Source of the DNA: Vitis vinifera
Lineage: Eukaryota; Streptophyta; Magnoliopsida; Vitales; Vitaceae
Reading direction: 5' to 3'
DNA length: 64,000 bases
NCBI RefSeq assembly: GCF_030704535.1
Contig: NC_081813.1
Span: 1,768,501-1,832,500 of the forward strand
Under the pieces are notes generated by a model. It was not told the DNA's origin, did not search any database, and saw only the letters and a program-made list of their open reading frames with translations. The stretch's first letter is position 1. Every line of letters starts with the position of its first letter. The position numbers and the translations under genes were made by a program. Positions 1-64,000 of this stretch are shown in pieces.

Positions 1-600
1 GGCACTGCTCTCTTCGCCGGTGACACCGCCATCTTCCTCCTCATGTTCGCCATCGCTCCCGCCGTCTTCATCGGCGGCGAGTTTGTCAGAGGCCTGGAGA
101 GCTTCGCGGCCTTCCATGCACGCATGCCGCCCCTCCCCGCGTCTTCTTGCTGAGTGCGCCGCGTCGGTGAGACGCTTGCTCACCTCTCAGCCACCATCAC
201 CCGCTCCAGCCAGGCGGGCACGTGCATCAGCCACCATGACGGCGGCACCTTCTGGATGCCGCCAGACCGCCGCCGCGGCTTTCCTCTCTCCGTCCCGGCG
301 CCGCCGTCCCTGCCCCTCTCTTCTACGCCGCTGCTGGTGGAGGCTTCGCCTGAAGGAGTTGCCCAGATGGAAAGGGATGCCTTGGGCTGAGAAGGAGCTT
401 GTGTTGGTGACGGGCTTGGTTTTGCCCATGATGGCTTTGGGCTTGGGTCTGAATTTGGAGCCCAGGCCCAAGCCTATGCTGAAGATGGAGCCTTGAGTCT
501 TGCCCATTGATGTCATTGGACTTGGGCTTAAGTTGGAGCCCAGGCCCATTTACATTGATGAAGGCCTTATGCCAATTCCCCTTACCCACTTCAAGTTAGC
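1..600. other. GC-rich segment, probably retroelement-derived
   Basis: This is the most GC-rich stretch of the window. It is rich in proline/alanine/arginine codons in several frames and grades after about 480 into repeated 'gcccaagcc'-type phrases. Several overlapping low-complexity reading frames exist on both strands, which reflects composition rather than coding. A similar GC-rich passage with the same vocabulary occurs near 37.9-38.3 kb. I suspect untranslated or spacer sequence of an LTR element, but the window edge cuts it and no protein domain is visible. Confidence 0.35.
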
Positions 601-649
601 CCATCAGACTGCCCAATTCCTAAATAATCCTTTTTAAAAAAAAACAAAA

Positions 650-3520
650 CCTCTAATATCCATAATTAATTAATCAAATCATTTAACTCGTCTTAAAGAC
701 AATTAAAAGATAAATTATTATTGTTAATTATATTTTTATCTTGAAGCTTATATTATTCAATTTCACTAGTTTAAACATTATGATTGTTAATTATTATTAT
801 TACGCATCTATTTATCATTTTTTAAAAATCTCAGTCATCAAAGTTAAATTCTAATCCTTGAAAAATCTCATATCCTAATCTAATCTTTAATAACCTATTA
901 AAATCCCATTTTCATCAATTAAGAATAATTACCATATATTGTCTAGCTATTTAAAGTCTAAAGCTTTCAAAGAAATCATGTATCTTAATTTAATTTTTCA
1001 ATAATTAGTTCAAATCTCATTATCATCCATTAGAGTTAGTATCCCATATTTATCTACTAATTTAAAATCCAACCCTTTAGAAATCCGATGTCCTAACTTA
1101 ATTTTCAAACTCCTAAAAGTTCCACTATTCTTTTTATCCCGTTTTAAATTATTATTTTCGTTAATTAATATTATCATCCTATATTAGTTTATTTATCCAA
1201 AATCCAATCCTTTAAAAAAAGATCCAATGTCATAATTTAATTTTCAATCCTAAAATTATACAATTTGTCTAAATGTTATTTTCTTTAATTTGAATTAATA
1301 TCCTATATTCATTTACTTATTTAAAGTCTAATCCCTCGAAGATCCAACTCCCTAACTTAATTTTTCAATTCTAAAAATTCCACAATTCGCTTAAATCTTA
1401 TTTTCATTAGAATTATCCTCCCCTATTTACTTATTTATTTAAAGTCTAATCCTTCGAAAATCTCATGCCTTAACTTAATTTTTCAATAATTCGTTTAAAC
1501 CTTGTTTTCATCAATTAGAATCATCATCCTATATTTATTTAGTAATTTAATTTTTCAATAATTTGTTTAAATCTTATGTTCATCAATGAGAATTATTATC
1601 ATATACATTCATCTATTTATCTATACCAATCCTTCAAAAATCTCATGCTTTAATTTAATTCTTCAAATACTTCTTTAAATCTTATTTTCATAAATCGCAT
1701 CATCATCCTGTATTATTAGTTGTTCGAATTCTAATCCATTAAGAAAATCCCATGCCGTAATTTAATTCTTCAAATACTTGTTTAAATCTTATGTTCATCA
1801 ATGAGAATTATTATCCTATATATTCATATATTCATCTATTTATCTATACCAATCCTTCAAAAATCTCATGCTTTAATTCAATTCTTCAAATACTTGTTTA
1901 AATCTTATTTTCATAAGTCGAATCATCATCCCGTATTATTAGTTGTTCGAAGTCTAATCCATTAAGAAAATCCCATGTTTTTAATTTAATTCTTCAAATA
2001 CTTGTTTAAATCATATTTTCATAAATCGAATTATTATCCCATGTTTATTTAGTTATTTAAAATCTAATCCTTCAAAAATCCCCTGTCTTAATTTAGTTTC
2101 TCAGTAATTCGTTTAAATCTTATTTTCATCACTTAGGATTATTATCTCATATTCGTCTATTTATTTAAAACCTAGTTCTTCAAAAATCTCTTGTCTTAAC
2201 TCAAATTTTCAAATCCTAAAAATTCTACCGTTCGTCTAAATTTTATCTTCATCAATTAGAATCATTATTCCATGTCTATTCAAAGTCCAATCTTCCGAAA
2301 ACCCCATGCCTTAATTAAAACTTCAATCCCAAAAATTCTACTATCCATCTTTATTCGCCTAAATATTATTCTCGTTAATTAGTATTATAATCTCATACCT
2401 ACCTATTTATTCAAAGTCATATCCTTTAAAAATCCAACGCCCTAATTCAAATTCTCAATTAGAAAAATTCCACTATTCTCTTTTTTATTTGTTTAAACAT
2501 TATCTTTGTTAATTAGTATCATTATTCCGTGTTTATTTATTTATTTATTTATTTCAATCATTAAAATTCAATTCTTCAAAACCGGATTTCCAAATTTAAC
2601 CTTGAGACTAAAAAATTCCACCATTCACTTTTATTCATTCAAATATCATCTTTGTTATTCATTGTTATAAATTCCACGTTTGCTTATTTCTTTTTTCTAA
2701 AAATTCCAATAATTAGAGTCCAATTATTCAAAGATCCGACTTCCAAACTTAATTTTCAAAATCCCACTATTCACTTTCATCCGTTCAAATATCACTTTCG
2801 TCCAAATCCGATTTTCCAATTTAATTTTTAATCTCACAAACCCCACTATTCACTATTCATCCGTCCAAATATCGTTTTGATTAATTAATAACATTATTCC
2901 ATATTTACCCATTTATTTCTCTTAAAAATCTCAATCATTAAAGTCTAATTCTTCAAAATTTCGATTTCTAAATCTAGCTATCTAAAATTCCAAGTGTCCT
3001 ATCTCCGAACCTAATTTCAGTTCCTAATGTTCCGATTACTGTATTTACCCAGTTACTCATTTGTTACCATCATTATTTTTATTACCATTTTATTTGTTCA
3101 TTTCTAAAAAGTCCGCCTTCAAATGATTTTCGAGATTTCCAATTTTCATAAATCAACTTTCATAATTTCTACTTCTCAAATAACTTACGATTTTGATATA
3201 TTTCAAAATTCAACTCTCATAATCCCAATTTTCGTAACTTAATTTTTTTTTTTTAAAAAAATCCCGAACCCTCAAATCATTTTCAAAATTCCAACCTCTT
3301 TCAAATTCGATTTCTAAAATTCACATTCTAACATTCAACCTCTAAGAGTCTGATCTTCAAATAAACTCTAAAACCCCAATTTTCTAGTGATCTTCGAGAT
3401 TCCATTTTTTCAATTAAATTTCAAAAGTCTAATTTTCTCTCAAATAGTTTTAATTCCGTTCTGGTTTTCAAACGATCTTCCGCTCCTCTTGATTTTAATA
3501 AGCGTGAACGAATTTTTCAT
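650..3520. repeat. degenerate AT-rich tandem repeat, period about 110 bp
   Basis: Phrases such as 'tttaaatcttattttcat' recur near 1496, 1565, 1677, 1782, 1900, 2010 and 2113, each followed by variants of 'caattagaatcatcatcc' and 'aatccttcaaaaatctcat'. Spacing is mostly 70-118 bp. Homology fades leftwards to about 700 and rightwards past 2900. No open frame of note is present. The array leads into an LTR-like remnant and may belong to the same old element. Confidence 0.6.
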
Positions 3521-4145
3521 AATTCCAGAATAATGGAATCTGTGACATTAAGTCATGCTAAATAAACGGGCTTGGGTGGGGGCCCAACATGGGTGACTTC
3601 ATGATTGATTGATTGATCGCTTGCTTTGATTATCATACGTGATTGATTTACCCTACTCTCTGATATACATGCGATTATTCCTAAATTGTGCACTAACCCT
3701 TTCTATTGATAACACATGGCAGCTCGTTGCCCAGGTATGTACCCCTTTTCCCTCTAATCGTTGTCTATGCATGTTTCGACTCTTATGTGTGCATGATCAT
3801 TCAGGATATTCATTGATTTACTCGTAAATTGCCACATCGGCTTCATTTTATTAGTAGAGACCCGATTTTAGGGACTTAGAGGGGTGCTATGGTCTTTTAC
3901 CGTACCTTCCCGATAAGTAACCTGACCCTCGAGCCCGATCCGGTTTTTCGTAGATCACCTTTTCCAAAATAAGGAGTCGCACTTACGGTTTTCTTTCTTA
4001 TTTTGTTTACCCTTTTAAAAATAAAACAAAAATAAGTGGCGTTCCAAGTCATTTTCTTAATCAATAAAAATCATTTTTCAAATTAAAATCGAGCTTGCCA
4101 TCGAGTGGGAAACGCATGAGCCGAAATGCGGGATCCACAATCGGT
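3520..4145 (+). mobile_element. remnant of an LTR retrotransposon, probably Ty3/gypsy
   Basis: The passage from about 3870 ('ggggtgctatggtctt') through 'cgataagtaacctgaccc', 'aaggagtcgcactta' and 'ctcgagtgggaaacgcatgag'-like text to 'gggatccaca' near 4140 is, from memory, a common dicot gypsy-type LTR or downstream sequence. No protein domain, second LTR or target duplication is visible here. It is an old fragment, not whole. The family call is recognition by eye only. Confidence 0.45.
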
Positions 4146-5228
4146 AACTTGATTTTACGGATATATCGGAGAAATATCGACGGATATTTTGGAAAAAAAA
4201 TTTAGTAAGCAAAAAATTGATCAAAACTCATGAAAATGTAAAAAAAAAACCTTGTAGTAATGTAATTAGAAGTATAATAAATAATTTAAAGTTGTTTGTT
4301 GAAGAATTTGATATATATATATGATTTGCGATATTAGACATAATTATATTATGTTGGTTATACTTGTATGCTCATTATAAAGCTTCATGAAAAACTTATT
4401 TTAATAAATATCAATAATTTGTACATATTATTACATAGCTTAAGGTTCAATTTTGACCGTTGGATAACATCCAGCTTCAATTTGAACCATCAGATGCTCA
4501 GGGTCGTGATTTGTTTTTTTTTTTTTTTCTCTATTGAATCTAAAAATCAAAAGGGCCACACTCACTTCTCTCACTCGGGCATTAAGAAGCCCTTTTCTAA
4601 AGATGCCCTCCAAACGACAGAATCCCTAAAAAAATGCCCTACTTTCCTCTTCCATTCTCAATCCTCGTAGGTTCTAATTTTATTTTTTAGTTTTTGCAAC
4701 CCCCGTTTGATTCCCAAGAAAATCTATCCCCCATTCGATTTCCAGGAAAATTCATTCTCGTTTGATTTCCAAGAAAATCCATGCAAAACCCCCAAGGAAA
4801 ACCAGAAAGATTGCTTTTTTTTTTTTTTTTTTTGCTTCCTGTGTTTTCTGGATCTGTTCTAGGGGTCACTTTGCTTTTGTGCCATTGGATTTAAATTTCA
4901 CAAACCCTAAATCCACGATTTTTGAGCCAGGCTGAAAAACACAATCATTGCCTACAAATCATGATCAGATTTTGTATCTTGTGTGCGGGCTGGACTGGTG
5001 GGAAATATCGAGAAATTTTCCAAAAACAAACCGAAAATTAGCCGATAAATTGCAGTGCCCGTCGATTTTTTGAAGATTTCGCCGATTTTTCTCCTACAGC
5101 TATTTTTCGGCGATTTTTCCACCGATTTTAATCGAAATTTGGTGAAATTTCTCCCATCGACATTTCGCCCCCTCTTTCGTATCACCGGACACCAAAACCC
5201 GAAATTTCGGCCAAAAAAAAATGGAAAC
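4146..5228 (+). repeat. dispersed repeat R1 ('cgatattt' family), plus copy
   Basis: This AT-rich repeat contains runs of 'gatatt', 'cgatttttc' and 'gaaatttc'. Its middle (4680-4960) and right part match, in inverse orientation, the segment at 34590-35400; both share the 'tttgattcccaagaaaat' phrase and the 'gagccaggctgaaaaacac' phrase. Shorter pieces recur at 27416-27530 and 55725-55860. No transposase or RT is visible, so the class is unknown. All four copies adjoin CZIB-like promoter pieces, PPR-derived sequence or the copia fossil, which suggests that it travelled with the duplications. Confidence 0.6.
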
Positions 5229-5251
5229 TTTCATCATTGTTTAACAAAATA

Positions 5252-5533
5252 CAAAAAGGGTCTTATAAACTCATTATGAAAAGGTTATGTCAATTGTCAA
5301 GTGTTGTCATTACTAGGTGGGTAAAGGTAACTTTCTTTCTTTACTTCGTAGTGGGTAAAGGTTGCTATCCGCCATTACCTCCCTATTTCTTGGTTGCTGG
5401 TGCTTTGAACAACAGACGACTTCAAGCTGCATGAGAAACTCTCTCATTTTGCCCTCATCTCCTCCAATAAATAGAGGAGGGAGAGTAACCTCAATATTCC
5501 ACCCAACTACAATTTAGAAATTAAAGAAGAAAA
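5252..5533 (+). promoter_or_regulatory. upstream region of CZIB-like copy 1
   Basis: This is the longest upstream form in the array: two 'gtgggtaaagg' phrases (about 5318 and 5352), one 'cttggttgctggtgctttgaac' box (about 5390), then the core region. Where other copies have TATAAATA, this copy reads AATAAATA (5466-5473), about 65 bp before the ATG. The same string of boxes occurs before the orphan exon at 29.7 kb and, inverted, at 29860-30080. Promoter assignment is inferred from position and conservation among copies. Confidence 0.55.
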
Positions 5534-6872
5534 ATGTTGAGGGTTGTGCTTCTTGCATCAGCTCATTTGCATAACGTTGCCCTTCTCCAGCCCGAGGGTG
5601 GGAGCGATGATGAAGAAATGAACTATTTCTTTAGGGTAAACATTCAATATTGTTCATCATTTGTTGTTTGCTTTAACATTGATGGTGTTTCTCCTACCTT
5701 GCAGCTGAAATGTCAACAATGTGGATGGATTTCTGAGAATGAAGTATGTGTTAACATGTCCGTTCAAGAACATGCCCCCTGGAGCAGCAGGAGAAACAAC
5801 CGTGTGAACTTATCTCTGAAGGTGGGTAGTATTAGCGTCATCCTCGATTATTTCTGCTCTCTCTCATTGCTTTGTTTTTGTTTATTTCTTGGTTTGGCAG
5901 TGTGAAGGGTGCGAGAGGCAGGGAACAATAACACTAGTCCCCAACATGGACGCCCGTTGAGGGTAGATGATTGTACAAATGTGCCACTGATGGTTTTTGA
6001 TTGCAACGGAACCTTCCCGGTGTACTACTCCTTCAACGGCGGATGGTCGACCGTTACGGTAATGATATATTAATAATCATTTTATACTTCATTGGGAGAA
6101 TTATCTTTTGGGGGTAGATGGGTTACCAAATTAACAAAAGGTCCATATAACTCTTTAAATTGAGTTGAAGGATATGAAATAGTAATGGACAAATATACCC
6201 TTTAAGAACACATATAAAATATTTTATAAAATTAAGTTAAATAATATTTTTTTTCAATAATTTTTTTTCAAAAATACTAAATTAAATAAAAGTAGTTTTC
6301 AAAAATATTAAATTAATTTTTTTTCAACAATATTAAATTAAATTAAAGTATTTAAAAAAATATTAAATTTAATATTTTTTTAAATATTAAATTAAATAAA
6401 TTTATTTTAAAAAAATATTAAATTAAATAAAAGTATTTTAAAAAATATTAAATTACATAAAAGTATTTTTTAAAAATATTAAATTAAATAAAAGTATTTT
6501 TCAAAAATATTAATTTTTTTTCTCAAAATCAACAAAGGGTATTTTTGGAAATACTGAATGATGATATCCTTCAACTCAATTTCCATACTTTTATTGGGTC
6601 TTAGGCTCAATTTAAAGAGTTACATGGACCTTTTATTAATTTGGGGGCCCATCTACCCCCAAAACATAATTCTCCTTACTTCATTATTCATTTGAGCTCA
6701 GTTTTTTTGACTTCTTTTTTTTTTTCTTCAGGAATCTGGCAGAAGTATTAACCTCAATCTTGTTGAGGGAAAATACAATGCTGTCGTTGATGGGGAGTAC
6801 ATTAAAATCAAGCAGCTGAAAACCAAGTTTGAACCCTATAACGGGCGACATTATGCTTGGTTTTTTGTTTAG
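5534..6872 (+). pseudogene. CZIB-like (DUF866) array copy 1, frameshifted
   Basis: Four exons by homology with copy 9: 5534-5635, 5705-5821, 5901-6058 and 6732-6872, with GT-AG borders. The family is a small cytosolic-type zinc-binding protein with two CXXC motifs; its molecular role in plants is unknown. Exon 2 carries CQQC and exon 3 CEGC. Exon 3 is 158 bp instead of 159: one base is missing in the 'ccccaacatgg' stretch, which shifts the frame and soon gives a stop. Intron 3 is enlarged by a 583-bp MITE. In exon 4, GGG-CGA replaces GGG-TGA, so the frame would run eight more residues to TAG. The core promoter TATA is also degenerate. Probably a pseudogene; a sequencing error at the single base cannot be excluded. 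Confidence 0.8.
6094..6676. mobile_element. Mutator-type MITE in intron 3 of copy 1
   Basis: A 583-bp insertion absent from all other copies. It is bounded by a perfect 9-bp direct repeat TACTTCATT (6085-6093 and 6677-6685). Its ends are inverted repeats of about 70 bp: the left end begins GGGAGAATTATCTTTTGGGG and the right end is its near-complement. The interior is a run of variants of 'aaaatattaaattaaataaaag'. There is no coding capacity. The 9-bp duplication with long TIRs fits a non-autonomous MULE. Because it is private to copy 1, it inserted after copy 1 separated from the others. Confidence 0.85.
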
Positions 6873-7169
6873 GCGTTTCCGTTGGTTCAGGTTGTTTTTG
6901 TTTCTCCTTTTATGTTTTTCTTTCTGTTTACTTCCCATTCCGGCTCCATTTGTAATCCCTTCAGCATCATCAATATCAAAGTTTGGTTTCTTACAACAGT
7001 TTTTACATAATCAGTATGAAACGTTTGGTTTGGGTGTAGCAGAAGCTCAAGACTCCAATGCAAGAGAGCTACAGTGGACTGTAAAATAAAAACCAAAACG
7101 GTAACCCACTAAAAAAATATAAATTTAATTTTAAATGTTTAAAAAAATAAAAATAATGATAACTAATAT

Positions 7170-7250
7170 AATCACCAATCACCCTCATCTGTTGTGTGGG
7201 CAAACCAACAATATATAGATATTTTATTCTTGGTATTCCGATGTGGGATC
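7170..7250 (-). promoter_or_regulatory. snRNA-type USE + TATA motif pair, repeated between array units
   Basis: On the minus strand ATCCCACATCG (7249-7239) matches the plant snRNA upstream sequence element RTCCCACATCG. About 21 nt further on lies a TATATA box (7217-7211). The pair recurs in six more spacers, with the USE at 8702-8712, 10161-10171, 14343-14353 (one base different), 17254-17264, 18722-18732 and 20142-20152. A T-rich run that could end Pol III transcription follows within about 100 nt. In known plant U6 genes the USE-TATA gap is a little longer. The same 11-mer is also common in plant repeats, so function is unproven. Confidence 0.35.
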
Positions 7251-7592
7251 AACCAAAGAGAGAATAAAATACAACATTGGTATTCAATCGCATAACCTTA
7301 AGTTAAACTGTCATGATACCACTATTATGTTATTTATTTCTTATGGAAACATTTCGATGTTAGCTAAAAAAAACTCCCCCCAACATAGCCATTACTCCCT
7401 GTTTCTTGGCTGTTGGTGCTTTGAACAGTCGATGTGGACATCCCCTATTTCTTGGTTGCTGGTGCTTTGAACAGCAGACGACTTCAAGCTGCATGAGAAA
7501 CTCTCTCATATTTCCCTCCTCTCCTATAAATAGAGGAGGGAGAGTAACCTCAATATTCCACCCAACTACAATTCAAAAATTAAAGAAGAAAA

Positions 7593-8313
7593 ATGCCGAG
7601 GGTTGTGCTTCTTGCATCAGCTCATTTGCATAACGTTGCCTTTCTCCAGCCCGAGGGTGGGAGGGATGATGAAGAAATGAACTATTTCTTTAGGGTAAAC
7701 ATTCAATATTGTTCATCATTTGTTGTTTGCTTTAACATTGATGGTGTTTCTCCTACCTTGCAGCTGAAATGTGAACAATGTGGATGGATTTCTGAGAATG
7801 AAGTATGTGTTAACATGGCCGTTCAAGAACATGCCCCCGGGAGCAGCAGGAGAAACAGCCGTGTGAACTTATCTCTAAAGGTGGGTAGTATAAGCGTCAT
7901 CCTCGATTATTTCTGCTATCTCTCGTTGCTCTGTTTTTGTTTATTTCTTAGTTTGGTAGTGTGAAGGGTGCGAGAGGCAGGGGACAATAACACTAGTCCT
8001 CGGAAATGGACGCCCGTTGAGGGTAGATGATTGTACAAATGTGCCACTTATGGTTTTTGATTGCAACGGAACCTTCCCGGTGTACTACTCCTTCAACGGC
8101 GGATGGTCGGCCGTTACGGTAACGATATATTAATAATCATTTTATACTTCATTATTCATTTGAACTCAGTTTTTTTGACTTTTTTTTTTTCTTCAAGAAT
8201 CTGGCAGAAGTAATAACCTCAATCTTGCTGAGGGAAAATACAATGCTATCGTTGATGGGGAGTACATTGAAATCAAGGAGCTGAAAACCAAGTTTGAACC
8301 CTATAACGGGTGA
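7593..8313 (+). pseudogene. CZIB-like (DUF866) array copy 2, exon-4 acceptor lost
   Basis: Exons by homology: 7593-7694, 7764-7880, 7960-8118 and 8197-8313. Exons 1-3 are open and in phase, with CEQC and CEGC both kept, and exon 3 uses a TAG acceptor. At exon 4 the acceptor reads CAA instead of CAG. The next AG is one base downstream and would shift the frame, giving a short unrelated tail. The ancestral exon-4 frame is open and ends at GGG-TGA. The TATAAATA core box is at 7525-7532, 68 bp before the ATG. One substitution separates it from a whole gene, so it may still make a three-zinc-ligand-exon transcript with an altered C-terminus. Confidence 0.75.
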
Positions 8314-9055
8314 CAGTATGCTTGGTTGTTTGTTTAGGCGTTTCCGTTGGTTCAGGTTGTTTTTGTTTCTCCTTTTATGTTTTTCTTTCCGTTTACTTCC
8401 CATTTCGGCTCCATTTGTAATCCCTTCAGCATCATCAATATCAAAGTTTGGTCTCTTACAACAGTTTTTACATAATCAGTATGAAACGTTTGGTTTGGGT
8501 GTAGCAGAAGCTCAAGACTCCAATGCAAGAGAGCTACAGTGGACTGTAAAATAAAAACAAAAACGGTAACCCACTAAAAAAATATAAATTTAATTTTAAA
8601 TGTTTTTTTAAAAAAATAATGATAACTAATATAATCACCAATCACCCTCATCTGTTGTGTGGGCAAACCAACAATATATAGATATTTTATTCCTAGTATT
8701 CCGATGTGGGATCAACCAAAGAGAGAATAAAATACAACATGGGTATTCAATCCCATAACCTTAAGTTAAACTATCATGATACCACTATTATGTTATTTAT
8801 TTCTTATGGAAACATTTCCATGTTAGCTAAAAAAAACTCCCCCCAACATAGCCATTACTCCCTGTTTCTTGGTTGCTGGTGCTTTGAACAGCAGATGTGG
8901 ACATCCCCTGTTTCTTGGTTGCTGGTGCTTTGAACAAGAGACGACTTCAAGCTGCATGAGAAACTCTCTCATTTTGACCTCCTTTCCTATAAATAGAGGA
9001 GGGAGAGTAACCTCAATATTCCACCAAACTACAATTCAAAAATTAAAGAAGAAAA

Positions 9056-9802
9056 ATGTCGAGGGTTGTGCTTCTTGCATCAGCTCATTTGCAGAACGTT
9101 GCCCTCCTCCAGCCCGAGGGTGGGAGCGATGATGAAGAAATGAACTATTTCTTTAGGGTAAACATTCAATAGTGTTCATCATTTGTTGTTTTCTTTAACA
9201 TTGATGGTGTTTCTCCTACCTTGCAGCTGAAATGTGAACAATGTGGATGGATTTCTAAGAATGAAGTATGTGTTAACTTGGCCGTTCAAGAACATGCCCC
9301 CGGGAGCAGCAGGAGAAACAACCGTGTGAACTTATCTCTGAAGGTGGGTAGTATAAGCGTCATCCTCGATTATTTCTGCTCTCTCTCATTGCTCTGTTTT
9401 TGTTTATTTCTTGGTTTGGCAGGTTGAAGGGTGCGAGAGACAGGGGACAATAACACTAGTCCCCGGACATGCACGCCCGTTGAGGGTAGATGATTGTACA
9501 ACTGTGCCACTGATGGTTTTTTATTGCAACGGAACCTTCCCGGTGTACTACTCCTTCAATGGCAGATGGTCGGCCGTTACGGTAATGATATATTAATAAT
9601 CATTTTATACTTCATTATTCATTTGAGCTCAGTGTTTTTGACTTCTTTTTTTTTTCTTCAAGAATCTGGCAGAAGTATTAACCTCAATCTTGTTGAGGGA
9701 AAATACAATGCTGTCGTTGATGGGGAGTACATTGAAATCAAGGAGCTGAAAACCAAGTTTGAACCCTATAACGGGCGACATTATGCTTGGTTTTTTGTTT
9801 AG
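9056..9802 (+). pseudogene. CZIB-like (DUF866) array copy 3, zinc ligand and acceptor lost
   Basis: Exons by homology: 9056-9157, 9227-9343, 9423-9581 and 9662-9802. The first CXXC (CEQC) is intact. In exon 3 the first cysteine codon TGT has become GTT, giving VEGC, so one of the four expected zinc ligands is missing. The exon-4 acceptor is CAA, as in copy 2, and exon 4 carries the GGG-CGA variant with stop at 9800-9802. TATAAATA lies at 8988-8995. The combination makes a working zinc protein unlikely. Confidence 0.75.
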
Positions 9803-10513
9803 GCGTTTCCGTTGGTTCCGGTTGTTTTTTTTTCTCCTTTTATGTTTTTATTTCTGTTTACTTCCCATTTCGGCTCCATTTGTAATCCCTTCAGCATCAT
9901 CAATATCAAAGTTTGGTTTCTTACAACAGTTTTTACATAATCAGTATGAAACGTTTGGTTTGGGTGTAGCAGAAGCTCAAGACTCCAATGCAAGAGAGCT
10001 ATAGTGGACTGTAAAATAAAAACCAAAACGGTAACCCACTAAAAAAATATAAATTTAATTTTAAATGTTTAAAAAAAATGATAACTAATATAATCACGAA
10101 TCACCCTCATCTGTTGTGTGGGCAAACCAACAATATACAGTTATTTTATTCCTGGTATTCCGATGTGGGATCAACCAAAGAGAGAATAAAATACAACATG
10201 GGTATTCAATCCCATAACCTTAAGATAAACTGTCATGATACCACTATTATGTTATTTATTTCTTATGGAAACATTTCCATGTTAGCTAAAAAAACTCCCT
10301 CCAACATAGCCATTACTCCCTGTTTCTTGGTTGCTGGTGCTTTGAACAGCAGATATGGACATCCCCTGTTTCTTGGTTGCTGGTGCTTTGAACAGCAGAC
10401 GACTTCAAGCTGCATGAGAAACTCTCTCATATTTCCCTCCTCTCCTATAAATAGAGGAGGGAGAGTAACCTCAATATTCCACCCAACTACAATTCAAAAA
10501 TTAAAGAAGAAAA

Positions 10514-11236
10514 ATGTCGAGGGTTGTGCTTCTTTCATCGGCTCATTTGCATAACGTTGCCCTTCTCCAGCCCGAGGGTGGGAGTGATGATGAAGAAATG
10601 AACTATTTCTTTAGGGTAAACATTCAATATTGTTCATCATTTGTTGTTTGCTTTAACATTGATGGTGTTTCTCTTACCTTGCAGTTGAAATGTGAACAAT
10701 GTGGATGGATTTCTTAGAATGAAGAATGTGTTAACATGGCCGTTCAAGAACGTGCCCCCGGGAGCAGCAGGAGAAACAGCCGTGTGAACTTATCTCGTAA
10801 AGTGGGTAGTATAAGCGTCATCCTCGATTATTTCTTCTCTCTCTCATTGCTCTGTTTTTGTTTATTTCTTGGTTTGGCAGTGTGAAGGGTGCGAGAGGCA
10901 GGGGACAATAACACTAGTCCCCGGACATGGACGCCCGTTGAGGGTAGATGATTGTACAAATGTGCCACTGATGGTTTTTGATTGCAACGGAACCTTCCCG
11001 GTGTACTACTCCTTCAACGGCGGATGGTAGGCCGTGACGGTAATGATATATTAATAATCATTTTATACTGCATTATTCATTTGAGCTCAGTTTTTCTGAC
11101 TTCTTTTTTTTTTCTTCATGAATCTGGCAGAAGTATTAACCTCAATCTTTTTGAGGGAAAATACAATGTTGTCGTTGATGGGGAGTACATTGAAATCAAG
11201 GAGCTGAAAACCAAGTTTGAACCTTATAACGGGTGA
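10514..11236 (+). pseudogene. CZIB-like (DUF866) array copy 4, several stops
   Basis: Exons by homology: 10514-10615, 10685-10801, 10881-11039 and 11120-11236. Exon 1 is open. Exon 2 has a TAG shortly after the CEQCGWIS motif, exon 3 has TGG-TAG near its end, and the exon-4 acceptor reads CAT. Downstream, a 36-bp stretch of the 3' region present in most copies is missing; copy 5 shares this and the exon 3/4 lesions, so copies 4 and 5 are sisters. TATAAATA is at 10446-10453. A clear pseudogene. Confidence 0.85.
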
Positions 11237-11474
11237 CATTATGCTTGGTTTTTTGTTTAGGCGTTTCCGTTGGTTCAGGTTGTTTTTGTTTCTCCTTTTA
11301 TGTTTTTCTTTCTGTTTACTTCCCATTTCGGCTCCATTTGTAATCCCTTCAGCATCATTAATATCAAAGTTTGGTTTGGGTGTAGCAGAAGCTCAAGACT
11401 CCAATGCAAGAGAGCTACAGTGGACTATAAAATAAAAACCAAAACGGTAACCCACTAAAAAAATATAAATTTAG

Positions 11475-11979
11475 TGGGTGTGCGAGTTTCGCACAACATT
11501 CGCACACCATTCGCACAGCTAAGGGGGTGTGCGAATTTCGCACACCATTCGCACACCATTCGCACACCTGGAGCAGTTGTCTTCCGAAGGACATATCTTC
11601 CTCGTTTCAGTTTCAAATCATACACGGTTTAAAGCGTTGGATTCTTGACTTCCTGAGCTTTGAAATGGTATATAGCATGTAAAAAATGGACTTCAGGAAG
11701 TGCTCCAAAAGTGCCAAAGAAGACTGCAGCTGCTGTCCTCTATTTTCCTCCTTGCTTCTTTTTGCTTCTCTTTGGTTTTCTTTGCTTTTCTCCTTTGGAT
11801 GGCTTGTCTTAATGATCTAAAAAGATGTCAAAAACACTAAAACTAGCCACAAATATGATTAGGAGTCATTGCTAGGTCCTTAACATGCCAATTGGAATAA
11901 AGATGAAGAATTACTACACAAAAGTGCTTAAAACATAATGACTTAAAGGTGTAAAATAGCACTTTTTGGGTAGTAATCA
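11475..11979 (+). mobile_element. 3' LTR fragment heading copy 5
   Basis: About 505 bp that match the right third of the solo LTR at 14815-16293, ending at the same 'gtagtaatca' and followed by the same ATATT. At its left it joins directly to the 3' flank of copy 4 ('aaatttag'), with no promoter or exon 1 between. It begins inside the short 'ttcgcacaccattcgcacac' tandem tract. It is a fragment, spread by duplication of the array rather than by a new insertion. Confidence 0.75.
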
Positions 11980-12037
11980 ATATTGTTCATCATTTGTTGT
12001 TTGCTTTAACATTGATGGTGTTTCTCCTACCTTGCAG

Positions 12038-12589
12038 CTGAAATGTGAACAATGTGGATGGATTTCTGAGAATGAAGAATGTGTTAACATGGCCGTTCAA
12101 GAACGTGCCCCCGGGAGCAGCAGGAGAAACAGCCGTGTGAACTTATCTCGTAAAGTGGGTAGTATAAGCGTCATCCTCGATTATTTTTGCTCTCTCTCAT
12201 TGCTCTGTTTTTGTTTATTTCTTGGTTTGGCAGTGTGAAGGGTGCGAGAGGCAGGGGACAATAACACTAGTCCCCGGACATGGACGCCCGTTGAGGGTAG
12301 ATGATTGTACAAATGTGCCACTGATGGTTTTTGATTGCAACGGAACCTTCCCGGTGTACTACTCCTTCAACGGCGGATGGTAGGCCGTGACGGTAATGAT
12401 ATATTAATAATCATTTTATACTGCATTATTCATTTGAGCTCAGTTTTTCTGACTTCCTTTTTTTTTCTTCATGAATCTGGAAGAAGTATTAACCTCAATC
12501 TTTTTGAGGGAAAATACAATGTTGTCGTTGATGGGGAGTACATTGAAATCAAGGAGCTGAAAACCAAGTTTGAACCTTATAACGGGTGA
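12038..12589 (+). pseudogene. CZIB-like (DUF866) array copy 5, no exon 1
   Basis: Only exons 2-4 are present: 12038-12154, 12234-12392 and 12473-12589. The promoter and exon 1 are replaced by the LTR fragment at 11475-11979. CEQC and CEGC are kept, but exon 3 has the TGG-TAG stop and exon 4 the CAT acceptor, as in copy 4, and the same 36-bp downstream deletion. It is a recent chimeric duplicate of the 3' part of copy 4. Confidence 0.8.
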
Positions 12590-12829
12590 CATTATGCTTG
12601 GTTTTTTGTTTAGGCGTTTCCGTTGGTTCAGGTTGTTTTTGTTTCTCCTTTTATGTTTTTCTTTCTGTTTACTTCCCATTTCGGCTCCATTTGTAATCCC
12701 TTCAGCATCATCAATATCAAAGTTTGGTTTGGGTGTAGTAGAAGCTCAAGACTCCAATGCAAGAGAGCTACAGTGGACTGTAAAATAAAAACCAAAACGG
12801 TAACCCACTAAAAAAATATAAATTTAGTG

Positions 12830-13343
12830 GGTGTGCGAGTTTCGCACAACATTCGCACACCATTCGCACAGCTAAGGGGGTGTGCGAATTTCGCACACCA
12901 TTCGCACACCATTCGCACACCATTCGCACACCTGGAGCAGTTGTCTTCCGAAGGCCATATCTTCCTCGTTTCAGTTCCAAATCGTACATGGTTTAAAGTG
13001 TTGGATTCTTGACTTCCTGAGCTTTGAAATGGTATATAGCATGTAAAAAATGGACTTCGGGAAGTGCTCCAAAAGTGCCAAAGAAGACTGCAGCTGCTGT
13101 CCTCTATTTTCCTCCTTGCTTCTCTTTGCTTCTCTTTGGTTTTCTTTGCTTTTCTCCTTTGGATGGCTTGTCTTAATGATCTAAAAATATGTCAAAAACA
13201 CTAAAACTAGCCACAAATATGATTAGGAGTCATTGCTAGGTCCTTAACATGCCAATTGGAATAAAGATGAAGAATTACTACACAAAAGTGCTTAAAACAT
13301 AATTACTTAAAGGTGTAAAATAGCACTTTTTGGGTAGTAATCA
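12830..13343 (+). mobile_element. 3' LTR fragment heading copy 6
   Basis: This is nearly the same fragment as at 11475-11979, with the same left junction to a 3' gene flank and the same right end before ATATT. It has one extra 'cattcgcacac' repeat step. The identical junction shows that one chimeric joining event was followed by tandem duplication. It contains no coding domain. Confidence 0.75.
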
Positions 13344-13401
13344 ATATTGTTCATCATTTGTTGTTTGCTTTAACATTGATGGTGTTTCTCCTACCTTGCA
13401 G

Positions 13402-14193
13402 CTGAAATGTGAACAATGTGGATGGATTTCTGAGAATGAAGAATGTGTTAACATGGCCGTTCAAGAACGTGCCCCCGGGAGCAGCAGGAGAAACAGCCGT
13501 GTGAACTTATCTCTGAAGGTGGGTAGTATAAGCGTCATCCTCGATTATTTTTGCTCTCTCTCATTGCTCTGTTTTTGTTTATTTCTTGGTTTGGCAGTGT
13601 GAAGGGTGCGAGAGGCAGGGGACAATAACACTAGTCCCCGGACATACACGCCCGTTGAGGGTAGATGATTGTACAAATGTGCCACTGATGGTTTTTTATT
13701 GCAACGGAACCTTCCCGGTGCACTACTCCTCCAACGGCGGATGGTCGGCCGTTACGGTAATGATATATTAATAATCATTTTATACTGCATTATTCATTTG
13801 AGCTCAGTTTTTTTAACTTCTTTTTTTTTTCTTCAGGAATTTGGCGAAAGTATTAACCTCAATCCTGTTGAGAGAAAATACAATGTTGTCGTTGATGGGG
13901 AGTACATTGAAATCAAGGAGCTGAAAACCAAGTTTGAACCGTATAACGGGCGACATTATGCTTGGTTTTTTGTTATGCGTTTTCGTTGGTCCAGGTTGTT
14001 TTTGTTTCTCCTTTTATGTTTTTCTTTCTGTTTACTTCCCATTTCGGCTCCATTTGTAATCCCTTCAACATCATCAATATCAAAGTTTGGTTTCTTACAA
14101 CAGTTTTTACATAATCAGTATGAAACGTTTGGTTTGGGTGTAGCAGAAGCTCAAGACTCCAATGCAAGAGAGCTACAATGGACTATAAAATAA
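13402..14193 (+). pseudogene. CZIB-like (DUF866) array copy 6, no exon 1, extended C-terminus
   Basis: Exons 2-4: 13402-13518, 13598-13756 and 13837-14193, all open with good GT-AG borders, CEQC and CEGC. The promoter and exon 1 are absent; an LTR fragment lies upstream. The usual stops after PYNG are both lost (GGG-CGA, then TAG altered to read through), so exon 4 continues about 80 residues into former 3' UTR. The extension contains a Leu/Phe/Cys-rich hydrophobic stretch and ends LQWTIK. It could be expressed only if a start were supplied from the LTR side, so I class it as 5'-truncated. Confidence 0.7.
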
Positions 14194-14696
14194 AAACCAA
14201 AACGGTAACCCACTAAAAAAATATAAATTTAATTTTAAATGTTTTAAAAAATAAAAATAATGATAAATAATATAATCACCAATCACCCTCATCTGTTGTG
14301 TGGGCAAACCAACAATATATAGATATTTTATTCCTGGTATTTCGATGTGGGATCAACCAAAGAAAGAATAAAATACAACATGGGTATTCAATCCCATAAC
14401 CTTAAGTTAAACTGTCATGATACCACTATTATGTTATTTATTTCTTATGGAAACATTTCCATGTTAGCTAAAAAAAACTCCCCCCAACATAGCCATTACT
14501 CCCTGTTTCTTGGTTGCTGGTGCTTTGAACAGCAGATGTGGACATCCCCTGTTTCTTGATTGCTGGTGCTTTGAACAGCAGACGACTTCAAGCTGCATGA
14601 GAAACTCTCTCATTTTGCCCTCCTCTCCTATAAATAGAGGAGGGAGAGTAACCTCAATACTCCACCCAACTACAATTCAAAAATTAAAGAAGAAAA

Positions 14697-17105
14697 ATGT
14701 CAAGGGTTGTGCTTCTTTCATCAGCTCATTTGCATAACGTTGCCCTTCTCCAGCCCGAGGGTGGGAGCGATGATGAAGAAATGAACTATTTTTTTAAGGT
14801 AAACATTCAATATTTGATTCGCGTATGTAAATCGAGTCGTATCATTTAATCAAAAACATTTATAAAACCTATGACCTCATACTAGTGTAGCAAAGCTACT
14901 ATAGTATAGTGGCTCTAGGGTCGAACTCTGGGATGGGTTTTCATTCTACCAGTGATATACTCATGATTAGGAATTGAATTTAATGATTTCCTTTATCAAA
15001 AACTTAGAGTTTAAAAGAAAATAAAATTTGTTTTGAAAGTGTTTGAAACTAAATTAACATAAGCTAATTAAAAATGGAAAAAAGAAAGTCTCCCGGAGCT
15101 CAGGATTGCTAGGATCAAGTTTAGAATGCAAAGTGGAAAATTCCGGATTTTTCTCCTCGCATTGGGGATTTAACCTATAGTTATTTCCCGAACTGGTATA
15201 GGTTTAACAATGAAGATTTAATCCATAAAAATCAATAGAAATGGTAGTCAAGGTCCATTAATGGCTTTAGACACTATGGGTCTTCACCTTGAACCACTTT
15301 CCAATGGCTCGTACATGATAACTAATGGACTGATATGGATCTAGCAATAAGCATCCACAGAGACCTGAAGCTTACCATGTATTGGCCATTCAAAGTGATT
15401 CTAAGGGATTTAAAGCAAAACTTTGGATTTAAAAGCTATTTATGAACTTCAACTACCTGTATTTAAGGCACGAGCGTTTTCCACCTTCCATCTGGACTTT
15501 TCACCTAGCTTCCATCACTCCAAGAAACCAAAAGTTTAGCCTCTCATCCTCTGAGAAAACATCCTCAGAGGTTGTTTGGCTTCCAAGAAAAAGAAAATAG
15601 TAAAGAGAAAAGGGAAAACGAGAGAGTTCTGTATATTTTTCTAAGTGCAAAACATAACACGCGTCTTTTTTCCAAGAGGTGATTTCCACCCCTTATATAG
15701 TTTTTACAAAAGCAAAGCTTGTGATTGGCTTGTTACAAGGAGAAGAAAGGAAATTACATCAAAAAATACAAAAGAAAATATCTAAAGTGGAGTCGGCAAA
15801 AACAGAGGAAAATTCGCACCACGCATGGGGTGTACGAGTTTCGCACGCCATTCGCACACCATTCGCACACCATTCGCACACCTGGAGTAGTTGTCTTCCG
15901 AAGGCCATATCTTCCTCGTTTCAGCTCCAAATCGTACACGGTTTAAAGCGTTGGATTCTTGACTTCCTGAGCTTTGAAATGGTATATAGCATGTAAAAAA
16001 TGGACTTCGGGAAGTGCTCCAAAAGTGCCAAAGAAGACTGCAGCTGCTGTCCTCTATTTTTCTCCTTGCTTCTCTTTGCTTCTCTTTGGTTTTCTTTGCT
16101 TTTCTCCTTTGGATGGCTTGTCTTAATGATCTAAAAAGATGTCAAAAACACTAAAACTAGCTACAAATATGATTAGGAGTCATTGCTAGGTCCTTAACAT
16201 GCCAATTGGAATAAAGATGAAGAATTACTACACAAAAGTGCTTAAAACATAATGACTTAAAGGTGTAAAATAGCACTTTTTGGGTAGTAATCAATATTGT
16301 TCATCATTTGTTGTTTGCTTTAACATTGATGGTGTTTCTCCTACCTTGCAGCTGAAATGTGCACAATGTGGATGGATTTCTGAGAATGAAGAATGTGTTA
16401 ACATGGCCGTTCAAGAACGTGCCCCCGGGAGCAGCAGGAGAAACAGCCGTGTGAACTTATCTCTGAAGGTGGGTAGTATAAGCGTCATCCTCGATTATTT
16501 CTGCTCTCTCTCATTGATCTGTTTTTTTTTTTATTTCTTGGTTTGGCAGTGTGAAGGGTGCGAGAGGCAGGGGACAATAACACTAGTCCCCGGACATGCA
16601 CGCCCGTTGAGGGTAGATGATTGTACAAATGTGCCACTGATGGTTTTTTATTGCAACAGAACCTTCCCGGTGCACTACTCCTCCAACGGCGGATGGTCGG
16701 CCGTTACGGTAATGATATATTAATAATCATTTTACACTTCATTATTCATTTGAGCTCAGTTTTTTTGACTTTTTTTTTTTTCTTCAGGAATTTGGCGAAA
16801 GTATTAACGTCAATCCTGTTGAGGGAAAATACAATGTTGTCGTTGATGGGGAGTACATTGAAATCAAGGAGCTGAAAACCAAGTTTGAACCGTATAACGG
16901 GTTCAGGTTGTTTTTGTTTCTCCTTTTATGTTTTTCTTTCTGTTTACTTCCCATTTCGGCTCCATTTGTAATCCCTTCAGCATCATCAATATCAAAGTTT
17001 GGTTTCTTACAACAGTTTTTACATAATCAGTATGAAACGTTTGGTTTGGGTGTAGCAGAAGCTCAAGACTCCAATGCAAGAGAGCTACAGTGGACTGTAA
17101 AATAA
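14697..17105 (+). CDS. CZIB-like (DUF866) array copy 7, open, LTR in intron 1, extended C-terminus
   Basis: Exons 14697-14798, 16352-16468, 16550-16708 and 16788-17105, all in phase with canonical borders; predicted 231 aa. It carries both zinc motifs, CAQC in exon 2 and CEGC in exon 3. Intron 1 is 1,553 bp because it holds a 1,479-bp solo LTR. About 40 bp around the normal stop are deleted, joining PYNG directly to 'FRLFLFLLL', so 67 residues of former 3' UTR are read, including a hydrophobic segment that could act as a membrane or signal-anchor-like stretch. TATAAATA at 14629-14636. Whether intron 1 is still spliced and the tailed protein is stable is unknown. Confidence 0.55.
14815..16293 (+). 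mobile_element. solo LTR (probably Ty3/gypsy, Tat/Ogre-like) in intron 1 of copy 7
   Basis: A 1,479-bp insertion beginning TGATT and ending AATCA, flanked by the 5-bp direct repeat ATATT (14810-14814 and 16294-16298). It interrupts 'caatattgttcatc' of intron 1. No coding domain, primer-binding site or second LTR is present, so it is best read as a single LTR left by recombination. The opening 'cgtatg..atcgagtcgtat' and a 'gtcgaactctggga' phrase resemble Tat/Ogre LTRs, from memory. Near 15840-15885 it has a short tandem 'ccattcgcaca' tract. It is older than the tandem duplications that copied its right end to copies 5 and 6. Confidence 0.75.
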
Positions 17106-17607
17106 AAACCAAAACGGTAACCCACTAAAAAAATATAAATTTAATTTTAAATATTAAAAAAATAAAAATAATGATAACTAATATAATCACCAATCACCCT
17201 CATCTGTTGTGTGGGCAAACCAACAATATATAGATATTTTATTCCTGGTATTCCGATGTGGGATCAACCAAAGAAAGAATAAAATACAACATGGGTATTC
17301 AATCCCATAACCTTAAGTTAAACTGTCATGATACCACTATTATGTTATTTATTTCTTATGGAAACATTTCCATGTTAGCTAAAAAAAACTCCCCCCAACA
17401 TAGCCATTACTCCCTGTTTCTTGGTTGCTGGTGCTTTGAACAGCAGATGTGGACATCCCCTGTTTCTTGATTGCTGGTGCTTTGAACAGCAGACGACTTC
17501 AAGCTGCATGAGAAACTCTCTCATTTTGCCCTCATCTCCTATAAATAGAGGAGGGAGAGTAACCTCAATATTCCACCCAACTACAATTCAAAAATTAAAG
17601 AAGAAAA

Positions 17608-18330
17608 ATGTCGAGGGTTGTGCTTCTTTCATCAGCTCATTTGCATATCGTTACCCTTCTCCAGCCCGAGGTTAGGAGCGATGATGAAGAAATGAACTAT
17701 TTCTTTAGGGTAAATATTCAATATTGTTCATCATTTGTTGTTTGCTTTAACATTGATGGTGTTTCTCCTACCTTGCACCTGAAATGTGAACAATGTGGAT
17801 GGATTTCTGAGAATGAAGTATGTGTTAACATGCCCGTTCAAGAACATGCCCTCGGGAGCAGCAGGAGAAACAGCCGTGTGAACTTATCTCGTAAGTTGGG
17901 TAGTATAAGCGTCATCCTCGATTATTTCTGCTCTCTCTCATTGCTCTGTTTTTGTTTATTTCTTGGTTTAGTAGTATGAAGGGTGCGAGAGGCAGGGGAC
18001 AATAACACTAGTCCCCGGACATGGACGCCCGTTGAGGGTAGATGATTGTTCAAATGTGCCACTGATGGGTTTTGATTGCAACGGAACCTTCCCGGTGTAC
18101 TACTCCTTCAACGGCGGATGGTAGGCCGTGACGGTAATGATATATTAATAATCATTTTATACTGCATTATTCATTTGAGCTCAGTTTTTCTGACTTCCTT
18201 TTTTTTTCTTCAAGAATCTGGCAGAAGTATTAACCTCAATCTTTTTGAGGGAAAATACAATGTTGTCGTTGATGGGGAGTACATTGAAATCAAGGAGCTG
18301 AAAACCATGTTTGAACCCTATAACGGGTGA
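17608..18330 (+). pseudogene. CZIB-like (DUF866) array copy 8, broken splice sites and stop
   Basis: Exons by homology: 17608-17709, 17779-17895, 17975-18133 and 18214-18330. The exon-2 acceptor reads CAC, the exon-2 donor is altered (AAG-TT), exon 3 starts TAT so the second motif is YEGC, exon 3 has the TGG-TAG stop also seen in copies 4 and 5, and the exon-4 acceptor is CAA. Exon 1 shares the IVTLLQPEVR variant with copy 9, which shows that the two are close sisters at the 5' end. TATAAATA is at 17540-17547. A clear pseudogene. Confidence 0.85.
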
Positions 18331-18875
18331 CATTATGCTTGGTTTTTTTGTTTAGGCGTTTCCGTTGGTTCAGGTTGTTTTTGTTTCTCCTTTTATGTTT
18401 TTCTTTCTGTTTACTTCCCATTTCGGCTCCATTTGTAATCCCTTCAGCATCATCAATATCAAAGTTTGGTTTCTTACAACAGTTTTTACATAATCAGTAT
18501 GAAACATTTGGTTTGGGTGTAGCAGAAGCTCAAGACTCCAATGTAAGAGAGCTACAGTGGACTGTAAAATAAAAACCAAAACGGTAACCCACTAAAAAAA
18601 TATAAATTTAATTTTAAATGTTTAAAAAAATAAAAATAATGATAACTAATATAATCACCAATCACCCTCATCTGTTGTGTGGGCAAACCAACAATATATA
18701 GATATTTTATTCCTGGTATTCCGATGTGGGATCAACCAAAGAGAGAATAAAATACAACATGGGTATTCAATCCCATAACCTTAAGTTAAACTGTCATGAT
18801 ACCACTATTATGTTATTTATTTCTTATGGAAACATTTCCATGTTAGCTAAAAAAACTCCCCCCAACATAGCCATT

Positions 18876-19028
18876 ACTCCCTGTTTCTTGGTTGCTGGTG
18901 CTTTGAACAGCAGATGACTTCAAGCTGCATGAGAAACTCTCTCATTTTGCCCTCCTCTCCTATAAATAGAGGAGGGAGAGTAACCTCAATATTCCACCCA
19001 ACTACAATTCAAAAATTAAAGAAGAAAA
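18876..19028 (+). promoter_or_regulatory. core promoter of CZIB-like copy 9
   Basis: TATAAATA at 18961-18968 lies 68 bp before the ATG and is followed by 'gaggagggagagtaacctc', conserved in every complete copy. Upstream is one 'cttggttgctggtgctttgaac' box (18886-18907); most other copies have two such boxes in tandem. 'gaagaaaaATG' gives an A at -3. Transcription start is inferred about 30 bp after TATA. Confidence 0.6.
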
Positions 19029-19751
19029 ATGTCGAGGGTTGTGCTTCTTTCATCAGCTCATTTGCATATCGTTACCCTTCTCCAGCCCGAGGTTAGGAGC
19101 GATGATGAAGAAATGAACTATTTCTTTAGGGTAAATATTCAATATTGTTCATCATTTGTTGTTTGCTTTAACATTGATGGTATTTCTCCTACCTTGCAGT
19201 TGAAATGTGAACAATGTGGATGGATTTCTGAGAATGAAGTATGTGTTAACATGGCCGTTCAAGAACGTGCCCCCGGGAGCAGCAGTAGAAACAACCGTGT
19301 CAACTTATCTCTAAAGGTGGGTAGTATAAGCGTCATCCTCGATTATTTCTGCTCTCTCTCATTGCTCTGTTTTTGTTTATTTCTTGGTTTGGCAGTGTGA
19401 AGGGTGCGAGAGGCAGGGGACAATAACACTAGTCCCCGAACATGGACGCCCGTTGAGGGCAGATGATTGTACAAATGTGCCACTGATGGTTTTTGATTGC
19501 AACGGAATCTTCCCGGTGTACTACTCCCTCAACGGCGGATGGTCGGCCGTTACGGTAATGATATATTAATAATCATTTTATACTTCATTATTCATTTGAG
19601 CTTAGTTTTTCTGACTTCCTTTTTTTTTCTTCAGGAATCTGGCAGAAGTATTAACCTCAATCTTGTTGAGGGAAAATACAATGCTGTCGTTAATGGGGAG
19701 TACATTGAAATCAAGGAGCTAAAAACCAAGTTTGAACCCTATAACGGGTGA
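19029..19751 (+). CDS. CZIB-like zinc-binding protein (DUF866/UPF0587), array copy 9, intact
   Basis: Exons 19029-19130, 19200-19316, 19396-19554 and 19635-19751; all introns are GT-AG and phase 0; 164 aa with TGA right after PYNG. This is the only array copy with every exon, splice site and the normal stop intact. Family features in order: N-terminal strand and LLQP motif (residues about 17-20), MNYFF before intron 1, CEQCGW (about 37-42), CEGC opening exon 3 (residue 74 on), the VPLMVFDC strand, the FNGGW-type turn (here LNGGW), and a C-terminal KELKTKF strand. The length matches the usual 160 aa. In animals the two CXXC pairs bind one zinc ion; the plant role is not established. The minus-strand paralog at 54.6 kb has the same four-exon plan. 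Start chosen by homology and TATA spacing. Confidence 0.8.
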
Positions 19752-20276
19752 CAGTATGCTTGGTTTTTTGTTTAGGCGTTTCCGTTGGTTCAGGTTGTTT
19801 TTGTTTCTCCTTTTATGTTTTTCTTTCTGTTTACTTCCCATTTCGGCTCCATTTGTAATCCCTTCAGCATCATCAATATCAAAGTTTGGTTTCTTACAAC
19901 AGATTTTACATAATCAGTATGAAACGTTTGGTTTGGGTATAGCAGAAGTTCAAGACTCCAATGCAAGAGAGCTACAGTGGACTATAAAATAAAAACCAAA
20001 ACGGTAACCCACTAAAAAAATATAAATTTAATTTTAAATGTTTTAAAAAATAAAAATAATGATAACTAATATAATCACCAATCACCCTCATCTGTTGTGT
20101 GGGCAAACCAACAATATATAAATATTTTATTCCTGGTATTCCGATGTGGGATCAACCAAAGAGAGAATAAAATACAACATGGGTATTCAATCCCATAACC
20201 TTAAGTTAAACTGTCATGATACTACTATTATTTTATTTTTTTCTTATGCAAACATTTCCATGTTAGCTAAAAAAAA

Positions 20277-20370
20277 CTCCTCCCAAAATTTTTATAATAA
20301 TAAAAATGCAAATAATTTAAAGTAAAATAATATAATTTTTTTTAAACTTATAAAATAATAAGATATATAA

Positions 20371-20420
<50 letters not shown>

Positions 20421-20720
20421 TTAAATAACTTTCAACAAATAACTTCACATTTGAATATTAAATATATATTATTTAATAAAATGTTAAAATATTAATGTAT
20501 CTATATCTTAATATGATAATATTTAAAATACAAAAAAATTTATTATTAATTTTAAATTTCTTTACGTACTTAAAATATTTAATAAATGTTTTAAATTATA
20601 ATAATATAGAAATTATATATATATGATGACATCATCAATTCAACCATTAATCTAATCAATAAACCATAAAATGATATTTTTTTCGGTTTAGTGACTTGTC
20701 CGATTATAAAAATATTAAAA
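20277..20720. repeat. AT-rich repeat A, copy 1, with (TA)n tract
   Basis: Begins right after the array ('cctcccaaaatttttataataataaa') and contains a (TA)n run at about 20375-20417. Closely similar text recurs at 20930-21655 and 26705-27415, including 'tttcaacaaataacttcacattt' and 'atttctttacgtacttaaaat'. The repeat starts at the same base where array homology ends, so it marks the right border of the tandem array. No coding signal. Confidence 0.7.
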
Positions 20721-20932
20721 TAAGCCTTCAAAATGCATGTGAAGGTTAAATTTTTTTACTTTCCATACTTTGTGGGAGCATTAGTTGCAGTGTTTGGCAT
20801 GTCTTCTTTGATAAAATTTCACCTATCCTCGTATATGGTTGTGCAGAATGCCTGTGACCATGCTTCAACACTGATTTCTTATTCTTCATTTGGTTTTTGG
20901 TTCCTTATAAATCATTTAGTGGTCAAGATTCA
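20716..20932 (+). repeat. unidentified segment with inverted copy at 35.93-36.17 kb
   Basis: This piece sits between two copies of repeat A and can be read as a 79-codon frame with a hydrophobic start. A clearly homologous copy lies in inverse orientation at 35930-36170, where the same frame is interrupted. I do not recognise a protein family. Conservation of both copies may only reflect common origin of a repeat. Confidence 0.4.
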
Positions 20933-21655
20933 TCCCAAAATTTTTATAATAATAAAAATTCAAATAATTTAAAGTAACATAATATAATTTTTTTTAACTT
21001 ATAAATAATAAGATATATAAATTCTAATATATATATGAATTAAATAACTTTCAACAAATAACTTCACATTTAAATATTATATATATTTTATTTAATAAAA
21101 TGTTAAAATATTAATGCATCTATATCTAAATATGATAATATTAAAAATACAAAAATAAATAAATATTATTAATTTTTAATTTCTTTACATACTTAAAATT
21201 TTTTATAAATGTTTTAAATTATAATAATATATAAATTATATATTTATGACACTATCGATCTAACCAATAAACCATAAATGATAACTTTTCCAATTCATTG
21301 ATTTGATTGGTCCGATTATGAAAACATTAAAATAATAAATCAAATACTACAGTAAAAAAAAAAAATTATTGTGATATAAACTATCACACAAAGACCACAT
21401 TGGAGATATGATTATCATATTTAGTTGAGAAAAGATATAATTATTATATTGACTAATTGATTAATCAAGAAAGGGGACTATAATACTTTAATTTATTATA
21501 TAGTTAATAAATCAAATATTATATTAGAGAAAAAAATTATTGTGTTACAGACTAATCAAATATTACAGTAAAAAAAAAAAATTATTGTGTTACGGACTAA
21601 TACACAAAGATCATATGAGATATACGATTATCATATTCATCAAAATATAAGAGTT
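20930..21655. repeat. AT-rich repeat A, copy 2
   Basis: Second copy of repeat A, longer than the first, with the right-hand module 'attattgtgatataaactatcacacaaagaccac' that also occurs at 27095-27130. That module is itself repeated near 21530-21625. No gene. Confidence 0.65.
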
Positions 21656-22514
21656 TATTTTTTCGTGTGATTTAAAAACAGTTTTTTATTTTTAAAAACA
21701 GAAAACTATTTTAAAATTTTTTTAACTTTGTTTGACTGTTGTTCTCTTAAAATAATTTTTAAAAATAAAATGAAATAGATAATAATTTTTAGAGAACAAG
21801 TAAGAGTTGTTTTCATTTATTTTTAGAAATAAAAGGAAAACATGAACCCCTTAATCATATTTTTTAAAACTTATTTATAAAAACAGTTTTGTAAGTTAAA
21901 GAATAAAAAACTGTTTTAAAAAACAATTTTCAAAAAAACATGGCCAAATAGGCCATAGGTTTTAGATATTCTTTTAAAAAGATTCATTTAAGAGATTAAA
22001 AAAAAAAAAAACAGACATCAAATATGATTTTTCCTTTAATTTTATTTTTAAGGTAAAGCTAAAAAAATAGAAATTAAGGCTGATAGTATTTTGAAAATTT
22101 TTTAATGACACTAAAAATATAACTTATTTATTTCTTTTGCTATGAAATTGATAATCTTAGTAGAAAATAAATATATGGAATAAATAGTTTAATAATATAA
22201 TAACTTTTTGGTAAACTTATTATTAAAAATAGTTTTATATCACTTTCACGTGAATTTTTTTATTTCTTATTTTTTGCTATTTTTTGGTATCCTTTTAATA
22301 TTAAATTTGTTTCTAGACACTCTTTCTCTTCTATATATTATGGCATAATTGGATTATAAAAAAATTTCTCCTTATTAAATTTCTAAAATTAAAGAAAAAA
22401 ATTATATTTTTCAATTTTCCAAGAAATACTTAGCTTTTTAGTCATAAATTAAAAGTCTTTTTCTTATTAAGGTTTTTTTTAAAATAAAAAATAAAAAATC
22501 CTCCTTACTATCAC
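21656..22514. other. AT-rich intergenic DNA, right part duplicated at 53.2-53.7 kb
   Basis: Homopolymer-rich DNA without a plausible gene. From about 22000 on it matches the inverse of 53220-53760 (for example 'atatcactttcacgtgaat' against its complement near 53475), so it belongs to the inverted duplication that also contains the PPR pseudogenes. Confidence 0.6.
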
Positions 22515-24290
22515 ATTCCACTTCTGTGAAACGACACCGTTTCGAATGTGCCAAACGGTTATTTTTTAAACTTCCGTTACCTCCCTCCTCTGAACCACCA
22601 CCTCCGTCACCCGTCGTCATCCATGACCTCTCAATTCAAACCCGTCGCATTTCATAGCTTATCCACCTCAATTCAATCGATTATACTCGTTTCATCCTTG
22701 ATCAAACCCCTTCTCCCACTGATTTCTCTTGGAACTCCTTTATTAGAGCCGGCACCCTCCAAGGCTCTCCACAAAATTCCCTGGCTCTCTATCTCTGAAT
22801 GATTCGGAACAGCGCTAAACCGAGTAATGTTACATACCCTTTTGTCCTAAAATCTTGTTCCACCCTTAGTTCGGTGCTTGAAGGTGAACACATTCATACC
22901 CATGTTCTAAGATTGGGTTTTGGATCTGATTTGTTTGTGTGATTCTTTAATAGAGATGTGTTGTAAGTGTTTTTGTCTTGATTCTTCTCGGAATTTGCGG
23001 GTTGGTATGGAGGTTAGAGATGAGGTTTCTTGGAATTCGATCATTTCAGGGTATGTGCACTGAGGGGAGGTTGAGGAGCGCGGGAGTTGTTTGAAGAAAT
23101 GCCAATGAGAAGGAATGTGGTTTGCCGGACTGCAATGATAAATGTGTATGGGAAAGATAGGGATTTTGTGGAGATGTTGAGTTTTTTTTCCGAATGGTTG
23201 TTTCGGCTGATGAGGTCCAACTCAATGCGGCAACAATGGTGTGTCTACTGTCTGCCTACTCTCTGTAATTATGGAGTTGGAAGGTTCCTTTTGGTTTTTA
23301 TCGATGTTAATAAGATCCCTTTGAATGCAATCTTGGTTACTGCTCTCATAGACATGTATTCTAAGTGCGGGGATGTGGAGAATGCTTGGAGAATCTTTGG
23401 TGGTGTTTCTTGTAAGAAGCTGCCTCCTTGGAATGGATATGTGCAGCGTGGACTTTTTGAGGAAGCAATTGATTTATACTATCTCACAAAAGCAGTCTAT
23501 GAAATGTAATGAAATCACACTGGTGAATGTGTTGTCTGCTTGTGCTGGCTTAGGGGCACTGTAACTTGGGAGAGAAGTTCATCTGTACCTGGGTCTAAAC
23601 AGCTTAGAGCTAAATGTGATTCTTGTACTGTTGTGGTTGATATGTAAGCAAAACCTGGTTTAAATCGATGTTGCTTGTTTGGTTTTTGTCAAGACAAGTG
23701 AGAAAAATGTAGCCTTGAGGAATGCCATGATACTGGTACTGGCTTACCATGGTGATGGAAGTGACTCTTTCTTTAGTGGTTTTTTAACAGATGGAGAGGA
23801 CTGGTGTGCAGCCCAATGATGTCACATTTATTGGAGTTTTATCAGCTTGTAACCACTCAGGATTAGTAGAAGAATGAATGGTTCAATTTTCTAGTATGGC
23901 CGATAAACATGGATTGTCTCCTAAACTTGAGCATTTTGCTTGTATGGTAGATCTCCTTGGCCAGGCTAGGCATGTCAAAGAAGCATATGAATTGGCCCAT
24001 AACACGATAATTCCACCTTATTCGATAATCTGGGGTACTTTACTAAGTGCTGGCTGCATCCATCGGAATCTTGAACCGGCTAATACAATCAGTGGAACAG
24101 TAACGGCATTGCAGGATCCCAAATCTGGGTTTATGCATTCTGTTGTTGAGCATTTATGCTTCTGCAGGAAGGTGGAAGGATGAGGAGACAGGTAAAAGGG
24201 AAAAGGATCAAAAGGCCTTTTGGTTGTAGTTGGGTTGAAGTTGATGGTGCTGTTCACAGATTTGTAATTGAAGATACAACTCATATGAAA
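22515..24290 (+). pseudogene. PLS-class PPR protein pseudogene, plus copy
   Basis: Translations in shifting frames give typical plant PPR phrases: RRNVVCRTAMINVYGK (near 23100), DMYSKCGDVENAWRIF (near 23350), NVLSACAGLGAL (near 23530), QPNDVTFIGVLSACNHSG (near 23810), GLSPKLEHFACMVDLLG (near 23910) and an E-type end, SIIWGTLLSAGC (near 24025) and GCSWVEVDGAVHRFV (near 24225). At least four frame changes and several stops interrupt it. Such proteins normally bind organelle RNA. Compared with the minus copy at 51.2-53.2 kb it keeps more of the region after the first repeat. Not functional as it stands. Confidence 0.8.
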
Positions 24291-24295
24291 TCTAT

Positions 24296-24612
24296 GAGGT
24301 CTAGCTCAATGCGGCAACAATGGTGGAGATGTAGAGTTTGTTTTCGGGATGCTTGTTTCGGCTGATGAGGTCTAGCTCAATGCGGCAACAATGGTGTGTC
24401 TACTGTCTGCCTATTCAACTCTCTATAATTATGGAGTTGGAAGGTTCCTTTTGGTTTTTATCGATGTTAATAAGATCCCTTTGAATGCAATCTTGGTTAC
24501 TGCTCTCATAGACATGTATTCTAAGTGCAGGGATGTGGAGAAAGCTTGGAGAATCTCTGATGGTATTTCTTGTAAGAAGCTGCCTCCTTGGAATGCCATC
24601 ATTACTTGAGAG
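24296..24612 (+). repeat. internal tandem copy of a PPR segment
   Basis: From 'gaggtctagctcaatgcggc' (twice, 24297 and 24367) through 'gaagctgcctccttggaatg' this repeats 23205-23440 of the neighbouring pseudogene with few differences (for example AWRISDG against AWRIFGG). It is attached after the E-domain end, so it is a duplication within the pseudogene. It ends at 'catcattacttgaga', where repeat R4 begins. Confidence 0.7.
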
Positions 24613-25215
24613 TTTCCTTGTATGATATAGTCTAGGATGCAAAGCCTATTTTTCACTTGCAACTGTCATTTAGTGATCGGGTCTCATTTAAAGAATTACT
24701 GGATCTGTAAGGTATATATCTCAAGATATTAGTAGGGAAGACATTTGAGAGAGCTGATTTGGTTGCTTCCACAGCCAATGCCCATGTAGAAGTAACCAAG
24801 GAGTTTTGGCAACCCGCTCTCATGTATCATATTAAGAATGTTATTGCATTCAACGACACCAGGGAAAGGTTTATTGTGATTTAGTGCTTGCATTTCACTT
24901 GGACGTTTTCAGCTTTGAGCTGATATCTCTGTTGAACAGATTAGGAGCTGTGTGTGTCAAGGGGTTATATCTTGTTTCTCTCTTCACTTTGGGGAAAGGG
25001 GTTTTGGGTAAGGGTTAAAAGCAACTTGGTTGGGTTTCTGCTGTAACATTTTCTGGTGGCCCATCTCTACGTTTAGCTTGTGATGTTGTGAGTATTCTGA
25101 TAAAAATTGTGACGTGTTATGATCTTGGAGATAGCCCATAAATTGTAGTTGGAAGTGATGATGGTTCACTCATTTTGGTGTCCCTTCTTTTATTGAATAT
25201 CAATAATAATTTGTT
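24613..25215 (+). repeat. repeat R4, copy 1
   Basis: About 600 bp starting 'gagagtttccttgtatgat' and ending 'tttattgaatatcaataat'. Homologous copies: 44750-45340 plus 45905-45970 (+), 58890-59640 (-) and 61370-62045 (+). A minus-strand frame with the phrase MGYLQDHNTSQFLSEYSQ is kept open in several copies but never as part of a recognisable protein. It may be the 3' flank of a host gene that was copied with the PPR sequence. Confidence 0.6.
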
Positions 25216-26704
25216 ATCACTAATAAGTTGTTATCGCTAATAATTTTTCAGGTTTTTTGTGAGTGGTTCTTGTTATTCCCTTACTTAGTATTCAGATATA
25301 AATATAAAGAATATTTTAATAATATTTTTGATAATATGTTATATTCAAAGAAAAGGGATTTTTAAAATTGATCACCTTAGGAGTTATTGTTTAGGAATTA
25401 TATAAAAAAAAAATTAATTTTTAAGAAAATTAAAAATAATTATTTTTAAAAATAAATTTCAAAGTTTATAAATGCATAATTTCCGTAAATAAAAATAAAA
25501 ATTGCTAGTCTTCCCAAAATCACTTCTAGTCTTCCCAGTTCGCCCTTTTAAACCATTTTACCTATCAAACGAGTAGCCCACTCCTCCCCCTTCTCTCTTT
25601 TGAGAAAGGTAGCCCAATTCTAGGCATGGCTATGCAATAGTCAGCCCAGCACCATAAGGCCCAATAGCTAGTTGCCTGCTTTGAGGCAAATGAGGCTTCC
25701 ATTGGTGTTTCCGACGTAGGATCATAATGACTAATTAAAAGTAAAATGAGATTTAAAACAACAACAGGCCATAGCCTCAAGGTAAGATGGTCACACCACT
25801 CTACTATACTTGCATTGGTGTTAAGATTGATAAAAAATGAATTATATATGTTATTTCAACAAATAATATATATATAGTAGCATTAACAATAAAAACACAA
25901 ATCTCATATGGTAAAATTGTAAAATTATTAAAAGGTGGGTGATAATTATTAATAGTAATACAAAAAATAAATAATATAATTGGAGCTTCTATGCCTAATT
26001 TGATTTCCCTTTTTCCTTTTTTTTCTTTTTATGTAAAACTCCTAGTGAAATTAGGGAAAAGGGAGGTCATGATTAAATTTTAAAAAGTTTAAATTTAATA
26101 TCTTACTTCTCTTATTTTAACTTTTTATATAAAAATTAAATAATTTAAAAAGATAAAAAAAAATTAATTAATTTTAATTACATTTGTTTATTGTTACTAT
26201 TTTGATCATAAAATAAAAAATGAAAAAAAAAACATTTCTTAATTTTTTTCTTCTTTCCTTGAACCAAACATACTATTAAAAATTATTACTTTATATAGAC
26301 TTAGAATTTTTTTTTCTTTTGTACAAATTCAAATTTTGTTTGAAAAAATTCTCAAAAACAATTTTTTAAAATACATAAAAACAATTCTGAATTATTTTCA
26401 AAAACTAAATTCTGTTTAGAAATTCAAATATAAAAATGAAAGCTTTTTTTTATTTGGAGTGTAACTTATGTTTCAAAAATAATTTTTTATTTTAAAAAAT
26501 ATTTACCATACCAAGTATCAACTTTAGAATTTCGACAAAATCAAAATTAGTAAATTGTGAATATGCAAAAAGGAAGTGGATCTTAAAACACATTTGTACT
26601 TGATTATTAAAATTATTATTATTTTTAAAACAAAAATGATAACATGTTAAAATATTAATAAGGAATCATCATGTTTTAAATTTTCAAATAAATTTCAATT
26701 TATT
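25216..26704. other. AT-rich intergenic DNA, inverse of 42.9-43.65 and 58.0-58.8 kb
   Basis: No gene seen. 'gaaattagggaaaagggaggtcatgattaaatttt' text near 26050 is the inverse of text near 43455 and 58495, and 'gtcttcccaaaatcacttctag' near 25510 is the inverse of text near 58715. So this is a third, inverted copy of an AT-rich block present twice on the right side. Confidence 0.55.
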
Positions 26705-26797
26705 TTAGCTAAAAAAAATTCCTCCCAAAATTTTTATAATAATAAACATGCAAATAATTTAAAGTAACATAATATATTTTTCCTTTTAAACTTATAA

Positions 26798-26851
<54 letters not shown>

Positions 26852-27415
26852 TAATAAAATGTGTAAATATTAATGTATCTATATCTTAATATGATAATAT
26901 TAAAAATACAAAAAAAATATTATTAATTTTTAATTTCTTTACATACTTAAAAAATTTTATAAATGTTTTAAATTATAATAATATATAAATTATATATTTA
27001 TAACATCATCATTCAACTATCGATATAACCAATAAACTATAAAATGATAACTTTTCCGGTTCATAATAAGTCAAATACTATAGTAAGAAAAAAAATTATT
27101 GTGATATAGACTATCACACAAAGACCACATTAGAGATACAATTATCATATTCAGATAGGAAAAGATATAAATATCATATTCACTAATTGATTAATATAAA
27201 AAAATGAGTATAATACTTTAATTTATTATATAGTTAATAAATCAAATATTATAGTAAATAAAAAAATTATTGTGTTATAGACTATCACACAAAGACCATA
27301 TGAGAGATACGACAATCATATTCAGATGAAAAAAATAATACAATTATCATATTCACTAATTGATTAATCAATAAAGAGGACTATAATACTTTAATTTATT
27401 ATATATAACTATATA
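26705..27415. repeat. AT-rich repeat A, copy 3, with (TA)n tract
   Basis: Third copy of repeat A with a (TA)n run at about 26803-26847. Order and wording of modules follow copy 2. No gene. Confidence 0.65.
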
Positions 27416-27530
27416 ATCGAAATTTGACGAAATTTCTCCCATCGACATTTCGCCCCCCTCTTTCGTATTGCCGGCCACCGAAACCCGAAATTTCAGCCAA
27501 AAAATTGGAAACTTTCATCCTTGTTTAACA
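27416..27530 (+). repeat. fragment of dispersed repeat R1
   Basis: Matches 5118-5245 ('aatttctcccatcgacatttcgcccc' text, then 'ccgaaacccgaaatttc', then 'aactttcatcctTgtttaaca'). It ends where PPR-upstream sequence and then the myosin fragment begin, so three different sequences are joined within about 60 bp. Confidence 0.65.
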
Positions 27531-27570
27531 TCACATTCCACTTCTATGAAACGACACCGTTTCAAAGCTG

Positions 27571-29273
27571 CAAAACATTCCAAATCATTTGTTATTACTT
27601 TCAAAGTTTTTTTAGGCTTTTGATGTATAACTTGATTCAGCAAAATAGATAAAAACAGAGAGGAGAAGGAAACAGTCAAGCAAGCAAGGAAAATATGTGA
27701 AAACAATGATAGTATTAGGAGTGGGAGGCCAGATTAATGAGTTAAACCTGCTTGTCTGATATGCCTCAGTTCATCCCAAGCTGAGCCAGCATACTGAATA
27801 TAAAGCAGATATTAGGCCACATTCTAAAGACAGCATGCTACATGTAAAGGTTACAGAGGAGTAATTAATCTCACCTCTTCGGTTGCTTCATGGAACCAGT
27901 TTTCTAACTCAGCCAATCCTGTCTTCACAAACTCCCCATTGCTGAATGAGCAAAATTCACGCCTCAAAAGAAAACTGCAAAAATGAATTTAAAAATGCCA
28001 CTTACACATATTACATAAGTAAACTAATTGGGATCATAAAAAAAAAAGCCATGTTTGAGTGCACTTACCTGTTGAATAACTGAACATTGATGAATGAAAA
28101 TATCTGAGATGGTGTGTGCTAAGTGGTCAATTTGCCCAATAGAAACATTCTTTCTAGGTGCAAAGGAATTGATTGATCCCTAAATTCTAACAATAGGTAC
28201 TTATTCAAGGAAGTTTATTTACATGTAAATAAATAAACAAATTCAAGGGGAGGCATACTTGGTTTTGGGTGAACAATAGAAAATGTGAATTAATAGGTTG
28301 ACTTACAAGTTGAGTTACAGGCAACAGCACGATGTAAAAAATATTGGAAAGATTTACTTACCATCTACATGTCCTAACTTAATCTGTCATACCTTTCCCT
28401 TTTCTCCCCTCATAAGTAAAAAATCAAACCATATTGTTGAAGAAAAAGTACAAAAAGAGTCTTATAAACCCATTGTGAAAAGATAGTCTTTGTATTTAAA
28501 AGAATTGAATTGCAACCAAACAAAATAAACAAACAAGTTCCTTCAATCTTTCATGAAAGTAAAGCAACAAGTTGAGTGTCTGTTTTTAAATAATTAGCAA
28601 CAAAAGTTTGTCATTTCTTGACCTTAATAAGTGAATTGCAGGCTGACTCATAAGAATATCAATAGGTTCAATACTGATGTGTTCAGTAGTTAGGGAAGGA
28701 CTTACATAAAAAAGGGTTCTTCAAAAAATGTGTTGCTTTTGATATTAAATGGAACTAGTCTTACCGTTCATATTTTCTTTCTAATTAACTACTGCTAAGA
28801 AGAATTACCTGAATACACAATCCAAGCAATGGGGAAATCTCTTTCTTTAAATTGTCTCTTATCATTCCATATATCTTATCAAGGGAGGCTGTGAGTTGCT
28901 GTTTAAAAAGCAAAGCTGGATATTTGGCTTCAACTTGTCTCAAGTCATCCAGTCCACCAAACACTTGACCATTAAAAAATGAGAACCCAGCACTTTTGGG
29001 AGATGCACGAAGCCCCTAAAAATGTAAGGCAGCCAATGAGATAATAGAAACAGAAACAAAAAAAAAAAGGAAGCTATATCAAATGTCCTGGTTGGTGCCA
29101 AAGTTAAAACAATTTCCATTTACATCCTCCCAAATAATGACGCTGATGTTGATGTCAGCCTTTGTGGAGTTAAGCTAGCTGCTCCACTTGCTTTGAGTGT
29201 GCGTTGAAGAAGCAACAGCAGTGTAGACGAATTACATAACCAATAGGACAAGACATCATTGTTTATCCTGGAC
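27571..29273 (-). pseudogene. myosin XI tail (dilute domain) gene fragment, minus copy
   Basis: Exon-like blocks read 29273-29124 (YWLCNSSTLLLLLQRTLKAS.. SLFGRM), 29015-28809 ([20 protein letters not shown] and [19 protein letters not shown]), about 28122-28069 (IFSFINVQLFN), 27974-27875 ([20 protein letters not shown]), 27793-27748 (YAGSAWDELRHIRQA) and about 27633-27571 (VIHQKPKKTLKVITNDL). This is the order of the class XI myosin cargo-binding tail. The exon normally between GLCIQ and IFSFIN was not found, one extra base lies early in the first block, and the gene end is cut off at 27571 by PPR-upstream sequence. Myosin XI moves organelles along actin; this fragment has no motor and is dead. 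Confidence 0.85.
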
Positions 29274-29393
29274 CTTCAGATAGTGAATTTTACGAAATGT
29301 TAGCATCTGGCTTATAACATCAGAATTCAAGCATGAATTGATCTCCAGTTAATTTTCATTCATTCTTCCAGTGAAATACCTTAGTGCTATTAC

Positions 29394-29725
29394 TAGGTGG
29401 GTAAAGGTAACTTTCTTTCTTTACTTCTTGGTGGGTAAAGGTTGTTGTCCATCATTACCTCCCCTGTTTTTTTATTGCTGGTGCTTTGAACAGCAGATGT
29501 GGACATCCCCTGTTTCTTGGTTGCTGGTGCTTTAAACAACAGATGATATGACTTCAAGCTGTATGAGAAACTCTCTCATTTTGCCTCCCTCTCCTCCTAT
29601 AAATAGAGGAGGGAGAGTAACCTCAATATTCCACCCAATTTTGCCCCCCTCTCTTCCTATAAATAGAGGAGGGAGAGTAACCTCAATATTCCACCCAACT
29701 ACAGTTCAGAAAATAAAGAAAAAAA
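29394..29725 (+). promoter_or_regulatory. CZIB-like upstream region with duplicated core promoter
   Basis: Contains the 'ctaggtgggtaaaggtaac' start, two 'gctggtgcttt' boxes and then two successive 62-bp core units, each with TATAAATA (29598-29605 and 29658-29665), purine-rich 'gaggagggagagtaacctc' and 'aatattccaccca'. This tandem duplication of the core is unique among the copies. It leads into the orphan exon 1. Confidence 0.65.
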
Positions 29726-29827
29726 ATGCCGAGAGTTGTGCTTCTTGCATCAGCTCATTTGCATAACGTTGCCCTTCTCCAGCCCGAGGGTGGGAGCGAT
29801 GATGAAGAAATGAACTATTTCTTTAGG
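29726..29827 (+). pseudogene. orphan exon 1 of a CZIB-like (DUF866) gene
   Basis: Open 34-codon exon with the array consensus (MPRVVLLASAHLHNVALLQP..MNYFFR) and a GT donor. After a few bases of intron the sequence stops resembling the array: exons 2-4 are absent and an inverted piece of the upstream region follows. It lies 9.7 kb past the end of the array, so it was moved as a promoter plus exon-1 fragment. Confidence 0.85.
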
Positions 29828-29859
29828 GTAAACGATTTCTTTCTTTTCTGAATTGCAGT

Positions 29860-30080
29860 TGAGTGAAATAGAGGAGAGAAGGGCAAAATGAGAGACTACT
29901 ACATACAGCTTGAAGTCCTCTCATCTGCTGTTCAAAACACCAACAACCAAGAAACAGAGAAAATAATGATAGACAACAATTTTTACCCACCAAGAAGTAA
30001 TGACAGAAAATTACCTTTACCCACCTAACTGAAGTAATGACAGCACTGTGACAATTGACATAGCCTGGTTTCTATATCTC
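29860..30080 (-). repeat. inverted piece of CZIB-like upstream region
   Basis: Read on the minus strand it runs 'ttgtcaattgtcacagtgctgtcattac', 'gtgggtaaaggtaatttt', 'tcttggttgttggtgttttgaac', 'ttcaagctgtatg' and 'ctctcattttgcccttctctcc', which is the order of 5285-5470. With the plus piece at 29394 it forms an imperfect inverted repeat around the orphan exon. A further small piece occurs at 30090-30125. Confidence 0.7.
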
Positions 30081-30150
30081 GGATGCAGCTTGAAGTCCTC
30101 TCATAAACTCTATTGTTCAAAGCCAAAAATCCAATGTAGCTTGATTCCCT

Positions 30151-30861
30151 TGTTAGATTAATTTTTGTAATTAATCTATAATTTGGGCCACACATGTAAA
30201 TAATTAAAATGTGTGTGCTATCATTTAATTAAGCCTAAATATAGTAATCTAATTAATAATTGATTAATTGGCTTAAGGGTATAATTGTCATGAGATTATT
30301 GTGTAGATACCATTAGACAATTATTATTTCTATGAGGGGCAGAAATATAATTGTGATAAAATTAAAACTGCCCTAGTGGTTTATAAATAGGGTTATGGTC
30401 CCCATTCTACGACTACGCATTCCAATTTCTGAAAATTCTCTCAAAGAGAAATTGACACAGAATCTAGTGGTTAGAATTGGAAGACCATCTCAAAGGGTTT
30501 TCTTCCTATAAGGTTTCTCCTTCAATGGATTCAGGTATGCTTCCGCTATTATTTTTCTACTCATTGTTTTTTAATCAGGAGATTCCAGAATATATGAAAT
30601 TAGGGTATTCACCTTGTTAAATATTCCAGTATATATGAAGTTAGGGTATTCACTTTGTTAAATATTCCAGTATATATGAAGTTAGGGTATTCACCTTGTT
30701 AAATATTCCAGTATATATGAAATTAGGGTATTCATCTTGGTTTGAGTTATAACAAGTGGTATCAGAGCCAGGTTCTTGATTAATTCTTTGAGTTATTATT
30801 TTAATATATGTCAATGGATTAAGATTTATGAAATATTGAGTTGATAAATTTTTTTTATTAC

Positions 30862-30907
<46 letters not shown>

Positions 30908-33900
30908 TAATAAAATTTTATGATATTAATATTTAAGTTATTGATCTAGCATTTTAAATAGGTTAATTAAAGCGGAAAATCACCAAAGTGACATCTTTCG
31001 TGTAGATTAGTCTGTTCGGGGTGTTAGATATTTGTGTGTATGTGATTCATGCGGGTATTGACTGGCCCAAAGGAAAGTTAATATTTGGTCAAATTGCATA
31101 CATACCTGTGGTGATAAATATGTGATGATTATAAAGGTAACTTAATGTGAATAATAAATCAATCCAAAGATAGATTTATTATTTGACATAACTTATCATC
31201 AATGTTTGATCACTACAACAAGAGTACCACTTACAGTTAATATTACTGTCCAAAGACTTGATATTAATGTTGTGCTAGGTATCTTGAAATGTCATAATTT
31301 GCTTTTAAATTTAAAGATTATGTGTTTAATTGCTTATTTTATGTGAGCATGATGGTTTATTTGATTCATTTTATTTTGTTCTCGATTCAGCTTTTATATC
31401 AACTACTTCTATATCTGCCAACATCAATAATGTCCCTATGTTAAATGGGACTAATTTTAAGGACTGGAAAGAGAATATGATGATTCTCTTAGGCTGCATG
31501 GATATAGACTTAGCCTTGAGAATGCCCAAACCCGATGAACTCAATGAGCAAAGTACTCAAGAGGATGAGGTTTATTGGGGTAAGTGGGAACGTTCAAATA
31601 GGCTAAGTCTTATGATCATGAAGCGCGGCATTCCAGAAGCTTTCAGGGGTGCGGTAACTGATGAGGTTACTAATGCCAGTGACTTCCTTGCGGAAATTCA
31701 GAAACGTTTTGCCAAAAACGATAAGGCTGAAACGAGCACGCTTTTAGCAAGCTTGATTTCAATGAAGTATAAAGACAAGGGTAATGTTCGGGAGTACATC
31801 ATGGAGATGTCTCATCTTGCTTCAAAACTTAAGGCTTTGAAACTCGAGTTATCTGATGATTTACTCATGCATTTGGTTCTCATCTCTCTTCCTGCACAAT
31901 TTAATCAATTCAAGGTCAGTTATAACTGTCAAAAGGATAAATGGACTCTTAATGAGCTCATTTCATTCTGTGTGCAAGAGGAAGAGAGATTGAAGCAAGA
32001 CAAGACCGAAAGTGCTCATCTGGCTAGCACTTCCAAGGATAAGGGCAAACGAAAGAATAAGGATAATAAGGTTGCTGCTTCTAATGGTCCAGAATAAAAG
32101 AAACAGAAAGTTGAGGTAACATGTTTCTTCTGTAATAAGCCTGGACATACTAAGAAGGAATGTACCAAGTATGCTGCTTGGCGTGTTAAGAAAGGTATGT
32201 TTCTTACTTTGGTCTGTTCTGAAGTTAATTTAGCTTCAGTATCTAGAAACACATGGTGGTTAGATTCTGGTGCTACTACTCACATTTGTGTTTCTATGCA
32301 GGGTTGCCTGAGTTACCGAAAACCAAGTGATGCTGAAAGATGCATCTATGTCGGAGACGGTCAGTCGGTAGAAGTAGAGGCAATAGGGCACTTTAGATTA
32401 TTATTGAAATCTGGTTATTTTTTGGATTTAATAGATACTTTTATTGTACCGTCTTTCAGACGGAATTTAATTTCAGTTTTTGTTTTGGACAAATCAGGTT
32501 ATTGTTGTTCATTTGGAAACAATAGATTTACATTATCTATTAATTCAAATGCTGTAGGAACCGGTTTACTTAATGTTTATGATAATCTATATTTGTTGGA
32601 AACTGTTCCGTCCTATAATGAAACCTTGCATGTGGAATCACGAGGTACTAAACGTAAATTGAATAAAGATAATTCGGCCTCATTGTGGCACAAACGCCTA
32701 GGTCATATCTCTAAATCTAGAGTTGAGCGACTTGTGTCCGATGGGATTTTGGATTCACTTGACTTTTCAGATTTTGATATTTGTGTTGAGTGTATTAAAG
32801 GAAAACAGACCAAAACAAAGAAATTAGGTACCAATAGAGCTACAGACGTCTTAGAATTAATTCATACAGATATCTGTGGACCATACCCTACGGCATCTTG
32901 GAATGGTCAACAGTACTTTATAACATTCATAGACGACTATTCAAGATATGGCTACCTATTTCTTATACATGAGAAATCACAATCATTGGACGTGTTCAAA
33001 ACATTTAAAGCAAAAGTTGAGTTACAACTCAACAAAAGAATAAAGAGCGTCAGATCTGACCGTGGTGGTGAATACTATGGTAGATATGACGGATCAGGTG
33101 AACAACGTCCAGGACCATTTGCTAAATACCTAGAGGAATGTGGGATCGTCCCTCAATACACCATGCCAGGATCACCTAGCATGAATGGTGTAGCAGAAAG
33201 ACGAAACCGAACCCTTAAGGACATGGTAAGGAGTATGATTAGTCATTCTACTTTACCCGAAAAACTCTGGGGTGAAGCACTCAAAACGGCAACTTATATC
33301 CTAAATCGGGTGCCAACTAAAGCGGCTGCTAAAACGCCTTATGAGCTTTGGACGGGTCGAAAGCCCAGTTTAAAGCATTTTCATATTTGGGGATGTCCAG
33401 CTGAAGCGAGACCTTATAAGCCTCATGAAAAGAAATTGGACTCTAAAACAGTTAGCAGCTACTTTATTGGCTATGCAGAGCGATCAAGGGGTTTTAAATT
33501 TTATGATCCTGCTATTAGGTCAATTTTTGAGATGGGAACTGCAACATTTTTTGAGGATGTTGAGTTTGGGGGGAGAAATCAGGCTAGGAATATTGTCTTT
33601 GAGGAGGAAGAGGGATCTACTATTGCTTTTGATAATGTACAGGTTTCACTACCTATCATTGATCAAGAAGTAAATTTGGATCCTCAACCAACAGACAATA
33701 TTGTTCAACCCTTAGTTGCAAATGAGGACATTGCTCCTGAAGAACAAACTCAACAACCTCAAGAAAATATGCCATTAAGGAGATCCACTAGAGAGAGGAG
33801 AAATGCAATTTCGGGCGATTATATCGTATATCTCCAGGAACGTGAGGTAGAAAGTGGAATGATGGAAGATGATCCAATCAACTTCCAGCAAGCCATGAAA

Positions 33901-34495
33901 AGTTCCAACTCTCAGAAATGGATTGAAGCCATGAATGAAGAGTACAAATCTATGCAAGACAATAAAGTTTGGGAACTTGTCCCATTACCAGTTGGTACGA
34001 AGCCCATTGGTTGTAAATGGATATTTAAAACTGCTGATTTATTGTCACAAAATATCTTCAGTGGTCTTTCAATACCATCCAGAACACGCAACCCAGTGAC
34101 AAAATTTCGTAGCCATATTCCTTGATTGGATGCCTCATAACATGCTACAAACTCTGCTTCCATGGTGGATGAAGTTACGAGTGTCTGTTTGGCAGACCTC
34201 CATGAAATTGCTCCACCAGCCAACAGATAAATATAGCCTGATGTGGATCTTCTGCTGTCTTGGCATCCAGCAAAGTCGGAGTCGGAATACCCAATGAACT
34301 CTAACTGATCCAATCTCCTATATGTAAGCATGTACTCTTTTGTTCTCTGTAAATATCTCATAACCCTCTTGGCTGCTCTCCAATGATCCATTCCAAGGTT
34401 ACTTAGATATCTGCCTAACATGCCAACAATGTACGCAATATCCGGACGTGTACATACCTGAGCATACATTAGACTCCCCACATCCCTGCCAAGTG
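30151..34495 (+). mobile_element. Ty1/copia retrotransposon fossil, rearranged
   Basis: A 604-bp LTR (30151-30754, TGTTA...TAACA) is followed by a primer-binding site complementary to initiator-Met tRNA ('tggtatcagagcc', 30757 on). Parts on the plus strand: gag with a UBN2-type region (about 31330-32095), a CCHC zinc knuckle, protease with DSGAT, integrase core with GAG-pre-integrase zinc finger, and the start of reverse transcriptase. A RNase H part lies at about 34040-34490 in the opposite orientation. Copia domain order (integrase before RT) is clear. No 3' LTR was found. The element is broken, with at least a few breaks, and of moderate age. The last 150 bp of the LTR contain three to four tandem steps of about 57 bp. 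Confidence 0.9.
30857..30908. repeat. (ATT)n microsatellite
   Basis: About 17 uninterrupted ATT units within the untranslated leader of the copia fossil. Confidence 0.9.
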
Positions 34496-34589
34496 TTCAT
34501 CGTCAACCAAGAATCAGGGTAGACAATAACGTTTACCCATCAAGAAATAATGACAGAAAATTACCTTTATCCACCTAGCTGCAAGGATT

Positions 34590-35400
34590 GAAATGTCCAA
34601 AATTTTTGGCGGGAGAAATATTGCTTATCGGGCCGGCTCCGACACAATATACACATTATCAGTCGACGGAAATTTCGATAATTTTTCGAAAATATCATCG
34701 ATATTTCAGTATTCATAGGTATTTTACCGATTTTTTCAGGAAATTTCCCGATATTTCCTACCAGTCCAGCCCTCGCACACGATACAAAATCTGTCCGATT
34801 TTTTTTTTTTAAAAAAAAAACATAAGATGCTATTTGGTGTGCTGAATCATGATTTGCAGGCAAAGGTTGTGTTTTTCAGCCTGGCTCAAAAATCGTGGAT
34901 TTAGGGTTCGTGAAATTTAAATACAATGGCACAAAAGCAAAGAGACCCCTAGAACAGATCCAGAAAACACAGGGAACAAAAAAAAAGCAATTTTTTTTGT
35001 TTTCCTTGGGAGTTTTGCATGGATTTTCTCGGAAATCAAACGAGGATGAATTTTCCCGGAAATCGAATGGGGGATGGATTTTCTTGGGAATCAAACGGGG
35101 TTACAGAAAAATAAAAATAAATAACAAGATTAGATTAATACCTGGGAGGATAGAGAGTGGTAAAGGAAAATAGGGCCTTTTTAGGGATTCTCATTTTCTC
35201 GCGAGAGCAACTTCAAAAAGGGCTTCTTGATGCCTGAGTGAGAGGTGGTTGCTTAGATTTAGAGTTTTTTCAAGCATTTTTATGATTTTTAAATAATTTT
35301 TGTTCCAGTAAAATTTCTTCAATATTTCTAATATATCCATAAAATCGAAGTAATGATATATCCGTAATTACCAATATTTTTATCATTGACTATAGGAAAC
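34590..35400 (-). repeat. dispersed repeat R1, inverted copy
   Basis: Inverse of 4500-5200: contains 'gtgtttttcagcctggctc', 'gatttagggttcgtgaaattt' and 'tttcttgggaatcaaacgg' text. It is joined on the left to a CZIB-like upstream piece (34505-34585, 'acccatcaagaaataatgacag'), itself joined to the copia fossil. The neighbouring order promoter piece, R1 is the same, inverted, as at 4146-5470. Confidence 0.6.
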
Positions 35401-35929
35401 TATTTTTACCCACTGTGGCAGTAGCACTCTGACAATTAACATTGCCTGGTGACAACATCGGAAAATCAAAAGCTTACAGCAACCAACTCTTACGATTCTA
35501 GTCCCAGTCCCAGTCCCAGAACATTGACAACCTCTAATATATATACACTAGTTCTTATTATAATTTACTTCCATCCGCTAGCTTACCAACTTGATAGCCT
35601 CTCATGCACAAATTGATAGCCTATCTGCCTACCTATTTTCCACCACCTTACCATTCAACCATAGCCTGAAAATATGGGTGCTTGGGTTTTCTGTTTATAT
35701 TGTTAATGCTAATATTTCTTTACAAGGTTATAAATAAATTGAAAATTTAAAATTTGGAAGTACATTTGTTGGTCATGTCATTATAAACATGCTTGAAATG
35801 GCCAACTACTATGTTAGATCCTTCAAAAGTAGGAATGTTTTCATTAGAAGTGTTTTTTAATTAAAATATTTTTTCTAAAAAATTTATTAGAAAAATCCGT
35901 TATCAAATGCATGGAGCAACTTTTTTATC
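35401..35929. other. intergenic, CZIB-upstream scraps and AT-rich DNA
   Basis: 35400-35450 resembles the 'tttacccac..tgacaattaacat' upstream phrases. 35450-35600 shares 'aatcaaaagcttacagcaac' and 'agaacattgacaacctctaat' with 60130-60240. The rest is AT-rich with no gene visible. Confidence 0.4.
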
Positions 35930-36170
35930 ACAAGGGTGGCCAGAATATCTTGACCACTGAATGATTTATAAGGAACTAAAAACCAAATGAAGAATAAGAA
36001 ATCAGTGTTGAAGTATGGTCAGAGGCATTGAGGCATTCTACACAACCATATACGGGGATAGGTGAAATTTTATCAAAGAGGGCATGCCAAACACTGAAAC
36101 TAATGCTCACAAAGTATGGGAAGTCAAAAAATTTAACCTCCACATGCATTTTGAAGGCTTATAAACCTTA
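35930..36170 (-). repeat. inverted copy of the unidentified 20.72-20.93 kb segment
   Basis: Complement of 20716-20932 with scattered differences (phrases 'accaaatgaagaataagaaatc' and 'ggataggtgaaattttatc'). On this copy the 79-codon frame of the other copy is not kept, so a coding role is doubtful. Confidence 0.55.
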
Positions 36171-36257
36171 TGACAGGGACATACATAAGGAGTTGTCCAA
36201 ATATCAAGTCATATGCAAATCCCATCAATTTGTATAAAAAGTGTAAAGAAGTCTAAT

Positions 36258-36459
36258 ATTTTATAGTAGTTGAGATCTCCATTTTAATCTAAACTTAACT
36301 TCACAACTCATAAATATAAATGACTTTGGCAATAATTCTGTCAATTTCCAATTTGTTTTCATCACTATCAATTTGAACATCTTCCAAATAATGTCGCCAA
36401 CATTTGGTGGGACAAGATGTGGGGTGCTCTTCTTTGTTGTTGAACTTGTTATACAATAC
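36258..36459 (-). pseudogene. F-box/LRR gene fragment, last exon only
   Basis: On the minus strand a 'tgcag' acceptor (36462-36460) opens VLYNKFNNKEEHP, then CWRHYLEDVQIDSDENKLEID, matching exon 3 of the intact F-box gene at 48321-48536 at almost every residue until a gap before the end. A second scrap of its 3' end lies at 36590-36690. No other F-box exon is nearby, so this is a dispersed fragment. Confidence 0.75.
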
Positions 36460-36699
36460 CTGCATTGTAATCACATTTTAACATCATAGTTAGACTAAGG
36501 CCCTTGTTTGAATTGATTTCTAAGAAATCGAAAGCTCTATTTTAAGCTAAATAAAAGTTTCTAATGACATAATATACTAGTTCTTATTATAATTGAGCGT
36601 AAAGAAGTCTAATATTCTATAGTAATTGAGATCTCCATTTTAATCTAAACCTAACTTCACAATTCATAAATGTAGATGACTTTGGCATCACAGTAATTA

Positions 36700-37741
36700 T
36701 CTCCTACCTTCCAAAGATGGTGCAATTTTATAATCCGAAAATATTACGGCTATTTGATCTAATCCCTGAATCGGAAAAGTTACCAATTCAAATTTAACTA
36801 TCTTACGTAACAATGGTTAAAATGCGGTAGAACCAAGGTTGTAATCCTTTCTATAATTATTTTAAGATAATATCAATTTTAAAAAAATTCAAAATAATAC
36901 TATTCCTTATTAATAGTTTAAAATATTATCATTCTTTTAAATAATAATAATTTTAATGTAAGTTAACAAACGTGCCTTAAGACTTTCCTTTTTGGGCCAT
37001 TCACAATCAATGATTTTTGTTCCATCCCAGGTTACACTTTCCTCTTTAAAAACATCAAATCAAAATTTGTAATTTATCACAATTCCAAAGTTAGTAATTG
37101 GTATGCATGCTCCAAGAATGTTGTTTTCATATTTCAGTTTCTTAATAGAATTTTATTCTTAAAAATAATTGAAAATTATTTTTTAAAAAAACTTAGAATA
37201 TATTCAAACCAATTTTGATTTTATACAAAATAAAAAATTATTTATCTATACAAAACGATAATTTTACAATTTCATAATTTTTAATAGTATGTTTTGTTTA
37301 AGAAAAATACCAAGGAAAAATAATTAAAAAACTAATTTTTTATTTAATTTTATTATAATTTTTTTTAAAAAATCAAATATAATTAAAATTAATTAAACAT
37401 TCATGCAATTTAAAATTATTTAATCTTTTTATAAAATATTGAGTTTCAAGTAACATATACAAATCATTTATTAAATTTAAATATTTTAATTATTATTTTT
37501 TAGTTTTTATCCTTTTTTTTTCTTTTATATATATTTTTTCAAATTTCTATGAACCAAATTTCTGTTAACTTTGGTAACAAAATGTCTTTTATTCATTTTT
37601 TTTTTTTTAGAAAAGGAAAGAGTTTCATAATTTTATTTTATTTTTAAAAAATATTCAAATTTGATTCTTATTTAAAAAACAAAAGTTCACCATTTTGCTT
37701 AAAAAACACTTATTCTCCATTAAGTAATAAAATAAGCCTAA

Positions 37742-37778
<37 letters not shown>

Positions 37779-38873
37779 TATTTATAGAATAATTAGTCAA
37801 ATTAAATAAATGTGTACAAACAAAAACCACATGTTAATAATGCATTTACATGTATAACAATGCCATAAGGCCCAAATGAAAATAAAATCGCTGCAACCCA
37901 CAAACAAAGCGCAAAGGCCCAAAACAAAAATCAACAAACCCAAATATCAATAATGGAAGCCCAACATCAATAATGAATGAGTCCAATGCGCCCGAGTATC
38001 ATGGGAACAGGTGCGATGTAGGCATGGTGGAAAGGGTGGCAGTGTCGGCATGAGAGAAAGGAAGGGCGGCGATGGGTGAAGGTGCACTGGAGGGAAAGGG
38101 AGATCACGGCGGGGCTATCTCCGGCGATGAAGGTGTGGATGGCGATGAGAGAACGTGGAGGAGAGAATGGCTGGTTATGTGGTCATGAGAGTAGTTAGGG
38201 CTTTGGTGATAGAATATTTTATGGTGAGAGAAAGGCGTTCAGGTAATAGAATTTTAATGGCTGAATTCCCATGGAGAAATGGTGGATTTCGGTGGTCATG
38301 TGGGAAACTTATAGCTGAAAATCAGTGAAGAAAAAGCGATAAAGTTGGCTGCTTAATGAAGATGAGCTGAACATGGCTTGAAAGGTCGAATTTTGGAAGA
38401 TCCTTAGTTAAGTTATTGAATTTTCTATCTTTGATTTTTATCTTTTATATCATCTTGCTTTCCTTCTAATTTTTCCTCAATTGCATGATTTATTTTGATA
38501 TATTGAATCTGGTTTGGGTGTGGACGAACCGGGCCACACATGAGTGTTGTAAGAATTGGCATTTAGGGAATTGTTTGAAAGAATATTGGTTGTTTGATGA
38601 GTTAAGATTGTGATTAGGGTAATTTTTTTTCTTTACATTCTTTTACCTAAATAAGCCATCGGATGATTGTATGATAATTGGCTTTAAATGAATATATTAA
38701 TTTGAATTCATGTCTCCTTGATTTTATGTTTTCGGTTAATATATGCTTTTGACTTACTTATCACAATTCACACACATTTGACAACAATGGATGATCACAT
38801 GTTTAGGCTTGGTTATGGACACACTTGGGATACTTTTGTATCATAATTTAAAATCTAAATTACGACACAATTA
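36700..38873. other. AT-rich intergenic DNA with a GC-rich island
   Basis: 36700-37860 is AT-rich with an (AAT)n run at about 37743-37776; 36695-36725 resembles text near 42330 and 46390. 37870-38420 is a purine- and G-rich island ('ggcggcgatggg', 'ggcgatgagagaacg') with wording like that of 1-600, and may be untranslated retroelement sequence. No protein recognised. Confidence 0.4.
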
Positions 38874-39098
38874 GGTGGTGTTTGTTTTTTTACTTTTTCA
38901 TGACTTTTTATGAACTTTTTACTAAACAGAAAAAGCCAGAATATGTGGTTTTTTCTAAATAGAAAAAATAACACAATGGTTTTTTTTACTTTTTAATACT
39001 TAATAGAAATAAAATACTACAAAAACAAACAACCTAATATTTAATACTATTAAGTATTAAGGTTTTATTTAGAATTAAGTAAAAAAACAAACGCCACC
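38874..39098. mobile_element. Tourist-like (PIF/Harbinger) MITE
   Basis: 225 bp with inverted ends GGTGGTGTTTGTTTTTTTAC and its near-complement ending CAAACGCCACC, flanked by the direct repeat TTA (38871-38873 and 39099-39101). The interior is AT-rich and also partly self-complementary. No coding capacity. The 3-bp TTA site fits PIF/Harbinger. Confidence 0.75.
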
Positions 39099-39463
39099 TT
39101 AGTCTTAAATGCAGCTATGTCTTATGTTCATATTTAGACCACTTGACTTTCATCTTGGTACACTAAAGAATTCAGGTACATACACTTACACTTTTCTTTG
39201 ATGGTTTGTGTTTGGAATTTTCGGTATTTTAAGATTTTTTTAAAATTTGTTTTCAACCTTTTTCATAGTACATATACTACTATTTGTTGATTTAACTTAA
39301 GACTTGAAGCTAGCCATGAACGCTTGGTTGGAAGTATCAGAAAGTGGAAAAGTTGGAAATCAGGGAATTCCTGTTGCAGTTTAATATACCTTCTGTTGAT
39401 GTTAGCATATGTGTTAATTATTAGAACTGTGGATTAGAGTGACAACCATTTGCAAATTTACAG

Positions 39464-41214
39464 GCTTCTTTACTATCACAAACACAAGCAGCAGAAGAGG
39501 CCAAGCGAGCTTGTGCTGCTGCTCAGGCCCAAAATGAGGAACTAACCACAAAGCTTGGTGATGCAGGAAGAAAGTGGATCAACTCCAGGATTCAGTGCAG
39601 AGGTTTGTAACAAAACATACAAAATGGAACCATTTGGAAGTTTTCAATGTCTTATTGGTAATACTGCATTAAATATCTGGAGAACCTGAGACAACTACAC
39701 TACCTATTTGTGTTGATTCCACCTGTGCCCTTTACCATCAACTTTTTACTCATGTGGATTGATGAGTCCACCACCAACATTTTGCTCACATATAATCTGT
39801 AATATTTTCTTGATTTTCAAATTTAAGTTTTATTGTCCAGAATTGTCCTTCTTCAGCATGCTTCTTGATTAATCAGGTGCCGAATCGAGATTCAATATCT
39901 CTTAATACTTAAAAGTTCCTAGTTTCAACTGTTTTTTGATTTACATTTTCAACCACCTAGCACTTTGGCAGAGTTCACAACATGGAAGAAACTGGATATG
40001 TGATGCTGACAGAATTCCAGCATGCCCCTCTCGATTATATTATGTTCTTTTATTTCATTTTTTTAACTTTTCTGTCACTAATGATAGGCTTGAAGAGAAG
40101 CTTTCTAATTTAGAATCAGAGAATCAAGTACTTCGTCAACAGGCACTGGCCATATCACCAACTGCTAAAGCTTTATCTGCACGACCAAAAACACCAATTC
40201 TTCAGGTATCAACAGCATGCAATTTATCCGTTGTTGCACCTCAAATGTCCTCATGGAAATAAATGTTGAGCTATTTTTTCTGGATTGCAGAGAACTCCTG
40301 AGAATGGAAATGTTCTAAATGGAGAAGCAAAGAAACAATTGGTAAGAGAATCTCGAGTAATTTTATCACTTACGTTATACCCAACACTCTTGATTGAGAG
40401 ATGAAAAATAAACCACGTACTTTGTGTCCCACCATCTTTAAAATGTCTCAGGATTCAAGTCTTGCCCTTTCTTCTCCACAGGAACCTGTATCTGAGGAAA
40501 AGCCCCAGAAATCTCTCAATGAGAAGCAGCAGGTGCATATCCTCTTTTGGTCTTTCCTTCTTTTTTTTTTTTTCCAGGGCAGTAGTTTGGTGGTCATTTA
40601 AAAATTATGAATTTTTACCTGAGGCATGCTCCACATGTACTCAATATTCATATTAGTACTTGTAATTCCCAGATATTTTCTTCATGCTAATCATTTTTTC
40701 TGGTGCAGGAAAACCAAGACCTGCTAATCAAGTGTATTTCACAAGATCTAGGATTCTCTGGGGGCAGGCCTATTGCTGCTTGCCTGATTTACAAATCCCT
40801 TCTCCAATGGAGGTCATTTGAGGTTGAAAGAACCAGTGTATTTGATCGTATCATTCAGAAAATAGGTGCAGCAATAGAGGTATAACTGACCTCTGTTTTA
40901 CTTGGTTCCTATATCTTGGATGTTTGAAAATAGTGATTACTGTCAATCCCCTTGTTGGACCTGGTAAACTGAATTCAATTTGCTTAATGGCACCAAGATA
41001 TTTCACTGGAAGAATGAGTGAAAATTAACTGGAGATCAATTCATGCTTGAATTCTGATGTTATAAGCCAGATGCTAACATTTCGTAAAATTCACTATCTA
41101 AAGGTCAAGGATAACGATGATGTCTTGTCCTATTGGTTATGTAATTCGTCTACACTGCTGTTGCTTCTTCAACGCACACTCAAAGCAAGTGGAGCAGCTA
41201 GCTTAACTCCACAA
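39464..41214 (+). pseudogene. myosin XI tail gene fragment, plus copy
   Basis: Exons: 39464-39602 (coiled coil, QAQNEELTTKLGDA), 40088-40205 (RLEEKLSNLESENQVLRQQ), 40291-40341 (RTPENGNVLNGEAKKQL), 40452-40532 (SEEKPQKSLNEKQQ), 40709-40879 (ENQDLLIKCISQDLGFSGG..SVFDRIIQKIGAAIE) and 41104-41214 (VKDNDDVLSYWL..ASLTPQ). Borders are GT-AG. The order matches the end of the coiled coil and start of the dilute domain of class XI myosins. The first block is one base short near its end. The copy is cut after CCACAAA at 41215 into AT-rich DNA. It overlaps the minus copy at 27.6-29.3 kb only over the last exon and its upstream intron. There is no motor domain; a dead fragment. Confidence 0.88.
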
Positions 41215-41705
41215 ATTAAAATTTATTTGAAAATTTAAAATATTATAATTATTTATTAATATTTAAAAATATTGTCATTCTTTTTTTAAAAAAAATATTC
41301 ATAATAATTTTAATAATCAAGTATAATCTTTGTTTTGTATTAAAAGCTAATAATCGTGTTTTAAGACTGTTATTAAAATTTCATAATAGATTTTTAAAGG
41401 TAGAATGCTTTTATTTTAATTATTTTTAAATCAAATATTTTCTCTAAAATCGTTATTAAAAAAATCACCGATCTAATTTTTCAACTGTGAAAATATTTTC
41501 TAAATTTTTCTAAATACTGATTTTTTTTTTTTTTCCAAAAGCATTTGTTTATACTAAAACTATTTTTCAAAAACAAAAAAATTGAAGCACACACTTAAGG
41601 ATGTCACTGAGCAAGAATAAGCATATCAATTACAAAGTCTAGCTTAGAAAAAAAAAACAACATAGAATTTTATACCCAGGAAACCCATAGAACAGAGACA
41701 GAAAA
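41215..41705. other. AT-rich junk between gene fragments
   Basis: Homopolymer-rich DNA. Phrases near 41500-41580 ('aaaagcatttgtttatactaaaac') recur at 43610 and 58650. No gene. Confidence 0.5.
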
Positions 41706-41879
41706 CTTGCCTAAGAAGTTCAGATCAGTAGTTGGCCCAGGTCACATGGCACGCCCACCTTCCTTTCTTCGGATATTTCAAGCTCATTTCAATGCATGTA
41801 CGATAAAGCCCACATTTGACTGCTTCTGCTTGGTCAACTTCATGTTGATGATCTTATCTGCCGGATTGCTTTCCTCTTG

Positions 41880-42250
41880 TTCTTATATTTCCAGATTAAA
41901 TCCTGCACAAAGAGCTTAACCACGAGCCTTCCCATTCCCAAATGTAAGTTCCAGATCATCCAGTAAGAAAGCGAGAAATTCTTGAGATTTATGCTGATTA
42001 TACCCACTGAACTGAGGAGCCAATCGAGCAAGCTTTCCCTTAAATACACATGATGCAACTGGTGTCCGGCCAGAGACCATAATTTCTTCAACAACTCACC
42101 ATTCACTCCTAATGTATTTTGTTTGTTGATCTCCTTAGCATAGTCTTGTAAGAGATGTTCAACTACAGGATTCCATATCTCATTACTTGAAGCAATATTC
42201 TGACAGCATGCATCAAGGATCACATCTTCATACCAACTGAATTCAGCAGC
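41880..42250 (-). pseudogene. ubiquitin-specific protease (UBP) gene fragment
   Basis: On the minus strand, in two frames, I read [21 protein letters not shown], then [40 protein letters not shown] (in pieces). This is the region after the catalytic Cys box in plant UBP5/8-11-type deubiquitinases, where the family has [23 protein letters not shown]. Here the D of QHD is K and a frame change separates the two parts. Cys and His boxes are absent. A host-gene fragment; the 'tgtacgataaagcccacatttgac' text on its 3' side is repeated at 57785-57835. Confidence 0.7.
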
Positions 42251-42256
42251 TTTCCC

Positions 42257-42360
42257 ATTAGGTGTTTTGAGGAAATAAAAAATAAAAAAGGAAGTCAATC
42301 TTAGTTGTATTCCTACTGTACCTTAATTCTCTCCTACCTTCCAAAAATGGCATGATTTTG
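42257..42360 (-). repeat. inverted scrap of the F-box gene 5' flank
   Basis: 'cattaggtgttttgaggaaata' through 'ctctcctaccttccaaaaat' is the complement of 46380-46470, the sequence just upstream of the intact F-box gene. It is directly joined to the UBP fragment. Confidence 0.7.
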
Positions 42361-42834
42361 ATTTTTGATTTTTGTTTTTATTGTTAATGGATACAATATT
42401 ATTATATTAATTATTTTGCACTCGTTTTATATTTATTTATTTTTAATGTAATGTCAATTTTTTAAATAAATTGAAATTTATTTGAAATTTTCAAATATTA
42501 TGATATCATTATTAATATTTTTAAAAATGTTACCATTCTTTTTTAAAAAATAATAATAATTTTTATAATTAAGTAGAACCTTTGTTTTCATCAAAAGTTA
42601 ACAAATGTGTTTAAGACAACCCTTTTTTAGCATATTCACGATTACTCTTTCTTATTTAAAAACATCACGTCAGAATTAGTAAACCTATGTTTGATTTCAA
42701 AAAAAAAAAAATTATATATATATATATATATTAAGAAAAATGATTTTTTTTCATTTTTGATTTCAATACAAAAAGAATATGTGAGAAAATTAAATATAAT
42801 TAAAATTAGTTAAAAATTTATGAAAAAAATAAGT

Positions 42835-44440
42835 TAAATGTGTTTGAAGTAATATATAAAATAATTTATTGATTTAAACTCTTTTTTTTTATTTCCTTTC
42901 CTTGGATTTTTTATTTCTATTTTTTTTCCCTTATACTTTCCTTCACCTTTTTTATGGAACCAAACATAACCCAAAATAATTTTATTGAAATTCTAAAGTT
43001 GATACTCGGTAATGGTAACAATTTTTGAAAATAAAAAATCATTTTTTTAAGCTTAAATAACAAGCCAAATAAAAGAAAAGAAAAGAAAAGAAAAAGCTTT
43101 CTTTTTTTGTTTTCATATTTGAATTCCTAATCAGAATTTTATTTTTTAAAATAATTCAGAATTATTTTAATTTTTTTAAAAATTGTTTTTAGAACTTTGT
43201 CGACAAAATTTGTTTTTTTGCACAAAAAAATTCTAAATTTATATAAAGTAATAATTTTACAATAGCATGTTTGGTTCAAGGAAAGAAAAAATTAAAAAAG
43301 AAAATTCTCATTTTAATTTTATGATTAAAATAGTAATGAGAAACAAATGTAATTAAGATTAATTAAAATTTTTATATTTTTAAATTATTTAATTTTTATA
43401 TTAAAAGTTAAAATAAAAGTAATAAGGTATTAAATTCAAATTTTTTAAAATTTAATTATGACCTCCCCTTTCCCTAATTTCCCTAGGAGTTTTAGATGAA
43501 AAGAAAAAAGAAAAAGGAAAATTAAATTAGACATAGAAAAATATTACAAATAATTTTTCAAATAAGAAAATATTTTCTAAATTTTTCCAAATACTGAATA
43601 TTTTTTTTCTAAAAGCATTTGTTTATACTAAAACTATTTTTAAAAAACAAATTATTTCCTAAAACAAATTACACTGGTACTTATTATAATTAACCACATC
43701 GGTTATCTATAAGATACCTAATGCTTCCCTTTGGTAATCTATCAATCATTTCCATAGGCCAGCTTACTAACTTTAAGCATAGCTACATAGGCGATCAGAT
43801 GTTCTTGATTTCCATGTAATATATCCAGAAAGTGATTCATTATCTTCGCAAAAATCTACTGAGTTAATGTTACAAATAGAAGGAAGAAATTTCTCTATTT
43901 TAACTTGTAATTTGGCTTCTCTTACCACTATTGATGCAGTTTGCTATTCTTGCTTTTTCGTAAATTTTCCTGAAGGAACACTTATCCTAAGGATAATACT
44001 ATTGCTTCGACTTTGATAGCCTTGAGGAGACCAATGCATTTAATCCCCTCCTTAACCCGTCCTCTGCAAGTATTCCTTCCAAAATAAGCATAATATAAAC
44101 AGATAAAATATATGTATACATACATATACGGTTCAATCTGCCTGTAAACTGACCATGCCAACCTTGTTTGGCCATCATTCTAACAGAAATTTGAATATAT
44201 CCATCTAAAATTTTCGAGTCGACTTCAATTATCCAATCCATTCAAGTGGATGGACTCTTATCCACATCTTCATTACTCTCCAACATTACATTCTAGACAT
44301 AACAAAAATACTCATACAGTAATTCGTAAACTCAGAATTCCTATTTCCAAAAGTTGTTCCACTTCTCAATTGCCAGGTGGCTCCCTATTATGCCTTCTCC
44401 TATCAACTGAATCAAACAATCCCTCCATGAGAAACCAGAA
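42835..44440. repeat. mosaic duplicated block, copy 1 (left part)
   Basis: 42835-43680 matches 57885-58700, and 43690-44430 matches 60235-60970, both in direct orientation and with only scattered changes. In the second copy about 1.5 kb (58700-60235) intervenes. The block is mostly AT-rich; 44000-44430 includes the unrecognised exon-like piece described next. An (AAAAG)n run lies at 43076-43097. Confidence 0.7.
44130..44262 (-). pseudogene. unrecognised exon-like fragment (GWIVEADSKIL..), copy 1
   Basis: Minus-strand frame with DWIIEVDSKILDGYIQISVR, then MMAKQGWHGQFTGRLNR, followed by a GT donor-like 'gtatatgtatg'. The second copy at about 60650-60790 reads GWIVEADSKILAGYIQISVR with the same continuation, so the frame is kept in both. 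The composition looks like true protein, but I do not recognise the family. No neighbouring exons could be assigned with confidence. Confidence 0.4.
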
Positions 44441-44560
44441 TTTAGCACATACCCTTCAGCCTTCAAATGATTAACCAGAATTTCATAGGCGCCATAGATC
44501 TCCTTAGATTTCATATGAGTTGCATCTTCAACTACAAGTATTGCTGGAAATGGAAAAAAT
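44370..44560 (-). pseudogene. PPR gene 3' (E-domain) fragment
   Basis: Minus-strand translation VVEDATHMKSKEIYGAYEIL, then VNHLKAEGYVLNSGFSWRDC, the C-terminal E-type end of the same PPR family as at 24.2 and 51.3 kb. A shorter remnant of the same end lies at 60915-60975. Only this end is present, joined to unrelated sequence on both sides. Confidence 0.65.
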
Positions 44561-44749
44561 CCTAGTCGGATTATTACCATAGGTCAAAACTTTGGAGCTC
44601 CATGGGATTTGCTGAAAACTTGCTCCTCATCTTCTAGAATTTTCACATTTTCACACACTATAGAAAGGTTGCACACCACAGGTTATCACCATCTCCCAGA
44701 TCCAATTTTGTGATAGATTTTAGAGCCTTTTTTTTTTTTGGTATCTTAC

Positions 44750-45340
44750 TTGAGAGTTGCCATGTATGATAGCCTAGGATGCAGAGCCTGTTTTAAACTT
44801 GCAACTGTCATCTACTGGTCAGGTCTCATTTAAAGAATTGATGAGTCTGTAAGGTATATATATTTCAAGATATTAGTAGGTAGCTGATCAGTCATTTTCA
44901 CTTGAAACACTGTGGAAGTAACCAAAGAGTTTTGGCAACCGCTCTCGCCTATCGTATTAAGCATGTTATTACATTAAAAAGACACCAAACAATGTTTTAT
45001 AGTAATTTAGTGGGTGCATTTCACTCAGAAGTTTTCATCTTTGAACTGATATTTTTGTTTAACAGATTAGGAGATGTGTGTGTCAAAGGGGTTATATGTT
45101 AAAAAGCAACTTGGTTAGGTTTCTGCTATAACATTTTCTTTTAGCACCTTAAAGGTGGCCCATCTCTACATTTAGCTTGTGATATTGTGAGTATTCTGAT
45201 AAAAATTGTGATGTGTTATGATCTTGGAGATAGCCCATATATTGTAGTTGAAGTGTTGGCTCTCCATACTCTTCTTTTTTGAATTTGAAATTGTCACATT
45301 TGACTCTAAATTTTAATTGTAGAAATTGTTGGGATGTCAT
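44750..45340 (+). repeat. repeat R4, copy 2
   Basis: Starts 'gagagttgccatgtatgata' and follows copy 1 closely. It is interrupted at 45343-45870 by a SINE fold-back and resumes at 45880-45970 ('cttcactcattttggtgtccc'). Confidence 0.65.
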
Positions 45341-45342
45341 TT

Positions 45343-45870
45343 GTTTTTTATCCGGACAGGGCCGCGGAGTATATTTGGCTCTGTGCCAGTGAGGGGCATC
45401 ACAGACTGGCCTCCTCAGGATTCGAACTTGGGTCCTATAGGCCTTAAGGCTTAGGACGTTCCTGGTACCATCTGAGCTAGTAGCCTCTCGAGAATGTCCT
45501 AAGCCTTAAGGCCTACAGGACCCAAGTTCGAATCCTCGGGAGGCCACTATGTGATGCCATCTACTAGGAGGGCAACTGTTTGGGTTAAGGTCCCGAGTTC
45601 GAATCCTGGGGACGTCACCCTCCAAAGGGCCAAATAAGCAAATGGCCCCATAAGACGTCAGGGTCGCGGAGTATATTTGGCTCTGTGCTAGTCAGGGGCA
45701 TCACAGAGTGGCCTCCCCAGGATTCGAACTCAAGACTAAGGTCTTTTTGGTTGCCCTCTTGGTACCATCTGGGCTAATAGCTCAGATGGTACCACGAGGG
45801 CGGCCACTCTGTGATGCCCCTGACTGGCACAGAGCCAAATATACTCCGCGACCCTGCCCGGATAAAAAAC
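45343..45870. mobile_element. 528-bp fold-back built of tRNA-like SINE modules
   Basis: Outer arms are an inverted repeat of about 85 bp: left 'gttttttatccggacagggc', right its complement ending 'ggataaaaaac'. Inside are four tRNA B-box-like motifs (GTTCGAATCC form): 45418-45432 and 45720-45730 on minus, 45525-45535 and 45597-45607 on plus. A-box-like TAGCTCAGATGGTACC lies at about 45778-45793 (plus) and, inverted, at 45467-45482. It interrupts repeat R4, which lacks it at 61.9 kb. It looks like several nested or inverted SINE copies; no RT is present. Confidence 0.75.
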
Positions 45871-46543
45871 ATCTTATTCCTCTTTTTGTTCGATGTTATT
45901 GTATCTTGTAAGAGATGACGCTTCACTCATTTTGGTGTCCCATCTCTTATTGAATATCAACAATAATTTTAACTGTCTATATAAAAAAAATATAAATTTT
46001 TTAATTACATTTGATTCTCTTTACTATTTTTCATATTAAAATTTAAAATAAAAAAATTATTTTTCTCAATGTTTTTTCTTTTCTTGAACCAAATATACTA
46101 TTAAAAATTATAAAATAGTAAAATTAATATTTTATATGGATTTAGATTTTTTTTTTTCCTTTTGTAGAAATTCAAATTTTGTTTGATAATGTTCTCAAAA
46201 AGATTTTTTTTTTTAAATAAATTAAAATGATTCTGAATTATTTTCAAAAACGAAATTCTATCCAGGAATTAAAATATGAAGAAAAGGCTTCTTCTTTTTT
46301 CCCTCAAAATTCGGGGGGAATTAGGAATATTGATTTCTATATATTATTATTAAAAACAAAAATCAAAATCATACCGTTTTTGGAAGGTAGGAGAGAATTA
46401 AGGTAGAGTAGGAATACAACTAAGATTGACCTCCTTCTTATTTTTTATTTCCTCAAAACACCTAATGGAATTAGGAATGTTGATTTCTATATATTATTAT
46501 TAAATACACGCAATCTTGCATGAGAATAGTTTCAGTTTCAGTA

Positions 46544-48536
46544 ATGGCGGAGGAACAAGATCGAATATCGCACCTGCCTGATGACATATTGATAAGAATC
46601 TTGGGTTTACTTCCTACTAAGGACGTTGCTCGATCCAGTTTACTCTCACAGGCATGGCGAAAGCTGTCTCCTTTTTCCTCTCTCTCTCTTTTAATGTTTC
46701 AGTGCCCGGATTTTCTCGAGTCATGTCGCAAAAACACTGATGTCTCCTCATTCATCAATGCCATCGATTCCTCCCTAAGACTCCGTCCGAAAGACGTAAA
46801 TCTTGCGAGACTTCGGCTCCATCTGGATCTCGATGACATCGAATCGGAATCGCTGATAGACTCATGGATCGACGCGGCACTTGAGAGGAAGGTGAAGGAG
46901 CTAGACCTATATTTGCGACCTAGGTCAATAGCAAAGCCTTACGGCTTGCCGGCTAAAATTTTTTCTACCACAACAATTACAGTTCTCAGTTTAGAGCAAT
47001 GCAGATTGGAAATCTGTGGTGATATAGATCTTCCGGCGCTACGAAAGTTGTGTTTAAGACAAATCCGGTGTGATGAACAAGCAATTCGGCAACTGATATC
47101 AAGTTGCCCGTTGATCGAGGATTTGGACATTGCATCTTGCGGTGGTTTGCAAAAACTTCATGTTTCCGGGCTTGCTAATCTACATAGGCTTGAAGTAATT
47201 TGCTGTTATAATTTGAGAAGGATAGAAATCGATGCACCAAGCCTTCAACATCTCGTCTATCATTGTGGACGCTTGCCGTGTGACATGGTCTTGACGCCCT
47301 GTGAATTTCTGAGAGAACTAATACTCCATGATCCACATATAACAAATGATTTCCTCCAAAATCTCGACTCTGGATTTCCGAATCTTGAGCGATTGGAGAT
47401 AGACTCCACTCGATTGCAAAGGATTGAGATTTCGCATCATCAGCTCAAGAGATTAGAACTAAAACTAACTCCATTGCAGAAGGAGGCGAAACTCAAGATT
47501 GATGCTCCAAATCTCCAATCATTTACGTATTCGGGCTATAGAATGCCTTTAACCTCTACGATATCATCTATGAATACTTCATCTCTGCGGGAAGCCGAGA
47601 TTCACTTCAGGAATTATAATGATTATAGCCATTTTTTCATCCCTCAATTGAAGGAATTTTTTGAAAAATCGAAGAATTGCCAAGTTATAAATTTACTCAT
47701 AAAATCCAAAGAGGTAAAATTTCCCTTCATCTCATCCTTTTATTTATTTATTTATTTTAATTACAAAAAGCTTTTTTTCTGAATCATTGCTTACTTTTTT
47801 ATTGAAGGAGCTCATTATTCCTAGAAAGCTGAGACCAATTCTATCTCCCCCTGTTTATGATATCAAGCATTTATATTTAAGGGTATCGTACTGCAGTAGA
47901 TTCCAGTACATCATAGATCGCATGCTTTGGATGTGTCACCCTCAAACTTTATCAATTCTATCCGGGACCAATGTCAGGTTCTTGAAGGTAATAAATTTTC
48001 TTCTTCCTCAATGTTAATTAATTCTGGCTTTATTTGAATTAACTTAAAAGTATCATTTAACTTCTATTTGGTGAAGTCAAAAATAGAAAGTTCCCAATTT
48101 GTTCTTCTTTATATAAACAAAGAGAGAGGTTTTATAAGGAACAACATTTTAATGACTTTTATCTTAAACTCTTTTCTAAGACATGACCCCTTTGAACAAA
48201 ATTGGTCAAACAAGCATAAAAACTCTTATTGGGATTATGAAACAGTTTAAGATTTCTTAGCAAGAAATCCAAATAGGGCTCATAGTCTAACTATGGTTAT
48301 AAAATGTGATTACAATGCAGGTCTTATATAACAAGTTTAGGAACAAAGAGGAGAACCCCAAGTGTTGTACATCTTGTTCCATCAAATGCTGGCGGCATTA
48401 TTTGAAAGATGTTCAAATTGATAGTGATGAAAGCAGATTGGAAATTGACCAAATTATTGCGATGCCAGAGTTATCTCAGAAATCTACGAATTGCAAAGTT
48501 AGGTTTAGATTAAAATGGCGATCTCAACTACTTTAG
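46544..48536 (+). CDS. F-box/LRR protein, intact
   Basis: Three exons, 46544-47713, 47808-47987 and 48321-48536, phase 0, GT-AG, TAG stop; 521 aa. The N-terminal F-box (residues about 5-42: DRISHLPDDILIRILGLLPT, then KDVARSSLLSQAWRKL) should bind SKP1 in an SCF ubiquitin ligase. Residues about 100-350 are irregular plant LRRs (for example LRKLCLRQIRCDEQAIRQL, then SCPLIEDLDIASC) for substrate choice. The end carries CWRHYLKDVQID, typical of this plant family's C-terminus. An in-frame ATG at 46520 would add eight residues; I prefer 46544 because homologs begin MAEEQDR-like and its context is better. Target unknown. Fragments of this gene or a sister occur inverted at 36.3 and 42.3 kb. Confidence 0.88.
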
Positions 48537-48885
48537 AATATTGGACTTATTTACTCTCGTTTACTTTTTAATATAAGATTTTGTATTTTCTTCATTAGGA
48601 TTATATTAATGCACTGGCTTCTCATTGAATTGAATACATAATTAATTAGTTATACTATATATTTATATATATTTCAAAAACCAATAATAATTACTCCTAT
48701 ATTAAAAAATAAATTCACCTTATTTCAAGTTTTAGAGCATGTCATCAAAAACCCAAAAAGTCTGGCATTTATGCTTGACTATTTGAAAAGTATGTGAATA
48801 AATACTTCTCTTGGTGATTATGCTAAGGTTTTAAAATGTTCACGTTACCCTTTTAGGTAAGTAGATAAACACATCATATTGTGTT

Positions 48886-49360
48886 ATACTTTCTAACATA
48901 ATAACATGCCTATTTATAATAAATTAATCATACTTGTACTAGGATTCCAATTCATATTAGATTAGGAGTCCTAATTAACATCGAAAATCTAAATAATTAA
49001 CAGTTTTTAATATTCATCTAATTTCTAAAATTCTTCTCATTTGGCTTTAGATCGGATTATAATTTCAACAACCTCCCATAATTTGAATTTGTGAATTTGT
49101 TGTCATAAATCCTATTTGACATCTCTCTTACATCCTACTTTTCAATATAATAATAAATTTATTTATAATAAACTAATCATATTCATACTAGGATTTCAAT
49201 TCCTATTATGACTAATCATACTTGTACTACGATTTCAATTCCCATTAGGACTAGAGTCTTAATTAACACAAAAAAAATCTAAATAAATAATAATTCATAA
49301 TATTTATCAAATTCCTAAAATTCCTATAATTTGACTTTAAGTCAGATTATAATTTCTAAC
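48886..49360. repeat. direct duplication of a 200-bp AT-rich segment
   Basis: 48886-49065 and 49140-49360 share 'ttataataaactaatcatactt', 'aggattccaattc', 'ttaggagtcctaattaaca' and 'ctttaagtcagattataattt'-type text in the same order. The wording resembles the R region of some copia LTRs, but there are no clear ends. No gene. Confidence 0.5.
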
Positions 49361-50934
49361 ATTCAATGTATTTAAATGAATTGTTAGGATATTTTTATTT
49401 TGAGGTAGCATTGAAGGAGATGATGCAATTTTTTTCTTGAGTAATATTATTTTAATGATTTATTGCAAGAATGCAAATGATGTTTTTATTTTCATGCTCC
49501 AGTTTTCGGACCATTTTTGCCCTTATATATTGAGTGAAAGGGATGCTATGTTTATGGTTGAAATATTATCACCGTGATGGTCCGTTGCAAGAGGGCAAAT
49601 GTTGTCATGGATGAAGGACAAAGTAGTGATGTAGTTGTATTTTGCAGCACTCTCTATTAGGCCTAATTTTACAATTGATTTCGAAGTATCCAATTTTAAA
49701 ACAACTTTAAAAAAACAAATGAAAATAATTAAAAGTAATTAAAAGATGTTATCTAAAAATATTTTATTTGCTATTTTTGATAATAGAAAATAGAAAACGG
49801 TTTTTTGATTATTAAACATGTTTTCTAGTTTTTCATTATAAAAAATTGAATTTTTTTTTGAAAAACAATTGTCAAGCAAATCTTTAATCTTCTTAAAATC
49901 ACTTCCAAACAAACTCGAGATTTGAAAAAATATTTTTAGTATGAAAAACAATGTTTCTGGGAAAAATTAGAAAATTTTATTAAAAAGTTAATAAAAAATC
50001 ATTTATACTATTCTCTAGAAAAATAAGTTATTTTTTAAATAAATATTTTAATTAAAAATACTTCCATTAAATACATTCCCACTTTTTATAGGATGTCAAA
50101 CATGGGCTACTTACGAATTTAACATAGTATCCACAAATTTAATTTTTTTTTTTTAAATATAACTTTTATAAGTATACATTTATTATTTAATTGCACAATA
50201 TTATTTTACAATAATAATATGATAACATATTTAATTTTAAAATATATTTAATATTAAAATTAGAATCCATTTTAATTTAAAAGTATTCAATTATATCAAA
50301 TAAATAATAAAATATGTATAATTTTTTAATATTTATATTTTTTATATTTGATAAATATATAAATTATATAAAAAAGATAGATAATTATGTCTTTATATTT
50401 TTATAATAAATTAAATCAAATGTAAAAATAAAATAATTAAAATTAATTTATTTAATAAAATAAATCTTTAGTGTTCTTACGTATACATTTTGGTGTATAA
50501 CTTTTATCAAAGAACAAGTTGCTCTAATGGTTGTTGCAGATTCTATCCAATAAATGACAAAATTTCTATCCGAAATTTATATCGGCACATATTGGAGATA
50601 TTAAATTTTCATCCTTAATTATACCATAGTTCAATGTACTTAGAATACTTTAGGATGGAAGCCTGAATGAAGCATGACCCACAAGGACAACAATAGATCT
50701 TGTTAGGTTTTAGCAATTGATTGGTTCTTTAACTAATTAATATCTGTATGCTTGTCTTTGCGAAGTGTGTGCTTCAAATGTGAAGAAAATTTATGAGTAT
50801 TAGGTAGAGCATGCACAAATGCTATGAGATTATCCGTGCAAACTTGGTTGTTTAAATGGTTTAGCTATTGGTCCTTCATTTTGGAACACATGATTATGAA
50901 GAGATTGTGTAATTTAGATGGTTAAATCATCTAA
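49361..50934. other. AT-rich intergenic DNA, no gene seen
   Basis: 49361-50500 is long poly-A/poly-T rich DNA. 50510-50700 has 'gttgctctaatggttgttgcag', weakly like an SINE A box, without a matching B box. I found no supportable gene. Confidence 0.5.
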
Positions 50935-51067
50935 GAGCTCGTTTGGTAGTGATTCTAAGAAGTACTTCTAATATTTCTAATACTTGAAAATTTTTATCAT
51001 TCAAGTGTTAAAAATGCTAATTTAGATGTTAATTTTTATCATTCTAGAATCATTCCCAAACGCACTC
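50935..51067. mobile_element. 133-bp MITE
   Basis: Inverted ends GAGCTCGTTTGGTAGTGATT and the complement of 'aatcattcccaaacgcactc', flanked by the direct repeat TAA (50932-50934 and 51068-51070). The interior is AT-rich. The 3-bp TAA duplication fits PIF/Harbinger, while the 'GTTTGG' end also resembles hAT MITEs. Confidence 0.6.
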
Positions 51068-51224
51068 TAAATTACATTGTCTCTTCACTAAAGTATTCTA
51101 AGTATATTGAACAATGGTATAACCGCCTGGTCTCGAACCAAAAACCAGTGTGCCAAAACTTAAACAGTTCTTTTAGGTTATGTTTGGTTCCAAATATTAA
51201 GTCATATGCTAACCCTCATAATGC

Positions 51225-53211
51225 CTTATCCCATCAGCAGAATTCAATCAATACCTCCATGAGAAACCAGAATTTAGCACATACCCTTCAGCCTTCAAAT
51301 GATCAATCAGAATTTCATAGGTGCTGTAGATCTCCTGAGATTTCAGATGAGTTGTATCTTCAACTACAAATCTATGAAGAGCACCATCAACTGCAACCTA
51401 ACTACAACCAGAAGGCTTTTCCATCCTTTTCGCTTTTACCTGTCTCCTAACTCTAGCAACGTCCTTCCACCTTCCTGCAGAAACATAAAAGTTCGATAAC
51501 AGAATGCATAAATTGGGATCCTGCAATGCCATTGTTGTTTCACTGATTTTATCAGTCAGTTAAAGATTCCAATGGATGCAGCCAGGGGCGGAGCCAGCTA
51601 ATGCTTGTAAAAAAAAAACTTGCAACGCAGCTATGCAATTGTTTTTGCTCTTTTTTTGCCCCCCCTCCCTCCTCTCCTTAACTTATTTTCTAGCTCCGCC
51701 ACTGGATTCAGCCAGCAATTAGTAAAGCACCCCAGATTATAGAATCAGGTGGAATTACCATGTTCTGGACCAATTCATATGCTTCTTTGAGATGCCCAGC
51801 CCGGCCAAGGAGATCTAACATACAAGCACAATGCTCAAGTTTGGGAGACAATCCATGTTTATCAGCCATACTAGAAAACTGAACCCTTCCCTCTTCTACC
51901 AATCCTGAGTGGTTACAAGCTGATAAAACTCCAATGAATGTGACATCATTGGGCTGCACGCCAGTCCTCTCCATCTGTGAAAAAACCACTAAAGAATCAC
52001 TTACATCACCATGGTAAGCCAGGCCCAGTATCATGGCATTCCACAAGGCTACATCTTTCTCGCTTGTCTTGACAAAAACCAAACAAGCATCATCAATTTT
52101 ACCACATTTTGCACACATCAACCAGAGTAGTGGCAAGAATCACATTTAGCTCTAAGCCGTTTAGGGTACAGATGAACTTCTCTCCCAAGTTCCAGTGCCC
52201 CTAAGCCAGCACAAGCAGACAACACATTCACCAACATGATCTCATTCAGTTTCACGGACTGAGCTTTCATGAGACAGTATAAATCAATTGCCTCCTCAAG
52301 AAGTCCACACTGCGCATATTCAGAAATGATGGCATTCCAAGAAGGCAGCTTCTTACAAGAAACACCATCAAAGATTCTCCAAGCTTTCTCCACATCCCCG
52401 CACTTAAGAATACATGTCTACAAGAGCAGTAAACACGATTGCCTTCAAAGGGATCTTTTAAACATCGATAAAAACCGAAAGGAACCTTCCAACTCCATAA
52501 TTACAGAGAGTTGAACAGGCAGACAGTAGGCACACTCTTGTTGTTGCATTGAGTTGGACCTCATCAGCCGAAACAAGCATCCCCAAAAAAAAAAAAAAGA
52601 ACTCAACATCTCAACAAAATCCCCTTCTTTCCCATACACATTTATCATTGCAGTCTGGCGAACGACATTCCTTCTGGTTGGCATTTCTTCGAACAACTCC
52701 CGTGCCTCTCAACCTCACCTCAGTGCACATACCCTGATCGAATGCCAAGAAACCTCATCTCTAAATTCCATATCAACCCACAAATTCTGAGTGGAATCAA
52801 GACAAAAATACTTACAACACATCTCTATTAAAGAATTACACACAAATAATCAGATACAAAACCCAATCTTAAACCATGAGTATGAATGTGTTCACCTTCA
52901 AACACCGACCTAAGGTTGAACAAGCTTTTAGAATTTTGCGGAGAGTCGTGGAGGGTGTAGGCCCTGATCAAGGAGTTCCAAGAGAAATCAGTGGGAGAAG
53001 GGGTTTGATCAAGAATGAAACGAGTGTGATCCATTGAATTGGGTTGATGGGCTATGAAATGAGGCGAGTTTGAAGTGAGAGGCCATGGCTGAGGATTTGG
53101 GTGTGGAAGCTGGTGGTTCAGAGGAGGGAGGTAACGGATGTTTAAAAAATAACCGCTTTTTGTATGAACTGGCTGGGAACGTTTTGCGCATTCGAAACGG
53201 TGTCGTTTCAC
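51225..53211 (-). pseudogene. PLS-class PPR protein pseudogene, minus copy
   Basis: From the 5' end (53211) down: LDQTPSPTDFSWNSLIRAYT (near 53000), EGEHIHTHGLRLGFVSD (near 52870), RRNVVRQTAMINVYGK (near 52660), KLPSWNAIISEYAQCGLLEE (near 52330), NVLSACAGLGALELGREVH (near 52210), DVALWNAMILGLAYHGDVSD (near 52030), QPNDVTFIGVLSACNHSGLVEEG (in parts, near 51920), LEHCACMLDLLGRAGHLKEA (near 51810) and the E end near 51450-51250. Several frame shifts interrupt it, and one stretch between the first and second repeats is shorter than in the plus copy. About 140 bp including a poly-A tract and 'ggggcggagccagcta' text (51580-51710) are inserted before the E part. Closest relative is 22.5-24.3 kb. Confidence 0.82.
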
Positions 53212-54560
53212 CGAAGTAGAATGTGATACGGTGATGGTAACGTATTTGTTGATTTTTTTTAAAAAAAAAGAAATACCTTTATAAGAAAAAGATTTAAAAA
53301 GTGAAGTATTTCCTGAAAAATAGAAAAATATGATTTTTTTTAATTATAGGAATTTAATAAAGAGACTTTTTTATAATCCAATTATGTCATACTATATAGT
53401 ATAGAAACAAATTTAATATTAAAAGGATATCAAAAAATAGTAAAAGAATAAGAAATAGAAAAAATAACGTGAAAGTGATATAAAACTATTTTTAATAATT
53501 CATTTACCAAAAATTTATCATATTTTAAAACTATTTATTCAATATATTTTTACTAAGATGATTAATTTGTAAAAGAAATAAATAATTTACATTTTTAGTG
53601 TTATAAAAAATTTGCAAAATACTATCAACCTTAATTTCATTTTTTTTTTCATTTTCAACCATATTTGATTACTTAATGGATAATTTATTTTCATTATAAT
53701 TTAAATTTTTTATGTTTAAAAATAAATTTAAAGGACAAATCATATTTGATCTCTAGCTGCTTTTTTTCTTCTTTTTTTTCTTTAATCTTGTAAATGGGTG
53801 TTTTTAAATAAAATTCTAAAACTTATATTTTGATTAAAAAAAAAATGGTCATATTTTTATTTTTTTAAAATTGTTAAATAAAAATTAGTTTATAATATTT
53901 TTGAAAATAACCCTAAAAATAATCATTTTTAAAAATTATTCTTAAAAATTTTTAGCGACAAAATCTTATTTAAAAACTTAAATATAAAAATAGTTACATT
54001 CTTATTGAATTACATCGACTCAAAGTAAATGATTTCCAAACTGTTTTCACCCCTCAATTCTTGATTATCTCATGTGGGCTGTATGTACATAAATTAATTG
54101 CCTTGGCCAATTCTTCATCTCTCATGTGGTCTCTTCAGGGAAATAAACCAACCCTTCATGTGTTTCTTTTATTTTGTTAATTGTTGAATGACTATAGGCA
54201 ATGGTGCTTACTTGTATATTTTATTTACATCTATATATAAATATTCAAGGATAGTTAGGATTTTGCTAAGAAACCTTTTAAATTCAATATAAGATAATTA
54301 TAGAAAAATATATCATAACTTCAACGTCTTCTAAGTTCAATCTAAGATAATTATAGCAAAAGCTATTACAACCAAGACAGATCAACATAAAAAAAACAAC
54401 TATTGCAATCATAAAGTCAAATAACAGAAACAGAAAACAAGTTACTATTACAATCATAAAGTCAAAAAAACTACAGGAATAAGAAACCCCAACTACTGCA
54501 ACCAAACTGCAAACCCAACCACAACAACCCAAGTACTGAAATCAGAAACATAAAACTGAA
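53212..54560. other. AT-rich DNA; left part is the inverse of 22.0-22.5 kb
   Basis: 53212-53760 is the upstream flank of the PPR pseudogene and mirrors 22000-22514. 53760-54560 is AT-rich with no gene visible; 54285-54360 holds a short direct repeat ('aaattcaatataagataattatag' twice). Confidence 0.5.
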
Positions 54561-54566
54561 GTGCCA

Positions 54567-55409
54567 TCAACCCCAATATGGCACAAATTTGGCTTTTAGC
54601 TTTGAGATTGATACCTCCACTCCATCGATTACATCCGTGTATTCTCCCATAGTAAGATCAACATGAATTTCTCTGCCAGAAATCTGAAAAAAAATATAGA
54701 AAAACCAGCATTAGTGACTCAGCTCAAATTAAAAAAGATAAAAATGATCAAAATTATGTTGATAGAAGTGTACCGTTGTAGCCAACCATCCACCGTTGAA
54801 TGAATACTCCACAGGGAGTAATCCGTCGCAATGAAATAACATCAAATCCACCTCTGTGCAGTGATTTTGGCTTAATGGAGTCCCATGTCCAGGGATTAAC
54901 GAGATCTCGCCATGTCTTTCACATCCTTGACACTGCAAAACCAAGAAAAACCAAGAATAAAATGAGAGAAAAAAAGAAAAAAAGAAAATAGTAGCAATAG
55001 CCAAACCAACAAAAGAAAACAATGGCAGAGAAAAAAAAACAGGCATATTTTGAAGTTAAAATTGAAAAAGGAAGTAATCATAAAAAACAAACAATATGAG
55101 AGAGAGGAACTAATATACCCACCTTTCTGGACAAATTCAAATTATCATTTCTTCGATTTCCAGTGGGTTTTTCTTTGATACTTATAGAAACACAGGCATT
55201 GTTATGAGAAATCCACCCACAATATTCACACTTCAGCTGCAATAAAACAGAGACCAAAACGTTAAAATACGTAACAATGTTAAATCCAAACAACATTGAA
55301 AATTCACCTTGAAAAAGTAGTTGATGGTCTCATCGTCACTACCATCCTGAGGTTGGAGAATGACAATATTCTTCAACTCAGCAGATACAACGAGCATGAG
55401 TTTTGGCAT
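54567..55409 (-). CDS. CZIB-like zinc-binding protein (DUF866/UPF0587), intact diverged paralog
   Basis: Exons (5' to 3'): 55409-55308, 55236-55123, 54932-54774 and 54683-54567; GT-AG, phase 0; 163 aa. It begins MPKLMLVVSAELKNIVILQP, closer to the usual plant family start than the array copies. CEYCGW in exon 2 and CQGC in exon 3 provide the four zinc ligands, followed by DLMLFHCDGLLPVEYSFNGG and a C-terminal KLKAKFVPYWG ending in TGA. Exon sizes equal those of the array genes except exon 2 (one codon shorter), so the exon plan predates their split. Intact frame, splice sites and promoter suggest a working gene. An upstream in-frame ATG (55454) is unlikely, since homologs start at MPK. Confidence 0.85.
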
Positions 55410-55483
55410 TTTTCCTTTTTCTTCTCTTAATTTTTTCTTCTTTTCTGAATACAACGAGCATGGTGAGATTATTACTCCTTTGC

Positions 55484-55495
55484 TCTATTTAAAAG
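55484..55495 (-). promoter_or_regulatory. TATA-like box of the minus-strand CZIB-like gene
   Basis: TTTAAATAG on the minus strand, about 77 bp before the ATG, followed by 'gagcaaaggagtaataatctc'. The same core, as TATAAATAGAGC, occurs in the mirrored copy at 56110-56121, supporting a core promoter. Confidence 0.6.
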
Positions 55496-55724
55496 AAGAG
55501 GAGGACGAAATGAAAACCATGCCTACCTGCATGTTCAAAGACTAGTGCAAGAAAATGACCAAATGACAAAACTAATAAAACAAAAATATAGCAGCACAAG
55601 CAAAAACAGAAAACAGGACCAAGAAGAGGAAAGACTGCAGAAGTAATGAGAGAAAATCACTGTTACCCACCCCAGCAGAAGTAACGAGGAAAACAACTTT
55701 TACCCACCTAGTGTTTTCGCTTAT

Positions 55725-55860
55725 CGGCCGGCTGCGACACGATATTCGTCACCGGTCGGCAAAAATTTTGATAATTTTTCGGAAATATCATCATATTTCA
55801 GTATTTATCGGTATTTTTACCGATTTTTCTGATATTTCCTTACCAGTCCAGCCCACAGTG
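55725..55860 (-). repeat. fragment of dispersed repeat R1
   Basis: 'gcttatcggccggctgcgacac' through 'tttccttaccagtccagccc' matches 34622-34770. It lies in the centre of the inverted promoter pair, next to 'tttacccacctagtg' upstream phrases. Confidence 0.65.
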
Positions 55861-55864
55861 GGTA

Positions 55865-56260
55865 AAAGTTGTTGAGTCTCATTTACTTTTGCTGGGTGGG
55901 TAAAAGTCGTTTTCCTCATTACTTCTGATGGGGTGGGTAACAATGGTTTTCTTTCATTACTTCTGTAGTCTTTCCTCTTCTTGGTCCTGTTTTCTGTTTT
56001 TACTTGTACTACTATATTTTTCTTTTATTAGCTTTGTCATTTGGTCATTTTCTTGCACTAGTCTTTGAACATGCAGGTAGACATGGTTTTCATTTCGTCC
56101 TCCTCTCCTTATAAATAGAGCAGAGGAGTAATAATCTTACCATTTGTCTCCAATGTGATTCAGAAAAAAAATAATTTTAAGTTATGCTCGTTGTATCAGA
56201 GGAATATTGCCCTTCTCCAATGACGGTTTGATAATGATGATGCCACGATGTTATAAATGC
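55865..56260 (+). pseudogene. mirrored promoter and broken exon 1 of the CZIB-like gene
   Basis: Read on the plus strand, 55970-56130 is the near-complement of 55480-55650 ('cttgcactagtctttgaacatgca', 'cttataaatagagcagagg'). Then ATGCTCGTTGTATC (56184 on) and 'aatattgcccttctccaa' repeat exon 1 of the minus gene with deletions and a lost frame. No further exons follow. The two promoters thus stand head-to-head about 0.6 kb apart, with repeat R1 between. Confidence 0.75.
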
Positions 56261-56959
56261 AAACACTTTGTTCATTTAGTCTCTAAAGATACTTGGCATA
56301 CCTAATTTCAAGAGCCTCTCTAAAGTCCTTTCAACGCAGCCACAAGCACAAGATGCTACAACATTGGAACAGATCGAAACCAAGGAAAATAAACTACAGA
56401 AAAATACACAAAAGACAACTCCTCATGAGTACTTTGCCAGTAAAAAAAGTCTCACTAATATATCTCCAAAATATGAGGTCTTTAGCTACTGACCTAAAAG
56501 GGTAATGTGAACAAGTTAAAACCTTAGTATAATCACCTGGGAGAAGTATTTATTATCACAGTTTTCTATTCCTAGGTAACCTGCATGTTGTGCCATTCTT
56601 ACGCTAATAGCTTGAACTGCACATCTTGAGAAAGCAATTATTGACGAGTGCTGAAGGGTTTTCAACCTTCCCATAAGAGGAAGTATTTCAAGTTATCTGA
56701 ACCCACAACCCAAATATTTCCTTATCATTTTTTAGGGAATGAATGACCAAGGGAACTTCAAAATCTCCTAATGAACACAAAAACCCTTGGTGTCATGCTC
56801 ATCTCACAAAACATCAATGCATTGATAAGCTCTCCAACAATATCCAAAGAGCAACACCCTCAAAAACAAATTTCCAGACTGAATACCAATCTCTAACTGA
56901 TAGCACCAATTACACATTACAAATGCAATCCCAAGCAACAACATATCTTAACTTGCATA
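56261..56959. other. intergenic, no gene recognised
   Basis: Balanced composition and short frames on both strands, but no recognisable protein. 'agaagtatttattatcacag..tcctaggtaacctg' at 56543-56585 is repeated at 57833-57875. Confidence 0.4.
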
Positions 56960-56975
56960 ATATTTACTTGACAAA

Positions 56976-57077
56976 AAGCCCTTGAGGCCTGGCTCTAGTG
57001 GTTTAGGGTTGGGAGGGTTTGTAGGAGGTTCTAGGTTCAAGCCCCATTGGGACAAAAATATACCTATACATATACAT
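56976..57077 (+). mobile_element. short tRNA-derived SINE with 16-bp target duplication
   Basis: About 102 bp: A-box-like 'tggctctagtggtttagggttgg', B-box-like 'ggttctaggttcaagcccc', a short tail ending in 'tatacctatacatatac'. It is flanked by the perfect 16-bp direct repeat ATATTTACTTGACAAA (56960-56975 and 57078-57093). This is a textbook retroposed SINE; the perfect duplication suggests fairly recent insertion. Confidence 0.88.
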
Positions 57078-57545
57078 ATATTTACTTGACAAAGATAATT
57101 AGCAATAGTGATTTTATTCCTGGTAAGCATCTTGGACTGGAAATATGATCCCCTGATAATCAAATCATAAGCATAAGCTTCCAGCCTCACACACAACTTA
57201 GTCAAGGAGGACAAGATTCATTTCCACAACCATAGCAAGAAAAACTCTACTTTTGAAGGCCAGTAATTTATTGTAACCTCAGCATCACGAGCAATTAACT
57301 TCTGACAAGGTAAAAAGAATAACATACAACCAAGCAATATTACCAAAACTTCTAGAGTTGCTCTGCCCCAACATCTGTTTTAACTTTTAAGTCTTCATGA
57401 GGACTTAGACCGAGATGAACTACATCCATCAAACTTTCCATTCCCCAAAGTACCCAAGCAGGGAGCTGTGGCCCAAGCTGCAATTTGCCAAATACGTTGA
57501 TGTATCACACAGGTTCACAAATCTGATCAGGCCTCCAATTCTATG

Positions 57546-57767
57546 TCACTCTTGGTTTTGACCCATAATTTGTTGTCGTTGCTGCTGCTGTTGCAGGTTC
57601 TGAGGGAGGTTTATGTGGAGCTGTCGATTTTGGATAGATGGTTGATGCTGAAAAATATTATGATTTTGATCTAGAGCTTGAGGCTGCTGCAGAAGTTGGG
57701 CCTGAACATGGCTTGAGAGTAGCGTTTGATTCATCGAAACTTGACTTCGGTTGCTGAGCAATATCAT
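57546..57767 (-). other. glutamine-rich exon-like fragment
   Basis: Open minus-strand frame of 73 codons with many Gln, Asn and Pro (LLQQPQALDQNHNIFQHQPS, then NLQQQQQRQQ). This recalls Q-rich transcription co-regulators such as plant Mediator subunit 15, but low complexity makes any assignment weak. The frame ends at a stop and flanking frames are closed. No other exon found. Confidence 0.3.
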
Positions 57768-57784
57768 TCAATTGCCACTCTGAC

Positions 57785-58700
57785 TGTACGATAAAGCCCA
57801 CATTTGACTGCTTCTGCTTCGTCAACTTCATGAGAAGTATTTATTATCACAGTTTTCTATTCCTAGGTAACCTGCTGCAGAAGTTAAATGTGTTTGAAGT
57901 AACGTATAAAATAATATATTGATTTAAATTTTTTTTTTCCTTTCCTTGGATTTTTTATTTCTATTTTTTCCCTTACATTTTCCTTCACCTTTTTTATGGA
58001 ACCAAACATAACCTAAAATAATTTTATTGATATTCTAAAGTCGATACTTGGTAATGGTAACAATTTTTGAAAATAAAAAATCATTTCTTAAGCTTAAATA
58101 ACAAGACAAATAAAATTAAAAAAAAAAAAGAAAAAAAAAAGCTTTCTTTTTTTGTTTTCATATTTGAATTCCTAATCAGAATGTTACTTTTTAAAATAAT
58201 TCAGAATTATTTTAATTTTTTAAAATTGTTTTTAGAACTTTGTCAACAAAATTTGTTTTCTTGCACAAAAAAATTCTAAATTTATATAAAGTAATAATTT
58301 TACAATAGCATGTTTGGTTCAAGGAAAGAAAAAATTAAAAAAAAATTTTCATTTTAATTTTATGATTAAAATAGTAATGAGAAACAAATGTAATTAAGAT
58401 TAATTGAATTTTTTATATTTTTAAATTATTTAATTTTTATATTAAAAGTTAAAATAAGAGTAATAAGGTATTAAATTTAAACTTTTTAAAATTTAATTAT
58501 GACCTCCTCTTTCCCTAATTTCCCTAGGGGTTTTAGATGAAAAGAAAAAAGAAAAAGAGAAATTAAACTAAACATAGAAAAATATTACAAATAATTTTTC
58601 AAATAAGAAAATATTTTCTAAATGTTTCCAAATACTGAATTTTTTTTTTCCAAAAGCATTTGTTTATACTAAAACTATTTTTAAAAAACAAATTACTTCC
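57785..58700. repeat. mosaic duplicated block, copy 2 (left part)
   Basis: 57785-57835 matches the UBP-fragment flank at 41800-41845. 57885-58700 matches 42835-43680 nearly base for base, with indels in poly-A tracts. No gene. Confidence 0.7.
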
Positions 58701-58889
58701 TAAAAGCCCAAGGTTGTCTAGAAGTGATTTTGGGAAGCCTCTTAAATTTATTTTTTATTTTTTAAAAATATTTATATGATTCCTAAACAACCACTACTAA
58801 GGTGACCAATTTTAAAAAATCCTTCCCTTTTTTTCTTTCTTCTTCTTTTTTTTTTTAATATAACAGTTCATAAAAAATATTAGCGATAT

Positions 58890-59650
58890 TAAATAAAAGA
58901 GGGGACACCAAAATGAGTCAAAGGTCCAATATGATAACATCCATATATCAGGGGAACAAAAAGAGGAATCATCCATAAAAAAAACCTCTAATATCATCTC
59001 TATAATTAGAACTTAGAGTCAAAGGTGACAATTTCAAATTGAAAAAAGAAGAATATGGAGGACCAACACTTCAACTACAATATATGGGCTATCTTCAAGA
59101 TCATGACGCAACACAATTTTTATCAGAATACTCACAACATCACAAGCTAAATGTAGAGATGGGCCACCAGAAAATGTTATAGCAGAAACCCAACCAAGTT
59201 GCTATTGACCCTTAATCAAAACCCCTTTCCCCAAAGTGAAGAGAGAAACAAAATACAACCCCTTGACACACAACTCCTAATCTGTTCAACAGAAATATCA
59301 GCTCAAAGATGAAAACTTCCAAATGAAATGCAACCACTAAATCACAATAGACCTTTCCCTAGTGTCATTGAATGCAATAACAGTCTTAATATGATGCATG
59401 AGACTGGGTTGCCAAAACTCCTTGCTTACTTCTACATGAGCATTGGCTGTGGAAGCAACCAAATCAGCTCTCTCAAATGTCTTCCCTACTAATATCTTGA
59501 GATATATACCTTACAGATTCAATAATTCTTTAAATGAGACCCGGTCACTAGATGATAGTTGCAAGTGAAAATCAGGCTTTACATCCTAGACTATATAATA
59601 CATGGCAACTCTCAAGTAAACTACGAAAAAAATGCTCTGAAATCTACAAC
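58890..59650 (-). repeat. repeat R4, inverted copy
   Basis: Complement of 24613-25215, and in this orientation the longest copy. It is the closest match to copy 1, as both keep 'ccaaagtgaagagagaaac' text and 'gcaaccaaatcagctctctc'. 59690-59800 continues with the inverse of 44555-44690. It lies in the part of the duplicated block that the 42.8-46.3 kb copy lacks. Confidence 0.65.
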
Positions 59651-59899
59651 AAAATTGCATCTGAGAGATGATGATAACCTGTGATGTGCATCCCTTCTTT
59701 AGTGTGTGTGAAAATGTGAAAACTCTAGAAGATGAAGAGCAAGTTTTCAGCAAATCCCATGGGGCTCCAAAGTTTTGATCTATGGCAATAATCCAATCAC
59801 GATTTTTTTCATTTCCACCAATACTTGGTTACGAACCCATAAAATAACTTAATTATTAATCAGCTTCCCTTTATGCCTTTACTCGTATTCACTTTGGCA

Positions 59900-60240
59900 G
59901 CTTTACTGATTTTACCTCAAATCAGTTATTTGATTTTCTTTCCTTACCTTCCCATAAGGCCTTATACACAGAAAGGTGCCAGCTTGCCATCTGCAAAAAA
60001 TTCCGAGAAAAAAAGAAAAGAAACTATCAATTAGTATAAGAATCTTCAAGAAATTACCAATTTCAAAAATTATAATGTCAATAAGCAACAAATAAAATTT
60101 CATAAACGCATAGTAAGTGGTTATAGCAACAGAAAAATCAAAGCTCACAGCAACAAACTCGGTGGAAGCATGCACCCCCACTGCTTGCACTCCCAGAACA
60201 TTAACAACCTCTAATGTACACTGGTACTTATTATAATTAA
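59900..60240 (-). pseudogene. unrecognised two-exon fragment, inverted partner at 60.98-61.3 kb
   Basis: On the minus strand an exon-like frame NKYQCTLEVVNVLGVQAVGV leads to a GT, then an intron-like T-rich stretch ending 'tttttttgcag' (near 59995), then WQAGTFLCIRPYGKV-like text. The segment 60975-61295 (+) repeats the intron and second part in opposite orientation. I do not recognise the family. The pair brackets 60240-60970. Confidence 0.4.
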
Positions 60241-60975
60241 CCACGTTAGCTATCTATAAGATACCTAATGCTTCCCTCTGGCAATCTATCAATCACTTCC
60301 ATTGGCCAGCTTACTAACTTTAAGCATAGCTACATAGTCCATCGGATGTTCTTGATTTCCATGGAATAAATCCAGAAAGTGATTCATTATCTTCGCAAAA
60401 ATCTATTGAGTTAATGTTACAAATAGAAGGAAGAAATTTCTCTATTTTAACTTGGAATTTGGCTTCTCTTAACACTATTGATGCAGTTTGCTATTCTTCC
60501 TTTTTCGTAAATTTTCCTGAAGGAACGCTTATCCTAAGGATAATACTATTGCTTCGACTTTGATAGCCTTGAGGAGACCAATGCATTCAATCCCCTCTGC
60601 AAGTATTCCTTCCAAAATAAGCATAATATAAACAGATAAAATATATGTATACATACATATACGGTTCAATCTGCCTGTAAACTGACCATGCCAACCTTGT
60701 TTGGCCATCATTCTGACAGAAATTTGAATATATCCAGCTAAAATTTTCGAGTCGGCTTCAACTATCCAACCCATGCAAGTGGATGGACTCTTATCCACAT
60801 CTTCATTACTCTCCAACATTACATTCTAGACATAACAAAAATACTCAGACAGTAATTCGTAAACTCAGAATTCCTATTTCCAAAAGTTCTTCCACTTCTC
60901 AATTGCCAGGTGGCTCCCTATTATGCCTTCTCCTATCAGCTGAATCAATCAATCCCTCCATGAGAAACCAGAATT
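60235..60975. repeat. mosaic duplicated block, copy 2 (middle part)
   Basis: Matches 43690-44430 with few changes. It contains the second copy of the GWIVEADSKIL exon-like fragment (about 60650-60790, minus) and ends in a 55-bp remnant of the PPR E-domain (to 60975). Confidence 0.7.
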
Positions 60976-61295
60976 AGAGGCTGTGGGAGTGGAAGCAGTG
61001 GGGGGTGCATGCTGCTTCTGCTGAGTTGGTTGTTGTAAGCTTCTGATTTTTCTGTTGCTATAACTCCTTACTACGCGTTTCTGAAATTTTATTTGTTGCT
61101 TATTTAGTATTATAATTTTTGAAATTGCTAATTTCTTGAAGATTTTTATACTGATTGATTGTTTCTTCTTTATTTTGTTGGAATTTTTTGCAGATGGCAA
61201 GCTGACACCTTTCTGTGTATAAGGCCTTCTTATCAAAAGGTAAAGAAGGAAAATCAGGTAAATTGATTGAGGTAAAATTCAGTAAAGCTGCCACC
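60975..61295 (+). repeat. inverted partner of 59.9-60.2 kb fragment
   Basis: Complement of 59910-60190: shares 'ttgttgcttatttagtattataatt', 'cttgaagatttttatactgattg' and 'ttttttgcagatggcaagctg'. Its left end replaces the PPR fragment seen in the other block, a clean junction after 'gaaaccagaatt'. Confidence 0.6.
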
Positions 61296-62382
61296 ACAGG
61301 TTATCACCATCTCCCAGATCCAATTTTGTGATTGATTTCAGAGCCTTTTTTATTTTTATTTTTATGTATCTTACTTGAGAGTTGCCATGTATGATATAGC
61401 CTAGGATGCAGAGCCTGTTTTAAACTTGCAACTGTCATCTACTGGTCAGGTCTCATTTAAAGAATTGATGAGTCTGTAAGGCATATTAGTAGGTAGTTGA
61501 TCAGACATTTTCACTTGAAACACTGTGGAAGTAACCAAAGAGTTTTGGCAACTGCGCTTGCCTATCGTATTAAGCATGTTATTACATTAAAAAGACACCA
61601 GACAATGTTTTATAGTAATTTAGTGGGTGCATTTCACTCAAAAGTTTTCATCTTTGAACTGATATTTTTGTTTAACAGATTAGGAGCTGTGTGTGTCAAA
61701 GGGGTTATATGTTAACAAGCAACTTGGTTAGGTTTCTGCTATGACATTTTCTTTTGGCACCTTAAAGGTGGCCCATCTCTACATTTAGCTTGTGATTTTG
61801 TGAGTATTCTGATAAAAATTGTGATGTGTTATAATCTTGGGGATAGCCCATATATTGTAGTTGAAGTGTTGGCCCTCCATACTCTTCTTTTTTTAATTTG
61901 AAATTGTCACCTTTGACTCTAAATTCTAATTGTAGAGATGATATCAAGGGTTCTTATTCCTCTTTTTGTTCGATGTTATTGTATCTTAGAAGAGATAACG
62001 CTTCACTCATTTTGGTGTCCCATCTCTTATTGAATATCAATAATAATTTTAACTGTCTATATAAAAATAATTAATTTAAAAATATAAAATTTTTTAATTA
62101 CATTTGATTCTCTTTACTATTTTTCATATTAAAATAAAAAATAAAAAAATTATTTTTCTTGATGTTAATTGTAAAATTAATACTTTATATGGATTTAATT
62201 TTTTTTTCCTTTTATACAAATTCAAATTTTGTTTGATAATGTTCTCAAAAAGATTTTTTTTTAAAATAAATTAAAATGATTCTGAATTATTTTTCAAAAA
62301 AAAAATTCTATCCAGGAATTCAAATATGAAAAAAAAAGGCTTCTTCTTTTTTTCCCTCAAAATTCGGGGGAATTAGGAATAT
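61296..62382 (+). repeat. mosaic duplicated block, copy 2 (right part, with repeat R4)
   Basis: Matches 44680-45342 and 45880-46330. It lacks the SINE fold-back, and so shows the empty site ('gatgatatcaagggttcttattcc'). Repeat R4 occupies 61370-62045. The end 'ggggaattaggaatattgat' matches the sequence before the F-box gene, where the copia element at 62383 begins instead. Confidence 0.7.
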
Positions 62383-64000
62383 TGATATTAGGATTGATTG
62401 TATTAGTTATTTTTTACTAGAAGGGTAGTTTTGTCATTATTGTAAGCTGAGCTATTTTTGAGTTGTTTTGTTCAGTTTGTTGTTAAGTTTTGTTTCTGTT
62501 TTTCTGGTTCAGTTTTTGTTGAGTCATTTTACTCTGTTATATAACAGAGCAGCCTTGTATTTTGCGACAAGAGGAATGAAGAGAATTCTTTTCATCTTTT
62601 CTCTCAATTCTTTCTTCAGATTTCTTTTTCTAACATGGTATCAGAGCCATCCATTTAGGGTTTCAAATCCCTAATTTCTATTTTTTTTCTTCTCTTTCTC
62701 TGTTCTTTGTTCTCGATCGTGTTCATGGCGAAAGGTGGATCTGGTAATGGTAATCGCGGTGGCCAGGTGAATTCTGAGATTGTTGTTGTTGAAGATTCGA
62801 GTAGTCCCTATTTTCTTCATAATGGAGATCATCCAGGGCTCAATCTTGTTTCAAATCTTTTGACTGGAGCGAATTATCATACCTGGCGTAGAGCGATGCT
62901 GATGGCTCTCACAGCGAAGAACAAAGTTGGTTTTGTGGATGGTACGATTTCTAGACCTATGTCTCATGATTTGATTTACGGCGCTTGGAATAGATGTAAC
63001 AGTATGATTTCTTCATGGATCATAAATGCTGTTTCAAGAGAAATTGCAGATAGTCTTTTATATTTGGATTCTGCTTGTGATATCTGGAAAGATTTGAATG
63101 ATAGATTTAATCAGGGTAATGGACCTCGAATTTTTCAAATTAAGAAGCAATTATCTGCTCTTAATCAAGGTTCATTGGATGTCAATTCATATTTCACTAA
63201 ATTGAAGATTCTTTGGGATGAATTGAGGGAGTTTCAACCTGTTCCAGTATGTCATTGTGGTGGATTGAGAGTCTGGACAGATTATCAACATAGGGAGTAT
63301 GTTTTACAATTTCTTATGGGTTTAAATGACTCTTATGCTCAGATTAGAGGACAAATTTTGATGATGGATCCCTTACCTGCTATTAATAAAGTGTTTTCTT
63401 TGGTTATTCAAGAAGAACGTCACAGGACTGTTGGTTATTCTTATTCTGGTTCTCACAATTCTGATCCTATGACATTTGGCTCTAATTCTAATGCACCAGC
63501 AGGAAGTTCAGGTGGCTCTAAAACTAGAAGGGATAGAATTACTTGTTCTCATTGTGGTTTCCAAGGTCATACCAAAGATAAATGCTATAAACTTGTTGGG
63601 TATCCACCGGGATGGAAATTCAAAAATAAAGGCCCTAATTCAAGCTCAATGGCTAACAATTCAGAAGTCCTCGAGTCTTTGAATGCAGGTTCTTCTGAAT
63701 CCACTGTTTCTTCCCTCACTACCATGCAGTGTCAACAATTGATTCAACTCTTAACCAACCAATTAAGCTCTACTTCTTCAGCTTCCACAGAGAATTCTTC
63801 AACAGGACCATCAGTGTCTAATTTTGCTGGTAATAAAGTTAAAATCCAAAATAAAGGTTGGATTATTGATAGTGGGGCCACCCATCATGTTTGCAATGAC
63901 ATTTCTCTATTTGATTCTTCTATTGATGTTCAAAATGTCCGAGTTACTTTACCTACTGGTATTACTGTCCCTATTGATAGAGTTGGTTCGGTCATTCTTT
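62383..64000 (+). mobile_element. Ty1/copia retrotransposon, 5' part, continues past the window
   Basis: A short 5' LTR of about 253 bp (62383-62635, ending TAACA) is followed directly by an initiator-Met primer-binding site (62636-62648). A long frame starts at 62725 and is open to the window end. Parts seen: gag with N-terminal retrotran-gag/UBN2 motifs (NYHTWRRAMLMAL), a CCHC zinc knuckle (CSHCGFQGHTKDKCY), a Ser/Thr/Asn-rich linker and the start of the protease (DSGATHHVC). The visible part looks whole. RE1/Tnt1-like by domain wording. Likely young relative to the fossil at 30 kb. Confidence 0.9.

Follow-up and report, generated by a model that had tools for sequence, protein, structure and literature searches.

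Introduction

Tandem gene clusters of plants evolve by birth and death and accumulate pseudogenes. The locus described here resembles such clusters in its head-to-tail copies, shared lesions, mosaics, transposon insertion and scarcity of intact members, and differs from them in its gene family, PF05907 (CXXC_Zn-b_euk, DUF866), which is normally near single copy. A passage of PMC6166629 counts 861 sequences of this family in 735 eukaryotes, which supports the expectation of one or few genes per genome voiced in a preliminary description of this DNA. The locus differs from the known PF05907 members in that its copies stand in tandem and are mostly broken.

The described protein used for comparison is human CZIB (C1ORF123; PDB 5ZLQ, 5ZRT), with which the plant proteins share a length of about 160 residues and an end-to-end match to PF05907. 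A search of titles and abstract openings of the DUF866 or PF05907 literature returned no plant CZIB array. Among the matches listed, family names gave no plant-array title, UPF0587 with Vitis, grapevine or tandem gave none naming UPF0587, and "CXXC motif containing zinc" with Vitis or tandem duplication gave none containing the family term; no literature was found under the gene name AT4G32930.

Results and Discussion

Membership in PF05907 was examined by a profile search of five proteins, four from the array (units 1, 2, 7 and 9) and one from elsewhere. The product of unit 9 gave E = 8.9e-26 and 91.1 bits, and that of a separate gene at 54.6 kb of the window (the whole 64,000-nucleotide stretch analysed) 111.9 bits, both far above the cut-off of 22.9 bits; units 2, 7 and 1 scored 85.3, 74.7 and 59.7 bits, respectively. 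The proposed CZIB/DUF866 identity is thus upheld, and the E-values rule out a chance resemblance. Both CXXC pairs are present in unit 9 (C37-C40, C74-C77), where they align with C33/C36 and C67/C70 of human CZIB, and likewise in the 54.6-kb gene. When the units were read exon by exon, the first pair was found in all nine and both pairs in seven, in agreement with the earlier statement that every copy shows the CXXC pair or its remains; the second pair is broken at its first cysteine in unit 3 (C74V) and unit 8 (C74Y). Unlike these motifs, the overall sequence is far from the human one: unit 9 is just 26% identical to the human fragment, and the 91 and 112 bits of unit 9 and the 54.6-kb gene compare with 184 for a 143-aa human piece, which marks both as divergent members. 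Zinc binding and a two-halved beta fold characterise the family, and the protein of unit 9, if made, should be small and beta-rich, with one zinc held by the two CXXC pairs.

Nine PF05907 units lie head to tail (Table 1), and the number and orientation given in the preliminary description were borne out by exon mapping and by nine direct copies of a 300-nt core (85–99% identity to the reference copies), a similarity that far exceeds chance. The core-to-core spacing from unit 1 to unit 9 is 2059, 1463, 1458, 1353, 1364, 2950, 1427 and 1421. The unit bodies, from exon 2 to the spacer, are mutually 94.8–98.9% identical, the closest pairs being 4/5 (98.9%) and 6/7 (98.1%). Other parts of that description had to be adjusted. 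Homology among the units begins near 5371 instead of 5252, the segment 5282–5370 being common only to a fragment at 29.4–30.0 kb and not to other units, and the right edge of the last unit lies near 20289 (previously 20276). The proposed unit size of about 1.45 kb is exceeded by units 1 and 7, which carry inserts in introns 3 and 1, respectively, and units 5 and 6 stand 1.35–1.36 kb from their respective left neighbours. Exons 2–4 occur in all units; seven conform to the proposed common promoter and four-exon structure, and units 5 and 6 do not, as promoter, TATA box and exon 1 are missing from them. A TATA-like box is located 69 bases 5′ of the ATG in those seven units, with the exact sequence TATAAATAG in six and CAATAAATAG at this place in unit 1.

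Table 1. Positions of the array units and of related features in the window.
Feature	Position	Strand	Exons and details
Unit 1	5371–7380	+	Exons 5534–5635, 5705–5821, 5901–6058, 6732–6848
Unit 2	7381–8843	+	Exons 7593–7694, 7764–7880, 7960–8118, 8197–8313
Unit 3	8844–10301	+	Exons 9056–9157, 9227–9343, 9423–9581, 9662–9778
Unit 4	10302–11473	+	Exons 10514–10615, 10685–10802, 10881–11039, 11120–11236
Unit 5	11474–12826	+	Exons 2–4; opens with 3′ piece of LTR-like element (to 11979)
Unit 6	12827–14484	+	Exons 2–4, open; starts with 3′ piece of LTR-like element (to 13343)
Unit 7	14485–17395	+	Exons 14697–14798, 16352–16468, 16550–16708, 16788 on
Solo-LTR-like insert	14815–16293	.	1,479 bp, intron 1 of unit 7
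Unit 8	17396–18862	+	Exons 17608–17709, 17779–17896, 17975–18133, 18214–18330
Unit 9	18863–20289	+	TATA 18960; exons 19029–19130, 19200–19316, 19396–19554, 19635–19751; coding 19029–19751; 164 aa
Promoter and exon 1 fragment	29394–30027	.	Exon 29726–29827
Divergent intact PF05907 gene (54.6-kb gene)	54567–55409	-	Exons 55409–55308, 55236–55123, 54932–54774, 54683–54567
Palindrome, promoter of 54.6-kb gene	55460–56143	.	Arms 55460–55711 and 55892–56143

According to splice-site and frame calls made on the sequence, eight of the nine units either have a lesion that damages or alters the gene or have lost exon 1. Only in unit 9 are all splice sites, the reading frame and the stop codon preserved, and it is apparently the sole intact gene of the array. 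Exon 3 of unit 1 is one base short (158 against 159), leading to a premature stop after 92 aa, and its intron 3 contains an A+T-rich insert of about 0.6 kb. The stop codon is changed to Arg in units 1, 3 and 6. In unit 2 the intron 3 acceptor CAG has become CAA and use of the next AG, one base further, shifts the frame of exon 4, with a predicted product of 154 aa and a changed C-terminal end; the same acceptor change is found in unit 3. Exons 1–3 of these two units are still open, which counts against a reading of full decay. An extra base in exon 2 is common to units 4, 5 and 8. Unit 4 shows stops in exons 2 and 3 together with loss of the usual intron 2 donor and of the intron 3 acceptor, and unit 5 repeats its lesions in exons 2–4, minus the exon 2 stop. 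All splice sites are intact in unit 7, where a 40-base deletion across the stop codon gives a frame of about 231 aa, so that a protein with a longer tail could be made from it.

Unit 8 has lost the intron 1 acceptor and the usual intron 2 donor, its intron 3 acceptor is shifted by one base, and a stop in exon 3 accompanies C74Y. It is a mosaic, with a unit-9-like front and a middle resembling units 4 and 5: exon 1 is identical to that of unit 9 (102/102), exons 2–4 are nearest to units 5 and 4 in a comparison that omitted unit 1, and the 3′ stretch is nearest to units 7 and 1 in one that omitted units 4 and 5. Such a mosaic is the kind of product that unequal crossing-over or gene conversion gives.

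The insert in unit 7 has the ends TGATT and AATCA (TG...CA) and a 5-bp target-site repeat, ATATT, on both sides, and on these features is classed as solo-LTR-like. Unit 2 has an empty site matching the insertion point. The only further matches to the insert within the window are the 3′ pieces with which units 5 and 6 open, and the junctions of these two units are identical.

Two other regions of the window contain PF05907 sequences. The product of the 54.6-kb gene has 163 aa and is 52% identical to that of unit 9. The arms of the palindrome in its promoter are 252 nt long and 93% complementary, and past the far arm there is a decayed stretch resembling a leader and exon 1, a likeness tested against 500 single-letter, not dinucleotide, shuffles. 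At 29.4–30.0 kb, the promoter and leader of an isolated exon 1 recur inverted on its far side.

Pooled substitutions unique to one unit comprised 59 nonsynonymous, 19 synonymous and 2 stop changes. The nonsynonymous share of 0.756 agreed with the neutral expectation of 0.732 (p = 0.70; the stop codon is excluded, and 80 changes give weak power against mild selection on a single unit). Variable sites at codon positions 1, 2 and 3 numbered 30, 28 and 19. No purifying selection is detectable inside the array. In comparison with the 54.6-kb gene, omega was 0.23–0.28 for all four units compared (9, 2, 3 and 7), at dS values of 1.4–1.6 that are near saturation, which places the constraint before the array. 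Divergence was 4.6–5.7% in exons, 3.2–7.9% in introns, 4.6% in the 3′ sequence and 3.45% in the promoter (intron 1 without units 5, 6 and 7, intron 3 without unit 1, promoter and exon 1 without units 5 and 6). Introns 1 and 2 (3.2 and 3.5%) and the promoter diverge somewhat less than the exons, a result unexpected under even, unconstrained mutation.

A functional tandem array would hold several intact, constrained copies; here one of nine is intact and no constraint was detected. The lesions and the neutral substitution pattern rule out nine functional genes, and the claim of a nine-gene expansion is not supported, with eight copies damaged or lacking exon 1. The locus is very probably a tandem array in which a divergent PF05907 paralogue has gone through birth and death, with one gene intact and the other eight copies broken or altered, and the process is ordinary duplication and decay in a family seldom duplicated. 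The anatomy suggests that an ancestral divergent paralogue, formerly under selection, was amplified in head-to-tail order when repeats of about 1.43 kb recombined with one another, and the copies would have drifted and then broken. A TG...CA element entered intron 1 of one copy, as the target-site repeat shows, and a deletion may then have fused a neighbouring spacer to the interior of the element, leaving a copy stripped of its promoter and exon 1; that units 5 and 6 have identical junctions points to this event and to subsequent duplication of the shortened form. Lesions probably spread by exchange among copies, as the mosaic unit 8 suggests. The remnant is the apparently intact unit 9, beside the older divergent 54.6-kb gene.

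An adaptive expansion, in which several copies are made and raise protein dose or gain new roles, could draw on the TATA-like box kept in seven units (exact in six), on the lower divergence of the promoter relative to exons and on omega values above 1 in 19 of 36 unit pairs. Those values depend on only 1 to 7 synonymous changes each, in a table from which columns missing from unit 9 were dropped (hiding the extra exon 2 base of units 4, 5 and 8), gapped or stop codons were skipped and exon 1 of units 5 and 6 was missing; with the pooled ratio neutral and eight units having lost the frame, a splice site, the stop or an exon, this explanation is very unlikely. Alleles or erroneous copies placed in tandem by the assembly are more improbable still: near-identical repeats are susceptible to this, but the units are 2.4–5.2% apart (except for the closer pairs 4/5 and 6/7) and have private indels and lesions, and the insertion in unit 7 is clean, with its target-site repeat.

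There is a small chance that the broken units, the 29.4–30.0-kb foldback and the repeated promoter serve as a source of small RNAs that silence the intact members. Broken units still carry promoters, copies are numerous and near identical, and an exon 1 is flanked by inverted promoter arms; these arms, however, are mainly promoter and are probably not transcribed, and ordinary decay accounts for the observed features. A wider conjecture, to which we give equally little credence, would make the window a hotspot in which a fast-evolving plant side-branch of the CZIB/Mdf1 family of ribosome factors was repeatedly born and lost (the tandem array, the head-to-head 54.6-kb palindrome with its decayed twin, the foldback exon 1 at 29.4 kb), with its surviving members acting as specialised factors of ribosome dormancy under the control of silencing RNAs that the broken copies supply.

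Mdf1 is a microsporidian ribosome-hibernation factor that sits in the ribosomal E site during dormancy. A paper on the Vairimorpha ribosome reportedly mentioned eukaryotic homologues of it, and a literature search found none naming Mdf1 and C1orf123 together. Pieces of 62 and 55 aa, not whole chains, of Mdf1 (PDB 7QEP chain MD, 8P5D chain MD1) scored 30.1 and 31.7 bits against PF05907, above the cut-off of 22.9, which places Mdf1 in the family of the plant proteins and suggests a candidate, testable function. Direct similarity to unit 9 was weak (E = 0.049 and 0.14), a three-member profile gave E = 0.067 and 0.018, and neither chain was among the matches listed for the 54.6-kb protein (E up to 10). 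By family, the protein of unit 9 may bind ribosomes in the manner of Mdf1, a proposal far less sure than the history of the array.

Conclusions

An apparent nine-gene expansion resolves into one intact gene and decay, which is relevant to automatic annotation. The profile link between DUF866 and Mdf1 offers a direct test for the plant members, namely binding to the ribosomal E site. A near-single-copy family can amplify locally, and at this locus the amplified copies were not retained.

Family Assignment and Candidate Function

The spliced protein of unit 9, the last of nine head-to-tail gene copies, comprises 164 aa, of which residues 6–160 matched positions 2–155 of the 155-position PF05907 (DUF866/CZIB) profile, nearly end to end (91.1 bits, E = 8.9e-26). 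The 163-aa product of the divergent minus-strand gene at 54.6 kb matched the same profile nearly end to end with 111.9 bits, in agreement with the family name given in the preliminary description. Since a 143-aa piece of the human protein scored 184 bits, both window proteins are divergent family members. For both, the nearest solved structures by sequence were those of human C1orf123 (5ZLQ and 5ZRT), with E-values near 1e-9 for unit 9 and near 4e-8 for the 54.6-kb protein, and their four zinc cysteines aligned with the human ones, the human ligands being C33, C36, C67 and C70 according to PMC6160046.

Two pieces of the microsporidian ribosome-hibernation factor Mdf1 exceeded the PF05907 cut-off of 22.9 bits: 62 aa from E. 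cuniculi (7QEP chain MD, 30.1 bits) and 55 aa from S. lophii (8P5D chain MD1, 31.7 bits). These chains were deposited as uncharacterised or DNL-type. Direct comparison with the two chains was weak for unit 9 (E = 0.049 and 0.14) and for a three-member profile (E = 0.067 and 0.018); no Mdf1 chain was among the matches listed for the 54.6-kb protein against structure sequences, and the literature search found no paper naming Mdf1 together with C1orf123. The link of Mdf1 to PF05907 makes ribosome binding a reasonable hypothesis for the intact window genes; another candidate would be metal handling via CCS, which is drawn from PMC6160046.

Organization and State of the Array

A repeat search located nine copies of a 300-nt core (5629–19423), with 1.35–1.46 kb between neighbours in all but two places, where the distance rises to 2,059 and 2,950 bases. 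When the four exons of unit 2 were mapped across the whole window, exons 2, 3 and 4 were found in all nine units, confirming the nine-copy array, and exon 1 with the promoter in seven; the promoter and four-exon plan described as common to all is thus absent from units 5 and 6. From exon 2 into the spacer the units were 94.8–98.9% identical, the closest pairs being 4/5 (98.9%) and 6/7 (98.1%). Homology between units starts at about 5371, and 5282–5370 has a counterpart only in the 29.4–30.0-kb fragment, a promoter and exon 1 piece of the array gene.

Coordinates of the array and other features of the window
Feature	Position	Strand
Units 1–9	about 5371–20289	+
Insert, unit 1 intron 3	6094–6690	
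Insert, unit 7 intron 1	14815–16293	
Short pentatricopeptide-repeat (PPR) reading frame	23087–23509	+
232-bp inverted pair	29161–29392 and 40985–41215	
Promoter–exon 1 fragment	29394–30027	
Copia-type retrotransposon reading frames (gag, gag-pre-integrase, integrase core)	31330–34125	
Inverted relative of unit 1 upstream sequence	34512–35244	
F-box/LRR reading frame, 420 aa	46520–47782	
Short PPR reading frame	51708–52136	-
54.6-kb gene	55409–54567	-
Promoter palindrome of the 54.6-kb gene and decayed exon 1-like stretch beyond it	55460–56300	

State of the nine units (acceptors and donors inferred from the GT-AG rule)
Unit	State
1	exon 3 one base short; stop after 92 aa
2	intron 3 acceptor displaced one base, exon 4 out of frame
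3	as unit 2; also C74V
4	exons 2 and 3 each interrupted by a stop; intron 2 without its usual donor, intron 3 without its acceptor
5	exon 1 missing; otherwise damaged like unit 4, though with no stop in exon 2
6	promoter and exon 1 missing; remainder open
7	frame open, all splice sites kept; 1.48-kb insert in intron 1; 40-base deletion across stop
8	intron 1 without its acceptor, intron 2 without its usual donor; acceptor of intron 3 displaced; exon 3 stop; C74Y
9	no defect found

From this survey one unit of nine (unit 9) is intact by sequence, and unit 7 might be one further copy able to yield the whole domain. In units 4, 5 and 8 a GTAAAG or GTAAGT has arisen five bases ahead of the lost intron 2 donor and could act in its place, which would shift the frame. 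The unit 1 insert, with apparent inverted ends GGGAGAATTAT... and ...ATAATTCTCC (by eye), seems to resemble a small DNA transposon.

The unit 7 insert has TG...CA ends and is flanked on both sides by the 5-bp repeat ATATT, and its empty site was found in unit 2; it is a solo-LTR-like element. Its last 443 bp precede exon 2 of unit 5 (98.0% identity) and its last 482 bp that of unit 6 (96.7%), and units 5 and 6 were identical over the 45 bases compared across the junction with the preceding spacer. On the simplest account, one deletion would have removed promoter and exon 1, and tandem duplication would then have given both units. Unit 8 is a mosaic: its exon 1 is identical to that of unit 9 (102/102), exons 2–4 are nearest to units 5 (97.1%) and 4 (96.7%), with only 94.7% to unit 9, and over the 3' stretch its closest matches are units 7 (99.1%) and 1 (98.8%).

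Selection

Pairwise dN/dS within the array ranged from 0 to 3.07, with few changes each, and exceeded 1 in 19 of 36 pairs. The pooled unique changes (59 nonsynonymous, 19 synonymous, 2 stops) gave a nonsynonymous fraction of 0.756 versus 0.732 expected under the observed transition bias (p = 0.70), and 30, 28 and 19 variable sites fell at codon positions 1, 2 and 3. Exons had diverged by 4.6–5.7%, within the spread set by the introns (3.2, 3.5 and 7.9%) and by 3' sequence (4.6%); plain even drift does not account for the lower values of the promoter (3.45%) and of introns 1 and 2. Against the 54.6-kb gene, omega was 0.23–0.28 at dS 1.4–1.6 for the four units compared. Constraint predates the array, and none is detectable inside it.

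Related Duplications

At 29.4–29.8 kb a lone promoter and exon 1 are followed by inverted copies of their own promoter and leader. The fragment carries a doubled TATA segment and is a foldback whose loop holds exon 1, and one copy of the 232-bp inverted pair (96.6% identity) adjoins it. A palindrome (arms of 252 nt, 93% complementary) has the promoter of the 54.6-kb gene as one of its arms. Beyond its far arm stands a decayed stretch like the leader and exon 1 of that gene, scoring 98 where the best of 500 single-letter shuffles reached 79.5, which points to the probable loss of a head-to-head twin. The inverted relative of the unit 1 upstream sequence (83% over its main part) contains a short stretch of the GGTGGGTAAAGG promoter motif and in part also matches the palindrome centre. 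Given the tandem array, the foldback and the palindrome, the family seems to have been duplicated in three ways in this region.

To judge from these sequences, the array is real and consists mostly of broken copies, and represents a fresh case of known tandem birth and death. To a degree that hinges on copy number in related plants, such birth and death is apparently unusual for the PF05907 family.
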